This document shows, in pieces, positions 1 through 64,000 of a stretch of DNA of 64,000 nucleotides; position 1 is the stretch's first letter, and each line of letters begins with the position of its first letter. Source of the stretch: Symbiodinium natans (Eukaryota; Sar; Dinophyceae; Suessiales; Symbiodiniaceae); the NCBI GenBank assembly GCA_905221605.1, contig CAJNDS010002207.1, positions 448,501-512,500 of the forward strand. Reading direction: 5' to 3'. The notes beneath the pieces were generated by a model. It worked only from the letters and a program-made list of their open reading frames with translations, was not told the DNA's origin and did no database searches. The position numbers and the translations under genes were made by a program.

Positions 1-1
1 T

Positions 2-268
2 GCTTTTCATGAGTACCACTCACAGCTACTGGAAGCGGATTCATGGAATGCTACGCATGGCGACCGTGGGAGCATGGTAGTGTTCATTGGCGTAAAGTTG
101 GACAATGTGGGCATTCAAGAACAGCTTGAGACTGCGTTGCTCACAGATTCTGAGATGGCGGAAGGAAAGAAGAGGTGGAAAGCCCTGCATGATCCGTTCT
201 TTGGCGGTGAATATTTCGAGGGTCACACGCACTTAGAGGAACCCAAGCTCGTCATCTTGGAGGAGTAG
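2..268 (+). CDS. CobW/P47K-family GTPase, C-terminal domain (5' partial)
   Basis: The reading frame is open from the window edge to TAG at 266-268 and gives 88 residues. It matches the CobW C-terminal domain: a Trp followed by T-H-G-D-R, then the beta strand MVVFIGVKLD, then LLTDSEM, then a W-x-A-L-x-D-P-F tail. Known family members are metal-handling G3E GTPases (CobW, ZNG1-like zinc chaperones, nitrile-hydratase activators). The GTPase domain with its Walker A and CxCC motifs would lie upstream of the window. The protein ends in a short acidic tail after the domain. The family call rests on this motif order. Which metal it serves cannot be told from this piece. Confidence 0.75.
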   Translation, partial: AFHEYHSQLLEADSWNATHGDRGSMVVFIGVKLDNVGIQEQLETALLTDSEMAEGKKRWKALHDPFFGGEYFEGHTHLEEPKLVILEE

Positions 269-3200
269 ACCTCGAGATTGGGTGCCATGAGAGGGTGGTT
301 TTCTGGTTTCAAACTATGGAAGTAGTCCAGTTCCCCATGCCTTGGCCACAAGAGCTTCGGCACTTCCAAGCATGGACGGGGTAGTACTTGCTAAGAGCAT
401 GTGCCGGTTAAAGCTAGAAGTTGGTCGTAAGATGTCGCAAGAGTTTTTCAAGCCCTGATGCCATTTTTGTATCGTTTAGGGCACAGACATTGGCAAGTCC
501 TTCTCCTAGTATTCTTTAAGGTGTAAGACCATGCGTTGGCGGCTTAGTGGCATTCTGAAAAGCGGGCAAGCTCGACCAAGGACCTTGGTCTTCCACATCC
601 GCTCACCTTAGCAGCACTCTTCACTTTTCGATACTATTCTATTCTATATATTTTTCTTACTGTACCTACTCTACTATTCCGTACTACGAGTTTTGCACTA
701 TTTGATTTTTAATTTTTTAGCAATCATCAGTTGTCCCCATCTATACACTTCAGTTTACCCTCTGCAAGGGCTCATCCCACCGGGAGTCGCCCAAAGCAGC
801 ACACAAGTCACCCGAGCAGCCGTAAACACGGTGTTTCCTGGCGACTTCGCCCGGCCATAGGCCGCAGGGTATTCAAACCTGCCGGCAGTCTATCTTGCAT
901 GCTCTGGCAACTTGATCTGGAATGATGGCTATCGTGACATGCGAGTCCGGCGCAGCGGCGACGCGGAAACCGGCAATGGACACTACATGACTGACATGTA
1001 AGGCAGATCGTCGTTTCTTGCCCCTCATCTGGACGTGCTTCTACAGGCAGTCAAGAACACACCGGACATCACCGGACAAGCCGTGTCGGAAGACTGGCAA
1101 GTTCTGAAAGCAGGGTGTGCATTATCACAAAGTACTCTCCCTCCAGCATGAGCCCACTCAATCTATCATCTGAATTCTTCCGAACCCTCTCCCAAAGCCT
1201 TTTGAATGCTGTGAGTGCGAGCACTTCGAGCAGGAGTTGGAGCCCCCTCATCCTTTGCAGAGTCACGTGTGGACGCTTGTTTCATTGCAGCTTGGCCGAA
1301 CGGGAGACTTACCTGTCAACAGAGTGAAGTTACAGACAGCACAGCTCCCGAGTCAGAGTTGCATCCAGGCACTGTGTCAAGTTGACGTGCTGCTGTTTGG
1401 CGGGCCATTTCGTTCATAGAGACTGAACGTGTATGTATGCATTATGTATTCATATCTAGTTGCCTGAGGTGACTGGAAAAGGCCTTCGGATCACAAGGAA
1501 CAGCTGGAGGAGCCCTGGGCGATTGCTTTATGGATGGCCTTTTTTATCACCTACGAACTTGCACTCTGTGTTTCTTCACGGAGTCGAGTTTCAGTTGCCT
1601 CCCCTTGTGCGGTCGCAGGTGCTCCACGCGTAAACTGGCGCGATCCTTTTACTGCCGAACCTGAACCCCGGTGTCCACACAGCCTTTTGACGGGTCCTGT
1701 CTCCCGACATAGCCATAATATCACTGAAGCCCTGAATCCTTGCTCCAGCCTGGAGAGAAGTCACTCAACCAGGAGAAGTGTCGAAGTGGTGACTACCACT
1801 GCGTTCTGGGTGATCGCGAAAAGGACGGCCCAGCGGGCAGTGTTTTGTTGTTTGGCGTGTGCCTTCCTTATTAAATAAGAAAGGGTTTGCTTTGGGGAGT
1901 TTGAATGCAAAGAAGGGCCAGAACGAGCAAGTCTGAGGCTACTTAATCCGATGTCTAAAGCTCCAAGCTTTGCTGATCGCGGAAGGTCCCGGCATTTTCA
2001 CCGTAATCCCACATAGGAAAGCAGAGCAGGTTCGAGGCACGTACCGGGAGTTCATTGTCTTTGACAATGACCAGGCCACAGGGCTCGGAAGCTGCACACG
2101 GGCTTGCGGAGATGGGAGGGAAGGCAGTGGATTAGTATCCCAAGTTGTTCTTGCAAAATTGCCGATGAGCCTTGTGACCTACGTCCTGAGGCGAGGCAGC
2201 TAACCTAGAAGCTTTGCCTCGCAAATGAGGGGTTGGAGCAGCAATCAGGAAATGGGCTCAGCAATCAAGGGTAGAACGCGTTGCATCTTTGTTTGCCCAC
2301 CATTTTAACATAGCTGGTTGGCTGCGGTGTAGCTTTCCCAATTCCGCCAAGAATGAGGACTGAGGACATTGCGGCCTGCAATCAGGAGCAGGAGCATCAA
2401 GAATTCCGAGCGCGTAACCCCTCAATTTCCGCAGCAGCTTTGCTGTCATACCTTATTTCCGGTAAGCCTAGAGAGATGTCCCGGACAGATATTCAGTCTG
2501 GGGAGGGCTTGCAATGCACAACGCATCCCCCTCCCCTCTGTGAGCCCAGAATACAACCGCAGCATGCCACGGCAGGTGTATCCTGAGTACATCGTGTGGT
2601 GACTTGCCGGCACGTATGCTCTGAAGGTGGCATGGTTTCAAGGCTTTGTGCTGCATTCTGGTGAGGTATAGCCGCGTTGAGCCCTTCCATGACAAGTAAT
2701 TGTGAACTGCAACGCGGACCTGCGAAGAGTAGCTGGTGAGCATGCAAGTGTAGAAGGAGACCTTCTGACCAAATTCGTATGAATTTAGAAGGCGCGCATG
2801 CCGCCTGCAAATCGTATGCATGTCTCTTGGCCCGTAAAAACTCACAAAGTGAGACTGGTAGCCATGCCTAGGAGCCTTGAACCCTGATGAAATTCAGGTT
2901 CAAAGCCTCCGTTATGTTCTTTTCCGTTTTATTTGTGCAACTCTTTAAAAGCCGCAGCACCGGGTCACCTGCTGCTCTTACGTGGCTTTTCCACGCTGCC
3001 CAACCCAACGTACCGTGCCCAACAAACCCGCACTCCGCTGACTTTCAAGCCTACCACCGCGAGCCCCGCTTCTTGCTTAGGCCTATAGGCACAGTCTGCC
3101 AGGCAAGCTGACGGCACCTGCACAGAGTTCAATACCCTGGAAGACCGAGACTGTTTTAGAGCTTCGCGAAGTTTAGGAATCTGTCCACGTTAAAAGCCAA

Positions 3201-6200
3201 ACTAGTGCAGAAACAAGGGCAGTTTCAGCGGGCCCTGCCAGGGCTGCCGAACCACGGTAGATTCCGGTAGAAGGTGCCTTGGTACAATGCAGGCATAGCC
3301 TTTAATTAGGAGTACGGAATGCTTCTTAGTGTTCAATGCACAGGATGCACGTCACAGGTTCATTGTTGGCAGGGATCCGCTTCCAGACTCAGAAGCTTAT
3401 AAAGCCTTTCCAGGAACCTTCTTCACTCCACGCCCGCTCGAGTCCGAGCAGACGCTGCGCTAAGAGCTGGGCACATAAGATTTCCATATGTTGCCGACCT
3501 CTACATAGCTGACACAGCTCACACGATAGGTACCACAGGTAGTAAGATGGAGCCAGAATGGCGAGCACTTTAAGCAGACCTGTGCAAGCCCACGAGCTCT
3601 GTGCGGCGAGTATGATATGGGCCTAACATGTCCACCACTCTCCTCCCTCCTGCATTGACTGCTAAATATCGAGTATGAATGTTTGCACACCGCCCAAGCC
3701 CAATGCCCATGTTTGGACTTGTAGTACTACGAACCGGCACCGTCCCCGTCAAAGACATGCCGCAAAAGACGCGTAAAGCGTTGAAAACGTCAGGGTTGCT
3801 GCTTGATTCCGGTTGCTGTTATGTTCTAACTTTCAATTGCAGTAAGTCTGTGGGGCCTCCTATAGCTCCAAGGAAAGCGCTTTTCAATCCCAAAAAGTTC
3901 AGCCATGAACTCACGAAAGGGTGTCCACAACTTGTCGAAGTTTAGCTGGCACGGTCCTTGATTTAGCTCCCAAGATCTTGCATTGCTGCATCCTCAGTGC
4001 TGTCAACCTCCTTCCATTCCTGAACGGCGTACTCCTGCACAAACATGCCACCCGCACAAATCCCCGTAATCATGAAAGGCCAGGCCACACTGGTTTCTCC
4101 AAGTTAAACAGTATGTGGAAGACGCAGCTGATACCATCCACCACCTTCCTGGACCTCCCTACGCAGGCGAACTTGAAGTTGATGCTTGAAGCTCGAGAGG
4201 CGTGATGTCACCGTGAGCGTTGAACTCCGGAATCTTAGGAGGGTTTAGAGCTGTATATTTCGGAACCCCAAACTCTCCGAGACATGAGCAAACTTGAGAC
4301 TGGATGGTGCCTCGCCCGGCTTGGAGTGCGAGCGTTTAAACCCCCATGTACGAGTGCGAGGGTCGAAGCATTGTGGAACCTTGCAGCCAGGGAATGTTAA
4401 TTTTCGAGGTTTCGAGTTGCGAGACTTCACCCCCAGCTTTGAATGCAGCTTCCTATACAGAAAGAAATCCCGATTTTAGCTTGGCCTCGCCCTAGTTCAA
4501 TACACTCAATGCGCTCAATATGCTTTGCCATGACCGAAATCTACTGGATTCTGGTAGCACGGGCAGCTGCTAGTGCTTTCTTGAAGCTGGTCCGGTGTCG
4601 GGTTCCCAGCACGTATAAGGAGCTTCTGATATCTTCTGATTCTCATGTGGGTTCTTCTGGCAGCCAGACACTCGGGCTTGATCCTTCAATGCGCTCAAGT
4701 CAGGGACTCGACCAAGAGGGCGAAGTCAAGTTTGTCGTGTAAGGTCCTGTTGGGCCCAGCGGCTGCCACTTCGGAGCACTTGACTTTATTCGAAGTTCTC
4801 AACAGGATTCCCAAGTCCGGAGATGCATGTTCGTCGGTCCTAGGTCGTTGTGGCCCTCTTGCAAGCTTCGCTTCTTCGGCTCGCTTTTCGCACGTGCCCG
4901 TTCCGCATTGTAGACTTTTTGACTGCGCAGCGTCCGAAGTCCGAAGGTCGCCTAGCGTAAGCCTACGTGTGTCCACACGGCAGCTCTGTGGCTGCAGCTT
5001 TGCGCTTCGTGCCGGAGCACCAAGCAAGCGCAAGAATGCGCCCCGTGCCGTAGCACTAAGCGAGCACATAAGTTTCACGACTTCTGTCCGAAACCACGTG
5101 CGAGAAAACAACTGTACGAAAACTACTCTCTGAGTGTACTGCCCCTACACGCAGGAAGACTGAGCTTGTTGTTACAGTCATCCTAAAGCCCTACCCTAAC
5201 AGCTCCGACACTCGGCATGCGCACCGCGTCCGGCACGACATGCGGCAGAGAGCACGGGCGCCCGTAGGAGTGGCAAGCCACAACCCCGTCAGCAAGTGCA
5301 TCCTCCTGCGTCCAGCGAGAACTGCACTCCCGAGCTTGCCGATGAGCCGTAAACTGTATCAGACCCCAGCTCTCAGCCAAATCACATATGCATTTCTGTA
5401 AAGGTGTTGCATATCAGCAAGTTTGGCCCGTTTGGCCCGAGAGCCATCATCCGTGATGTACCAACATGATTCCAAAGCACTGTAAAGCATAGCTCTGTAA
5501 TGTCCTGCAGTAACTGTCTGTCCATAATGAGAAATGGCCCCAATAACAGTATATGAACAGCTATGGGTTTCCAGACTGTAAATTGTAGAAGAATACATAT
5601 CGTCTGAGGGATAGCCGTTTGGCTCCCGTAAGACAGACAAGCAGGCAAACCAACCCCAGCACCACGGAAGACCTGGACCGAGAGCCCAGACACCCAGTGA
5701 CACCCGATGCAGTGACACCCGATGCAGTGACACCCGATGCAGGCCACCACAGAGAAAGAGGCGGCATTGGCCTAAGAGCGCCCAGGGAGGAAGTTGGCAC
5801 TCTGGAGAGGCGGGGGATATCAAAGCTTAGGGTGTCTGTGGGTGACGGTGGTAGTGATGGGAGGGAAATGGACGGAAAGAATTGTGTTGGCGATCAGGGT
5901 TTCGGGTGCCTCGGACAACTGAACATGCATCAGGATAGTTGTGGAAACCAGAAGCATGCTCAAGTTGTAGTGCTTCATGAAGGGCAGACTGGCACAGTCT
6001 GGAAAATGTCAGGGCACAGGCACTTGAGTAGCGGGTCAGCTGCGCAGCTGCCTTCCAGAGATTGTCAATGATGCGCGGTCGTATGATGCGCCTACATGCA
6101 GCTGTTTGTCAAGTGTCACGCCAACGCCAGAAGACAGCCACCCAGACCATCTCATCTCTTCCTTAGAAGTCTTCTTGCTTGCGTTCTGAGATGCTAGGTC

Positions 6201-6753
6201 CTAGGTCATTCGAGCCAACCCCCTCAACCCTACAACACCACATCCAACACGCGCAAACCCCCCACCGACAAGAGAAGTCGGAGCCCCTTTAAGTAAGTTT
6301 TGCAATTTTTCCGGGCTACGCCCGTCATGGTTGGATAGAGTGCGCTGCTGGTGCGGCAGCCGCCAAGCTTTCTTTGAGATGGCAGCTCGGCGAATGGATC
6401 TTGCTCCAGCATTGTTGCTTTAGCTGGATGTTCTGCGAGAAAGCAGAAGCCCTCCTCGCAAGGAAAGGCCACGAGAAGCGGGGTCGATTGTCGCCAGTCT
6501 GCAGATTGCTGTGCATGCCTGCTTCGCTGCCTTTTGCTTGTTCATGTTGCTGCCAAAGGCATGGTTGCACCCCTAGAGGTGAATTAGGCTTCAAGGAGGC
6601 ATTGGGCCTGAGCTAGGTAACTACAGGATGACATCCCAGGACTTCCCTGGGCCTGATGGTTTCTATGCCTAGAACCCGATGCTCCAAAGGTTGAGATGCA
6701 AGGCCTCCCCAGATCACGGCTTCCAAATCCCGAAGCTTGAACAACAAGCTCAG
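269..6753. other. Gene-free stretch
   Basis: I see no coding sequence I can support here. Short open frames overlap on both strands without recognisable motifs. The stretch has an AT-rich pyrimidine tract around 620-720 and a 15-bp tandem repeat at 5696-5740. It is probably intergenic spacer plus possible leader exons that I cannot recognise. Confidence 0.5.
5696..5740. repeat. 15-bp tandem repeat, three perfect copies
   Basis: The unit AGTGACACCCGATGC occurs three times in a row at 5696-5710, 5711-5725 and 5726-5740. Being a multiple of three, it produces VTPDA-type repeats in one + frame and HRVSL-type repeats on the other strand. I treat it as a minisatellite, not as evidence for a protein. 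Confidence 0.9.
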
Positions 6754-6897
6754 GAGGCCTTTGTGAGTTTGGCAATCGGCCTGGCGTTTGGCATGATTTT
6801 TGGATTCCTTTTCGGCCGCTACTCCTCGCGGAATGACGAGGACAGAGAGAAGGCCAGGGCCCAGAGACACAAAGAGACAGTTTCAGGTTTGAGGGCA
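6754..6897 (+). CDS. Candidate exon: single membrane helix followed by a charged segment
   Basis: After a CAG acceptor at 6751-6753 the frame reads EAFVSLAIGLAFGMIFGFLF and then GRYSSRNDED, followed by a Lys/Arg/Glu-rich run. That is one hydrophobic helix of about 18 residues with small-residue spacing, then a basic, charged face, as in a single-pass membrane anchor. A possible partner exon is 7534-7693. Downstream the frame runs into a GA-rich microsatellite near 6920-6975, so the true exon must end before it. Family unknown. Confidence 0.35.
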
Positions 6898-7533
6898 AAG
6901 CGGCGACTTGACGTTCCAGACGGAGAGAGAGAAAGAGAGAGCGAGAGAAAGAAAGGTACAGAGAGAGAGAGGAAGGAAGGCGGCAGCCACTATGATGTTA
7001 ACATTGTCATAGCTTGTCGGGCAAGTGAGTGCGGTGCACCCTGCAAGGGCAAGCGGCGTCGAAATGACTCGTGTGCGTCGGACAGGGGCTCAGCAGGGGC
7101 GGGTGGTTTCCATTGATGTTTGTTCTCCACCCTGTGCTGCCAGAGTCTTCTCAAGCTGCCCAGCATCCTGCCCAACGACTTTGTGTTAACTGTTAACGGA
7201 TGCCCCAAGCCGAAAGTTAAGAACATAGTGGCCTTCATTGATGGGCTCATCGTTTGCGTAGGAGAAGTCCAAGATGAGTGCTCAATTTGTTTATGTTTCC
7301 GAGGTGTGGCAGGTCTGAGATTTAAGAGAAGAAGCACTAGAGCGTAAATCCTGATCTTCGAGCCATCTTTTTGTAGTTGCTTTTTTGGGTTCGAGCTGCT
7401 GGGAGGACCGCGATGCGATTCTTGAGCTTGCGGCCGTGTCTGCACTAAGGTTGGAGCTTGGGGGTCAAGTGGCTGGAAGTTCCGGAAATTGGATGGAGGT
7501 TGCGTGTGATTGATTGTTAACTTGCTTTTGCAG

Positions 7534-7693
7534 ACATTGGTGGGGATAACTCCGTCGAACTCGGGCCTCTCGTTCTCTCTTCTCGGAGTGCAGCTCGGTT
7601 TCGGGATTCGCGAGATGCGCATCATGATGCAGCCAGGAGTCCTGTGGGGCCGGGTGAGGGCCATGAAGCTCCAGAAAACCCTAAGCTCTAAGC
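7534..7693 (+). CDS. Candidate exon, hydrophilic, possible C-terminus
   Basis: A pyrimidine-rich tract ending in TTTTGCAG precedes an open frame that starts with an IGGDNSVELG segment and continues polar and charged to TAA at 7691-7693. It could be the end of the protein begun at 6754. A 289-codon open frame on the opposite strand covers the same DNA, so coding here is uncertain. No family recognised. Confidence 0.25.
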
Positions 7694-9717
7694 CCTGAAC
7701 CCGAAACCGCAACGACCGCAAGTCCCTAGATCCCGTCGCTGGGGAGATCGGTTCTGACGGCGGTTCAGTGCAGAAATGCTGCTTGCTTAGGTTCGAAATT
7801 GCCCAGCATGGTGTATCTTCATCACATACTGGCATGGTTTTCTCCAAAAAACGCCGCACTACAGGAGCCCGGGGAGCCTTGTAGGCTAGTAGGGGTAGGG
7901 CTTCAGAAGGGGCAGAGCATGGGAGCGCTCGGCACAGCCAAGGAGAGGCGGATGACGCAGGACTGACTTCTTTCGAATGTTTGAGAACAACAGCAAGAGG
8001 CCATTGTAGGCCACTTGCATAATTGTGCCTAACTGGCCTTCGTTATGGGGGGGGTAGTATAGAGGGGGGAGGAAGGGCAACCCATGATTGCATGAGATGC
8101 TTCCCCTTTAGCACACAGAGGTTTACAGCTCGGAATGACATCGGCCCAACACACTTACAAACCCCTACCAAATCTTGCTTGGTCAGAGCGCCGAGAAGGA
8201 GGGAATCCACTTTGCCCGGCAAGTTACCGGAGGTGCGTTGGGGTTTGGGCATGCCTGGGGATTTCTGAGAGTGTTTCAAAGAGGTTGGCGCGCAGCGCAA
8301 GAGGCGCACAGAAACGCAACAACCCGCAGAAACTCACCAGGATGAGTTATTTCCAGAAATCCAGAAGTCGCAGGGAGAGAGAGAGAGAGAGAGATGGCCG
8401 TTGTGAAGAAGAAGAAGAAGAGATGCCACTCAGATTCTGCTCTACGTACAGAGAACCAACAAACCCTCAGCAGACTTGCATGTTGCTGTCTCCAAATGAT
8501 ACAACCCCTTATGAACATTGGATCAGTTCTTCGGATCCTTTGATTCACGATGTCTATGATTATAAGCGTAAAAGAAGCACACCTATAAGAACTTCTGACA
8601 TCCATTCAAACAACTCGATCGGTTTGGCTTTCTAGAATCGGGCAAAGAGACGGGTCAGTCAAAAAATGGTGACAAGCACTGGATTAATAAATTCATTGCA
8701 ACAGGCAATTCATGTTGTTATATGGGTCTGGAAAGTGTCGAACCACGGTTGCGGCCCGAATTGTGGAGGCTCGCCGCCGAGGTCGCCCACAGCACCCGCC
8801 TTATTCGGGGAGATTAATATGATGCTAACATCATGAAGGTTTTAATGCAAATGTACAGGCATATGCGGCATGTGCCAATGTGATGCACGGCAGCGTGTCT
8901 GGCTTGAAGGGTTTCATGGCCAAGGGGTGCTTCAGTAGCAAGGCTACAGCAATGAATTCGCAGAGAACGTATTCTTGCACAAGCGAAAGTCATGCATCCA
9001 AACATGCATTGCAATCAGTAAGCTGGACAACTGAGTTCCGTGGCAACGGCCGGCTGCGCGACGGGGATCCTTCTCTCACCAATAGCCATCCTGCTAGTTG
9101 TCTAGCGTGGTGGAGCCTGACTTGCCCTGAAGGACAAGCCCGAATTCAATGTCCAACATCAAAAACCAACAGGCCAGACCCAAAATAGACCCAGGGGAGC
9201 ACGCCCCCATGCCTTCAACCAACGACCGTCTTGCACGAACCTTGTTAAAGTGACCTGTGTGAGTCTCAGGGCGAAGTCTCAAAGCCCTGTAGAGATTGCA
9301 TAGGGCTTAAAATGGGCTTAAAGTAGGTATCATGACAGAGGGTAAGGCGGGGAAAAACTCACCTGCGTGGCCAAGGACAACGTGAGTGTCTCCTCTTACT
9401 CGTCTGATGGCGACCTGGGCACGGTGTATGGACTCGGAGGGCCACTTTGCACAAAGAAAGCACTATCTGCCTATTGATGTTTGGGCTTCAGGGCGGGAGC
9501 TTTGGCTTGAAATTGGCCGGGCAGGGTAAACCCACCACCTACGGCTAGAGCCCCATGCAAGGCTTCAGAAGACAGGGGAGCTTCCCAAGTTAGACATCAA
9601 AGAGGTTAGACTATGTTAGACTCAAGCCGAAGAAGTCTTCAGGCTAAGCGTGCGTAGGGTGGCAGGGGCGGCTGGGCTTCCGAGGCTTCAGGGAGGTGCA
9701 TGCCCAATCGCTCTCAG
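7694..9717. other. Gene-free stretch with GA/GAA microsatellites
   Basis: No gene is supported. The stretch holds a composite (GA)n and (GAA)n microsatellite at about 8369-8421. The first exon or exons of the downstream sugar-phosphate kinase gene may lie here, because that gene needs a start codon upstream of 9718, but I could not identify them. Confidence 0.45.
8369..8421. repeat. (GA)n then (GAA)n composite microsatellite
   Basis: A run of GA dinucleotides is followed about a dozen bases later by five or so GAA units. The same arrangement recurs near 33640-33710. Confidence 0.9.
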
Positions 9718-9810
9718 GTACAGCCAATCTAGCCGCGTGCTCCTTTGCATGGTGGGCCTGCCAGCCCGCGGAAAGTCCTACATCACCAAGATGCTCATGA
9801 GATATCTGAC
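9718..9810 (+). CDS. PFKFB: PFKFB exon with Walker A motif
   Basis: Frame: Y-S-Q-S-S-R-V-L-L then CMVGLPARGKSYITKMLMRY. GLPARGKS is the family's ATP-binding loop. The acceptor is CTCTCAG. The donor is GC at 9811, and joining to 9961 gives RYLT-WSGFPVK, as expected for the family. Confidence 0.85.
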
Positions 9811-12800
9811 GCCGGGCTCTCACTGGAACCTTCCTGGGTTGAGTCCGGGCAAATCGGGATCTTCAGGCAAGTTGAAGAGGGCTGCCTTACGGCCGAAGCA
9901 CGGGCAGCAGATGCATGCGGCATTCGATTTAGGATTCGAAATGTCGACAGCGCCTGGTAGGTGGAGCGGCTTTCCCGTCAAGTCCTTCAATGCCGGCAAC
10001 TTGCGTCGACAAGGAGGTGCAGCTCCGAACATGCCGGAGACCAGAAATGCGACGCGCTGTGAAGTCAAATCGGCTGGCTCGGTAAAAGTCCCAAATCCTG
10101 CCCCAAGCCAGAACTCCTGCACAGTTTACTCCAGAAGGCATGGCCGGCGCTTCGGCCAAGTTCTTCAGCTCCTCGCAGGAGGCCACAAAGCGGCGAGAGG
10201 CGCCCACGCCAGGGAAACGAAACTATCAATTTTAGTTCAACTCCGCAGCTCAGCTTTGCACGAGTTGCACGTACCCGCAGCTCAACGACTCCAATGCGCT
10301 ACCCGAAGCTGTTTATACATTACATTTTGTGCTACCATCGCCTGCAACACAAGTGCCCCAAGTTGCCGGCTCTTGATCAGGTGCTGGTGTTTGAGACAGC
10401 GATCTTGTTGTGTTGTGTCTACAGCTCTAATCCCTTATGATTGTAGTGCGCCTACTGTGTCGACTCGAAATGGTGACTCAGCCTGTGAGACTAGCAGTGG
10501 TTGCATTGGCCATTGCAGCTTGCAGTCGTTCTGTGCAGCTGAACCTTCTTGGCCAGCAGATTGCCCAAAACAGCGAAGGTTGTAAGATCTGAAGCCCGTG
10601 TCTAGAAGCCCCAATCCAGCCGCTTGAGCGCCAAATCTGCATCATCTAATTGTTCCAAGCCTTGACCTTCAGCACTCCATGTTGTCATGGCCAGGCCATT
10701 GCGGACGCCTGCATGACGGAGGTGGGGTATGAGGGTTAATTAACTCAGATCACCTGCACATATACGTGTCTATATGATAGGTATACACATACATATCTTT
10801 TTTTGTGGGGAACCAATCCTATGCATGCTAATCTCCACTGCTTTACTGTTCTTCTGCCAGTCTCCACTTAGTCACGTTGTCATTGTATTTATACTCAGAA
10901 GGGACAGCGGAGAAAAAACAGGGATGCCCCCCCCATGCTGCATTCCGATCATGATAAACACCGTATTCAGGTTGCAGTTTTTTGAAAATCTCGAGTCCAG
11001 CCCTATGACGTGTATAGATGTGAAAGTCTTGTACAACTGTTTTGCGAGCGACATGTGGCCTTTGTTTCTGCATTCGCGAACTTAGCGGCCTCCTTGAACT
11101 TCAGCCGGATGAGCTCTTGAATTCTTGAGGGTTGATTAAGCCTTCATGTCCGTTTGCAGGAATTTGGTGGTACTCCACCTGTTCAAGGGCATGAGCACAG
11201 TGTTTCCAGTCTTCCAAACCACTTCGGCAGCTGCCCTTCCTTACTTGTGTCTCTAAGCGCCATTCGGCACATCGAGCCCAGCAGTCTCTGTTTTCCCTCG
11301 TGGTGTCCGAGTAGCTGTCCTTCACGCTGTTCGCTCCATTTCGCTCCTAACTGCCCTTCGGAGGTCGTTCATACAATTAACCGGGTTGGCATTCCTCCTG
11401 GAAAGTGTTGGGGCGCATCTTGGTTTCTAGATATGACTTGCGCCCGTGTGAGTTGGCGTGAGCCGTGTTGGTTGACAGAGTGCAGGGCCCGCAGGGACTA
11501 TAGTGACTCTAGTTAGTTCAGACCAGGTTAACTGTATCAATTGTATCAAACGACGGCCCGTTTATTTGCTCGAAGCGGCTGGGGAACCAGTTTGAGGCCT
11601 TTGGTCATTTCGATTGATCGTGTTGTGGCGTTTTAACGGATACGTTTGATTGTTTTTGTCGTGCCTTTTGCCAATAGCCAAAATGCATACGCACAGCACA
11701 CGTCCGGAAGAATACTGAGGATGTTATTTAAATCTTACCGAGACTGTGGAAAAAGCAAGAGCTTCTTCAGCAAGCGTCTATCACCAAACTGCCAGCGGCA
11801 GATGGCAGGATGGGGGGAGTGGGGAGGGGGGGCGGGCATGTAGCATGCATGTATACACAATATAGCTGCATATGATATGTAATGTAACGGGTACATTGCA
11901 CAATGCCAGCCCCTATCCAGCACTTCTTGAGACAGCCCCATCTGCGACCTGGTAGCGAGCACAACGAGGCTCTTCAGCGAACATTCTTGCCAGTGCAAAA
12001 GCCTCAAGCTCCAGATGTTGAGGGAATTTGCAACTTCCCTTTGCCGGCCTCCCGTGTGTACCAGGCGATCGAGTGGTTGCGTATGCATAAGAGCGCGGCT
12101 TTTCTGCACATTTGGGCCAGCGTGTTCCGAGGACTTGCAGGGTCACGTACAGACAGACTGCATCACTTCTAACATGTTCAGAGGAGGCAACCATTGTCGA
12201 GGCCGTGCCACTGCCTTCAGTAGCACCAAGAGACTGCGGGGCTTGTAGGTGTAGTGTCCTCACATGAGGAGAGGCGCCGGCCAGTGAAGTAAAATGAAGC
12301 CGACAGATCCGCATGAAGGAGGTTGCCCACGTTCTAGAAGTTTGGCAGGTATGTGTCGCCGTGTTCGATGCGACAAACACCACCAAAAGGCATGACCGAC
12401 GGGGGGAGGAAGGCTTTTGCCTGGCGTGCTTGTCTTATCCTGGTATATGTGTACTGGCCTATGGTTTTTTTGCCCTGACCTGGTCAGCTCTACACATAGA
12501 TTATTCTGCAGCCATGAAGCCTGTCATCAATTCCAGATTCAGAGTCTCAAGATCTTTCCAGATGCTACCAACCGAAGTAGCGCCCGAGCCATCCAAGCAA
12601 CCTTTTGCGTACGAGCGAGCCCTTGCCTGAACAACACCGGAAGTCCTCAGCCTCAATGCCGCCCCCATGCCCCTATACAACCTGCAACCCTTGATGAACT
12701 CTGTCAGACGCCGCCAGCGCATCATTGACCGATGTCGGCAAGTCACGGGTATCACCCCAGCAGCGGGCCTGCAGAGCAGCTCCATATTGCTCCACACGGG

Positions 12801-15800
12801 TCGTTGGGTTGACAAGTTGAGAACTTCCGGGCTGGCGCGTCGGCTACATTCGGCTACGTGGTTTCGTATTGACCAGACGCGAGCTTGCGTGTACCAGAAA
12901 CTTGTAGGTTTCAGGGCGTGCAGAACCTTAGAGTATGCCAAGTTCCCAGAGAAATTGCTTTTTCTGACCAACCGACACGATTCGCTGACTCCTTTGATGA
13001 GGTTCAAAAGGCCTACAAGCCCTGACGGCGAAACCTTGCGCCAGAACACTAGAAATCTGGGGGAGCCTATGGAGCCCTGATCCCATGGCTGAGGTCTTTG
13101 TCGAAAGCATCTGTGACAACAAGGAGGGTCATGAGACTTGCAAGCAGCCGAAGCTTCTTGCCAGCCATGGGCCCTCGCTGCTGTGGGTGGAGACCAGTTC
13201 TGTTGGTTTGACAATGGCTTGAGCCCATTCTGCGCAGGAAATCCTAGAACGAAACTACGCGCTCAAGTTGGCCAATGACGACTACAGGCGGGGGCTGCCA
13301 CACTCGCCGCTTGCAGGTTGGCTGAGTTGGCCTGAGTTGGGTCAGGAACCATACGTGAAACAAGGGCCATGCAAGAGCAGGCCCCGGGCCCTGGCAGTTT
13401 CACAAAAACTGTGGAAAGCTGTACTCGCTCTACGCATAATATACAGTTCGAAAGATGCGGCCCTAAAAATCTCTTGACAAACCTGCCATGACTCTATGCG
13501 CCCATGCTCACGATGAATTCATGGTCTCTTGTACGGGGTCCCTGCCAACTCCTAAATCTAGATCTCGGCTGGCTTTGTGGGCTTTGTGGGCTGCTTCTGT
13601 CAGGAATATGGATCCTCAGAAGGCACGGGCAGACTTCCTTCAACGAGTGAAGGACCACGGCTGACGCTGCGGGGTGACACGCAGAACTGGAAGGTTGAAG
13701 TCTTTATGCCCCTTGTTTAGGTGATGAGTTTCAGATTACAAGATGCATCGCGCACGCCTGCTAGAGTTCTGGGTTCCCGCGCTCACGCTTTTCATTCAGA
13801 AGCTGCCGGCAGGAGTATGAAACCAGGTACCAGACGGTCTCAGATCAGGAAGATGCTGGGGAGATCTGCTACGTGAAGCTGTTCAACGTCGGCCAGAAGG
13901 CATGCAGAACCTGTCCAAAGCACGTGCGATCCAGGGCTAACCGAGGTGTGGTTGAAAAGGTGCATCCGTATGTGGCCGAGAGTCAGGGCTCATGTGGCCG
14001 CAAAGCTAGGAGACTCATACTTCCAGTTTGATGCTTCTTGTTTCTTCCATTGGTCGCCCGAAGTTAAACTGTGAAGACACCATTGTACCAGGTGGAGATG
14101 CACCATTGCTCTGGATATCTGATGAGCCAGATATCGGGCTGGCAAAAACTTTCGGCCATGTAGGGCTTGGGGGTTCTAATATAGGCCGGTCTTTGGATTC
14201 TGGGGCAGTGTTGGTTCAAGCGCTTAACTTTGCTGGCTGAGCTTTGTTGTTGAAAAAACGCCTTTCCCGCCTTCTCCCGATGCGACCATGATATTTAATA
14301 TGAGTTGTTGGATGTCAAGATACAGACCCGAGGATTGGCTTCTTCCTGTCGAACATCCACATCAGCCCACGCTGCATCTGGCTGACACGCCATGCAGAAA
14401 GTGAGGACCAGCTGTCAGGCAGAACCGGGATTATTACTCAAGGAGTGTATCCAGGCGGAGCTCTTGTTCGTAATGGCAGGTCGGTGTTCCAACAGCCCTG
14501 TTCATGGCACAACATGCTTGACGTACCCCCCCTCCCCCCAAACCCCTCCGTTTGCAGGCATACTCGGCAGCCACCGTGGCGAGCTGACAAAAAATGGGCG
14601 CAACTACTGCCGCCGCACGCCCTGGGTTTGGAGATGCTCACGGCCACAAGCCACGTAGGGCATGCCAGCGTGTCAAAGTCTCTGCTAAACGTCAGGGCAT
14701 GCCAAGGCGATTGCCGGAAGACTTGGTGTACGAGGTTCCAATCAGTTTGGTAGTTTTGGTGCAGGCATGGCATGCCAGGCTGGAGTTTGGGAGTTTGTGT
14801 TTCGGCCTTTCTCGAAACCACGGCGCAAAACCCCGCAGCCAACCTGACACCGCCATTTCTGAGGAGAGTTGTCAGCATTCCTGCGCAAGTGCCGGCGGGA
14901 GATGGAGGAGGCTACGCAGATGAAGCCTGGCGAGTGGAGAGAAGTACCCCAATCCCTGAGCCTTAAACCCCGCAGCTGGAATGTGAGAGTCGAAGCCCCG
15001 CAGCTTTCCAGCTGTGCGATGCGAAGTCAGCTACTCGGTAGGTGGCAAAATCCACAGCCACTTGAACCCACCAAGCCCTACAACCACAGTCCCAAGCTTT
15101 TACTGGCCAGGCTCTGCGGGCGATGCACTGCACTCGTAGGGAAGTACGGCACAAGGAAGCCAGCTGGGTGGCCAATTTGCCCAAATAGCCCGGACACATC
15201 TACAAAATACAGTCTAGAATTATAGTACTATATAGTAAGATACAGCAAGCCACAGATCCCAGGGCAATTTAGTGCAGGCTGGACAGGTCGAAACCAGTGG
15301 TGACATTTTGGTGCTGATGGGCACTGCTCCCGTGCACTACTCCACGCTGTTGCACGGCCAAGTTTGGGCTTTCCTGCTGTTAAGAGATTTAGGCTTCGGG
15401 CTTCCCGCTTGCAGTAGAGGGACTGGCAGTGTAGGGTTTGTACGCTGGATCTAGGGTCAACTGCAAGTTGCCCTCGTTCAGGCTGTGGGTCTTACATCGC
15501 GTTAAGGAAAAAACCGACTACATACTTTAACACACTTTTGGCCCAATTTGTTTGAGAAGCTTCTCCTCTACAATTCACAAAATTACACATGTGGCAGACA
15601 CTTCGTACCTTTACCGGCGGCGCTGTAAAGTCCTTCGGAGCAAAAGAAATTCTAAGCGCTTAGTAGAGTAGCTACAAGCTGAAACCTTGAACCATCTTGT
15701 ACCGTTTTTCCCAGTTTCCAGCCCTACTGCATCAACTCTGCGGACCATGAGCACTGCCAAAATCTTGAAGGCTCCAAGTCTAAGTGCAGCCAGCTGAACA

Positions 15801-16979
15801 GCCGCTTTCCCTTTGATACGTTAGTTTGTTGTACGGGAAAGATGCTGTGAATTTGGAAGCTCCGCCTTTGCTTGAGGCAGTCGATGATGATCAAGGGCTC
15901 GAGCCCGAGCTTGTCATCGGACATGAACGGCGAGATGACGCCAGGACAGGGGGGCGGGGGCCAAAGAGCTGAGCAATCCCAAGCAGTCAGCACTGTTGGG
16001 TTCGATGATTTGATTTCTGGTCGTGGAATATTTCCCATCAGACTGAGCAAGCAAGTCAGGAAGTATTGCCATGAAGTCCAGGTCGGGTTCGCAGCAAACA
16101 GAGATGCGGATGTGCTGATGGTGATCCCAGTGGTGAGGGAGGGGTCTACAGTGCATATCCCCGAATCCCCGAAGTTGCATCTGCAGTAGCTCATGATGCC
16201 TCGAACCACAACCCGAAACATACCCCCATCCCAGCACATGTCGCCCCTCCCCGCCCCCGGATCGATGTTTTGGCAGCCACATCAGAATCCGACGCATCAC
16301 GCGGATGAAGACCATGATCATGAAGACATTGGCGGTCCTTGCTGTCCACGGATCTTGGGAAGTCGGAAGTCGCCACGCAGATGTGCTGCAGGGGCAACAC
16401 ATGATGGGCTGCAAGAGGCTCGCAGACGTGTTGGGCAATGCTTGCCAGAGCATGCTTGGGCCTCGGTCGTGCTTGTGGAGCTCGGCGGAACCGTTGGTGA
16501 TCGTCAGATTCGCCAACCTCCGCGCCGAGCTCCAGTCCTGTCAAGCTGCATTCCCAACCGGAGGCTGTTGGACGGTTTCCATTCAAGGAAGAAACCACGC
16601 TTCCATCATGCAAATCGCGAAGTTCCTTATGCGACCTCTGCCCATTCACGTTACCACCGCAGCATTCGCGAAGCTTTGTGGCCGCCTAGTGTGTCAGTGC
16701 TGAGACTTTCGTCACGTCGCACCACAACGCTGGTGGGTAATGGTGGCTTGGTGGGCAGAGGAACAAAGAATCTTGTTGTTGTACTTTGTTTTGTGAAGGG
16801 ATTCAAGGTCAACGCTTCTGGAATATGAAACAGCAGCGCTGCTTGCACACTCGCAGCATTGCGAGCAGCGATGCGCCAGCTTCAGCGGCGCAGAAGCGCC
16901 AACTGCTGAGAAGAATGAAAAGAAGCAGAAGAAGAACATGATGATGATGATGATGATGAGAATGATGAGAATGATGAGA

Positions 16980-17010
<31 letters not shown>

Positions 17011-20000
17011 GTGTTTATTTCATACCTTGAAACAAAGCCCTAAGAATACCATTGACCATTGGTATGGCGTACGGAGTTGCATGTTATTGTGTGGTAGTAG
17101 CATTTATGTGCTTGGGACTGGCGGTTTGAGAAGCTAGCTGCCGGCAGCTCTAGATACCTAATCACAAGCCTGCGGCGCAAAGGAGGGGATTGCGCGAAGT
17201 TCGGGGTTTCTGGGAGTCTGTGCTCCAGAAACTGCGAAAATATTTGTACAAGTTATTGTTCCGCAGAACCAAAACTAGCCAGAAACCCTCGTCTATGAGT
17301 TGCATGAACACATCCATCGGAACCACAGGCAACATAGGCCTCAGAGGCTCACTGGGAAGTCGGCAGATGTGTGGGGATTGGCTCACCCTGAATGCCTGCT
17401 CATGGAGTCCACTCCTCAGCCAATGAAAAGGAGGCGCCGTGCACTGCAAGGGCTTCCAGGCAGGTGTCGGGGAGTCGCGCAAGCATACCGGCTTTAAGGT
17501 TCAAAACGAGACAGCGAGAGAGAGAGAGACACGAATAAGTATACCGGTTAATGTGGTGTGACATGCACCGGGTCGGATCTTTGGACATGATGCCGAATCC
17601 TCCCGCAAGCATGCACTTCCCGCGAGCGTCAATGAGTCAATGTGGCAACCCAACGGCGAGCAAGAAAAAATGATCAAGGCCCGTTTCGTTCCGTTCCGGC
17701 GTTCCGTTCCGTTCCGGCCTCCGGGGGTGGCTAAGCATTAGCCGCTAATGCCCCTCTTCCTGTAGAGATAGAAACCAAACCCTTCGGCTGTCGGGAAATA
17801 GTTGTTCTTCTTGACGTCAAGCTTAGCAGAATATGTAGATGTCTGTCATGATTCTGTTATGGGGTTATTGAGTCAGTCTGTGCACCCGGCAGCACGAGCA
17901 AACCTACTCTCAACATTCTATGCCCAAAAAGCACAGTCTAGTCACGGGCAGCTAGCTGTGTCTCGGTTGGTTGCTCACATCCGTAGGCAATGAGCACATC
18001 CCTTCTCAACGAGCTGGATGGCGGTGTTTGCAACGGCTTGAGCTATGCCGAGTCACCTGGCTCAAGTGGCAAGCTGCGCGAGGGAGTTTTGACGGGTTTG
18101 GTGCGCTTCTGGCTTATAGGTGCTACCAGAAAGTCGTCCCGTAGCTTTTGGTAACCGTAGCCCCAATAGCAGTCCCAGAAGCCCATGCCTTGCAGAGCTA
18201 GAATGCTTCAGTGTGCCTAGAATCCAGAACGACTACCCCGATCTCTGGGCTGCCCGCGATCGAGACAAGCTCAACTTCCGCTATCCGAACGGTGAGTCCT
18301 ACAAGGAGCACGGGTCTACAGAACTGATGTGTCTGGCTGGTATCTTTCTACAAGTAGTCATCTCAGCAATCGCCGGCCCTCCCCACACCCTAAATCTTAA
18401 ATGCCTCGGATTGCTGCGTCTCCGTGCAGAGCGGCTCGCCTAAGTTGGGGAAACTGTGAGACACAAACGAAGCCCCACGCCCCTTCGGCTTGCCGAAGGA
18501 CGTGATCGGACGCCTGCGCCCGATCATTATTGAGCTGGAGCGGCAGCGTCGCTCCATCCTGGTGTCCGGAGCCGCACTGTGATGGGTTGTTGGCGAGGAT
18601 TGAAGGCTTGAGGGGCTCTACAGTAGACTACAGAACATTGGAAGCAACAAGAACACTAGTCACTTAGCTGCATTCTTGGATTTTGTTGTCTCAGCTGCAG
18701 GCGGAGCTGGGGTTCAGTTGTGGGCAGAGCTGACCGCCTCAACAAAACCAAGGGGCGCAAAAAGGGCTTCCGGCCGTTGTGAGCTGTTCAGGCTGGCGTG
18801 TCCTGCTTCGGATTAGCGTGCCGGATTGTAGACTCTGTGCCGATGCCTCGACTAGAATGACTAGAATGTAGGGTACCCTCGTTAAGCAAGGATGAGCGAC
18901 AGTAAAACTGCAGCTCTAAGAGCCGAGGTCATCTCACACTTGGCCGTGCAGCGGTGTTTGTATGCCTACTTCACCGGAACACCCATGGAGGCCCAAGCCA
19001 TAGAGTTTCAAATTGCGGGATGCGTTGGGTTTGGCAGTTTAGTGGTTTTTGGGCGCTCTGCAAAATCCTGCGGCAGAGACTACAGAGCTTAAAGCGTGCA
19101 TGACTCACATGCAACACTGCAGAGGTTGGTAAACCACAATGCTGCATGATCAGTTCTCTAGACTCTTCTTCTTCCGGTCCCGTTGGAGCTGTGCATGTGG
19201 CCCCTGCTTAATAGTTTTACGGCCCCCTTATCTCCCTGCTGTCGGAGCTAGGGAGCCCTGATGCAACGAACGCATCATCTTGGCAAGTCTTCGAGCCGCG
19301 GGCGTTAATAGTTGCATCACTGGCAAAGGAGATCCCTTTCCTGGAGATGGACATGCATCTTGGTTGCCCTGCACCTTCAGCCAACCCTCCGCTGACTCAT
19401 TGTACTGACACGCAACCGCAAATTCCAACCATGAAGCACATCGAGCGTCTGGCGTATCTGAGCACATAAAGATCGGAGAACAAAACCAAACAAAAGTGAG
19501 CCGAGGCACACCGTGGCCGAGTTGCGGCCTGGAGCTTTTGACTGTGAGGTGCGCCAAGTGACTCTTGGCCTCCGAGTTCTTCGGCTTCGGACAGTACCTT
19601 ATAAGTTGCACAGTGCCAAGGTACAGGACGTCTCCATAAAAGACCGGCGATGCGCGCAGCAGCGATGGAACAGAGCAAAAAAGCAAATCTAGTGAATCTA
19701 GTGGCGGACAGCAGCAAAGTGAAATACAGGCTAGAACATGTGATTTCGTGCCGTCAAAGATCTTGACAGTGCTGGGTTGTACGGATGGCCGAATCATGCC
19801 TGGGTCGTGCTGTTCTGAAGATCCCTGTTTTCAGCCTGCGGTGGTTTTGTACCCCACCACACCCACAGGCCACCTCAAGGCAAGAGGTAGAATGGCCCCC
19901 GGCTGGTTTTTTGGCTTTCCCGTTGAAATTGTGGACTCTTTCTGCTTGTTCTGAGCACTGCCGACAACATCGAACCGCAAGAACATTTCAGCTCTAACAT

Positions 20001-20228
20001 CAACATTCATGCGTCAAACCCCTGGGAGGATCCAGCAAGTAGAGCCCCAATAGTGAAGCCTGTCCCATCATAGATGCCCCCAGGGTTCTGGGCAACCCAT
20101 CGGCCAAGAAGCCTCGAAAACCGAAACCCTAAACCCTAACCCCGTAAAACTAACCAACAATTTAACAGCCTGAGAAGCGGAGGAAGCTTTGGGAGACGAG
20201 CCCGGAGTGCCCGACGCCTCTGAAGTAG
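9718..20228 (+). CDS. PFKFB: Bifunctional 6-phosphofructo-2-kinase/fructose-2,6-bisphosphatase, multi-exon
   Basis: This enzyme makes and breaks fructose 2,6-bisphosphate, the cytosolic regulator of glycolysis. Exons follow the family order. The kinase half has the Walker A segment CMVGLPARGKSYI (9718-9810), FNAGNLRRQ (9961-10013), VFDATNTT (12307-12389), FVESICDN (13094-13123), and further pieces at 13238-13287, 13604-13652 and 13813-13979. The phosphatase half has LTRHAESE (14333-14427), a helix at 14869-14943, LNELDGG (17987-18051), RYPNGESY (18221-18305), 18499-18561, SHLAVQRC (18928-18990), IPFLEMDM (19329-19358) and a tentative last exon at 20169-20228. The phosphatase catalytic residues are kept: Arg-His of the RHxE motif, Glu in NELDGG and His in SHLAV. 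The usual RHGE Gly is Ala. The start exon and one or two phosphatase exons are missing from this model. Splice joins were fixed by reading phase and family spacing. Confidence 0.88.
9961..10013 (+). CDS. PFKFB: PFKFB exon with FNAGNLRRQ
   Basis: After the GGTAG acceptor the frame reads WSGFPVKSFNAGNLRRQ, which matches the conserved F-N-V-G-x-x-R-R strand of the kinase domain. The donor is ambiguous between GA at 10014 and GT at 10017. Confidence 0.8.
10014..12306. other. Long PFKFB intron region
   Basis: The stretch is non-coding apart from an expected but unfound exon for the segment between FNVG and FDATNTT (the family's SYEFF...ALxD region). Confidence 0.5.
12307..12389 (+). CDS. PFKFB: PFKFB exon with FDATNTT
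   Basis: The frame contains EVAHVLE and then VAVFDATNTTK. FDATNTT is a hallmark of the 6-phosphofructo-2-kinase domain, in the Walker B-like position. A GC donor at 12390 is the likely end. Confidence 0.82.
13094..13123 (+). CDS. PFKFB: PFKFB exon with FVESICDN
   Basis: VFVESICDNK matches the family's FVESICDD motif. The end is followed by GAGGG. Joining to 13238 gives DNK-EILERN and implies a GA..AG intron. The left edge is uncertain. Confidence 0.75.
13238..13287 (+). CDS. PFKFB: PFKFB exon EILERNY...DDYR
   Basis: The frame reads EILERNYALKLANDDY. It corresponds to the family helix that ends in S-P-D-Y. The donor is GC at 13288. Phase 2 joins to 13604 to give R-N-M-D-P. Confidence 0.8.
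13604..13652 (+). CDS. PFKFB: PFKFB exon with DFLQRVK
   Basis: NMDPQKARADFLQRVK matches the family's E-D-F-L-K-R-I segment. Joining AAG to GAG at 13813 restores the exact family spacing (DFLQRVK-EYETRYQ) and implies a GA..AG intron at 13653-13812. Confidence 0.82.
13813..13979 (+). CDS. PFKFB: PFKFB exon with YQTV and VKLFNVGQK
   Basis: EYETRYQTV and YVKLFNVGQK match the family's YxxTYQPL and IKxxNVGxR strands. The frame stays open to VVEKVHPYVAE. A 42-nt in-frame segment at 13904-13945 (GC..AG) may be a tiny intron, since removing it restores family spacing; otherwise it is a 14-residue insertion. Confidence 0.78.
14333..14427 (+). CDS. PFKFB: PFKFB exon with phosphatase RHxE motif
   Basis: IGFFLSNIHISPRCIWLTRH followed by AESEDQLSGR matches the family's YLMNIHVxPRxIYLxRHGESxxNxxGR. 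The His is the phospho-acceptor of the histidine phosphatase domain. The motif reads RHAE instead of RHGE. Confidence 0.87.
14869..14943 (+). CDS. PFKFB: PFKFB candidate exon, phosphatase helix
   Basis: LSAFLRKCRREMEEATQMK fits the family helix A-x-A-L-x-x-F after the RHGE loop. The acceptor is AG at 14867-14868 and the donor GT at 14944. Confidence 0.5.
16938..17010. repeat. (GAT)n microsatellite with GAGAAT interruptions
   Basis: About 70 bp of ATG/GAT trinucleotides are interrupted by three GAGAAT variants. Confidence 0.95.
17683..17718. repeat. TTCCG-based tandem repeat
   Basis: A short stretch of repeated GTTCC/TTCCG units in two near-identical blocks. Confidence 0.8.
17987..18051 (+). 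CDS. PFKFB: PFKFB exon with catalytic Glu (LNELDGG)
   Basis: LLNELDGGVCNGLSYAE matches the family's LNEIDAGVCEEMTYEE. The Glu is the phosphatase acid/base residue. A canonical GT donor at 18052 joins in phase to 18221, giving YAE-IQNDYP. Confidence 0.87.
18221..18305 (+). CDS. PFKFB: PFKFB exon with RYPNGESY
   Basis: IQNDYPDLWAARDRDKLNF followed by RYPNGESYK matches IQxxYPEEFALRDQxKYRYRYPKGESY of the family. Joining to 18499 gives ESYK-DVIGRL and implies a GA..AG intron. Confidence 0.9.
18499..18561 (+). CDS. PFKFB: PFKFB exon RLRPIIIELERQ
   Basis: DVIGRLRPIIIELERQRRSI matches the family's DLVQRLEPVIMELERQxxVL. The GT donor at 18562 and AG at 18926-18927 join it to VISHLAV. Confidence 0.9.
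18928..18990 (+). CDS. PFKFB: PFKFB exon with second catalytic His (SHLAVQRC)
   Basis: VISHLAVQRCLYAYFTGTPM matches the family's VICHQAVMRCLLAYF. The His is the second catalytic histidine. The donor is GC at 18991. Confidence 0.9.
19329..19358 (+). CDS. PFKFB: PFKFB exon EIPFLEMDM
   Basis: EIPFLEMDMH aligns with the family's ELPYLKCPLH, directly after the SHxAV exon. The right edge is uncertain. Confidence 0.6.
20124..20140. repeat. Telomere-like AAACCCT words
   Basis: Two adjacent AAACCCT units plus part of a third, the complement of TTTAGGG. Confidence 0.8.
20169..20228 (+). CDS. PFKFB: Possible PFKFB terminal exon
   Basis: After an AACAG acceptor the frame reads PEKRRKLWETSPECPTPLK and stops at TAG 20226-20228. 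A basic, proline-rich tail is common at PFKFB C-termini. Assignment rests on position only. Confidence 0.35.
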   Translation, partial: PEKRRKLWETSPECPTPLK

Positions 20229-23200
20229 CTTCGTGGCTTGAGTGATTTGATGAATCAAGAGTTGAGTCATTTTGGATTTTGCCTAGGGCTTATAGGGTTC
20301 ATATGTCGTGTTTTCTTTAATTGAAGAATCATAGGCTTCTTCGTGGAGGCTTTCAGGCAGATGCAGTCCAAGCACAGCCGTGCAAGCCGAGCCTTTGTTT
20401 TGGCTTGTACAAGATGCCACACTTTTCCCGGCCAAAGGTCGTAATCTATGCAGATCTACCTATTAGCTTTTGGAAGCGATTCGCGTGCTCTGCTAGTCCA
20501 TGTGCTAGCGGAGCTTGCAAGTTTGCCTGCGCCTTGGCGAACGGCAATTTGGTGGCCCAGCACCATGACCACCCCCGACCCTCAAGCGACTAAACCTGCA
20601 GAGCGTACACTGAGTATGTAATGAGTATACCTCACCATTTGACTGGCCCGCGAAGCTCGATTGCCCTTGCCTCTGTTCGCCAAGTCTAGGGTCTCCTAGG
20701 CCTGCCAGCGCCTTTTCTGCCATCGGATAGACAGCAGAGCCCTGGAGCTTGCTGAATTCGTGGCACCCATGCTCCTGGAGGAGTAGGGTCCTCAAAACTG
20801 GAGACCTGGAGCATGGTGATACAGTGATGCCCACAGTCGAAGTTGATTGTGTTGTCGCAATGCCCATGGGCAATGTCGAGTAATCAGGCTTTGGCATTTC
20901 GTGACAGATGTGATAAGATCATACACACAGGACTTTCCTGGCCTTCCAGGTCGTGCATCCGACGGAGGATCCCAAAGAGACGAATTCACGTGATGTGGTT
21001 GGGCGTGGCCCCGACTGATGACACTGTCACCGGTGGTGCGTCGAGGCGAAAATCGTGTTTTCAACCAGGCAGCCATCATCGGGAGGTTGCGACTCCCAAA
21101 ACTTAACGAAGGCTGGAGACCATGAGTTCTAAGTTGTATTGTTTCGGCCGTCGGGAGGCCCCACTGTTCGGAAAGTTTCCGGCACGTTCCTTGTTGATTC
21201 ATGCAGATACCGACAGCCATGCCGACTGATGACAAGCCCAGATCTTTGCACAAACGACCGGTATCGTCATGACATCAAACTTCTCCAATACACTGTACTG
21301 GAGCACCCTGCCATCAAAGTAAGAGTGAGAGCTGCCGACCGAAGACCCCATGTCGCTGAGCCGAAAGTGAACAGGAAGCCCGGCGTAAGCCCCTACAAGC
21401 AGCTCGGACCCAACACATCAGGAACCCCCTCTGCCAAAGCTTTCTTCGCTACGTCCGGCCAGCCAGAGGTTCACACTGCCAGCATGAGAGGCATCACCGA
21501 TACACTGTATATGCTATACTATACACAATAGCTTGACTTGATACGTCCCATGCTCAGATATGTAGCTGCAAAAGAGCGTTCAACTCGGCAACTGGTGCGA
21601 AGAAGTGGCTAGTTTTGAGGGTCACAACTCAAGGATGCCGGCCAGGTTGGAGTAGAGAATGGGAAGCTCAAGGGCGGCCTCTGGCTTCGTAAAGTCCGGC
21701 TCGGTGACAAGCCCAGACCAATGGTTTAGGTAGTTTAGGCGTTGACGCTTTGGCCGAGTTCATTTCCCAGTTGTCCTGCATGGGAGCTTCGGTGCTTGGC
21801 CTGGGTGGAGACCAGCGGAGACCAGCGCACGCATGTGGACAGACTGGCGCGGTCGGCAATCGAGAAGGCCGCAAACGTGGCTTTTGGCCGCTGAGTTGCA
21901 GTATTCCTCAGATCCTGGCAGCCTAGGCTGGAAGCCTTACAGGTTTTTGGTAGGCCGACGCCTTCAAGGCTGCGAATCCCAAACCCCATGCTTAAAGAAA
22001 CCAGGAAAATCCCGACCCGTGGCCGATGGGAACACGTTGGCAGGATGCGTCTTCGAAGCGCGAATGCAACAGGGAACCTGATCGAGAACTGAAACTTCAG
22101 CCGAGGTGTGCAGCTGTCTCCTGGCAAGTTCAGCAGAGGTTCGTCCGCACATCCGGTGGGCCCAGAGCAACACAACGCCCTCTGGCAAAGGGAAAGCGGG
22201 TCAGGCTCATGCCGCGTCTTTTTCTCTAGCTTCCTAGCGAGCGGTCTTGTCAGTGTTCCAACTCGGGAGACCCCCAATCTCCACAGACCAAGCGGCTGAG
22301 TACTGTCCGCGACCAGCCTGGTGACAGTGCCATTCAGTGCTATTTAGCCAAGCGGAACCAAGTTCGCTAAGAGGAGTCCTGAGTTGAATTCTTTTCCATG
22401 GAGAACCAGCGGGGTTGAGGATCGACTGGTCAGGCACTTGTCCTCCAATCATCTCCAATCCCGTTGCCTTTGTAGGCCTTGCTTATGAACTAGTAAGAAC
22501 TCACAAGCCTTCTCTGGGTTTGCAGAATGGGCTTTTACATGACCATTGCCAGCAAAAACTTGACAGGGTGAGGGGTGGGGTTGTGTCGCAAACCCTAAGC
22601 CCCTACGCCGGCAGAACCCGCAAAAGGCAGAGCTAGGAATCCTTCCGAGGCTCTCCCTCGAGCTTGGTCCGCCGAGGGGGCTGAAGGAACTGCCACCCAG
22701 TCGCAGCTGGTTCAGCGCAGAAGCCCAAACTCCGGAACCACTACAAGGCTCTTCAGCCTGGTTGCCAAGAAGGTCCTTAGAGTCCTGACGGGCTTTTGAG
22801 GCCATTGACGTTTTGCTGGTCACCGCGGGCTGTTGTCATTGAAAACTCTGAAGCTCCGTTTGCAGATTCAGGCAGGGATTGCTTTTCGGGGCCGATTGTC
22901 GGGGTGCCCGCCAGCATTCAAGGAGAGCTTCAAATCCCAGGTTCGGGTAGTCTTCTGGCAAGACCGCACTCAGCTCTCGCGCGCACCCCTTGGTTTCACC
23001 TGTCGCTGTTGCAATTCCCGCTCCCAAGTCGCATTCCCAAAACATAACGTCATGTACGTATTGCGCTGTGCAGGACATAGCCATGACATGGCCATATCGG
23101 AGTATGTTGATTCAACCATGCAGCACCATGCAGCACCATGCAGCCAAAGTCGGCGGACCCCAAGGCCTGGATGTGCACGGGAGGAGACGCCTGCAGTGCA

Positions 23201-24074
23201 AGCCGAGTTTCGGCACCGCCTTTGCAAGCCAGAACTTACCGGGCCTACGGTTCTTGCAAGGGGTGCTATTATGGTAGTCTACTGCAATTTCCAGAACGAA
23301 AGAAGGCGTTACTTTGAGTTCTGAAGCCAAAATGTAGGTGCAGACTATTCGGGGCTTGGGCTTGAAAGTTTGTCAGCAATGCAACCACCTTTTCTTTCGC
23401 GTCTTTTAACACTTCAACAACATGCTTAGAACGTGCTTGGGGTGTTGGGAGCTGAGTGTTGGCCGTGCTCACCTCTGCTTGAGGTACGACCGCATTTCTG
23501 TGACCGCCAGCTGCGCTGAGACGGCGCCGGCAGAAGTGCTGCAATGGGAGATGGAGTTGCGGGAGGAGATGGGCATGTCGAGCGATTCATGCGCTTTAGG
23601 GTTAGGAGCTTGGGTCCAGGGGGGCTTAGGCCTAGAAGGTCCTGAAAAAAAGCCGGCAGTGTCTCGAAGCTAAGCTGCGGGATCCACACAAAGAAAGCCT
23701 TTTAAAAGCCTTGGAGAAGACCACTTCGAGTTTTTTTGGGCTCATAAGGGGGCTGAGAAAAGACGGCACCGGACCAGGATGTTCCCCGCAGCAGCTTTTT
23801 CAGCCCGGGGGCGTAGACGCCCTTGCCGACGGTTGTCAGATAGCTCTCGCCGGCTTTCTAGTGATTTTGAATGAGAGGTATGAAGGGATATGAAAAGGGT
23901 TTAGACTAGTTTATTGGAGGACATTCTGCCAGAGGCTTCGCGTTCGGAGCGGATGACTGGTCCAAGTGTGGGCGGCAGCACCTCTGGCCTGGTGCTCCTA
24001 CTGCGCAAGCGGCTCTCGGGCTGCGATCTGCCTGCGGTATATACTTATATACTGTATCCCTAGCAGTGCAGGCC
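20229..24074. other. Gene-free stretch between PFKFB and PDI-1
   Basis: Many short overlapping frames on both strands, none with a recognisable motif or consistent splice sites. It includes a 10-bp repeat at about 23115-23144. Upstream exons of PDI-1 could be hidden in its distal part. Confidence 0.45.
23115..23144. repeat. 10-bp tandem repeat ACCATGCAGC, three copies
   Basis: Three consecutive copies of the unit are visible. Confidence 0.85.
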
Positions 24075-24419
24075 CTAATGTTGACCTAGTAATAATAAAC
24101 CCCCCCCCCCCTTCAATCAAACCCCCCCAAATAGAGTGAGGCCCCTTTGAATAAGGATTCCTTTCCTTAGAGAGAATTAGAAAGGATCAGAGAGAATCAC
24201 TCAGGATTCCTTTCCTTAGAGAGAATTAGAGAGGATCGTTTGTTGGCGGTTTTTCTTGCTTTGTCTCCCTCTATTTTCTCTCCATAAACAAACAAAGAAA
24301 AACAGACCCCCCCAAAAAAACAAGCCCCGACTGGCGTACTTTATTTCCAGGGCTTTATTATTGCGGCCGGGACACCTGGCGTACTTATAGGGGCTTTAGT
24401 AATACTAGGTTAACATTAG
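24075..24419. mobile_element. MITE-like inverted-repeat element, about 345 bp
   Basis: The left end CTAATGTTGACCTAGTA and the right end, read in reverse complement as CTAATGTTAACCTAGTA, form terminal inverted repeats with one mismatch over 17 bases; similarity continues a few bases further. No transposase frame is inside. The interior has a poly-C tract (24100-24111), a duplicated 35-bp block (24154-24188 and 24203-24237) and a repeated GGCGTACTT motif near the right end. No clear target-site duplication was seen. Confidence 0.6.
24154..24237. repeat. 35-bp direct repeat inside the inverted-repeat element
   Basis: The copies at 24154-24188 and 24203-24237 differ at one position and begin with AGGATTCCTTTCC. 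Confidence 0.9.
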
Positions 24420-24958
24420 CATGTGTGGTACTCGCCTCATAAAGCAAGACTAAGACCAAGACCCTCAAATTGTTTTTCGCCGAAATTAAATATTTCCCAG
24501 GCAGCAAGATTGTTGCGTGAAAGTGCCCGCAGCGCTTCGCTGCATAGGGGTCACAGCTGAGGATTCAGCACCGATGGGACCGACCCTTTATGGACGAAGC
24601 TTCCTTTGGGCTGCCCAGGGACTGGAAGCGGGAAGATCGGAGTCTTGCTGCTGCTATCAGGACTTTGGAGTTGTGCAGTTATATCTGCATAGGAAAGGCA
24701 TAGAGAAGCACAAAATTGGGCAATCTGCTAGATTTGTTCTTTTGTGGTGGTTAAAGGTTTACTTTTGTTTGCCTAGGCTTAGCACATAATTTGAGAGGTC
24801 ACCCTTGTATTAGATTATACGTTATGTAAATGATCTTGGCTATAATACAAGGAACGCATCAGAACATGTAGCATCTATGGTCCACATATATATGTATATA
24901 TATATGTATACATATACGTATACACACATGACACGAACTTGCTGCACATGCTGATGGA

Positions 24959-25126
24959 ATGAGGAATCTGCCAGATGAGGACGAGGTTGAATTGCCCCGT
25001 GCATTGAACATCCGACGACTCAGCAGCAGAAGCCTCGAGGAGGTGGCAAGAGCTTCAGTCCTTGTCGTCGCCATGCGCTATCCCTGGTGCACGGCGTGTG
25101 AGGAAAAGGACAAGGCCTTTGTCAAG
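24959..25126 (+). CDS. PDI-1 exon: thioredoxin a domain, CTAC site
   Basis: Acidic lead DEDEVELP, then VLVVAMRYPWCTACEEKDK. The redox site is CTAC, not CGHC. ATG at 24959 is the first in-frame Met after a stop, but a CAG acceptor at 24971-24973 could be the real left edge. The donor is GC at 25127. Confidence 0.7.
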
Positions 25127-27703
25127 GCGCAACGTTTGCGTCCTGCATGATCTTGTTTTAACCCCCCCGACACATTTCACCTTATTGAGCAATGCTAATG
25201 AAGCCTTGCACCGCTTTTTGCACCATCCCAAGCCGCAGCCTCCAGCCACTCCACAAGAACAATGGAACCCTTCAGGTGAGCAAAGTAGCAGGTGCAAAGG
25301 GGGAGTTTGGTGACGTGGTGTTCGGTTCTCTTGACCTCCGGGAGGAGAAGGCAATTGCGAGGTGGGTGTGGGAAGATGGCTTGCACCAGTGTGCCAAAAG
25401 CAAGTGCCCCCTCCATGTCTTCAAGCCAGACGAGCCATTGAACGAGCCTTACACCTTTCAAGTGCAACTGCTCTACGAGATGGATGAGGCAGCCATGATG
25501 GGAGATCCTATGGCTGGTATGCCAGGTCACACGCCGAAGGGCCAAACCATAAAACCGAACTTCGACCGTTTTGAGAAGGATTTGGCCTTGCTACTGCCCA
25601 AAGCTGTCTCAGAGCTGCGCCCAGAAGAAGTTCCAGAGTTTCGCCGGCGCTGGGACACGGCCGTCATCGGAAGCGGGGTCAACGCCACCGCCTTCCGCCG
25701 AGCTGCCCGGGAAGTTCGGGGAACCGCGACCTTTGCGTTGGAGTCCAGCGCGCCTAGCCCACTTCAGAGTGCATCCATACCCAGAATACAGCTGTGGAGG
25801 TCTGAGACTTTGGAGATTGGCACTGGTCCGCAAGAGCCCGTGCCATTTGATGGGAGCCTTACACACTTGAACGCAAGCTACCTGGCACACTTCGCCCGCG
25901 TTCACGCTCAGCCACTGCTCCAGAATTACACCTGGGACCTGAAGGATGAAATGGGAGCAATTGGGATGCCAGTGGGAGTCCTCTGGGTGAATTTCTCCGA
26001 CACGAATCACACCAACGCCACCAACGCTGCCCTTGCGGCATTCCGTAGTCTCTGCAGCAAGCGCCGAGGAACCAATGCCTCGCGCCACATCCTTTGCTGC
26101 GTCATGGACGGTTCCTATGCTTACTACCAGCGCGAGTACGGCAGTCACGAGCCCTATCCCTTCCCTTTCTTCGGCGTGACCCGAAAACTCGGATTTGGTG
26201 CTGGCGACCGTTTTGGCTATCCCTTCAGGGAGCCGGTCAACCACACGGTGCTCGGCTTCTTCAGCAGCCCGAAGCGCGCCGTCAAGGACATGTCCTCCTG
26301 GGTCGGTCGAGTATTGGCAGGGCGCGTGCCACCCTCCCATGAATCTGGGCCTTTATTCATATTGAGTAGTTTTGAGTATGATCTTGGGATCTTTTTGTGG
26401 CCGTGCAATTAAAATCCGCTTGTCGTTTGCTCTCCGGCAGCCGCCTGCTCACCGCAGCCACTGAGAAGTCAGAAACGAGTCATCATGGAGGGGGCCCTAC
26501 TGACCTCTTGAGAGCTGGCCTGTAGCCCTTTGTGTCTCTATGTCGCCATCTCTGTAGGTTCTTGTTGTCTTGAATGAATTTCAGTAACAATACACCCTCT
26601 CTTGCTCTCCCTTTCGCTCTCTGTCTCATTTCTCGCTCTTGATGGTTGTCTTTTCTCAGAAATTAAGGAGTCCGGCCTTGTGACGAACAGCTCCAAGTGG
26701 CTCCGGGGCCAAGTTTTAGAAGTCGTCTGGAAAACTTACCAGCGCGAGATCAATGGAAGCACGGCCGATGTGCTTCTGGAGCTGTACGATGATCAGCGGA
26801 AACGGCAACACATCTCCACTGCAGTCATGGATGTGCTGGCCAAGACGCTGAAGGACTATGCAGACATCAAGGTTGCACGCATGGAGGTCAGTCAAAACTA
26901 TGTGCCCGCCCTGTTCGGTCGAAAGCAGTTCTCCAAAGAGACGGAGTACTTTTGGACATTCGACTGAACTCGCATAAGCCTACGGAACATCGGAATAGGT
27001 TTGCGTCAGACTATGCAATGTTCCGTTGACCAATCAGGGCCCATGCCGGCCACAGTTACGAAGGTGCAGGTTTAAAGAATGCATTCAAGAGAAGGCGGGG
27101 CCAGGGCGATCTAGTTCGAACTTGAGGATTGAGAACTGTGGCGTATTCCCTACACCCGAAGGCCCCAAACCCTTTAGAAAGCTCAGCCAAGGGTACCTCC
27201 CAGCATTGCTAGCGGAGAGTGGACGCCTGGCGTGCCCGTGAAATACCCCGGCGAGGCTGAAGAGGCGACGGTCGCGAAGCTCCTGAAGTGGCGCCCAGGC
27301 TTATATAGGGCTTACAGGGTGCGAAGGGCTGCTTAGGGTTTAGGGTCGATGTTTAAGGTTGTTGGCATGTTGGTATCAAGGGATGCGAATTTAAGTGGGG
27401 GGCCCTGGAGAGAGCACCCAAGGTTCAAAAAGCACACTATGTCACGTTGGTCGCTGAAGGAGGCCCTGGAAGCTTCCTCGGACATCTCTGAGGAGGTCCC
27501 CTGAGTTTTCCAAGCCAGCACCCTGTCGCTCTGGCTCGGGCTGCTAACACCGCCCTGGAAATTCAAGAAGCCACAACAAAAGACCCTGAAAGCAGGTCAT
27601 GGGCTACGCAAAGCTCCAGCAACAAGCGGACGACCGCGCGGAGGAGGACAAGCAGCAGATGATTAAGAAGATGATGACGACGCTGAAGAAGGACGGCCTT
27701 TAG
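24959..27703 (+). CDS. PDI-1: protein-disulfide-isomerase-like, multi-exon
   Basis: Modelled exons are 24959-25126, 25276-26323, 26660-26924, 27192-27273 and 27596-27703, about 556 residues, joined in phase by four GC..AG introns. A thioredoxin a-type domain carries YPWCTACEEKDKAF. A long middle (b and b' domains) follows, then a second a'-type domain (VVWKTYQ, DVLLELY, KVARMEV, a cis-proline loop in GRKVPPS). In the a' domain the CxxC site is absent: after LLELY comes DDQRKRQ. The middle has many N-x-S/T sequons, which suits an ER-lumenal protein. The C-terminus ends KKDGL, close to a KDEL-type retrieval signal. No signal peptide is visible; the first exon may actually begin at 24974 with upstream exons not found. 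A paralogue lies immediately downstream. PDI family membership is firm; substrate and activity are unknown. Confidence 0.78.
25276..26323 (+). CDS. PDI-1 large exon: rest of a domain plus b and b' domains
   Basis: A 1048-nt open exon. It starts VSKVAGAKGEFGDVVFGSLD, parallel to the VSFAVLDAREEK part of the paralogue, and ends WVGRVLAG. Sequons include VNAT, LNAS, QNYT, VNFS, HTNAT, TNAS and VNHT. A GC donor at 26324 joins to 26660 to give VLAG-QIKESG. Confidence 0.78.
26660..26924 (+). CDS. PDI-1 exon: a' domain without CxxC
   Basis: VVWKTYQ, DVLLELYDDQRKRQ, then KVARMEVSQNYVPALFGRK. The thioredoxin fold pattern is kept but both cysteines are replaced. Read-through would reach TGA at 26967. 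Splicing at the GC at 26925 instead restores the cis-Pro loop from 27192. Confidence 0.72.
27192..27273 (+). CDS. PDI-1 exon: a' domain cis-Pro loop and last strand
   Basis: VPPSIASGEWTPGVPVKYPG then EAEEATV. This fits the G-F-P-T...G...P-V-x-Y-x-G-E pattern near the end of PDI a' domains. The donor is GC at 27274. Confidence 0.65.
27331..27346. repeat. TTTAGGG-like telomere word
   Basis: TTAGGGTTTAGGG is visible in the final PDI-1 intron. Confidence 0.75.
27596..27703 (+). CDS. PDI-1 terminal exon ending KDGL
   Basis: VMGYAKLQQQADDRAEEDK, then a Lys/Met-rich helix and the end LKKDGL before TAG at 27701-27703. The charged helical tail with a KDEL-like end suits ER retention. It joins in phase after EEATV. 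It could instead start another gene (Met at 27599), but the stop and the next gene's exons argue against that. Confidence 0.6.
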   Translation, partial: VMGYAKLQQQADDRAEEDKQQMIKKMMTTLKKDGL

Positions 27704-28157
27704 GATTCGAATACAAGGTCCAAGGATGTCCGAAGGGCCCAGAAGAGAGATAAGAGTAAGCAGGCGATGAGCTGAGGCGCTCCCAGGAAGATTCTCAAAG
27801 AATTCATGACCTATTGGAGGTTCATGGGCAGTTCATGCGGGTCCATAAGCGGCGGCAGGAACCCCCGCAGGTGGAGGTCTGAGGGGAGTGGGCTGCAGAG
27901 ACCCAAAGTTGCCTCTTCAGGCCCACTTAGTGGATGTCCGTCCCCGAGTGCTTCTCTGGCACATCATCCGCTCAGGGGTGCCTGTTCGGCTGGGTGGGTG
28001 CCCATTCAAGGCTGTCCGCGGGTGTGCCGGGAGAATAGAATGCGATGGGTGCTTGACATTGAGTATGTAAGAGTCCTCCGAGCCTGCGGTACACCTACTG
28101 TAGCAACATGGAGCATCTGCGCCACAGTGGAGGCTGCACAGGTGCAGAAATGTGCAG

Positions 28158-28274
28158 TATCTGGTCCCGCGCGTCAAAAAGAGGAACGACCAAGCCCCCC
28201 CTGAGGAGAAAGGCATGGTGGACGTCGGGGAGATGATGGGCCTGAAGAAGCCTGGCTGGGACGATATGCCCATA
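28158..28274 (+). CDS. Candidate exon, N-terminal part of coiled-coil/CS gene
   Basis: YLVPRVKKRNDQAPPEEKG then MVDVGEMMGLKKPGWDDMP. The reading is clean, with a TGCAG acceptor. The donor is uncertain; GA after GGCTGG is one option. Confidence 0.5.
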
Positions 28275-31200
28275 TGAAGGCTTTACCTGAACTCTGCAGT
28301 GCGGAACTCGTGTGCTGGCGGTCAAAGTCATCTGTGCTGCGGGCCTTTCACGCCTTCAAAACGGGCACCCTGACATCGAGATCTCCTCAAAATAGGAGCA
28401 GTGTCGGCGAAATGGTATGAGGCCTTCCCTCCTCAGCCCCCGAAGATTTAAAGTTGCTCAAGCGATCTCAAGCGATCCCAAAGTTCTACATTCATAACGT
28501 GGAACTTATAACACCTTATAGCCATGGAAGCAAAGGAAGGCAGCCGACGCCCTGGGAGAGGAGACTCCCCGCAAGAGCGGCAAGGGCGAGGCCAAGAAGC
28601 GGCCCGGTCCAGTTTAGGGCAAGTGGGTTTAGGGTTTAGGGTAGTTTTTTGTAGTGGTCGCAAGGTATGTTGCCAGTGCGAGTAAGCCCAGTTTTGCAAC
28701 GGGCTGATGAAGTTGGGCCATCCAATATCAGCGTGTGTGTCTTATGGCCTATGTTTAGGTGCACAACAAGGCCACATCATTGGATCAACTGCCATACAGG
28801 GAGACTGGACGTGGGGCTGTGTGGAGTGCGACGGCCGAAGTCTCATCTAAGCCATGGTTTCGAAAAGTTCAACGTTCCATGCCTTCAGCTAAAAACTTTG
28901 TGTTGGCAAAGATGCCGAACCGCATTGGGTGTGTAGGTAGGACTCGAGGGACGGTGTCCCATCAAGCTTGGGTCATGTTCATGTAAGCCTCAGGGTTCTC
29001 GCAGCTATTCGAGTTCTGGCTTATATTTGCTTAGGTTCAGTTTAGGGCTCCGTTCTTGAAGGTGAAGGTTCCAGGTCCTTAGCACCTCATCTAAGGAAAA
29101 CCACTGGTGTACCTGCCGAAGGTCCCGGGGCTTGCCAGGGTTTCAGTGAACCGATGGCCCGGCCCAAAGAGAACAGGGAAGCGAAGAGCAGGAAAACGAC
29201 TTAGCGTCGAAGCGAGAACTCATCATCAGGGGTTTCCGCGTGCTCAGTCAACACATACCCCAAGCCCATGCCTCAAATGTTCCTTGCGGGGTCAGTTCAG
29301 AATGGTTGAGTACCAAGAGCTGCCTCAGAGAGGCCAGGCAGGAAAAGTTGTGTTGAGCTGCGCGCAGTCTAAGTCAAACGTAGAAAGGGATGTAGCCCAC
29401 ACCCGAGCTCGCCTCTCAGCCACTTCGCAGAAGATGAAGAGCAGAAGCGAGCAGCCAGAAGAGCCAAGCTTCAGAAGGAAGAGCAGAGGCTGCATCGGCA
29501 CAGGGTCGGAAGGAGGGGGGCGGGGGAGTGGATGGTGGATGCGCACTGTCAAAATAAAGGGTCAAGCTCTTGACCCCAAGCTCAGAGAGAACAAGCTCCT
29601 GTGCGAAGGACAATTGAAAAGCAGGAGGGATGTGAATTCTTAGAGCCCCCGAAAGCACCCGCCTCACACTAGCAGATGTCAGGTGACCACCCAGGTGACC
29701 ACCCAGGTGACCACCCAGGTGACCACCCTTAAACCCTACCGATTAAAACCTCACCCGAAGAAGCTTGAGAAACCAAACCTCAGCACCCAAGAGATGAAGC
29801 AAAGACTAAACGATTGGGTCGGAGGCAAAAGGAGATCGCCAAGAAAGACCGGGAGAAGAGGAAGCGACGGCTGGAGATGGAGAAGCAACGCCAGGCTGTG
29901 CTCTCAACTTTGAACTTTAGGGGCAAAGGTTTAAAACGGTTTTTCGCGTGAGCGGTGGCCGAGAAGTAGGGTGGTTGGTGCTTCTGGGTTAGGCATCCCA
30001 CGAGCCCCATGCCGTGTAGCACAACACGACATGGGGCTCGCTCGAGCTTTTCAACTTAAGGAGAAGAAGAAGCTCGAGGAGCAGCAGCGGCGCGAAAAAG
30101 CGGCCAAGGAGGCCGAGGCGGCGGCAAGCTGAGGCTTTGCGTTTGATCTTTGCGAGCTTACTTTATGGTTTGTTAGATTTGGGGGCCTCCGCGATGGTAC
30201 CTGCAGAAGGCGGAGAGAGAATTTGTGCACGTTCCCATTCTTTATGGAGCTTGGATGTCAAGACGCTTGATTTCGGCTGCGGGTCGAAATCAGTTCACAG
30301 CCCAGTATAGAAGATTCTCGAAGAGCCAGGCAAGGTTCCGAAGAGCCCCGTGCGTGGTCTCATTGAGGTCCACGTGGTCCTAGGGTTTCCAGGCAAAGCA
30401 AAACACCTCATACTTTCAGGCCATCGTCAAAAGCAGTCTAGACACCGAGCCTTCAGACTCATTACACAATCCCCTACGCCCGAAGCTCCGTGAGGAGAAG
30501 CGTCGCAAGAAGGAAGCCGAGAGGCTGCGACAACCTGCCACGCCCCTGCCCCTCGGCAAAGCCGAGCAAAGGACTTCAGCCCTGAAGCTCTTGTCTGTGC
30601 GGAGTATTTGGCGAAAGGGAGACCGGGGAATCCGAAAGTGCGCCAGCCGAATGAGAACCGTCGTAGCTTACTTCCCGTCGTGGAAAAGTGAAGCAGCCCA
30701 ACGGAAGAAGGTTTCAAGTCGCACGCGCATCCCCATGAAAACACAAGAAAGAGCGAGAGAGAACGCGATTTGCACAGCTCAGGTTCACTTGGGGCCAGTC
30801 CAAGGATCAGATCCGCATCTCGGTAGCTATCCCGAAGATGCATTTGGACACGGTCAATGTGAGCTTGGGCATAGACCAGGCGAGCCAGGGCGCCCAGAAA
30901 TTGGTACCCCAAGCTGGCTGTAGCTCATGTCTTGCGCTTTTGGGCACGCCACGACGCTTGTGAACGGGGGCTTCATGCCTTGTTGAACGCCCAGAATCAC
31001 AAGCCCAACTTCAAGCTCCCGCTAAGCCCCTACCCTTCTGAAGCTACTGCATTCCACAAGTCCCAACTGAACCAGGTGGACGTCCGAGGTCACGACTGGC
31101 AGCGGCGGCCCTACATCTTAAGCTTCGAGCTCCGAGAATTTGTTGTCCCTGCAAACTCCTCGTGGGCGGTTCGCTACTCGGAGGCCAGGGCGTGCGTGTG

Positions 31201-34200
31201 GAGGATTTACGGGACCAGGTCTTTCCCAAGTTTGCCTGTCGTCAATCATGTTGCCGCAGGAGGCCGACCCCCAACCAGATGGAGTTCTCCTCACACTGCA
31301 AAAGCAAACTCCCCACCGCTGGGACCGCCTGGCGCAAAACCACACGGCCGTGAAAAGCTTCCTCAAGAAGGATTGGGTCCAGGACCCGATGCTTCAGACT
31401 GCCATGAACCATATACCAGAAGCTGGTGGTCGTGTGTTGTCTAGGAAATCTTCTTCCATGCCTTGCCAGGGATGTTGCTGTAAGCACAATGAAGCGCAGG
31501 ACGATGGAGAACTTGAAGAAGAGCAGGAAGAGGTGGACCTACCCTCTGGACAGAACGTGAAGAAGGTCACAGTTGCCAATTTAGACCGGCTGCTTCAGCA
31601 TCATAGCCTGGTGGTGCTGGCTGCGCGTTTCCCTTGGTGTGACAAGTGCAAGGAGAAGGACCGTGAGTTCACAAAGGCCGCTCGCATTAGCAGAGACAAG
31701 GATCACTTGGACATGGTGTCCTTCGCTGTCCTGGATGCCAGGGAGGAGAAGCATTTTGCAAGAGATCATAATGTGTCCTGCACAGACAGCTGCGACCTTC
31801 TCCTCTTCAAGCAGGACGAGAGGGACGAGCCATACATGGTGCCAGGACGTCGCTTCGCTGAAGAGGTGCAGATTGATTGCTACAAGCACCTGTTGCCAGT
31901 GGTCAGTGAAGTGGCCAACAAGACACATTTTGATCGGGTGACCACTGCATTCGACACTGCCATTGTGGGGTTTTTCCACTTGACGAAGGGCGAGGACCCT
32001 TGGTATCCTCGCTTTCGGGCGGTGGCCCGGCAGCTTCGTGGCCATGCGCTCTTTGGGGCCGCCTTCAACGGACTCGTTCCGCAGGCAGTGGGACTTCTGA
32101 AGGGGTACCCATGCACCCCAAAATTCCTTACTTACGCCACAGCTACCCTCAACATCCCTCAACCTTCGGCCACGTCGTCGGTGGTGTTGTTTTTGTGCAG
32201 GACATGGGTATCGACTGGGACCCTGAGTCCGTGCCGCTGCAAGAGGCTGGTGGGGACGCCCAACCAGCGAGGCCGTTGGTGCTGCTCTTCAAGCCAAAGG
32301 AGTCGGTTTGAAAAGCAGCTAAGGCTTCCAGGGCTTAAAAGGGCTAGGGTCATCAGGCAGCTAGGTTGACGGGATTGCGGCCCTGCTGATTCGTGAGGAG
32401 TCCAGGGGGTCGAATTGTTCCGCATGGCCCACAAATTAACCAGCTAAGAAACATTATTATGTCGAGGTAAAGCCCACTGAAGGAGCAAAGGCACGTGGAG
32501 TTCACTGGCGAACTGACCTTGGACACTGGACCATTCTCAAGCAGTTGTCTGTTCTATTTCTGTATGAAAAGCTTGCTTGTTTTTGTTCTGCTGTTTCTAG
32601 AGGATTCAGTCCCGTAAGCCCAAATTCTCATGCAAGGAGAAGCTGGCCCACTTCTCCAAGGTGCTGAGCCTCCCACTGGTGTCACAGTACACACCCGAGG
32701 GCCGTCAGAAGTACCAGGAACTCAAGGCACCTGGGCACGCTGCATCACGCTGCGCCCCTTCTCATCCCTTGAAGTTCATGGCTAAGCCCTGAAAATCAGC
32801 TCGTAGACTCCCGAAAGCCCGAAAAGCCCTTCGATTAGAAGCCGTAGAGTGCCGCAAGACATCCTTTTGCCGGGAAGGAACTTCCGCTTTGCATGTTGGC
32901 TTGCAGTGCATGTGCTAGTGTGGCAAAGTAGATGTGCGGGCGAAAGCAGTTCCAAACGAACCCTAAACGCCCTAAACTTTGAACATCCTTGAGATGCAGA
33001 TAGGTTCCGCTGGGCATGCTGTGGCTGGATGGCGAGGGTGAGGGTGAACCGACCAACCAAGCAGCCGAGGAGGCCTTGTGGTGAGGGAGGACTAATGGGG
33101 TTTAGGGCGTTCCGCACCAGCTATAACACGAAATCTGGCTACCAAAGCACGTAACAGGCTTGAAGGGCAGAAGAAGAAGAACCCTTTGCAGGTTCTAAGA
33201 CGCCTGGCGCTGCGTTTCTCGGGCCATCTGGTCTTCGTAACGCTGAACAACACACGCGATGGGTCTCTTGTCAGCTCGAAGTTGCGGTGTTTAGGGTTGT
33301 CGAGACATGAGGCCGTGTTGAGAAACATTTCCATGTCTTGGCTGGCCATTTCATGCTTTAGGGGGCCCGATATCACATTTTGAGTTTATTGGTTTTGTTG
33401 GCTTAGGGCTTTGTTGTGACACTGCCTTTGGCAGGATGTTGCGGTTCTTGTGGTTCGAACATACATGACCCCGCCTCTCCACCTATAAAGTACAAGAACA
33501 GAAACACATACAGACAAAGTCATACAAATAAGAAGAACACCGCCATAGATGTCTATAAACCATGACAATCAGGTATGGTGCGCACATGGGTGTCTACATT
33601 TTGTATGCTGACATATATAGGTATACAGTGGAGAGGGAGAGGGAGGGAGGGAGGGAGATATAGAGAGAGAGAGAGAGATCGTGGGCATGAAGAAGAAGAA
33701 GAAGAAGCAGGGGTTCAGCAGATGGTCACATATCCCAACAGACAAACCTATTCCAAAATCTGCTCTCTCAGGTTCCTGATGCGACCTTTTGGCCTTGACC
33801 CCCGGCGGGTGCCTGCCTTTGGCATAGCTGCAGCCGAGGCCGGATATAAACGGGGCAAGCTTCTGCGGTTTAGGCCCAAGATGTTTAAGGCCCTAAGGCC
33901 CTATAGCTGGTAACCCCTATAGCTGATAAACCCCCATTCGCAAAAAATACCCCAACAACATTTCTGGACGGTCACATGCAGAGCTGAGATGATTTGCAGT
34001 CAAGCTGAAGGGACGTCGGACAGCTTACCTTTCGAAGGGCTGGGTTTGTTGTCTAGCGACCGGAGGGCTTGCCCAGCACAAGTTGCTGAGCTCGTTGTCA
34101 ACTTATAGCTAGCAGTTGACGCGTGTTTGTACTCAGGTCTGTTGATGTAGGCATTCAAAAGGGGCTGCCTGGGTCGCGTCGATTAAAGTCGCCGGGCTGC

Positions 34201-35335
34201 GGCGACAAGCATGAGACCAGACGCACAAACAAACACATACTACATGAACACATCATAGAGCACGAGAATTCCTAAACCTCTACGTCGACCGAGTATCAGC
34301 GATGCTGCAATGCTCAGAGAGTGAAAGCGTGGATACCCTGCAGTTAAGGGCTGGAGGCAGTTGTCTAGATGTATGCAAGGACTACAGCAGTGGCTAGTGC
34401 CAGAAAGACGCAAACTGGACGCAAAGGGACAACCAGGAATGGGATTGCCGTGAAGGGCAGGTGTGTCCATCACTGTCCATCCCTTCGCCTTGGAGCGAGG
34501 AACCAGATGCAGCACGGTTCGCGCTGGATGAAGCGACGCTCGGAATGAGTGCAGATACCCGGGGTTTAGGGCCAGTCAAGGGTGCTTTTCACTCCGAAGA
34601 TCCGTTAGGGCATCCTGGGCATCAGTGGTGACGAACTTGTGCGCCGAGCCTACATGGCATCTATCATGCTTTCATGTTTAATATGCAAGCCTGCATCGCC
34701 AGCTCAACAGCTAGTGCGCCACATGACCCTTTCTGAAGAAAGAAACTGCCTGCCTATCTTGCTTGCTTGCTTGCTTGAAAAAGTTCGAAAATCTACGGCT
34801 GAGTTGTTTCTTCGTATCGTGACAGGTTTGGCTTCACGATGACTCCAAAGGGCCCGTCCCATCAAGAGACTCCTTCAACCTCGACCAACTTAAACGCGAC
34901 CCAGGTCCCCAGGTTTGCTGGCGAGAACCGGCAGCACCAGAAAAAACCGACTAACAACTCCAAGACCGAAGGTTCAAGAGCTGGGATGAGCTGACTGGTT
35001 TCTGGCGAGACACTGGCCGGGCGTTTGATCGCATCGACTCTTGGATTGCACTCTTGCGATGACGTACCTCGTGACCTCGTGCCTTGCTAGCGGCTAGCGG
35101 TTGTCCACTCCCGCGTTCCTACTATTGCCAAATTCAATGTTTTGTCACGCGCAAGCTGCGTGCAGGGCTGCCAACAGCAGCGACATGCCATGTTTCAAAG
35201 CAGGTTAGAAACGGGAAGCGAAGTGCGAAGTGTTATTATACTCAGCCACGACGACCACGGCCACGACCACGACTAAGACGACGATGACCACGACTACTGC
35301 TACTGCTGCTGCTACTCCTCCTCCTCCTCCTCCTC

Positions 35336-35370
<35 letters not shown>

Positions 35371-38300
35371 GCTACTACTACTGCTACTACTGCTACTACT
35401 GCTACTACTGCTACTTCCTGCTACTGCTGCTGCTGCTGCTACTGCTGCTGCTGCTGCGGCGGCGGCTGCCGCGTGTATTTCCCCATATTGGAGGCTGGAA
35501 GCCCTGTAAAGCCTAAACGCCCTTGACAACCAGACAGGCCTAAAAACTCTAAAGCCCGAAAAGGCCTGAAAGCCAGAAAGCCCTAGTAATCACCCTTCGA
35601 GCATGGATGTTCTGCGGAACAGATGCACATCTACCTCGGGCGTTATCATCGTTCGGGCCGGGCATGGATGCTCTGCTCAACGGATGCCAGTGACGTTATG
35701 AACTTGGTCCTCTGCAACGGATGTATTGTTTGACGCTTGGAGCCTTGGAGAAGCACGAAACCGTCAGGTCAGTTCAAGCCCAGACTCTCAACATTGTAGA
35801 ATGAGTCCAACTTTTTGTTTCGAAGCTTGCATGGCCGAGCACAAAGAAGTGCCGAAAGACAAGCATTGACAACCAGCATCGGCCAGGAGCGATTTTGCAC
35901 TTCGTTCCTGGAGGCAGGGAGCTTCGCAAGTCGAAGCTTAAAAAGCAAAACCCTCAAACATGCTAACTTTGCGAAACGATTTTGTGGGAGTGGGTTGCAG
36001 GGCGAGCCTTGTCATACCCACCTCATGAAGTATCAGATGAGTCCTTCACAGGTTGCTGAAGCTCCCCGACTCCCCGACAAAGAACAGAATCAGGTAGCAA
36101 AAGACGAAAATCTCCCAGGGCACCCTCGAAGCCTCCCACGAGTCTGCGGAGCTGCCGCCGAGCTACAGCTGGACGGGGCCTGGGGTCGTGCACGAGGCCC
36201 CCCTGAATCACGGATTCCGGCTTTGGGGAAGTGATGAACAACACCAAATCCCGAACAAGCTCGAGTGCAAAACTAGAAGTCCGACACCATAGAAAATGTG
36301 CGTGGCTTGTGGTGTCTTGCAGCAAAAACCAAGAGCAACATGTGCAAGCTCACTCCTGCTTCATAAGTAGAAGGGCGGACCCACGGCATGCATTTGTAGG
36401 CAAGATATCGGCAAGACACGGGAAACCCTCACAAAACCAAAAACCTCAATGAGCCCAGCAAGACAACACCAAGTTGTTGGGGTAATGGCATTTTCATCTG
36501 GACCCACCCCGTGGTTTCTTGTTACAAAACAGCGCACACTTCCCGATGCTTAGTGGTTTAACATTTAGTTTGGTGCTTTTGGATGTTTGCAACATGTTGT
36601 TTGCAAAAGGCGTGTTCCCCCTGCGAAAACGAAACAGCACGTGCATTTTTCAGTTGTAAGAAGCACAAATTCAAAAGCCCAAGGCAACACAGTTCCCACA
36701 TTCTCAGACAGTCTTCTGTTGGGTTTAGGATGCTGGAGTTGCTCTCCTCAGGTCCCTGCCCCACCACAACATCTCTTCGAAGACATCTCCCTCCTTTGTT
36801 TCTGTTCGGACGAGACGTGGGTCAAACTAGTGGTGTTGTGATTGAGTTGTCATGCAGCTCACCATCTCCGGTGCCGGCTTGAGTTTTGGGGTGTTGGCAG
36901 CTTTTGCAGGGCAAAAAAATGCGCACCTCGATTCAAGCAGGCTCGTTCTCGATTGATCGCCTCGAACGTGACCGAGGGTGATATAAAACGGCCTTGCGCG
37001 CTGAGTTTCACAACGCTGTCTGCAGTTGTGTCCAAGAGGAGGTGACGAAACTTTCGTGTGCAGGTTGTGTGGAAGACTTTCCGAGAGTCCGTCTATCGCA
37101 CGCAGAATGATGTTCTCCTGGAGCTCTATTCGCCTTATCGGCCACAACATCGGACTCACCTGATGGCAACTTGGCTTCATTTTTTATTTTGTGAAGTCAG
37201 TAAGCCCCAATCCTTCCACGGAGGCCCTTGTGCCCCGCCCCCCATCTTTGGCCGGATTGCGCAACGTGTAAGCTCCACGTGCTCTCGCCATCTCTCGCCT
37301 ATCTGCACCCGACTCGTGGCATTGACAAGCTCTTGGGCTTCGACTCTCACCTGCTCATAGACCCTTATGAGTATCCTTTAGAACAGTTATCAGCACATAC
37401 CATCGTTTAGCACTCCTCGACACTTCAATCATGGGTCGAAGCCAAAAGGTCCAACGCCTGAAAGCGGTTTTGGTACTCGTTCGAATCTTAAGTTGTGGGT
37501 CCTGTGTTTCCCTGATGTTGAAGGTCCTAGAGCTCGTGGCTGAAGCCTTGGCAAACTTGACCACGCTCAAGGCCCAAGAGCTGCTTAGACATGGGTTCGC
37601 GATGTGTATATGTAGAGGTCGTAGACGTGAGGAATCGTCTCGGTGACAGGTTCCCTTCTGATCTCGTCCCACAGTATTTACAGCAACCCATTTTCCAAGG
37701 TGACTCGTTAGACCATGATAAGGGCATAAACGTCAATAGGTACCGTACGACACTGGCTTGAAATAGGCCTCTGGTGGTTGCTGTCAGGAGTTCCAAGAGT
37801 TGCTGAGAAGGCCGTTCTGGGAACCTTTGCATGCATCTTTATAGGCTCAGGAAGCTTGTTCCCGATATTTCCCGACTCCGCAAGTTCTACAAGTTCCACT
37901 GACAAGACGTCCGATGCTTCACCCATGGTAGGTGGCCCGCATGGACACTGCCAACAACTACGTGCTTCCAGAGTTTGGACTCAAGGCGCAGTGGCTGGGA
38001 ATCGATTTGGGCTGGCTTGGGGGGGGGGGGGGGGGCGGGGTTGCACCTTGGCTGTTCTCTTCCAGCTGCAGATGAGAACCACAAAGTCATGCGAGCAAAC
38101 GGGAGTTCAACTTCCGATGGAAGCTTGTCGGTAAGCTTGGTAGTGGATCTTTGCCGACCGCTCTGGGTGCAACCAACCACCTCCTACTGTACTACTGGAA
38201 GAGAAATCCGAGCGCATGGAATGTCAAACTAAAGCCTGCAACCCTTGGCTCCAGCTGGAGGACAAAGAGAAGGCCTCAACCTTCTTCTTCGTTACTGCCG

Positions 38301-38500
38301 CTCCCGAGAAGCACCGACGGCCGAGGCAGTTGTGGCACCAAGCCCTGACACCGCCACCCAAATGGGCCTGCAACAGCTCCATGATACTCGTATGACATCG
38401 TAGGCCTAGAATGTGGGCATTGTGGAATCACAATTTCGAAGGCGCCTGGCCACGAAGCTGGGACGACCCGAGGTCTACCCTGGGCTCAAAGCAAGCGAGT
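28158..38500 (+). CDS. Charged coiled coil + CS domain + PDI-like region (PDI-2), multi-exon fusion
   Basis: Exons at 28522-28606, 29431-29488, 29825-29894, 30061-30123 and 30486-30523 encode a Lys/Glu/Arg helix and join in phase to a CS domain at 30783-30903, 31076-31180 and the start of 31260-32084. CS domains (p23, NudC, SGT1) bind chaperone clients or HSP90. The same 31260-32084 frame runs on into a thioredoxin domain with FPWCDKCKEKDREF, then PDI b/b'-like exons (32201-32299, 32601-32726, 33192-33255) and an a'-like part (37064 onward, 37932 onward) whose CxxC site is again missing (LLELYSPYRPQHR). An optional in-frame GT..AG intron at 31377-31499 would give KKDW-DDGELEEEQEE. Exons between 33.3 and 37 kb and the C-terminus are not resolved. 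The fusion could also be two genes with a missed stop and start. The first listed exon is the least certain. Confidence 0.6.
28522..28606 (+). CDS. Coiled-coil/CS gene exon, basic helix
   Basis: WKQRKAADALGEETPRKSGK then GEAKKRP. The acceptor is TATAG. The GT donor at 28607 joins in phase to 29431 as KKRP-EDEEQKR. Confidence 0.6.
28625..28643. repeat. Telomere-like TTTAGGG words
   Basis: GGGTTTAGGGTTTAGGG lies within an intron. Confidence 0.85.
29431..29488 (+). CDS. Coiled-coil/CS gene exon
   Basis: DEEQKRAARRAKLQKEEQ. The GC donor at 29489 joins in phase to 29825 as KEEQR-QKEIAKK. Confidence 0.65.
29681..29728. repeat. 12-bp tandem repeat AGGTGACCACCC, four copies
   Basis: Four perfect consecutive units, inside an intron of the coiled-coil/CS gene. 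Confidence 0.95.
29825..29894 (+). CDS. Coiled-coil/CS gene exon
   Basis: QKEIAKKDREKRKRRLEMEK then QRQ. The GC donor at 29895 joins to 30061. Confidence 0.68.
30061..30123 (+). CDS. Coiled-coil/CS gene exon
   Basis: EKKKLEEQQRREKAAKEAEA. The acceptor is TTAAG. The GC donor at 30124 joins to 30486 as EAA-LREEKRR. Confidence 0.68.
30486..30523 (+). CDS. Coiled-coil/CS gene exon
   Basis: LREEKRRKKEAE plus a split Arg codon. The GC donor at 30524 joins to 30783 as KKEAER-FTWGQ, linking the helix directly to the CS domain. Confidence 0.68.
30783..30903 (+). CDS. CS domain exon 1
   Basis: FTWGQSKDQIRISVAIPK fits the Y-x-W-x-Q-T-x-x-x-x-x-x-V-x-x-P start of CS domains, followed by VNVSLGID. A canonical GT donor at 30904. 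Confidence 0.78.
31076..31180 (+). CDS. CS domain exon 2
   Basis: VDVRGHDWQRRPYILSFEL then REFVVPANSSWAVRYS. It holds the hairpin and the S-S-W motif of CS domains. The best join to 31260 uses a GA..AG intron (31181-31259) flanked by a GGAGGCC direct repeat. Confidence 0.75.
31260..32084 (+). CDS. Exon: end of CS domain, acidic linker, thioredoxin domain, start of b domain
   Basis: DGVLLTLQKQTPHRWDRL and FLKKDW close the CS domain. An acidic linker (ELEEEQEEVDLP) follows. The thioredoxin domain has LVVLAARFPWCDKCKEKDRE, and then MVSFAVLDAREEKHFA and LRGHALFGAAF. The same linker-plus-thioredoxin pattern occurs in PDI-1. An in-frame GT..AG segment at 31377-31499 may be spliced out. A GC donor at 32085 follows VPQ. 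Confidence 0.75.
32201..32299 (+). CDS. PDI-2 exon, b domain
   Basis: DMGIDWDPESVPLQEAGG then PLVLLFKPK. Strand pattern typical of a thioredoxin-like b domain. Joining to 32601 implies a GA..AG intron. Confidence 0.68.
32601..32726 (+). CDS. PDI-2 exon, start of b' domain
   Basis: KLAHFSKVLSLPLVSQYTPE fits the L-x-x-F-x-x-x-x-x-L-P-L-V-x-x-Y/F-T start of PDI b' domains. The acceptor is TTCTAG and the donor GC at 32727. Confidence 0.72.
33192..33255 (+). CDS. PDI-2 candidate exon, b' strand
   Basis: VLRRLALRFSGHLVFVTLNN resembles the b' helix-strand that ends in a hydrophobic L-x-F-V-x-x. GC donor at 33256. Confidence 0.5.
33630..33710. repeat. (GGGA)n/(GA)n/(GAA)n composite microsatellite
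   Basis: GAGAGGGAGGGAGG, then a GA run, then about six GAA units, arranged as at 8369-8421. Confidence 0.9.
35232..35462. repeat. Trinucleotide microsatellite block (ACG, CTG, CTC, CTA variants)
   Basis: About 230 bp of shifting trinucleotide units. It yields poly-Ser, poly-Ala and poly-Thr frames in all readings, so the open frames over it are artefacts. Confidence 0.95.
37064..37125 (+). CDS. PDI-2 exon, a' domain without CxxC
   Basis: VVWKTFRESVYRTQNDVLLE then LYSPYRPQHR. Parallel to VVWKTYQ...LLELYDDQRKRQ of PDI-1. The active-site cysteines are absent. The donor is uncertain (GA near 37126 is possible). Confidence 0.7.
37932..37988 (+). CDS. PDI-2 exon, a' strand VARMDTANNYV
   Basis: VARMDTANNYVLPEFGLK matches KVARMEVSQNYVPALFGRK of PDI-1, including the V-A-R-M-D strand typical of PDI domains. 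A GC donor near 37989 is likely. Confidence 0.68.
38019..38035. repeat. Poly-G tract (17 G)
   Basis: Uninterrupted G run inside a PDI-2 intron. Confidence 0.95.
38151..38230 (+). CDS. PDI-2 candidate exon, cis-Pro region
   Basis: LPTALGATNHLLLYYWKRNP then SAWNVK. It has the L-P-T pattern expected at the cis-proline loop and a following hydrophobic strand. Splice sites are unclear. A further candidate at about 38476-38506 reads VYPGLKASEFV. Confidence 0.4.
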
Positions 38501-38670
38501 TTGTTAGGTCACGCCTGCGGTTTGGGCTTTGAGATGCATAAGTGATGTTTCATTTACAGACTTTGGCAATTGTGGATTCTTCCGGGGCTGCTTAGGACCT
38601 TAGAGTCCCAGCTGGCGCTTGCAAGAAATAGGCTGGTCACTCACAGGGGCAGCATTCTGTATCATTCCAC

Positions 38671-38850
38671 ACACACACACACGGAGACTCCTGCTCTTGC
38701 TGCCCTCGCTCTCCCTCTCCCTCTCGCTCTCCCGCTCTCTCTCTTTCTCTCTCTCTCGCGCTCGCTCTCTCTCTCGCGCTCTCTCTCTCTCTCTCTCTCA
38801 GTCTCTCTCTCGCTCTCGCTCTCTCTATCGCTTTCTTCTTCTCTTTCCAG
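38671..38850. repeat. (CA)n followed by a long CT-rich microsatellite
   Basis: A short CA run, then about 150 bp of CTCTCT/GCTCTC. Predicted Leu/Ser-rich or Arg/Glu-rich frames over it are artefacts. Confidence 0.95.
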
Positions 38851-38869
38851 CACTCACCCTTCATCATAT

Positions 38870-40460
38870 GCAGTTGAGTATGCTCGTACTGACCATTGTA
38901 CGACAAGCGCATAAAGATGTAGATATGTAGTCACCCTCTCCCCTCCATGTCGACGCTACAATTCTGCGTACTTTCATGTACGAAAACACTGCAAATGCCG
39001 AGAAAATCGTACTCGTTTAGTGATTGTGCGACTGTGTTATAGTTATAGAACACGTCATACATCAAATATGTACATGCAACCGCATTTCGGTTAACAAAAA
39101 CATGAACTGATTATGTATATTCCGAAAGCTAGAATACCTGGAAGACGTGGCAGTTTTACCGTCGGCACCTTACAAACCTCTCGTTCTTGTGTTTTGACTG
39201 TTGGTCTAGTAGACCAAAAACATGGTGTCATGAAAACAGGATCCCAACTTTTGTGCGCATGGCTCTCTTTCTCTCATGCAATGACTCCTACCTCCCGCTA
39301 CCATTCCTACTACTACTACTAACCATAACAGTAGTATTGGTGTCACTTCTGAAGCTAATTGGTTCCGCAGAAAAATCAGTCCGCTGCGTTGTGGGGGTTT
39401 ATGCAGAATCCAAGTCTTGCTTGCGGCGTTTGTCCCAATAGCTGTCCTTCTTGCTCACTGAAGATATGAATTAATGCAATATCAACAAAACCAGTATGTA
39501 CCGAGTTTCCAATTTCTATGCCATGAATGTTGCATTGGTGTGCTTGAAATGTAACAGGTGTTTCATCAGCATGTATCAGCATGTAACTTGCACGGAAAGG
39601 CAGTACGGAACGAATTGCTTAGCAAAACTGTATTATTTGTATCGAAACACCTGAAAACACCCGAGGCTTCAGATTCTTTAGGTTTGTGAGTTTCCGGGCA
39701 CCAGAGCCAAATGATAGAATACCTTTCTGGGAGAATCATGTACTTTGAAGCTTGTCTACTCGAATTGTGTGTTTTCCACATAACATGTACGGTATTTAAT
39801 TCGTACACCAGAAGTGTGTCACTATTATGTAGGGAAAACTGCTTGTATTCAAATCAAAATTTAGCACATGTTAGACGTGCTCAAGCCGTCTTTGATTAAG
39901 AATTCTACGTCTCTAAGAGAAGTCTGTGATTTTATGCTTGTCTGCGCAAACATGCGCTTCAGACGTAATCTACAAACAAGTGGTGTTTCATTAGTACGTC
40001 AGCAGTATTTCACGATTATGTGATGACAACTGCTTGTATTACAATCAAATATTTAGTGCACATGTTAGTCGTACTCAATTTGTCTGTTTTATGTAGTACT
40101 CATCTCACTGATGTTAAGCTATATTAGTGTTCTAGAGACGGAAATCACATACAATAATGATGCATTCAGTATGAATTGATTTTTCCACGAAACTAGAAGG
40201 AGCACAATCATGATTTTATGCAGTGAATATATAAATAAAAGCTCGGATAACTCACTAGCCTCTTTCGTATAGTATTAGTCAACATGATGCCCAGTACAGG
40301 CATATGTTTCTAGACAAGCACACTATTTGCCTAGGCTTGGGACAACCACTACTTCTCTAGAAACAGAAATACTTTTTCTATAACGTTGCATAATTTGTCT
40401 GAATTGCCTAGCACCATCACTGTGCTGTTTGTGCCTTGGTTCTTGAACAACTCCCAAACA
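38870..40460. other. AT-richer island, no gene recognised
   Basis: Base composition is visibly more AT-rich than the flanks and short frames lack coding character. It contains a diverged direct repeat (39820-39897 and 40011-40090). It begins just after the CT microsatellite. Confidence 0.6.
39820..40090. repeat. Diverged direct repeat, about 80 bp, period about 191 bp
   Basis: The copies at 39820-39897 and 40011-40090 share CTGCTTGTATT, CACATGTTAG and the spacing between them, with scattered changes. Confidence 0.75.
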
Positions 40461-41218
40461 CTCAATCAGCTTTTTGAAGCCCTCAACTCCTGAACCGCAT
40501 AGGAAGGCTGATTTTCATGACAAAGTTGATTCCACTGGAGTACAAGCTGGTCAAGTGAATCGAAAGCGTAAGCAGAAGTGTAAGTCTGTGTCCGTGTCTG
40601 TGTCTGTGTGCCTGGTGTGTTTGTGTGTGCACGGTGTTTGGTGCTGCTTTTTGCTTATGCAAACAAACAAGTGCCCATGAGACCTTGTGAGTTTCAAAAG
40701 TCGAGGTTATGCTTGCCAGCCTGATGCTTCAGGGAATGTTGGAGGGTTCTCCTGTGTGGCAATGCTTCCTTCGAGGAGCTCCCGGCACAGCTTCTGCGCT
40801 TCGTGCACCGCGCCCTGTCTACACTCAAGGGGTTTTTGTGACCCTGAGAGGTGTGTCAGAAGTTTATCTCTCAGCAAGTCCACGAACTGATTACTTCGCG
40901 TTGCGGTTCCGGTTCTGTTTCGGTCAGATTCCGCAAGCGCAGTTCCAAATCGTTCATTTCTAAACTCAGAAGAATCCCGACAGCCCCTAGCCACATCCTA
41001 TGTGGTCGCAGGAGAGACCCGAAGCCAAGAGTGGGACTTTGCGGAACGCTCGGCTTGGGTGCACCAGGAGGCCTGCGTGCGCATACTCCATCCCGTACGA
41101 ACCTTTAAAATTGATGCGAAAGAGCTGTAGACCCGGAATGCCCCAACATCCCCCCCCCAACCCCCCACAAGCAAAGCTGATGACTGCTAGAGGGCGAGGA
41201 GGCCTTGAGTGCCAAGAG

Positions 41219-41304
41219 GCCCAGCGGCGGATCCGACGGCTCCGGGCCCTGGAGAAGGACTACGAGAAGAAGATGCAGGATGCGGGCGCAAAGGGTTCCG
41301 AAAG
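41219..41304 (+). CDS. Candidate exon, charged coiled coil
   Basis: AQRRIRRLRALEKDYEKKMQ then DAGAKG. Heptad-like, strongly charged and clean in one frame. It may share a gene with the exon at 42017-42094, or be the tail of PDI-2. No family recognised. Confidence 0.45.
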
Positions 41305-41784
41305 GGTGCCAATACAGTTCCAAAATGTGCTTGGGTCCAGGTAAGGGACCGGGAATAAGGCAAGACATGACTTACCGCATTACGTGTCCCAGAGAGAGGG
41401 AGACAGAGAGCGAGATGTAGTCCTTCGAAAGAAAGCCTAGTCGAAGGAAGAGACTGTCGACTGGTTTGTGGCGCTGGGGTGTTGAAGTAGTCACTGAGTT
41501 AAGGGCGAGGGGTCCAGCTACAGCAGCCGAAGAAGACACCAGACGGGTTGCTGAAGCTCGAGCTTTTGCGCTCGGGGTTTGGCAAGTTTCGTTGTATCGA
41601 GGAGTGCCGCTCCAAAGCCGATTTCCTGCTGCGTGGTGCACCTCAGTATACTTGCAAATGGGTGGAAACAGCAGGTGAACCGTGGACGCCCACTGAGAAA
41701 AAGGAACAATATCAGCAAGAAGAACAAAAAAACACCAGCGAAGGGTGCTACGAAAATACAGAGGTCCCGGCAGAGTGAGTTGCC

Positions 41785-41850
41785 ATGATGCAGTTGGTTA
41801 GCACTCCAGTCTGCCTCGTCGAGAAGGATATCTTGGCGGTTAACCCGAAG
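41785..41850 (+). other. tRNA-like fragment (A-box-like), possible SINE relic
   Basis: TGATGCAGTTGG followed by TTAGCACTCCAGTCT resembles a tRNA D-arm and internal A box. GGTTAACCC 50 bases downstream is a poor B box. No cloverleaf can be folded, so it is not a working tRNA. Confidence 0.2.
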
Positions 41851-42016
41851 CCCTCAGCCCAAACGCCATGCAAGTGTGTGAACCCGAAACGGTATTCGCA
41901 AACCGTACTGTTCAAGATGCCATGCGCGAGCATGACCTTCGATAAGCCAGTGCAGTGAGCGTCCCTGAGGCCAAAACCTCGATTCTGCATGTTGCATCAT
42001 GTTGCATGTTCTGAAG

Positions 42017-42094
42017 GACGAGTGGGTCCAGAAGGAGATGGAGGAGTTTGAGCGCTACAAGCGCCTAGGAAAGTTCGACAACTTGAACATCTGA
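42017..42094 (+). CDS. Candidate terminal exon ending GKFDNLNI
   Basis: DEWVQKEMEEFERYKRLGKF then DNLNI and TGA at 42092-42094. It follows a GAAG acceptor. The amphipathic, charged composition looks like a real C-terminus, but I do not recognise the family. Confidence 0.5.
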   Translation, partial: DEWVQKEMEEFERYKRLGKFDNLNI

Positions 42095-42408
42095 GGCCGC
42101 TGCCGAGACCGTAGCACTCGTGTTCAAGTTGTGAAGAGCGTCGGCAAAGCATGGGTCAGCAGGGCAGGGAGCATGTTGAGCGCATCATCCCATAACATGC
42201 CAAGCTTCCTTCGCAATGGAGAGTCTCCAATCTGCGTAGGAAGCTCCTGGGGCATGATCTTTGACCCCGGGCCCCCATCCGCCGCCCTCAAGGGAAGGCT
42301 CAGTTTACCAAAGCGAGGTTTTCCTGAACCACGGGCAGAGGGAGTTGCTGCATGCACGTATGGCTAAACTATCGGCATCTCAGCCTGGCGGTTTCTCAGC
42401 ACCTTTCT

Positions 42409-42529
42409 GGGGACCAAAAAAACACATAAGCATAAGGATTCTACAAATCTGGTTTTCCAGAATCCCCCTTATAGGGGCCCTTTTACCCCCGTAGCAGGAT
42501 CCTTATGCTTATGTGATTTTTTGGGCCCC
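42409..42529. mobile_element. MITE-like element, about 120 bp with 30-bp inverted ends
   Basis: The left end GGGGACCAAAAAAACACATA, continuing AGCATAAGGAT, is repeated in reverse complement at the right end (GGATCCTTATGCTTATGTG...GGGCCCC). The core CACATAAGCATAAGGAT is identical in both arms and the outer part has about three mismatches. The middle holds a smaller CCTTATAGGGG palindrome. No coding capacity and no clear target-site duplication. Confidence 0.7.
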
Positions 42530-42614
42530 TATTTTCAGTACGAAAAGCGAACAAGAGCCTGAAGCCGCGGGGGGGGTTAACCTTCCATTCCATGTCCCTG
42601 ACATCCAACCCTAG

Positions 42615-42722
42615 GGCTTCCTGAGCAAGCGCGGCATGAAACCATTGTTCGCCGAGGCCCTGCGCCAGTGCGACGCTTTAGAGAGGCAGCTCCGAACAGC
42701 TTGGGCCGAGGTCGAGGCAGAG
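42615..42722 (+). CDS. Candidate exon, helical segment
   Basis: GFLSKRGMKPLFAEALRQCD then ALERQLRTAWAEVEAE. It follows a CTAG acceptor and is clean in one frame. Family unknown. Confidence 0.45.
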
Positions 42723-43910
42723 TGTTGTGTGGATTTGTTGGGATTTTTCCGTTTTAAATAGGGTCGTGGGGTTGACCGACTCTGCTGATAAATTGAGCCC
42801 GCCCAAATTTGTCGGAAATCGAGTTTGCACAAGCTTGATTGCAGTGGCTGCGCACATGAAAACCCTGACGCTTCCTCCAGTGTCACAGAATCACGGGAAG
42901 CTAAGATGGTCGAGAGCATGGGAGAGTGCAGCATGGCATGCCAGCAACGACGAAGGTGGCTTCTCGCAGTGGTGAAGGGCTCAGTCGGCCAGGCCGGCCT
43001 GAATCGCTCAATGGTTCTCTTCAGGTACATCCCTGTTCGGGGCCCCCAGGGTTGAAGGATTATGGACTTGCGGATTTGCGGAGCTTGGACAGTAAGCAGC
43101 GTCTTAGCAGGAGAACACAAGAGGCCTAGGAGAATAAACCATCCTAACGTTGGGACCATAGACCATAATAATCTGTAGCCGGACATAAGCAAGTTAAACT
43201 CCCCCTGATAAGCTCTTGTGCCTTCAAATGCTGGACCCGGGACTCCGCAAGCCTCCCCTGCCAGACTCGTTGGACCTTGTCCGCGGTGCGGATGCCGTCG
43301 GCGCAGAGGCGGCCAGAGCCTTGGGCACGTGTGAAGTCTGGTGGAGTTTTGGAAACGCATATGCTTGGCACGGTTCTTCACCCCTTTTGAGTGACCCCCT
43401 TCAAAAGGGCGATTCGAGTGATGGTGTTTAGAACGAAGCGGGCACCTAAACAAGGTCGAACATCAATCCCCCTAGTTATTCTGCAGATCTCTCCTTGCTG
43501 GCATGCCTCAGCGGATAAAGCAGGGCGCCTAAACCCAGCAACCCGGAAGGTACGCATCTCTGTTGCAACCGCTCCTGTATTTAGGAACTTCTCGGTTCGA
43601 ACGGAAAGACCCAGTTTCGAGTTAAGTGCACTACAGTTCCTTGCTTGCAGTCGCTGGAAAAACCCCTCTAAGCGCCTCAAACCCTGTCAGTCTCTCAGCA
43701 GTGTCAGGCCCCTCACAGCTTTAGCATCGGTCGGTGGCCGACTTCTCTCAAAAACATATACAAGCCTGGTGGGGATCTTGATTGAGGGGGCACCTGTCGC
43801 GGAGTTCATGGCTAATGAAAGGATATAGATAAAGGTGCGGTTGCAAAAGGAGCAAGGGTGCAAGGGTTCACAAAGAAGACCACCAAGCTCTATGAACCTT
43901 AAGCTTTGTC

Positions 43911-44198
43911 GTGCATCTTGAAGACCTGTGCGTCTTTAAGTGGCAGACTTGTGAGTCTGTTGGAGCCCTCGAGGTCGAGAGCATGCTTCGGGCGGAGTCC
44001 ATGGCCATGCGCACCGCTGGGCCCTCGAAGCGTTTCGAAATTCTCCCAGGCCATGAGCCGACACTGCAGTTCGAGCGGTCTTCGGGTTTCGTCTTCGGTA
44101 CACCAAGTGCCATCCGGATTCCTCCTGGGTGCGGTGCTCCGACGGACTTCGCAGCCCGTCGGATTGCTCTATGCAAGATGTTTAAGGGCGCTAGTTGA
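43911..44198 (+). CDS. Candidate coding segment, unrecognised
   Basis: Open frame through VGALEVESMLRAESMAMR and FEILPGHEPTLQFER to a stop at 44196-44198. Other frames are also partly open, so this is weak. It may belong with 42615-42722. Confidence 0.25.
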   Translation: MHLEDLCVFKWQTCESVGALEVESMLRAESMAMRTAGPSKRFEILPGHEPTLQFERSSGFVFGTPSAIRIPPGCGAPTDFAARRIALCKMFKGAS

Positions 44199-45572
44199 AG
44201 CATGTTGGCTCCCAGCCTAAGGCGCTCCGGCTTTACGTGCAGCTCTCGGCAGTAATGTGGACCTTTCTGTGAAACCTCCTACCCGCGTAGGGTCTTTAGG
44301 AGTTGCAGGGCTTATGGCATTTGTCAGGTGGCGGCGAGTGAGGATGCTGGGAGAGAGGGTACAGGTGTGGCCTTGGGTGTTGCCAGAACTGAATACAGCC
44401 CAAACCTCTTTACATCTTTCAACTCCCCAGCCTCGCCTGAAGGTCGGAGCAATCTAGGCGAATTGAGAAGGCAGACGGGTTGAACAGGGAGCGAAACTTT
44501 GAATTGGCATGTCTCACATTCAAGCATTGAGTTGAAGATCCCACCGGGATAGGAAAGAAACTGAAATCACCTGGGGTGCCGGGATAGGATGGTCACGGCA
44601 TGGCTGGGGGCTTGGCTCCAGGGGGGGAGGGAGCTTAGATTCCCAGAGAGCTTGGCTCGGGTGCAGAAAGGAGATGTATGAGGCATCTGTCGCCCGCGAA
44701 CATCTCGGTTCAAGCGCAGCATGCAGGGAACATGGTGGCCAATGTCGGAGGTGTAAAGGCCTTTAACACTTCCTGGATCTCACCTACTCTGTGTCATCTA
44801 CACATATCTGCACCTCCCGACTCCCCCTCACCCGGAAAACCCTGCAACCATAAAGCCGGGGCAGCCAACCTTGGTGTATGGTTTAGTGTTCCTTCCCCTG
44901 TCGCGCGTTTGGTTAATGCCTGTGCCCGAAAGCGTTCTGCCGCCGACGCCTCAGCATGCAAGCGGGGTGTGTTTTACATCAGTGTCTTGTTTTCTTTTTT
45001 TCTGGGGGGGGGGGGGGGGGGGGCTTTTTAATTAGGCGGATGCCGGCCAGGGCTTGGGTTTTGAGCTTGACCAAAGAACTCGCTTTCCATGCACATGCTA
45101 TTGCAAGGGCATTCTAACAGTGCACCATACATCATCACAGCGCAGGGAGTTGTGCCTCCATGTGTCTCTCAACCTCCTCTCATCCATCGTCTGCACAATC
45201 CAGGGCAGGAGGGCCCCCAACATGCCCCATCCCTAAACCCAAAATCTGATGCACCAAATGCCCAGATCATTTCGGAGTCGACACCGGGGCCACACAAAGT
45301 TACCATGGCTTTAGGACAAAAGGTCTTCGAGTTTAGTGTGGCGTGTAGGGCTTGATGAAGCTTCATGAAACAGACTTCGGGTTTAACCGATTCGGGATTG
45401 GTGGTTAGCTTGTGTGAGTTGTGGCAGATCTTGTAGTCCGTGGTTGCAAGACACCTCTGTTCTAGCAGCCTTGGCAAGGGACCCATAGCTGTTGCGGCAC
45501 ACAATTGCCTTCAGCTCAAGATGCTACCGCCAGTCTTGACGGGACACCCGCCTGTCTTGTTCACAACACGTG
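44199..45572. other. Gene-free stretch upstream of the serpin
   Basis: No gene supported. It contains a 20-G homopolymer at 45004-45023. Confidence 0.5.
45004..45023. repeat. Poly-G tract (20 G)
   Basis: Uninterrupted G run preceded by a T-rich tract. Confidence 0.95.
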
Positions 45573-46661
45573 ATGTCGCTTGCTGCCACGGTCAACCCAC
45601 TGGGCTTTTCCCTCTTTCGGCTGATGACATCACGGCCTGGGGAGAACGTGCTCATATCCCCGCTGTCAATTTCTGGGTGCCTGTCTATGGTCGCAGCTGG
45701 CTCCACCGAGGGATCCGGAACAGAGAAAGAGCTGATGTCCTTGTTAAACAGCTTGGTGCCCGGATTGCCGGCAGACAGCACCGTGAAGATGGCTAACTCT
45801 GCATGGGTTCGCATGTTGATCCGCCCAGACTATGTGGAGGCCGTGCAGGCGCGGTTTGGTGCTGAGGCCCGTGAGTTGGGGGAGAGCGCGGACCCTACGC
45901 CCATCAACGAGTGGGTGAAGGAGAAGACCTTTGGGCGTATTGGGTCGCTCTTCGACGGTGCGCTGGACCCCCTCACGGTGCTAGTGCTGGTGAACACCGT
46001 TTTTTTCAAGGGCTCATGGGCGAAAGTCTTTGATGTCACGCTTACCAAGAAATCCGAGTTCAAGGGGTTTTCATCATCCCTCCCATGCGACATGATGTAC
46101 CAGAAAGAGAAGAAAGTGGCATACACGGAGAATGGAATCTACCAAGCCGTGCGACTTCCTTACAGTGACAAGAAAACGTGGGCAACCATCGTGCTTCCAA
46201 AGAAAGAGGGTGCAGATGCATTGTCCGATGTGGCTGCTTCCGTAGACAAGACCTGGGCAGCCCTGGAGGGAGAGTTGCGCCCTGAGGAAGTGGAGCTACG
46301 TCTACCTCGCTTTCGCCTCAGTGCAGGTGGGTCGATCAAGGCAGCACTGCAAGAGCTTGGCTTGAAGGAGACCTTTGTCCCGAAGGGTGGCTTCTTGAAG
46401 ATGTCAGACAACCCGGGGGTATGCCTCAGTGAAGTGGTGCACAAGGCGACGCTTGAAGTCAACGAGGAGGGCACTGTTGCAGCTGCAGCTACTGGTGCGG
46501 TGATGACGCTTTGCGGCCTTCCGGCTCCAGCGCTGATTATGAGAATGACAGTCGACCGGCCATTTCTTTTCATACTGAGCGACAACGATGGCACGATTTA
46601 CTTCCTCGGACAGATTGTGATGCCAGAGCTCGCCGGGCTCGAAGCCATACTTAAATTATGA
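45573..46661 (+). CDS. Serpin, intronless, 362 residues
   Basis: Serpins trap proteases through a reactive-centre loop. This single open frame has the family marks in order: NPLGFSLFRLM helix A (8-18), NVLISPLSI (25-33), NTVFFKGSW (141-149), LPRFRLS (244-250), the hinge EVNEEGTVAAAATG (295-308), and the C-terminal signature DRPFLFILSDNDGTIYFLG (328-346). The hinge has the small residues of inhibitory members. Counting from the hinge Gly as P15 puts Cys314 at P1 in MTLCGL, aligned with plant-type LR-x loops. No signal peptide is seen, so a cytosolic clade-B-like or plant-like location is likely. I chose ATG at 45573; a GTG just before it is unlikely. It is the only complete gene here with no intron, which may mean a retrocopy or a transferred gene. 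Confidence 0.92.
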   Translation: MSLAATVNPLGFSLFRLMTSRPGENVLISPLSISGCLSMVAAGSTEGSGTEKELMSLLNSLVPGLPADSTVKMANSAWVRMLIRPDYVEAVQARFGAEARELGESADPTPINEWVKEKTFGRIGSLFDGALDPLTVLVLVNTVFFKGSWAKVFDVTLTKKSEFKGFSSSLPCDMMYQKEKKVAYTENGIYQAVRLPYSDKKTWATIVLPKKEGADALSDVAASVDKTWAALEGELRPEEVELRLPRFRLSAGGSIKAALQELGLKETFVPKGGFLKMSDNPGVCLSEVVHKATLEVNEEGTVAAAATGAVMTLCGLPAPALIMRMTVDRPFLFILSDNDGTIYFLGQIVMPELAGLEAILKL

Positions 46662-49600
46662 GAAGGCCATAGGCCTCATCGCAGCATTCCACGGATGGCT
46701 TCCAGTACAACGATTTCCCGCTGTAGGATAAGCTGGGTTCGATTGCGCAGAGACTCCCGCACGCACAGGTGGGTAAGTTAAGAAAACTGCCTTCTGCTGG
46801 AGAAGCGTCGTCTGGCATGTTCGAGGTGTGAGCGATGAAGCCCAAAACCCATCCCTACACCTTACTGAAGACTCAGCTCAGCAACCTCAGGCTGCAAGCC
46901 TTTCATCTCCTGGACGGCTGCTGGGCCAATGTGTCGCCTGTGCTCCCGCAGGTGCTCCACTTGAGTATGCGTTGCGGGCTCTGGTGGGACTTCTTGCTGC
47001 TGCTGTTGTTGGCGTTGACGACGGGTGTAGGTTTTACGGGAAAGTCTGGGTCGCGTGATTTTGCAAACCAGGATGTGGATTAAGGCTTTCGTACCTTAGA
47101 CCGACTCGTGGGAGACGTCCTGCTGTATTGACGAACCCCGGTGACGGTGGCCCTTAATCTTCCACCCCCACGTGGAGCTCAAGCAAGTACTTGCTAAAGG
47201 CTAATTAACCGAGATCTCAAACGCTGGAGGGGTCGAAGCGATAATCTTCCGGCTCTATTTTGTGAACGATAGAGGGATTTTGACTGCAACAGCTCGACAT
47301 TACAGTGATCTGGCAGTTTGGCAGATGCATCAAAATAATTGTTTGCCTGATTTACGGTCTTTCAAACATGAATATGCGTTTGATAGTAAATACCGAGGGA
47401 GCGGTTCTCCGCAGAGATTCTGGTTGTTGTGAAGAGCAGTCGATCAATGCTGTGGACTACCTTTCATCAGGTTGCCATGGCCACTGTGCAATTGCATTTG
47501 TTTTGCGGCTTGGGTTTTGCGGTATGGTTGGAGGAAGAAGCTGGAGGTCGGGTTCACGTCCCCATGTGCGATGCCACACAGACACACTCGATCGAGATAT
47601 CGAGACAGGTCGACCGAGCCTCCTGATGACGAAAGCCACCCTGGCATGGTTGGCCTTGCATCCCGGATATCCGGATTATGTTGGCTATTTTGTCTTTTGA
47701 GATCAACCAAAGACATTGAGACCCCCAAAGCACGACCTAGCGTTACAAGCAACCGAAGTAGGGGAGCGAAGATATGCAAAACTCAGTACAGCGACAACCG
47801 TAAATCTACAGGTTGAAGAGCGACGACCAGAAGCACACAAGTAGCTACATGTTGAAAACATCAGGCAGCAAACCATAGCAAAAACAACTCATGATGAAAC
47901 CGACAAATTGAAAGCAACCTCACCCGCCGCTCTCCTCCCCCCCTCCCTCCCCATCCCCAACCCCCTCCACTCCCCACCCCACAGCCCCTCCACTTTAGCA
48001 CAGGCAAACAAACTGCCGGGCCGAACAGCGATGACAGGTCTGCTTCTCGATCCGACGCACAGCATAGAGGCGACAGCGCGATGTCGAACGAACACGGAAC
48101 ACTGCAAACCCCTCGCGACAGAAAGCAAATCCCCGCTTTTCCAACATGATTGGGATTGTCAGTGGCATGAGCACGATGGGACCAAGAATCAGAAACCATC
48201 CATGGACCTGGCGGGGACTCGGCATGACGCAAGGGCTTGGTCTTCGCGCCAACGCACAAACAAAACCAAACTTCATAGCACAAATCTGACACAAAACTGA
48301 CCCGTGGTCTTTTTCTGCATGCTCTGCAGGTGCAGCATGCTGAAGTCTCTTTGCTCACTATTTGTTGCATCCCATTCATACCGAGTAGTACCTGTAAGTC
48401 GCTCTTCAGGGCTTGAGGCCCGGCGTCATCGTCATCTGTATTTGTTGCTTCCTGCACATTTCATGATGTTGTGATGATGCACCTGGTGCTGCCGATGTTC
48501 CACATATCTTGTGGCAGCATTTACACATGGCGCGTCGCCCGCCATTCTCCGATCAGGCGATGGTGATGAGCGTATGGAGAAGACGCTGCACAAAGCCAGG
48601 ACAGCAGAATTGGGAGGAAGCTGTGCAGGCACAGTCGTTTGTCACTTGCTTACACATCTCCCCTTAGGCAACCCAACATGCTTTAAGCCTTAGGCTGACA
48701 GTGACGTCACAAACCAAGTCAGATGGTGGCCCATGGAATGAGCACCATGCTTGCTGGCAGGAGCAACCTCAGCAACTCGGAAGCTTGGCCGCAAGCCAGG
48801 ATCATTTAGTTCGATGAATATGTACTTCTACCCTGGTAAAAGTATGTTCCCATGGTAAGTGTGCAGAGGTTGGCACGGGCAGGATTCTGGGCTTAGGCTC
48901 GAGGACATATTGGCCTAGAGGGCTCGCTCGACTTTGTGGTTACTGGCTTGGACTGGGAGAGAACTGAGAGAATGGGTCCTGAATCGTGCGGCTCTTCGCG
49001 GCTTGCATCTACATCAGCCGTTCCTTGCAACCTTCAGTTCAAAACGCCAAGCCGTGCCGGCAAACCCTGGGGCAGGCCTTTGCCCTTATTCCGTGAAACC
49101 CTGCGGAATTTCGAGTCCTTGAAAGAAGAGAAGACTTATGCAAGCACTACACCAACTCCCCAGGAAGACAAGCATGTTGACGAGAAAGAGTGGAAGGAGG
49201 CACGGCCATGTCGACACCTGACTGCTGAGAGGGCTTTGAGAACCGTTTGAAGCTGCATATTCGGGCTTTGCCTCGGGTTTCGCCTCTGTCTTTTGTGGCG
49301 CAGGGCTGCAGTACAGCATGGTCCAAAGGGTCTATAGATTTGACGGGTTGCGCTCCTCGCATGACAGTGCTTACCCTCGTTGAAAAGATACGGACCCGGA
49401 CATCAAAAAGGGTTGCACAGCCCTGTTTTGAGAGGGTTCTCATGTCTCGAAGAAGAAGAAGAAGCTCCCGTCACACGCTTGGCACAGCATGGGTTCAACA
49501 AATGACCTGGAGCGTGCGGTTGTAGAGGTTGTAGGTTTCATGCCTGACCGCCTGAAGACGCATGAACGTGTGCGAGTTAGCCTTCATCTAGCTCGATTAA

Positions 49601-50289
49601 GAGAGGAGCAAATGGGGCATTCTTTGGAGCACAGGCAGCTGTGCTGCAAAAGGCTTGAAGAACGGGAAGCCTGCCAAGGCCATCCAAATACGTACATCCT
49701 TAAGACATCGCCACTGAGGGACAGGACTCGCAGAAACAACTCCCCAACAACAAAGCCGAAAAACATCCCCAGAAACCAGCACATCGCCATAGATCCATAG
49801 ATCGCCTGCAGAGGCGCTGGCGACAGCAGGTTTGGAGTCTAAATCGGAGGAGAAGGTCTACTGGGCAAGGGCCCTGGCCTTTCCCTGCCTCCCCTGACCT
49901 TCTCCCTGGGCTTCTCTGGCTTCCGCGCTCAGGGTACTTGTAGCACGACTGGTCAAATACGTGTGATTTGCAATTACAAGGTTGCAGGCATGCAGGCCCA
50001 CCCTGTCAGCGAGGATGCGAGGGCTTCGGTCATTTCCCGAAGTTCCGAGCAGATGCCTAGAACTCCCAATATCACGCACCAGCACGACACAATCCTACCT
50101 TCATGTCCCTTTCAGCTTTGACGTCTTTTGCTTCAGCAATTCGCCGCACGAAGTCTTGCTTTTGTGATTTGCCCGCTTCTGGGACCGTTGCCACCGTTCC
50201 CACGCAAACATTACCTGGCTGTCTGCCGGTTTCCGTCTCTGAGGTCGAGCATCACGAATCTTGGCTGCGTTTTGACACGTCTAACACAG
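46662..50289. other. Stretch between serpin and channel; no gene proven
   Basis: The channel's N-terminal exons are expected in its distal part. Weak candidates are an open segment at 46828-47058 (two frames both look protein-like) and a polar segment at 49110-49250. Neither can be assigned. Confidence 0.4.
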
Positions 50290-50413
50290 AGGCGCTTCGG
50301 CAACGGTGTACAATTGTTCGGACGACAAGCCTGCGACTGAGGCATTCGAGAGTTTCTTCGCTGTCATCATATTGCTGAACGTCATTGCCATTGGCCTTGA
50401 GATTGACATGAAG
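50290..50413 (+). CDS. Channel exon: S1 helix
   Basis: TEAFESFFAVIILLNVIAIG then LEIDMK. Hydrophobic S1 with the F-x-x-F-F start. The GT donor is at 50414. The left edge was taken after ACACAG. Confidence 0.75.
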
Positions 50414-53400
50414 GTTCGATCTGTTTCCTGCTGCGGCTTCGAAATACACCACGTGGTCGATACTTTGCAGCGGCAGTAAGCCAGATCCGGCATCGTCCTT
50501 GGGCCATGAGTCCCGTAGGTCCCACTGTTTCCCAGTCGTGCAAGTCAGAAATATCTGAAGCGATCTGATTTCTGATGCCCGTGCCAATGTCGCCCACATG
50601 CCAAACAAAGCAAACGAGACGAACCTGCAACCCTATGACGCCACAAAATTTTGTCTGTTCGCCCACTCCTGCAGGAATCAACGCCAGATGTCGTGTGGGT
50701 TGTGGTTGGGCTGCTTGTCTAAAATGAAAACCATGCCAGTCAGTGCAGATTTCCTGAGAGTTAGCAATGGGCTGTTGCGGGCCCACGCTGCTTCTGATGG
50801 GATGCTTTTGTCACAACCAAAGCCTGGCCGGCATACAAGCATGTCTTGCATGTAGCGTGAGTCTGGGGATCATCACCTTGGCAGCGTGTCAGCTTCTTCT
50901 GGATCTCAGAACGATCTTATGGGCCTCACTTCACAGGATGTTGCAACGACCCAACAGAACAGCCTTCAGAACGGAGAACTCTGGACAGCTCACTCAGGAA
51001 CGTCTTCTGCGTCGCTTGACCGCGTTTGGGATGTTTTCCCTTTTCAATTCTACCGGCAGGATGCATGATCCAGGGACTTTTGCTGATTCTTGCCTACTGG
51101 CCCCAGCGTCCTTGTAGCAGGGATCCAGGACACTGATTCTGTGTGAACTGGCTCGATGTCCTGAGAACCAAGTTTAGCAAGTCGACGGCAGGGGGGGGGG
51201 GGGGGGGGGGGGGGGATTGCGAATCAAACCCGCTGCATTGCATGTGCACACAAAAATCTTCGCTTGGTCCAGTTGGGCCACCTTCAGGGCTTCGGGAACA
51301 CGAGGGATGGTAACATGATCCGTAAGGAGCGAAAGCGGAGCGTGTTGCAACTAAGGTCACATGGATTGTGGATCCTGGGATGCACATAGGCCCAACTGGA
51401 CGTCGACGTCGGAGTGCGGGGTTGCAAGGTAGAGTATGTTCGGTATGGTGTGGTCAGATGGTGCCTGGACGATGCCCTGCCGAAGATCGGAATAAGTTTA
51501 CGAGCATAATGGTGAAGGATTAATTGTTCGCATTGCCCATCTATCGAAGGAAGCATTCGTCAAAATCTGGGAGATGCGGCGGCGATACTTCAAGGACAGG
51601 AGGGGTGAAGGGGGGTAGGGGGGTCCAGCACTGAGAGCTGGGGATGCAGAGCGCTGTAAACAGTGCAATGTGGGCCGAATGGCATCCAAACAAGACAACA
51701 CATGGAAACATCCAACAAAGCACCTGGTGGTACCCATCGCGTGACCTTGGCATTTGGCTTTTGGCGGTTTGTTGCAGAGCTCGTTGGCAAGTTACCTGGA
51801 CCCAAACAGCCAGGATTGCTTGAACTATATAGACATGATTTTGGTTGCTGCCGGGCAGCACTGGAGAATGCTAGGCTGGCGCGGCTGTGCTATTTTCGTG
51901 GTTGATGCTCAAAGAATGAGCGTGGCCTCGCAGTTTCTCACTCCTTGGTTGTCGTGCTTTGTCAACTGCATGTCGTTGCAACATTGGGGGGGGGGGGGGC
52001 ACGATCTGCAGATGCAGCGAAACCCTGCCGAATTCCAGACGTTGCATGCTTCTTGCCCAGGTGCTGACAGCCACTCGGCAGCAGTGTCCCCCTGCCCCCA
52101 TGATAGCAAGAGTCTCATCTACCGATTCCCTGGGAGTGCATGCTGGAAACAAGTCACCTCAGTGGCAGCATTGGTGAGTGGTTCAGCGCTTTCACACAGT
52201 TCCAAAACGCTTGTTCTGCGCAAACCCTTGCACAAACGCTCTTGACCTTGAGGTTGCTGACGTCTGGATACTTCCTTATGTGACCGAATCTTGTCTCCAG
52301 TGAGAATATCTGAAGTGGCAACAACACGTTGAGGAGGACAGGTTTCCAAAAAGAGCCCAGCCGCGTCTGCTGCTAGGGTGAAAACAGGTGGCTCTATCCC
52401 TACAGAAGTCCGTGACTCTGAGTCGCGTTATCTCTCTCTCTCTCTATTAATATTGTATGTATATATATATATATATACGTACGTGTGTATGCGAACAAAC
52501 ACGCACGCACGTACATGTATACAAGTCTCTTGGGAATCTTCTCCTTCTGACGCAGCTTGAGGCCTAAGTGGTCGTGTTGAGCCCTTCAGCCCATCTCGAG
52601 CTTCCTGAGGCCCCCCAAAGAATTGGGATTCAGCGCTTGGGAGTTGCGGGATTGGGATTTGGGAAATAGTTGCTACACGTGCGTATGCACCTACAGAGGG
52701 AGAGACAGAGAGGTAGAAACCACAATAACAAACATGAAAAAACAAAAACAAAGTTGGCAAGGGCAAGGATGGAGACTTCAAGGCTTCCGGGGGCCGACTT
52801 CGGAAGAACACACGGCAGACACCCTCACAGTGGATGTGTTGTTCAATCCCCGCAGCCGAACAACTTGCTGAGGACGTGGAGAGCAACCTGGTGGTCTTTC
52901 GAATGCTGCGGCTGATGCGACTCCTGCGGCTGGTGAAGCTGGTGCAAGTCCTCCGTCGCTTCAGGCCGTGGGTATCACCCTTCTCAAGGCCCCTGCTCCC
53001 CCCTTTGAGAAGGAACCACTGCGTTTGTAAACAGTCGGTGGGGTTGTTTCCATCTTTTTGTATTCCCTACTAAGTACTAGTACCCTTGTATAGCTTCTTA
53101 TGGCTCTGATTGCCAGGAACCTGTGGCTGCTGGTGCAGGGCTTCGCAGAGTCCGTCACCACGCTGAACTGGGTCTTCCTGATGCTGCCCGGCTTTGGTTC
53201 CAACATGTCCAACACTAGGCAGTTGGGGACATCAACTTTAGAGTCAATGTGGGAGGCGCATCAGTCAGAATGCCTGTGGTGACCTGTTGGCAGTTGCAGA
53301 TGCCACAGTGGCCTCTCTCCATGTTAGGGCAGGTTTTTTATTCTGCGTATGCGTAAGCGGTCTGGACCAATCGCTCCCATGGCTAGACCATGTATTGTAA

Positions 53401-55324
53401 GGTTGTGCCTCATCATGTACACCTTCGCCGTCTGTATCTTGACCGCACTGCAATGGCTCCACGCCGGGCCCTCCCTGCTCCCTTCAATCGACCCTGCAAC
53501 CCTCTTCACCTCTTCAACAGGAGACCAGCCAGTCCCCAACTTGTCTTTGTGCCAATCAAGAAAACGCAGGCGTAGGCATCCCCGCAGTATAGTCGTTTGG
53601 GTCGCACATGCCCTAACCGTGCCCTAACCCTCAGAGAATTTCTCAGCCCCCCGAACCGTGGAGCCCCGGTTCCTTCCCGAACTCTTCCCAAAGCCCCCCC
53701 CCAAAAGCCGAGGATGTAAACCTCGTGTGTGGCCAGGTCTTCGCCTGGCCGTCGACTGCAAAGGTGTTTTTGCTGACTGGAGCGACTGCGAAGCGTTTTT
53801 TGGTGCGCTGATCGGCAGTTTATTGCTTGTTGAGGAGGTTTGGGGTGCTTTCGGGCGGGGGCACGAGCATTCTGAGGATTCAGGAAGTTGGGCTTGGAGT
53901 TGCAGGTTGTAGAATGCAGCAGAGGACTTGCAATTATTTCAGATGCTGTTGGATGGTGGGTCGCCGGGTGTGCCCTTGTTGCTACTGAGCCTGACATGTG
54001 CCTCGCCTGGATTGTCCAAACGGCCCCCACAACGAAACGTTAAATCCAAAACCCAAAGCTGGAACAGCGATCGGCCCCATGAAGGTACCATCCCGAGGAC
54101 TATGTACACTCTCGTTCAGGTCGTCACGCTGGACCGCCCGTCCCGAGCCACCTCCAGTCCCAGTCCCCCAAGAAATACACAACACGAGGTGCTTGTACTG
54201 AAGACCCTTGTGCTTTCCCCCTTAGACTTTTTTAGAGGCGACATTCGCTCTGTGTCTTGCGCAGGTATGCACGGGTCTTGTGTCAGTAGACATCTTACTC
54301 TCGTTTGACTCGCTATGCAGGAGATGGGCTGTTAGGTTTGTTTGATGCTGGTTTGAGTTGCTAGTCGCAAGTCGCGCCAAGCCCTCCAGCATGTTGTGGC
54401 ATTAACCGTTAACCGCTGTTTTATCTGGCAGCTCAGCGTGCCGAGTGCAGACCACCAACCCCCTCCTGCTTCTTATGACGGAGGGTTATACATGGTACGT
54501 ACACAACTATAAAACTCCCTGACTCTCCACGAACTATGACCGGAATAGGAGTCTTGGAACATGACGGTGGGGCGCCCTCTGGTCGACCGTCAGCCGCTCC
54601 TGTTTCCGGTCCTGCTGCTGCACCCTGCTGCATCTGGCGTTGACTAGCGTTGGGGCGGGGGGGGAGGGGGATGGCGCGGGACTTTCACATAAGAACCTAC
54701 CTACTCCGTCACGCCTCATTGGCATGCCGACTGATAAACCCTCAACGCCACCCCACCACAGCCCAACTGCTGGAGACCCAAGAAAGCAATCTAAGTCGTA
54801 GAAGTTCGTAAGCCGGCCCTTCGGCACCTAGGCCTTAAGATGGCCTCGAGTTAAGGTACATTTTTCTGACCACGTTTGGCCTGCTGAACATCATCGTAGG
54901 CCACATTGTGGCCAACACTTCGCTGTCTCCATGTGTCTGTGTCTCTGTCTGTGTCTCTGCCTGCCGCTGTCTGGGCCGCCCAAAGTACCCAAAAGCTGTG
55001 GTTTCATACTTGGCCTGGAAAGATACCAGATTCTCGACAGGACTGCCGTTTGGTACAGTTTCTGGAGCACAGTGCATGACAGTTTGCGAGACATCGATTT
55101 ACAGGTTGTCGCCGAATCATATGTATGACATGTTTCAGGTACGCTTAGGTCAATAGATCTTGCCCCTCAATACGGTCTTCGACGGAGAACTAGACTGCGG
55201 TTTACGCGTCAGAATGGCATTCAAAATGGTTTCGACGCAAAATTCCCTGTGTGTGTGTGTGTGTGTGCGTGTGCGTGTGCGTGTGCGTGTGCGTGTGCGT
55301 GTGCGTGTGCGTGTGCGTGTGCGT

Positions 55325-55356
<32 letters not shown>

Positions 55357-55409
55357 TGTGTGTGTGTGTGTGTGTGTTGTGTGTGTGTGTGTGTGTGTGG
55401 GTGCGTGGG

Positions 55410-55477
<68 letters not shown>

Positions 55478-56734
55478 TGTGTGTCTCTGCATGTTAGTGT
55501 CTCCGGGTGTGTTGCGTGTCCGCGTCCGTGTCTGCACGCCTACCAGCAACGCAGCTAGCTGGCAGGGCCAGTGGCCTGCGTAGCGCGTGAGGTCAACCAC
55601 AACCAACCACCGCTGTAAATTCTAAAGCGTTGGTTCGAGGTCCTTACAGCAGACTTGAGCCAGTTGTGTTTCTCGTGTGCTGCAATGGCTTCAGTGTCAA
55701 CTGCTTTCATGAGAGCGGGCTCGCAGGCGTGATTGTGGAGAACACTTTGAACATTGCATCCTCCGATCAGGATGTGGTCAATGAATGCCATGATAGTTGT
55801 TTGGATGCTGTTTTGGGGTTGTGCAGGTCTGTACTCGCAAGTGGCCTAGCCTTTTGGGGAAGTGCAGTAGTAGCTGCTGAAAATTGTCCTATATTGTCCT
55901 CCTGCGCTCAAGCCACAGCAGCCGCCACCTCCACCCCCAGCCGGAGCCCTGAAATCCAGTCCCTCCTTCAAGCTACTCAACCTTAAACGCTATAGGATGG
56001 GCTGCCAGCCAATGCTCAACCTTATGACTCTCTTCTCCTGGTGACCTAGTGCCCCCAGCTCTGAACAGCCACACAGGACCTCCAAGACCGCCGGATGCAA
56101 CGGCAGCTCCTGCAAGAGCTCGAGTTCCTCAAGCAAGTCTTCGAGGCCCTGGAACTGCAGCGTCATGGTTTGAGGATGTTTGCAACTGTTAGTACTCGTC
56201 TTTAGTCTTGGAGATAGTTTTGAAGTGCTCGCCCAGAGTCAAATAAAGGCTAAGGGCATGTAGACGCTGATGCAGTTGCTCACAGTCTGGCGGCCAGCAT
56301 CTCAATGTTGGGAGTGGAGATGCTCAGGCTTGCGCGGTCTGCTTAGTCTGCGTATCTGCAACAAGCAAGTCCGTGCTTGGTTGCAGTCGGCCGACGCGGA
56401 CGGCAGTGGTACTCTCGAGCGTGAAGAGTTCGTCGAAATTTGCGGCCTGGCTTCAGTAGCGTCTATCCAGCAACTGACCACGCTATACTCCAAAACCTGC
56501 GCCCAAATTCGCCCTGAAACTTGCAAGGCCAACAGAAGGAGGTGAAGAATGCACTGCTGCGCATGGAGGCAGGCCGACAAGAACCTTGCCTAGCCGCCCC
56601 TGCACCCCTTTGATGAGCCACAACCACAAGCAGAACTCGGAGCCTTTGCTTGGATTCGACTGTTCGGTACTTGTGCAATCCGATGCCAGGTTCCCGCAGA
56701 GCAACCCGAGGAGCTTTTCGACATCCTGGACGAG
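50290..56734 (+). CDS. Voltage-gated cation channel (six-helix repeat) with EF-hand tail, multi-exon
   Basis: A membrane channel of the voltage-gated superfamily. Exons found are S1 (50290-50413), S2-S3 linker and start of S3 (51778-51854), S4 voltage sensor (52856-52964), S4-S5 linker and S5 (53117-53185, 53402-53444), pore helix (54085-54131), S6 (54856-54899 plus 55727-55770), a helical linker (56077-56145) and a calcium-binding EF-hand region (56387-56449, 56536-56572, 56700-56734). S4 shows Arg/Lys every third residue. The tail carries a canonical DADGSGTLEREE loop, so gating is probably calcium-sensitive. The S2 exon, the rest of S3, the residues after the pore helix and both termini were not found. 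Ion selectivity cannot be read because the filter lies at an exon edge. Similar single-repeat or multi-repeat channels with TTFGLLN in S6 are common in algae. Confidence 0.85.
51191..51215. repeat. Poly-G tract (25 G)
   Basis: Uninterrupted G run in a channel intron. A second G run of 14 lies at 51986-51999. Confidence 0.95.
51778..51854 (+). CDS. Channel exon: S2-S3 linker and start of S3
   Basis: YLDPNSQDCLNYIDMILVAA. The N-x-x-D-x-x-L-V pattern is typical of the start of S3. The acceptor is TTGCAG and the donor GC at 51855. Confidence 0.65.
52433..52475. repeat. (TC)n and (TA)n microsatellites
   Basis: A short TC run followed by a TA run in a channel intron. Confidence 0.9.
52856..52964 (+). 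CDS. Channel exon: S4 voltage sensor
   Basis: VVFRMLRLMRLLRLVKLVQV then LRRF. Positive residues at every third position (R-x-x-R-x-x-R-x-x-R-x-x-K) identify S4. The GC donor at 52965 joins in phase to 53117 (RRFR-NLW). Confidence 0.9.
53117..53185 (+). CDS. Channel exon: S4-S5 linker and start of S5
   Basis: NLWLLVQGFAESVTTLNWVF then LM. The GC donor at 53186 joins to 53402 as FLML-LCLIMYTF. Confidence 0.82.
53402..53444 (+). CDS. Channel micro-exon: rest of S5
   Basis: LCLIMYTFAVCILT. Hydrophobic S5 end. A GC at 53445 is the likely donor. Confidence 0.72.
54085..54131 (+). CDS. Channel exon: pore helix
   Basis: TIPRTMYTLVQVVTL fits the S-I-P-x-A-M-x-T-L-F-Q-V-x-T-L pore helix. The frame runs into D at 54132-54134, but GA there may be the donor, so the selectivity residue is unproven. 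Confidence 0.75.
54856..54899 (+). CDS. Channel micro-exon: first half of S6
   Basis: YIFLTTFGLLNIIV. The GC donor at 54900 joins to 55727 and gives LLNIIVG-VIVENTL, a complete S6. Both edges carry TAGGC/CAGGC. Confidence 0.85.
55248..55484. repeat. Large (GTGC)n/(GT)n microsatellite
   Basis: About 235 bp of alternating GT and GC dinucleotides, lying in the intron that splits S6. Cys/Val-rich and His/Thr-rich frames over it are artefacts. Confidence 0.97.
55727..55770 (+). CDS. Channel micro-exon: second half of S6
   Basis: GVIVENTLNIASSDQ. VIVENTL is the cytoplasmic end of S6. Joining to 56077 gives SSDQ-DLQDRR and implies a GA..AG intron with CAGGA at both edges. Confidence 0.82.
56077..56145 (+). 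CDS. Channel exon: helical linker before the EF hand
   Basis: LQDRRMQRQLLQELEFLKQV then FE. The GC donor at 56146 joins to 56387 as LKQVFE-SADADGSG. Confidence 0.8.
56387..56449 (+). CDS. Channel exon: EF-hand loop
   Basis: SADADGSGTLEREEFVEIC. The 12-residue loop D-A-D-G-S-G-T-L-E-R-E-E has all canonical calcium ligands. GC donor at 56450. Confidence 0.9.
56536..56572 (+). CDS. Channel micro-exon between EF motifs
   Basis: KEVKNALLRMEA. It joins in phase on both sides, giving EICGL-KEVKNALL and RMEA-EQPEELFD. It is only 37 nt. Confidence 0.65.
56700..56734 (+). CDS. Channel exon: entry to a second EF hand
   Basis: QPEELFDILDE fits the helix leading into a second, paired EF-hand loop. GC donor at 56735. 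The loop exon itself was not found. Confidence 0.65.
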
Positions 56735-58955
56735 GCTGTGGGACGACATGCGGATTCAATGGGTGTTCGGAGAGGATAATCAGCTGCAAAGGTATGTGGA
56801 GTTTAGGGTGTTGTCGGTGTTGTCGACCTGAGGGCTGAACTGAAGCGGCTTCGAAGGTTGCGTAGTAGGAGCTGTCTTGGCGCCTTGCGCTTGACTCAGG
56901 CACTGGCTGCAACAACCCCGAAACCAAACTGTGCGTGCCTCAACGCCACTAGCAGCACAAGCAGAGTCACGCCAACCTTCAGCAGTCTCGAAGACCAAAC
57001 ACGCGCAGCCACAATCCTGCATCTCGAACGCATGATGAAGCCCGGGCTCATTAAACAGTGCCGTAGGAGGGTGTTGGCCACATCAACTTCGTCAAGTTTC
57101 ACGAGAGCGTCAAGTCTTGCGGCTGAACACGGGGTTGGCCAGGCTCAGTCCCAGTGACATTTGTTGTAATACAGGTGTTAAGCTATTCCTAGAAGTCAGC
57201 TGATGAAGATGCTCCCAAGACAGCCTAGACGAACACGAAGTTACATTGTCCTTCCAGCATGACGATTCTCCACTCTTTCAGCCCATTTTGCTCCAAGCAG
57301 CTCTGTGTGGAAGGAAATGCGTAGTAAGGACGCCTGACAATTTCAATGGTTGACACCTTTCTTCGACAAAGGAAAGTCCGCGGGGTCCCGACGAATTTCG
57401 ACATGAAGGCAGGCTGCAACGCTCAGGGTGGGTTCAACGAAGGGGGAAGGACATCCTTAAGGAGCGTGGCGTCGAAGGGCTTGCGAGAATTCAAGGGTGT
57501 TCAACTTGTAACTACCTGGGAAAGCTCTGCGGCTTCGGCGGTTCCCTCACGCCGGAGCCTCACGCATTGCGCTGGGTGCATGCCTTCTCAATGCAAAGCC
57601 TAGGGCAATGAACTGGTGATCTTAGTGCCTTGCCCTGGCCAGAACATGATGGTGTCTGTCTCCGACATTTTGCGAAGACAAGCTCGTCTGCAAGCTCAAC
57701 ACGACAGGAAGTAGAGCGAGCAGACGTTCTGTGTCATTCTCAGTCATTGGTGTCAGTACCGTCTACACTTTTCGGAACTCCGTGCGCACCTTCGGTTAAG
57801 TGGCCTGTGGTATGTGCCTGGTTCATTCGAGGCCAAAAGCAGGGCAAATACCTAGCTTTTGAGAATACGTTTTCCTTGAACATTTAGGTTTCAAAGTTAG
57901 GTATGGAGAAGATGTGGGAACCGCTAGCCATCTTGGATATTGGTAGAAGTGGAGGCTGTCCTGCACAAAGTGGTAGAGTGGTTGTGTGCTGGTTCAGACG
58001 CAGGACCAAGCAGATCGTTCTCGCCATATTCAACAACAGCATCGGAGTGGCTTGGCCAGCAGACCCTCTCCGCTCACCCAACTCATCCACGCAGGGCCCT
58101 TGCATGCATTCAGGGCCGTGATACAGTACCAGGACGGTAGAGTCCTGGTAAAGCCTGGATAGAGCTCTTTCAGATTCTTTCAGTGGGGCAACGAGGCAAC
58201 TCTCGCTTCTGGCAGGCGGAACACCAGCTCCTCACAAAGAGCAGTTCGTTCGACAACCTGGAGGCCCATGTAACAGTGCTAAAGTGCACCGAATGCAGAT
58301 GCAAATTTTGTTGCTTCAAGACCTGAAAAACGTAGATAACGTAGATCGCAGATGATCGGACGCCCTTGGCAGAAGAACTCGGCGAGTCCGATGCCTTGTT
58401 TTGCCACCACCACTTTCACCAAGCTCGGTCAGTTCCATGGTTTTTCAGTGCCGCGTCACAAGCATGGCCACTGTCACAATTACCAATTCATGATTCATGT
58501 ACTCTTGCGGTCTGTCGTGCATCGTCAAGCTCCCGAAGCTCACAACTCGTAGGGTCGTAGGGTTAGGGAAACCGTATGGCTGACAATCTGTCTCGAGGCC
58601 AGTGTTGCAGAACAACTGACTTGATGCCTGGTTTCGGCAGTACATATACAACAATGGGTAGGCTTTGCCAGGACATGCATGCTGTTATTGAAGGCGCGCG
58701 TATGGCACTCTGAACCGCACCGTGACTGACGTATGACGTTCCCTCGTAGGTGCACGGCTTCTCCGTCCCAAAGCGAGCTGTTCTTGTGGAGGAGGCTGCA
58801 CGAAATAGGGTAGGACGTACAGTCATGAAGATGGACAACAGTGGACCGAAAGCTGAAGAGCATCTATGCTGCAAGGGGCAGCTGCTCAAGCCTGCATAGC
58901 TCGTGACAGTGACTAGGCCAATACACACTGGTACTGGTAATTGAAGTGGGGGGAG

Positions 58956-58981
58956 ATATATATATATATATACATATATAT
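58956..58981. repeat. (AT)n microsatellite
   Basis: TATATATA run with CATATATA tail. Confidence 0.9.
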
Positions 58982-59970
58982 TTACTCCCTATAGGCACCA
59001 ACTTCGCAGTAAGTATGAGGAATCCGGCCAGTGCGGCAAAATGAAGCCAAGCGAGGCCATCGGGGCCTAAATGACCCAACACAGAGCTGTTATGTTTGCA
59101 AAGCAAAGTCAGTTTCCGCGCTGCAAGGATGGTGCCAAGTCCAAGCAAGGCCACTGCACCGAGAACAAGGCTCTCGTTTTCAGCCCGCGGTCTGGTGCGG
59201 ATACGGCAGAAGCCCGCAGCATGGTGAAGTCAGTGAAGCCTAAGCCAAGTTGTCTCAGCCAAACCATATGTTCGCGGTTTGGGGTGGAGGGGTGCCAGGA
59301 CTTCGTAATTCGGCTCAGGTTTGTCATTCCTTGTACAAATGCCGCCCTAAAAGCCCTAAACAAAAATCACAGCATATCACGCCATGCAGCCCACGTTGGA
59401 GGCCACTACTTTGCGCCACAGCTACTCCCTACAGACGGAGAGCCTGGAGGCAGAAATACTCGGATTCAAACGCTGTCGGGTGTGGGGATGTGGGGCTTCA
59501 CGACTTTGAGGGGGGAAGGGGGGCACCCTGCGTCTCCACGCTGAGAGGCTGAGAGAAACCTTTCACATCACCTCAATTTCGTCACTGCGCATGTTGTGTT
59601 GCTACGGGGGGGAGTGGGGGGCGCGGGGGGTGGGCGTTGGTTGCTTTAAATTCTCGTGGCTCGCGATGATGAGTGAGCGCGTTGTTGCCACATTCCATGC
59701 AATGGAGGTAGACGAGGGATTTGCGCCGCCTGACAGCGGCATGGAGTCCTCGGATCAGGCAAGGGCACTCCGTTGGCTGCTGGTTCTGTCTTGGGATAAT
59801 CCGGGCTCAACACTGCTGGCCCTTTTGCAAGGAAGTTTGACTGGCGCTACAGGGTCTCTTGTTCTCCAGGTTGAACCCAGAATTCCCAGCAATGGCTGCC
59901 ATCAGAATCAGAAAGCCTAACGGGCCTCACGCACCAAGCTACTTCCGAGACCTCCCGCGTGCACTCATCA

Positions 59971-59971
<1 letters not shown>

Positions 59972-60009
<38 letters not shown>
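59972..60009. repeat. (CAG)n, about 12 units
   Basis: It gives poly-Gln in one frame and poly-Ser in another. The poly-Ser frame continues as GDAERSLMSTDSSVLTSPNS, which looks protein-like, so the repeat may be translated. Confidence 0.9.
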
Positions 60010-60010
<1 letters not shown>

Positions 60011-61344
60011 GCGATGCAGAACGAAGTCTTATGAGCACAGATTCTTCGGTGTTGACGTCACCTAATTCAGCTATTTCATCGGCTGGGTTCGGGTCCTGGC
60101 CGAAACTTTGCCGTAAAAAAGCGCAGCTCAAAGTCTCCTACAGTCATGGAACCATCCCACTCCTAAAGCCCTATGACTAAAGCTAAACTGGCTTCTGCAG
60201 GAGCTCGAAAATGACTTCCGCCGCAGTTCTACCAATACGTTGGAGGTTGCCTCACCCTTTGCTTGTTCGACGCATGGGGGCTTGGGTACTGTACATCCTC
60301 CGAAATAAGGCCCAAATCAGAAGGTTGGCCAGTGCGTTCACGGTTCAGTTGAATCTGTTTCAGAGAGCCACCCAACTCCGCTTTTGTGCTAGAATCTGCT
60401 AGAGCAGCTCCTACCGGTCCTACCCAAGCCCTGAGGTGCTCCAAAAGTGCTCCAAACAAACCAAGGTGCAGCTTTCAGGTTTAGGTTAGGTCTTTCAACA
60501 GGGGCTCAGGGCATGGACCTCCCAGCCGAACCCTGCACGGCCGTCTGTGTTTCGGTTTCTGACATGGATGTGCGCACGACATTTGATCATTTGATACACG
60601 TGTACCCATGCGCGGGTGCAGCCCTCTTCTGGTGCGCCAGGACATCACCTGGAAGGACCCTGCGCAGCCCGAGGCCTCTCTTCAGGGTAGGGGTTATGAG
60701 ATGTTGACCGGCTTGTGTGAAACAACAGAATCCGTCGAAGCCAGGGCGCACAAATGAGGATTTTTTCCGGCTCTTCTGATCGAACCGCAATGCAAAGTGT
60801 GGTAAATGTTGTTTGTGAAGTCATGCCCTCACGACCCTCGTGGCTGCTTCATTGCCTGCACCACATTCGTAAAATGCCACGGGTCTGCGGGCCAATACAT
60901 CTCTACATAGACCAACTATCACAAACTCAGGAAAGGTCGGCAGGGCAACTCATCTCCATTTCATCTGATGTGCAGCGGCTCTTCAAACCACTTGAGATTC
61001 TGATGCGAGGCCTTATATATTTGAGGCCTTTGGCTTGGGGCATGGGCTGTTGGAGTGGGTTTGTAAGGCTTTGAGAGATGCAGGTTCTCGTTGTTCGAGC
61101 CCAACAGACTCGTTTGTGCCTCCGCTGTCTTCGCGCGGCACTGCGCTCAGGCTCCAGCAGGCCATCCACCTTACTAGGGGCCCAGGACTGGGCCGGTGTG
61201 TAGGCGGAGCTGCGGTGCTCGGCAGAAGCGTCCAAGCCACTGCAGTCCCTCACAAAGCATTGGGTGCAGCCAGCACAGTTCCTTGAGAAATCATGCCCTG
61301 CAAGCAAAGGTAAAGGCCTGTCCTGCCTTGTGTTTTGCCGGCAG

Positions 61345-61432
61345 GATCTCATTGAGACCGACCGGCCGGACATTGTTAATGAAAGCGCCATGAGCCAGCG
61401 GCAGTTAATGTTCCTTAGCAGGCCGCTCTACA
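61345..61432 (+). CDS. Candidate exon DLIETDRPDIV
   Basis: DLIETDRPDIVNESAMSQRQ then LMFLSRPLYR. The acceptor is CCGGCAG and the frame is clean. Family unknown. Possibly the same gene as 62370 and 62732. Confidence 0.45.
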
Positions 61433-62369
61433 GGTGCCTTGATCTCACAAGTCTTATATGTCTTTGTCCAGGAAGTGCGTCAACTATTGCCATTACTTCT
61501 ATTTCTTGATGAAAAGGTGAGGTCATGATGATCGGTGTCACGGGTGAGATGCCGAAAACGACTGAAGCCGCAAAGCGGCACTTTATTGCTCGAGACATGT
61601 TCTCGAGATTCTCCCAGATTGGCACTCTGCTGTCTTGGCACACTATGTTTGCAGACAAGCAAGAGCAGCAGATTGCAGCATAATTTGGTTATTACAACAG
61701 CTGGTCTTACACACAGGTGCCGGAACCATGACCGCATCATGCGAATGCTGCTCCCGACTATACACCTACAGCCTCCGAAGCTTGATAGCTTCTTGCTGTC
61801 TTGCCAGGGACGCAGGGAAGTTGAACTACCCCAAAGCCGTGCTTAGGCATTCTTTCTTTCCAAATTAAATTAGGAGATCTGTACACGCACTCAAGCCTAT
61901 GACTTTCAGGGTGCCAATCCCCCGTGCACGGAATTCGCCATGCCACATATGGCAAGACGTGACAGGAGAAAGCTGGCAGGCAATAGAGCTTGTGCCATCC
62001 AGGGTAAGGCGTATGCATCGCACAAGGATGCTGAAAGGGGTGAGGCCTGCAGGCTAAAGAGCAACATGGTTCTCAAATGTCTTAAAGCTTCGGATGAAGA
62101 AGTCCACGTAGAAGATCCAAACTCAAATGCAATAGGGGAGCATGGGGGGGGTTATGGGGATTTTGTCGAAAGTAGATGCGGCAGAGCTTGCCCTAGCAAA
62201 TCGGTCCGACGCGGCGAAGCTTTTGCTCCTGCGGGGGCTGGGGTTTCGTAGTAGCTGGCCTCGTTCTGTGAACTTCCGAGTTCAGTCTCAACTCGCTTTG
62301 CTGTGCTAACCATGCCTCCTCAATCGTTCCAGATTCGCTTGCTTAGCCGATTCAAGCCCCGGTGCTTAG

Positions 62370-62438
62370 GAGAAGCAGCAGGAAGATGCAGGTGCGGCTG
62401 CACTTGCACGCCGCCGACATGAGGCCGGGCTTTGGAAG
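62370..62438 (+). CDS. Candidate exon, charged helix
   Basis: EKQQEDAGAAALARRRHEAG then LWK, after a CTTAG acceptor. Confidence 0.4.
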
Positions 62439-62731
62439 TCGTTGTCCTCTGCTTGGGTCTCAATATGGACTTCTCGGGTCAAGGAAGAACTGGCTCAGGA
62501 TCGCGGGTGGGTTGGCGTGCGGCTGGGTGCAGGAACGCTGTTGACATTGGGTTGAGGGGCCAGTTGCCAAGAGACAGTAAGAGCCATACAGAACCTTAAG
62601 CTTCAATTGGAGCCATCTTGATTCCGCAACACGCACAGAACATAACACGTTCAGTGCCTTGCAGCCAGTCTCGGGCCAGTTCTCGGCTCAAGGTGCTTGG
62701 AGTCGATCTTGGCATTCACATGGCCCCAGCA

Positions 62732-62854
62732 AGACGCGAACGCGTATTTTTTCGAGAAGCGGAACAGGAAACACAAGCAGATTCTGCCATGGCGCCAGTA
62801 AACGTGATGATGGCTCAAGGCCAGGCAGCAACAAAGCTGCAGACCGCCTTGAAG
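62732..62854 (+). CDS. Candidate exon, helix with IQ-like AATKLQTALK
   Basis: REAEQETQADSAMAPVNVMM then AQGQAATKLQTALK, ending at a canonical GT donor (62855). AATKLQxxLK resembles the start of an IQ calmodulin-binding motif but lacks the full Arg-Gly. Family unknown. Confidence 0.45.
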
Positions 62855-63114
62855 GTTAGGCTGTTCTTGCCAAACATGTGCTGCATGCTCGTCTAGCGTA
62901 ACTTGTGAGCCTCAACCTGGCGACAAGCGAGAGAGTGCCAACAAGAACAGACCTCTCCCACCGCCTGCTTCAAGCTTCGTAGATCTTCGTAGCATGCGCA
63001 TGCATTCAGGTTTGTGCTCCTGGCTGGGCTGATGCTCTTGTCAGTTGGTTTGTTACTTATGTTGTCAAGTAAGTGCGACGTTTGAAGCACCGAATGCTAG
63101 GGCATGCTCCTGAA

Positions 63115-63150
63115 AAAAGAAAGAAAGAAAGAAAGAAAGAGACAGAGAGA
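63115..63150. repeat. (GAAA)n/(GA)n microsatellite
   Basis: GAAA units followed by GA units. Confidence 0.9.
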
Positions 63151-63450
63151 GAGACAGGCAGGGTGTGTGTGCGTTGTTCACCAGGCTTGTTTCGGTTCGA
63201 ATAAGGCATTTTTCCTCGGGGTTGAAGGGGAGCCGGTGATGACTCTGATACACACACACACACAGCACAGGGACTTGATGCGTTCCTAACGCGGGGATAG
63301 GAAACGTCCAGCTGGGTGCAACGCGTGTTCGTTTCACTCCGACGGGATCGCTGGGGAGAGAGAAAGCGAGAGCCGCGGTCCAGGGTTCAAGAGTCGAGGG
63401 GGCCCAGATTCTTCGCCTTTGTGCCGGCCATCGTCGTTCAACATTTTCGC

Positions 63451-64000
63451 ATGCCGTCACCGGTCGAGGTGGTAGATCCTTCGGAGCAGGACTTCTTGCC
63501 CGCCGACATCACACCGGCTGTCCGTCGTACGAGCTCGGCTGGCTCCGCCTCCGTTACCAGCTCTTGGGGAGTGAGTTCCGTTGCTTCAGTTGAGAGATGC
63601 TCGCAGCTCTCTCGGAAGGCCGAAGAGAGCCACTGGAAGTTCAACTACGAGGACATCCAGATTGAAAGGCAACTGAGCCAGACCTTGAAGAGTTGTGTTC
63701 AACTCGGGCGCTGGAACGGTACCCGGGTGGTGATGAAGACGCTTCTCACCACTGGTCCAGCCATGCGTGATGGAGAGGAGACGTCTGCGACGCAGGTGGC
63801 TCTCACTGATGAGCTCCTGCATGAAGTGGAAACTCTCTCCAGTATCCGGCACCCGGACCTGGTCCTTTTCCTAGGGGCCTGCTTGGACATCAACCGGCCT
63901 TTGGCATGCATCATGGAGTACATGCCAGGTGGTGATTTGGAGAATTTCTACCTGGCCAAGCGGAAGAAACACCAGGTGCCCGACTGGCACCCCAACGTAG
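63451..64000 (+). CDS. TKL-type protein kinase, N-terminal part (3' partial)
   Basis: Open frame of 183 residues running off the window. A Ser/Thr-rich lead of about 65 residues precedes a kinase N-lobe: VVMK gives the ATP-binding Lys96, DELLHEVETLSSIRHPDL gives the alpha-C helix and the R-H-P motif, VLFLGACLD and LACIMEYMPGGDL give strands 4 and 5 and the hinge. LGAC and EYMPGG point to the tyrosine-kinase-like group (RAF/CTR1/MLK relatives). The gatekeeper is Met155. The glycine loop is degenerate: where GxGxxG should be, the sequence is QLSQTLKSCVQLG. The ATG at 63451 is the first in frame after a stop at 63298-63300. The catalytic loop lies beyond the window. Confidence 0.88.
   Translation, partial: MPSPVEVVDPSEQDFLPADITPAVRRTSSAGSASVTSSWGVSSVASVERCSQLSRKAEESHWKFNYEDIQIERQLSQTLKSCVQLGRWNGTRVVMKTLLTTGPAMRDGEETSATQVALTDELLHEVETLSSIRHPDLVLFLGACLDINRPLACIMEYMPGGDLENFYLAKRKKHQVPDWHPNV

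Follow-up and report, generated by a model that had tools for sequence, protein, structure and literature searches.

A CS domain and a PDI-type thioredoxin domain are both real in the window, a 64,000-nucleotide stretch of Symbiodinium natans DNA, and they lie in this order on the forward strand. A preliminary description had placed both in one predicted protein. The domains and their order stand, while the fusion itself is not demonstrated. We slightly favour a single fused gene, presumably read as a single transcript, and put its chances at about even. Such a gene would encode a Lys/Glu-rich helix and the CS domain, followed by a PDI module of a-b-b'-a' type with CxxC retained in its first thioredoxin domain only.

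Identification of the CS domain and Lys/Glu-rich exons

The CS domain was identified using Pfam (PF04969, gathering cutoff 21.3 bits). The CS domain proposed previously is recovered in the spliced model (4.9e-05, 24.7 bits). A join made by eye, with splice sites unchecked, gives 7.1e-06 (27.4 bits) and two other joins fall slightly below the cutoff (20.0 and 20.3 bits). Unjoined, the exon 6 open reading frame (ORF) scores 0.025, whereas no Pfam match is obtained from the stretches carrying exon 7 or exon 8. Hence, the identification depends on the exon join. The Pfam alignment ends at position 68 of 78 and so the last CS strand is a reading by eye. In a PDB search with a single joined sequence (the 20.3-bit form, E up to 10), no CS chain or NudC structure was found; the lone match was non-CS.

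Three forward-strand exons encode the domain. These are an N-terminal exon (FTWGQSKDQIRISV...; 30783..30879), which carries the unjoined match, a middle exon from the spliced model (RPYILSFELREFVVPANSSWAV; 31076..31183) and the domain end, read from its ORF (GVLLTLQKQTPHRWDRL...KKDWVQDP; 31260..31388). Their codon use is coding-like: 1.5–6.4% of null windows score as high, with 3.4% for the middle exon and the last exon in the top 1.5%. We take the order of W..L and KDW after the last strand to resemble p23.

Upstream, the in-phase model places a Lys-rich exon (PWKQRKAADALGEETPRKSGKGEAKKRP; 28522..28606) and four Lys/Glu-rich helix exons, all on the forward strand. For the exon at 29431..29504 the codon score is unremarkable, being reached by 29.0% of null windows. 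It is high at 29832..29897 (0.7%), while the value for 30061..30123 (3.2%) comes from a scored stretch that ended in a stop codon; both exons are outliers for K/E content. The last, at 30486..30523 (1.0%), ends with KKEAE(R) and has a GC donor. The Lys/Glu richness noted earlier is also borne out by a K/E filter applied to both strands of the 64 kb. Nine clusters were returned; two are these exons and three others coincide with simple repeats.

In-phase joining of seven exons and the exon at 31260, as first proposed, could be reproduced with no stop, GT or GC donors and AG acceptors. This is weak evidence because suitable splice sites are abundant. Four of the seven donors are GC, at sites selected to build the model. 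PMC11453091 describes GC/GA-AG introns as frequent in Symbiodiniaceae, and PMC7789003 also mentions GC and GA donors. The motif TTTAGGG, given in the former source as the dinoflagellate telomere repeat, is enriched in the window (21 matches, 6.3 expected). With its many introns, the sequence has the character of protist nuclear DNA, probably of dinoflagellate type. A search for spliced-leader relics, allowing 3 mismatches for the whole leader or 2 for its 15-base end, was negative.

Two diverged PDI modules on the same strand

The CDKC thioredoxin domain reported earlier is confirmed. Pfam Thioredoxin matches 31260-32084 (6.4e-06) and ORF 31122-32366 (1.6e-05), and PDI chains in the PDB match the same ORF (best 1.2e-09). 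The first exon of this module (copy 1; 31500..32087, forward strand) encodes an acidic stretch, an a domain with PWCDKC and the start of a b domain. The exon could equally well end at a GC donor at 32084. For the exon 31260-32084, structure prediction gave a mean pLDDT of 30.9, too low to be informative.

The extent first given, 28522..32084, is too short. On the same strand, the PDI continues in the in-phase model at 32201..32305 and at 32601..32729, a b'-like exon (LPLVSQYTPE) with a weak Thioredoxin_6 match (0.018–0.022) below the cutoff. Two probable b' pieces follow within 33004..33254 (33004-33081 and 33192-33254); their frames were compared with copy 2 by eye and their edges are unsure. 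An a'-like domain without CxxC (VVWKTF...DVLLELYSPYRPQH; VARMDTANNYVLPEFGLK) lies at 37058..37985, where tblastn with copy 2 gave E values of 0.001 and 1.5 for its pieces. The copy 1 gene seems to extend to about 38 kb. Codon use is coding-like at 31500-31532 (5.2% of null), 32204-32308 (1.1%) and 32616-32735 (0.9%); the a' pieces score 10.0% and 12.6%. The codon model was trained on data that included 31560-32084. Between 37000 and 45500, we found no convincing candidate for a C-terminal ER retention signal of copy 1.

A diverged sister PDI (copy 2) starts at 24980 on the same strand, 6.5 kb upstream of copy 1. Self-BLAST aligns the a domains, PWCTAC in copy 2 and PWCDKC in copy 1, at 1.5e-10. 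Copy 2 comprises the first part of an a domain (24980..25133, edges by reading), a long exon from the end of a to b' (25292..26368, edges approximate) and an a' domain without CxxC (DVLLELYDDQRKRQH; 26660..26964), detected by self-BLAST (7e-05) and a weak PDI alignment. The 3' edge of the a' domain is unsure and it may continue near 27.2 kb. A KKDGL-stop at ~27.7 kb, considered as a possible ER retention signal, is a candidate end of copy 2. The two copies are 36% identical across a stretch from a to b', typed for each of them. The joined form of copy 2 reaches 15.4 bits with Pfam Thioredoxin, below the 23.5 cutoff, its 407-residue ORF has no Pfam family at 0.1 and its best PDB match is weak (E 0.1, over a and a'). 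Alone, copy 2 would be difficult to recognise as a PDI from these searches.

The second CxxC is missing from a' in both copies (DVLLELYDDQRKRQH in copy 2, DVLLELYSPYRPQH in copy 1). We considered a frameshift as the cause of the apparent CGHC loss in copy 1 and rejected it because copy 2 lacks CxxC at the same position. The preliminary description overlooked the sister PDI, the a' domain without CxxC, the sequons and the hydrophobic stretch in another frame.

The sequence between the CS and PDI domains

A gap of 111 bases, free of stops in the frame that they share, separates the CS and PDI domains. An exon running open from CS to thioredoxin domain had been described. The frame is indeed open (31122-32366) but one continuous coding exon is not upheld, since codon use in the link is background-like. 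Among 42455 background windows as long as the link (37 codons), 13034 (30.7%) are open, and 93.1% of 2616 open background windows have a codon score at least equal to that of the link. For its parts, 31431-31499 and 31389-31430, the values are 98.2% of 4039 and 40.9% of 5408 background windows, respectively.

Because the link is background-like in codon use, and open by chance in 31% of cases, we favour an intron at about 31383-31499; read-through is unlikely. The probable phase-0 intron on the forward strand (31383..31499; read-through linker otherwise) is CAG/GACCCG...GCGCAG/GACGAT, assigned by codon use and in-phase models. An alternative donor is TGG/GTCCAG at 31377, and both 31377 and 31383 keep phase. 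These in-phase introns connect KKDW or KKDWVQ to DDGELEEE. In a single gene, the CS exon would thus be spliced across this interval into the acidic PDI start. The spacing supports fusion. We see neither a start codon nor a gene boundary in the 111 bases, which seem too short for a CS stop, a 3' end, a PDI start codon and a signal peptide.

The same link also counts against fusion, being background-like, open by chance in 31% of cases and overlapped by a signal-peptide-like stretch in another frame. There may instead be two genes on the same strand, a reading we hold only a little less probable than fusion. The first would encode a cytosolic or nuclear coiled-coil CS protein, and the second a conventional PDI that enters the secretory pathway by a signal peptide of its own. 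The CS gene would then be caught between members of a tandem PDI pair. Unidirectional gene clusters are described as common in dinoflagellates in PMC7245778, and a link that is not coding-like in the CS frame suits a gene boundary. So would hydrophobic stretches in the +1 frame before each PDI copy (YQKLVVVCCLGNLLPCLARDVA; GKIGVLLLLSGLWSCA); a phase-0 GT comes after both. Aligned with each other, they give a raw score of 21, for which there is no null.

The stretches themselves fit two genes poorly. Before copy 1, the signal-peptide-like stretch (IYQKLVVVCCLGNLLPCLARDVA; 31411..31479, forward strand) precedes GTAAGC, and from this donor the PDI frame could be entered only through an intron of 20 bases. 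No ATG lies upstream of the stretch within its open frame, and none precedes the copy 2 stretch in its own. Given their composition, neither is significantly hydrophobic (p 0.08 for copy 1, 0.28 for copy 2), and the one before copy 1 has neutral codon use, with 53.2% of null windows as high. Space for a gene boundary is also scant. A scan for hydrophobic ATG starts, covering one-exon starts in 26900-31500 and 23000-24980, found none. This argues against a separate PDI gene, and equally against fusion, for which it gives no hydrophobic start either.

A missing PDI start codon and a link that is not coding-like could also mean that PDI copy 1 has decayed, or was wrongly assembled, in its 5' part. 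The junction would then be no functional boundary of either kind. We consider this improbable. The spliced model is free of frameshifts and coding-like codon use is seen on both sides of the junction, in the CS exons (1.5–6.4% of null) and in the PDI copy 1 exons (5.2%, 1.1% and 0.9%). The a' pieces are weaker, at 10–13%, and 31560-32084 is training data.

CS-like traces upstream of the sister PDI

Immediately before PDI copy 2 there is a peptide resembling the end of a CS domain (QHRWDR...LPRDW). Its score of 42 is reached by 0 of 2171 null windows and it is the best non-self match within the window. In shuffles, p was 0.008 within 24000-24980 and 0.033 within 22000-24980. The region (LRIQHRWDRPFMDEASFGLPRDWKRED...; 24557..24673, forward strand) has a neutral codon score (22.1% of null) and no Pfam match. 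From alignment and shuffles, it is a possible CS-end remnant or exon. That such a peptide precedes the sister PDI too speaks for fusion.

Conversely, the sister module stands without a recognisable complete CS domain, as expected of two genes. Alignment detected no other CS exons upstream of it (p 1.0 for csM, 0.87 for csN), which counts against fusion. Given 36% identity between copies, short CS exons could have escaped detection. At the DNA level, alignment of both upstream regions was background-like, with 105 of 127 and 860 of 2171 null windows as high. A CS look-alike spotted by eye at 23482-23598 (EVLQWEMELREEM) was set aside since alignment gave it no support, although only 2.2% of null windows reach its codon score.

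Sequons and location

Over 504 residues, PDI copy 2 contains 10 N-glycosylation sequons. The shuffled expectation is 1.6, and none of 5000 shuffles had as many as 10. In copy 1, there are 2 sequons (p 0.046), or 3 for 8 Asn when the b' pieces read by eye are included (p 0.018). A serpin in the same window, used as a control, has 0 sequons for 10 Asn. This richness points to the secretory pathway, putatively the ER lumen, for the PDI module. Being sequon-rich, copy 2 would require its own ER signal, as two genes would provide.

In the joined CS region, 3 of 3 Asn are in sequons (p 0.00075, in a test chosen after the pattern was noticed). Read-through of the link would contribute two asparagines lying outside sequons. 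Sequons in the CS region, as in both PDIs, would favour fusion. The boldest form of the single-gene reading is a luminal ER protein from a tandemly duplicated gene, in which the CS domain and a disulfide isomerase are covalently linked and a folding clamp is thus combined with a disulfide catalyst. We regard this as unlikely.

Discussion

In the fused protein, the secretory pathway would be the place of the PDI module and perhaps of the CS domain as well. The CS domain might serve as a p23-like clamp, keeping clients or a chaperone beside the active CDKC site. Catalysis would fall to the single active a domain, and the redox-dead a' domain would be used for binding clients. We infer this clamp and catalyst mechanism from the roles of the domains.

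The usual PDI active-site motif is CGHC. Here, the active sites are CDKC (copy 1) and CTAC (copy 2). Compared with the PDIA1/PDI1 type (a-b-b'-a'), ORF residues 145-325 of copy 1 match the a and b domains of PDI, and copy 2 aligns only weakly over a and a' (E 0.1). In both copies a' lacks CxxC, and a CS domain is found directly upstream of copy 1. PDI relatives with a single active site exist. Hence, the missing a' CxxC excludes the PDIA1 type but not the PDI family.

CS co-chaperones act in the cytosol and nucleus, whereas PDIs act in the ER. Like p23, NudC and Sgt1, the predicted protein has a Pfam CS domain, which exceeds the cutoff once joined; unlike them, it would have a long charged N-terminal stretch and a PDI after the CS domain. 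In HACD3/B-ind1 and NCB5OR, a CS domain is fused to an ER-associated enzyme and stays on the cytosolic side. Here, the partner would be another one, a PDI. A literature search found no paper describing a CS-PDI layout; eukaryotic protein and domain-architecture databases were outside its reach. No relatives were confirmed in viral contigs and genome contigs.

If there are two genes, the locus is nothing more than two tandem PDI copies with an intervening CS gene. It would then be a caution against inferring fusions from open frames where protist DNA is rich in introns. If the single gene is true, the CS-PDI protein would either put the CS fold to use in the lumen or bridge two folding systems.

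Genes and repeats around the CS-PDI locus

Three other genes, all on the forward strand, were identified in the window by Pfam matches. These are a serpin in a single open frame (45540–46658; 6.9e-73), a piece of a 6-phosphofructo-2-kinase gene (9620–10582; 1.1e-10 over 30 residues) and a protein kinase piece extending towards the window end (63301–63999; 6.6e-09). A pair of diverged repeats, spaced by about 300 bases, occupies an AT-richer stretch at 39690–40093 (+). Their translated similarity is 57% over 30 residues. When both strands were considered, 11 of the 21 TTTAGGG matches in the window fell within 28613–34571, in and around the proposed CS-PDI gene.

The sister PDI and a possible earlier exon of the CS gene

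Upstream of the CS gene, a sister PDI gene is arranged in tandem on the same strand (24980 to about 27300, +). Its predicted product carries 10 N-glycosylation sequons, and CxxC is missing from the a' domain. The charged peptide AKLQQQADDRAEEDKQQMIKKMMTTLKKDGL is encoded at 27608–27703 (+), with a stop directly after KKDGL. This peptide may form the C-terminal tail of the sister PDI and provide its ER-retention signal. A coding-like stretch, QYLVPRVKKRNDQAPPEEKGMVDVGEMMGLKKPGWDDMPI, is present at 28155–28274 (+). This is perhaps an exon of the CS gene, earlier than those modelled.
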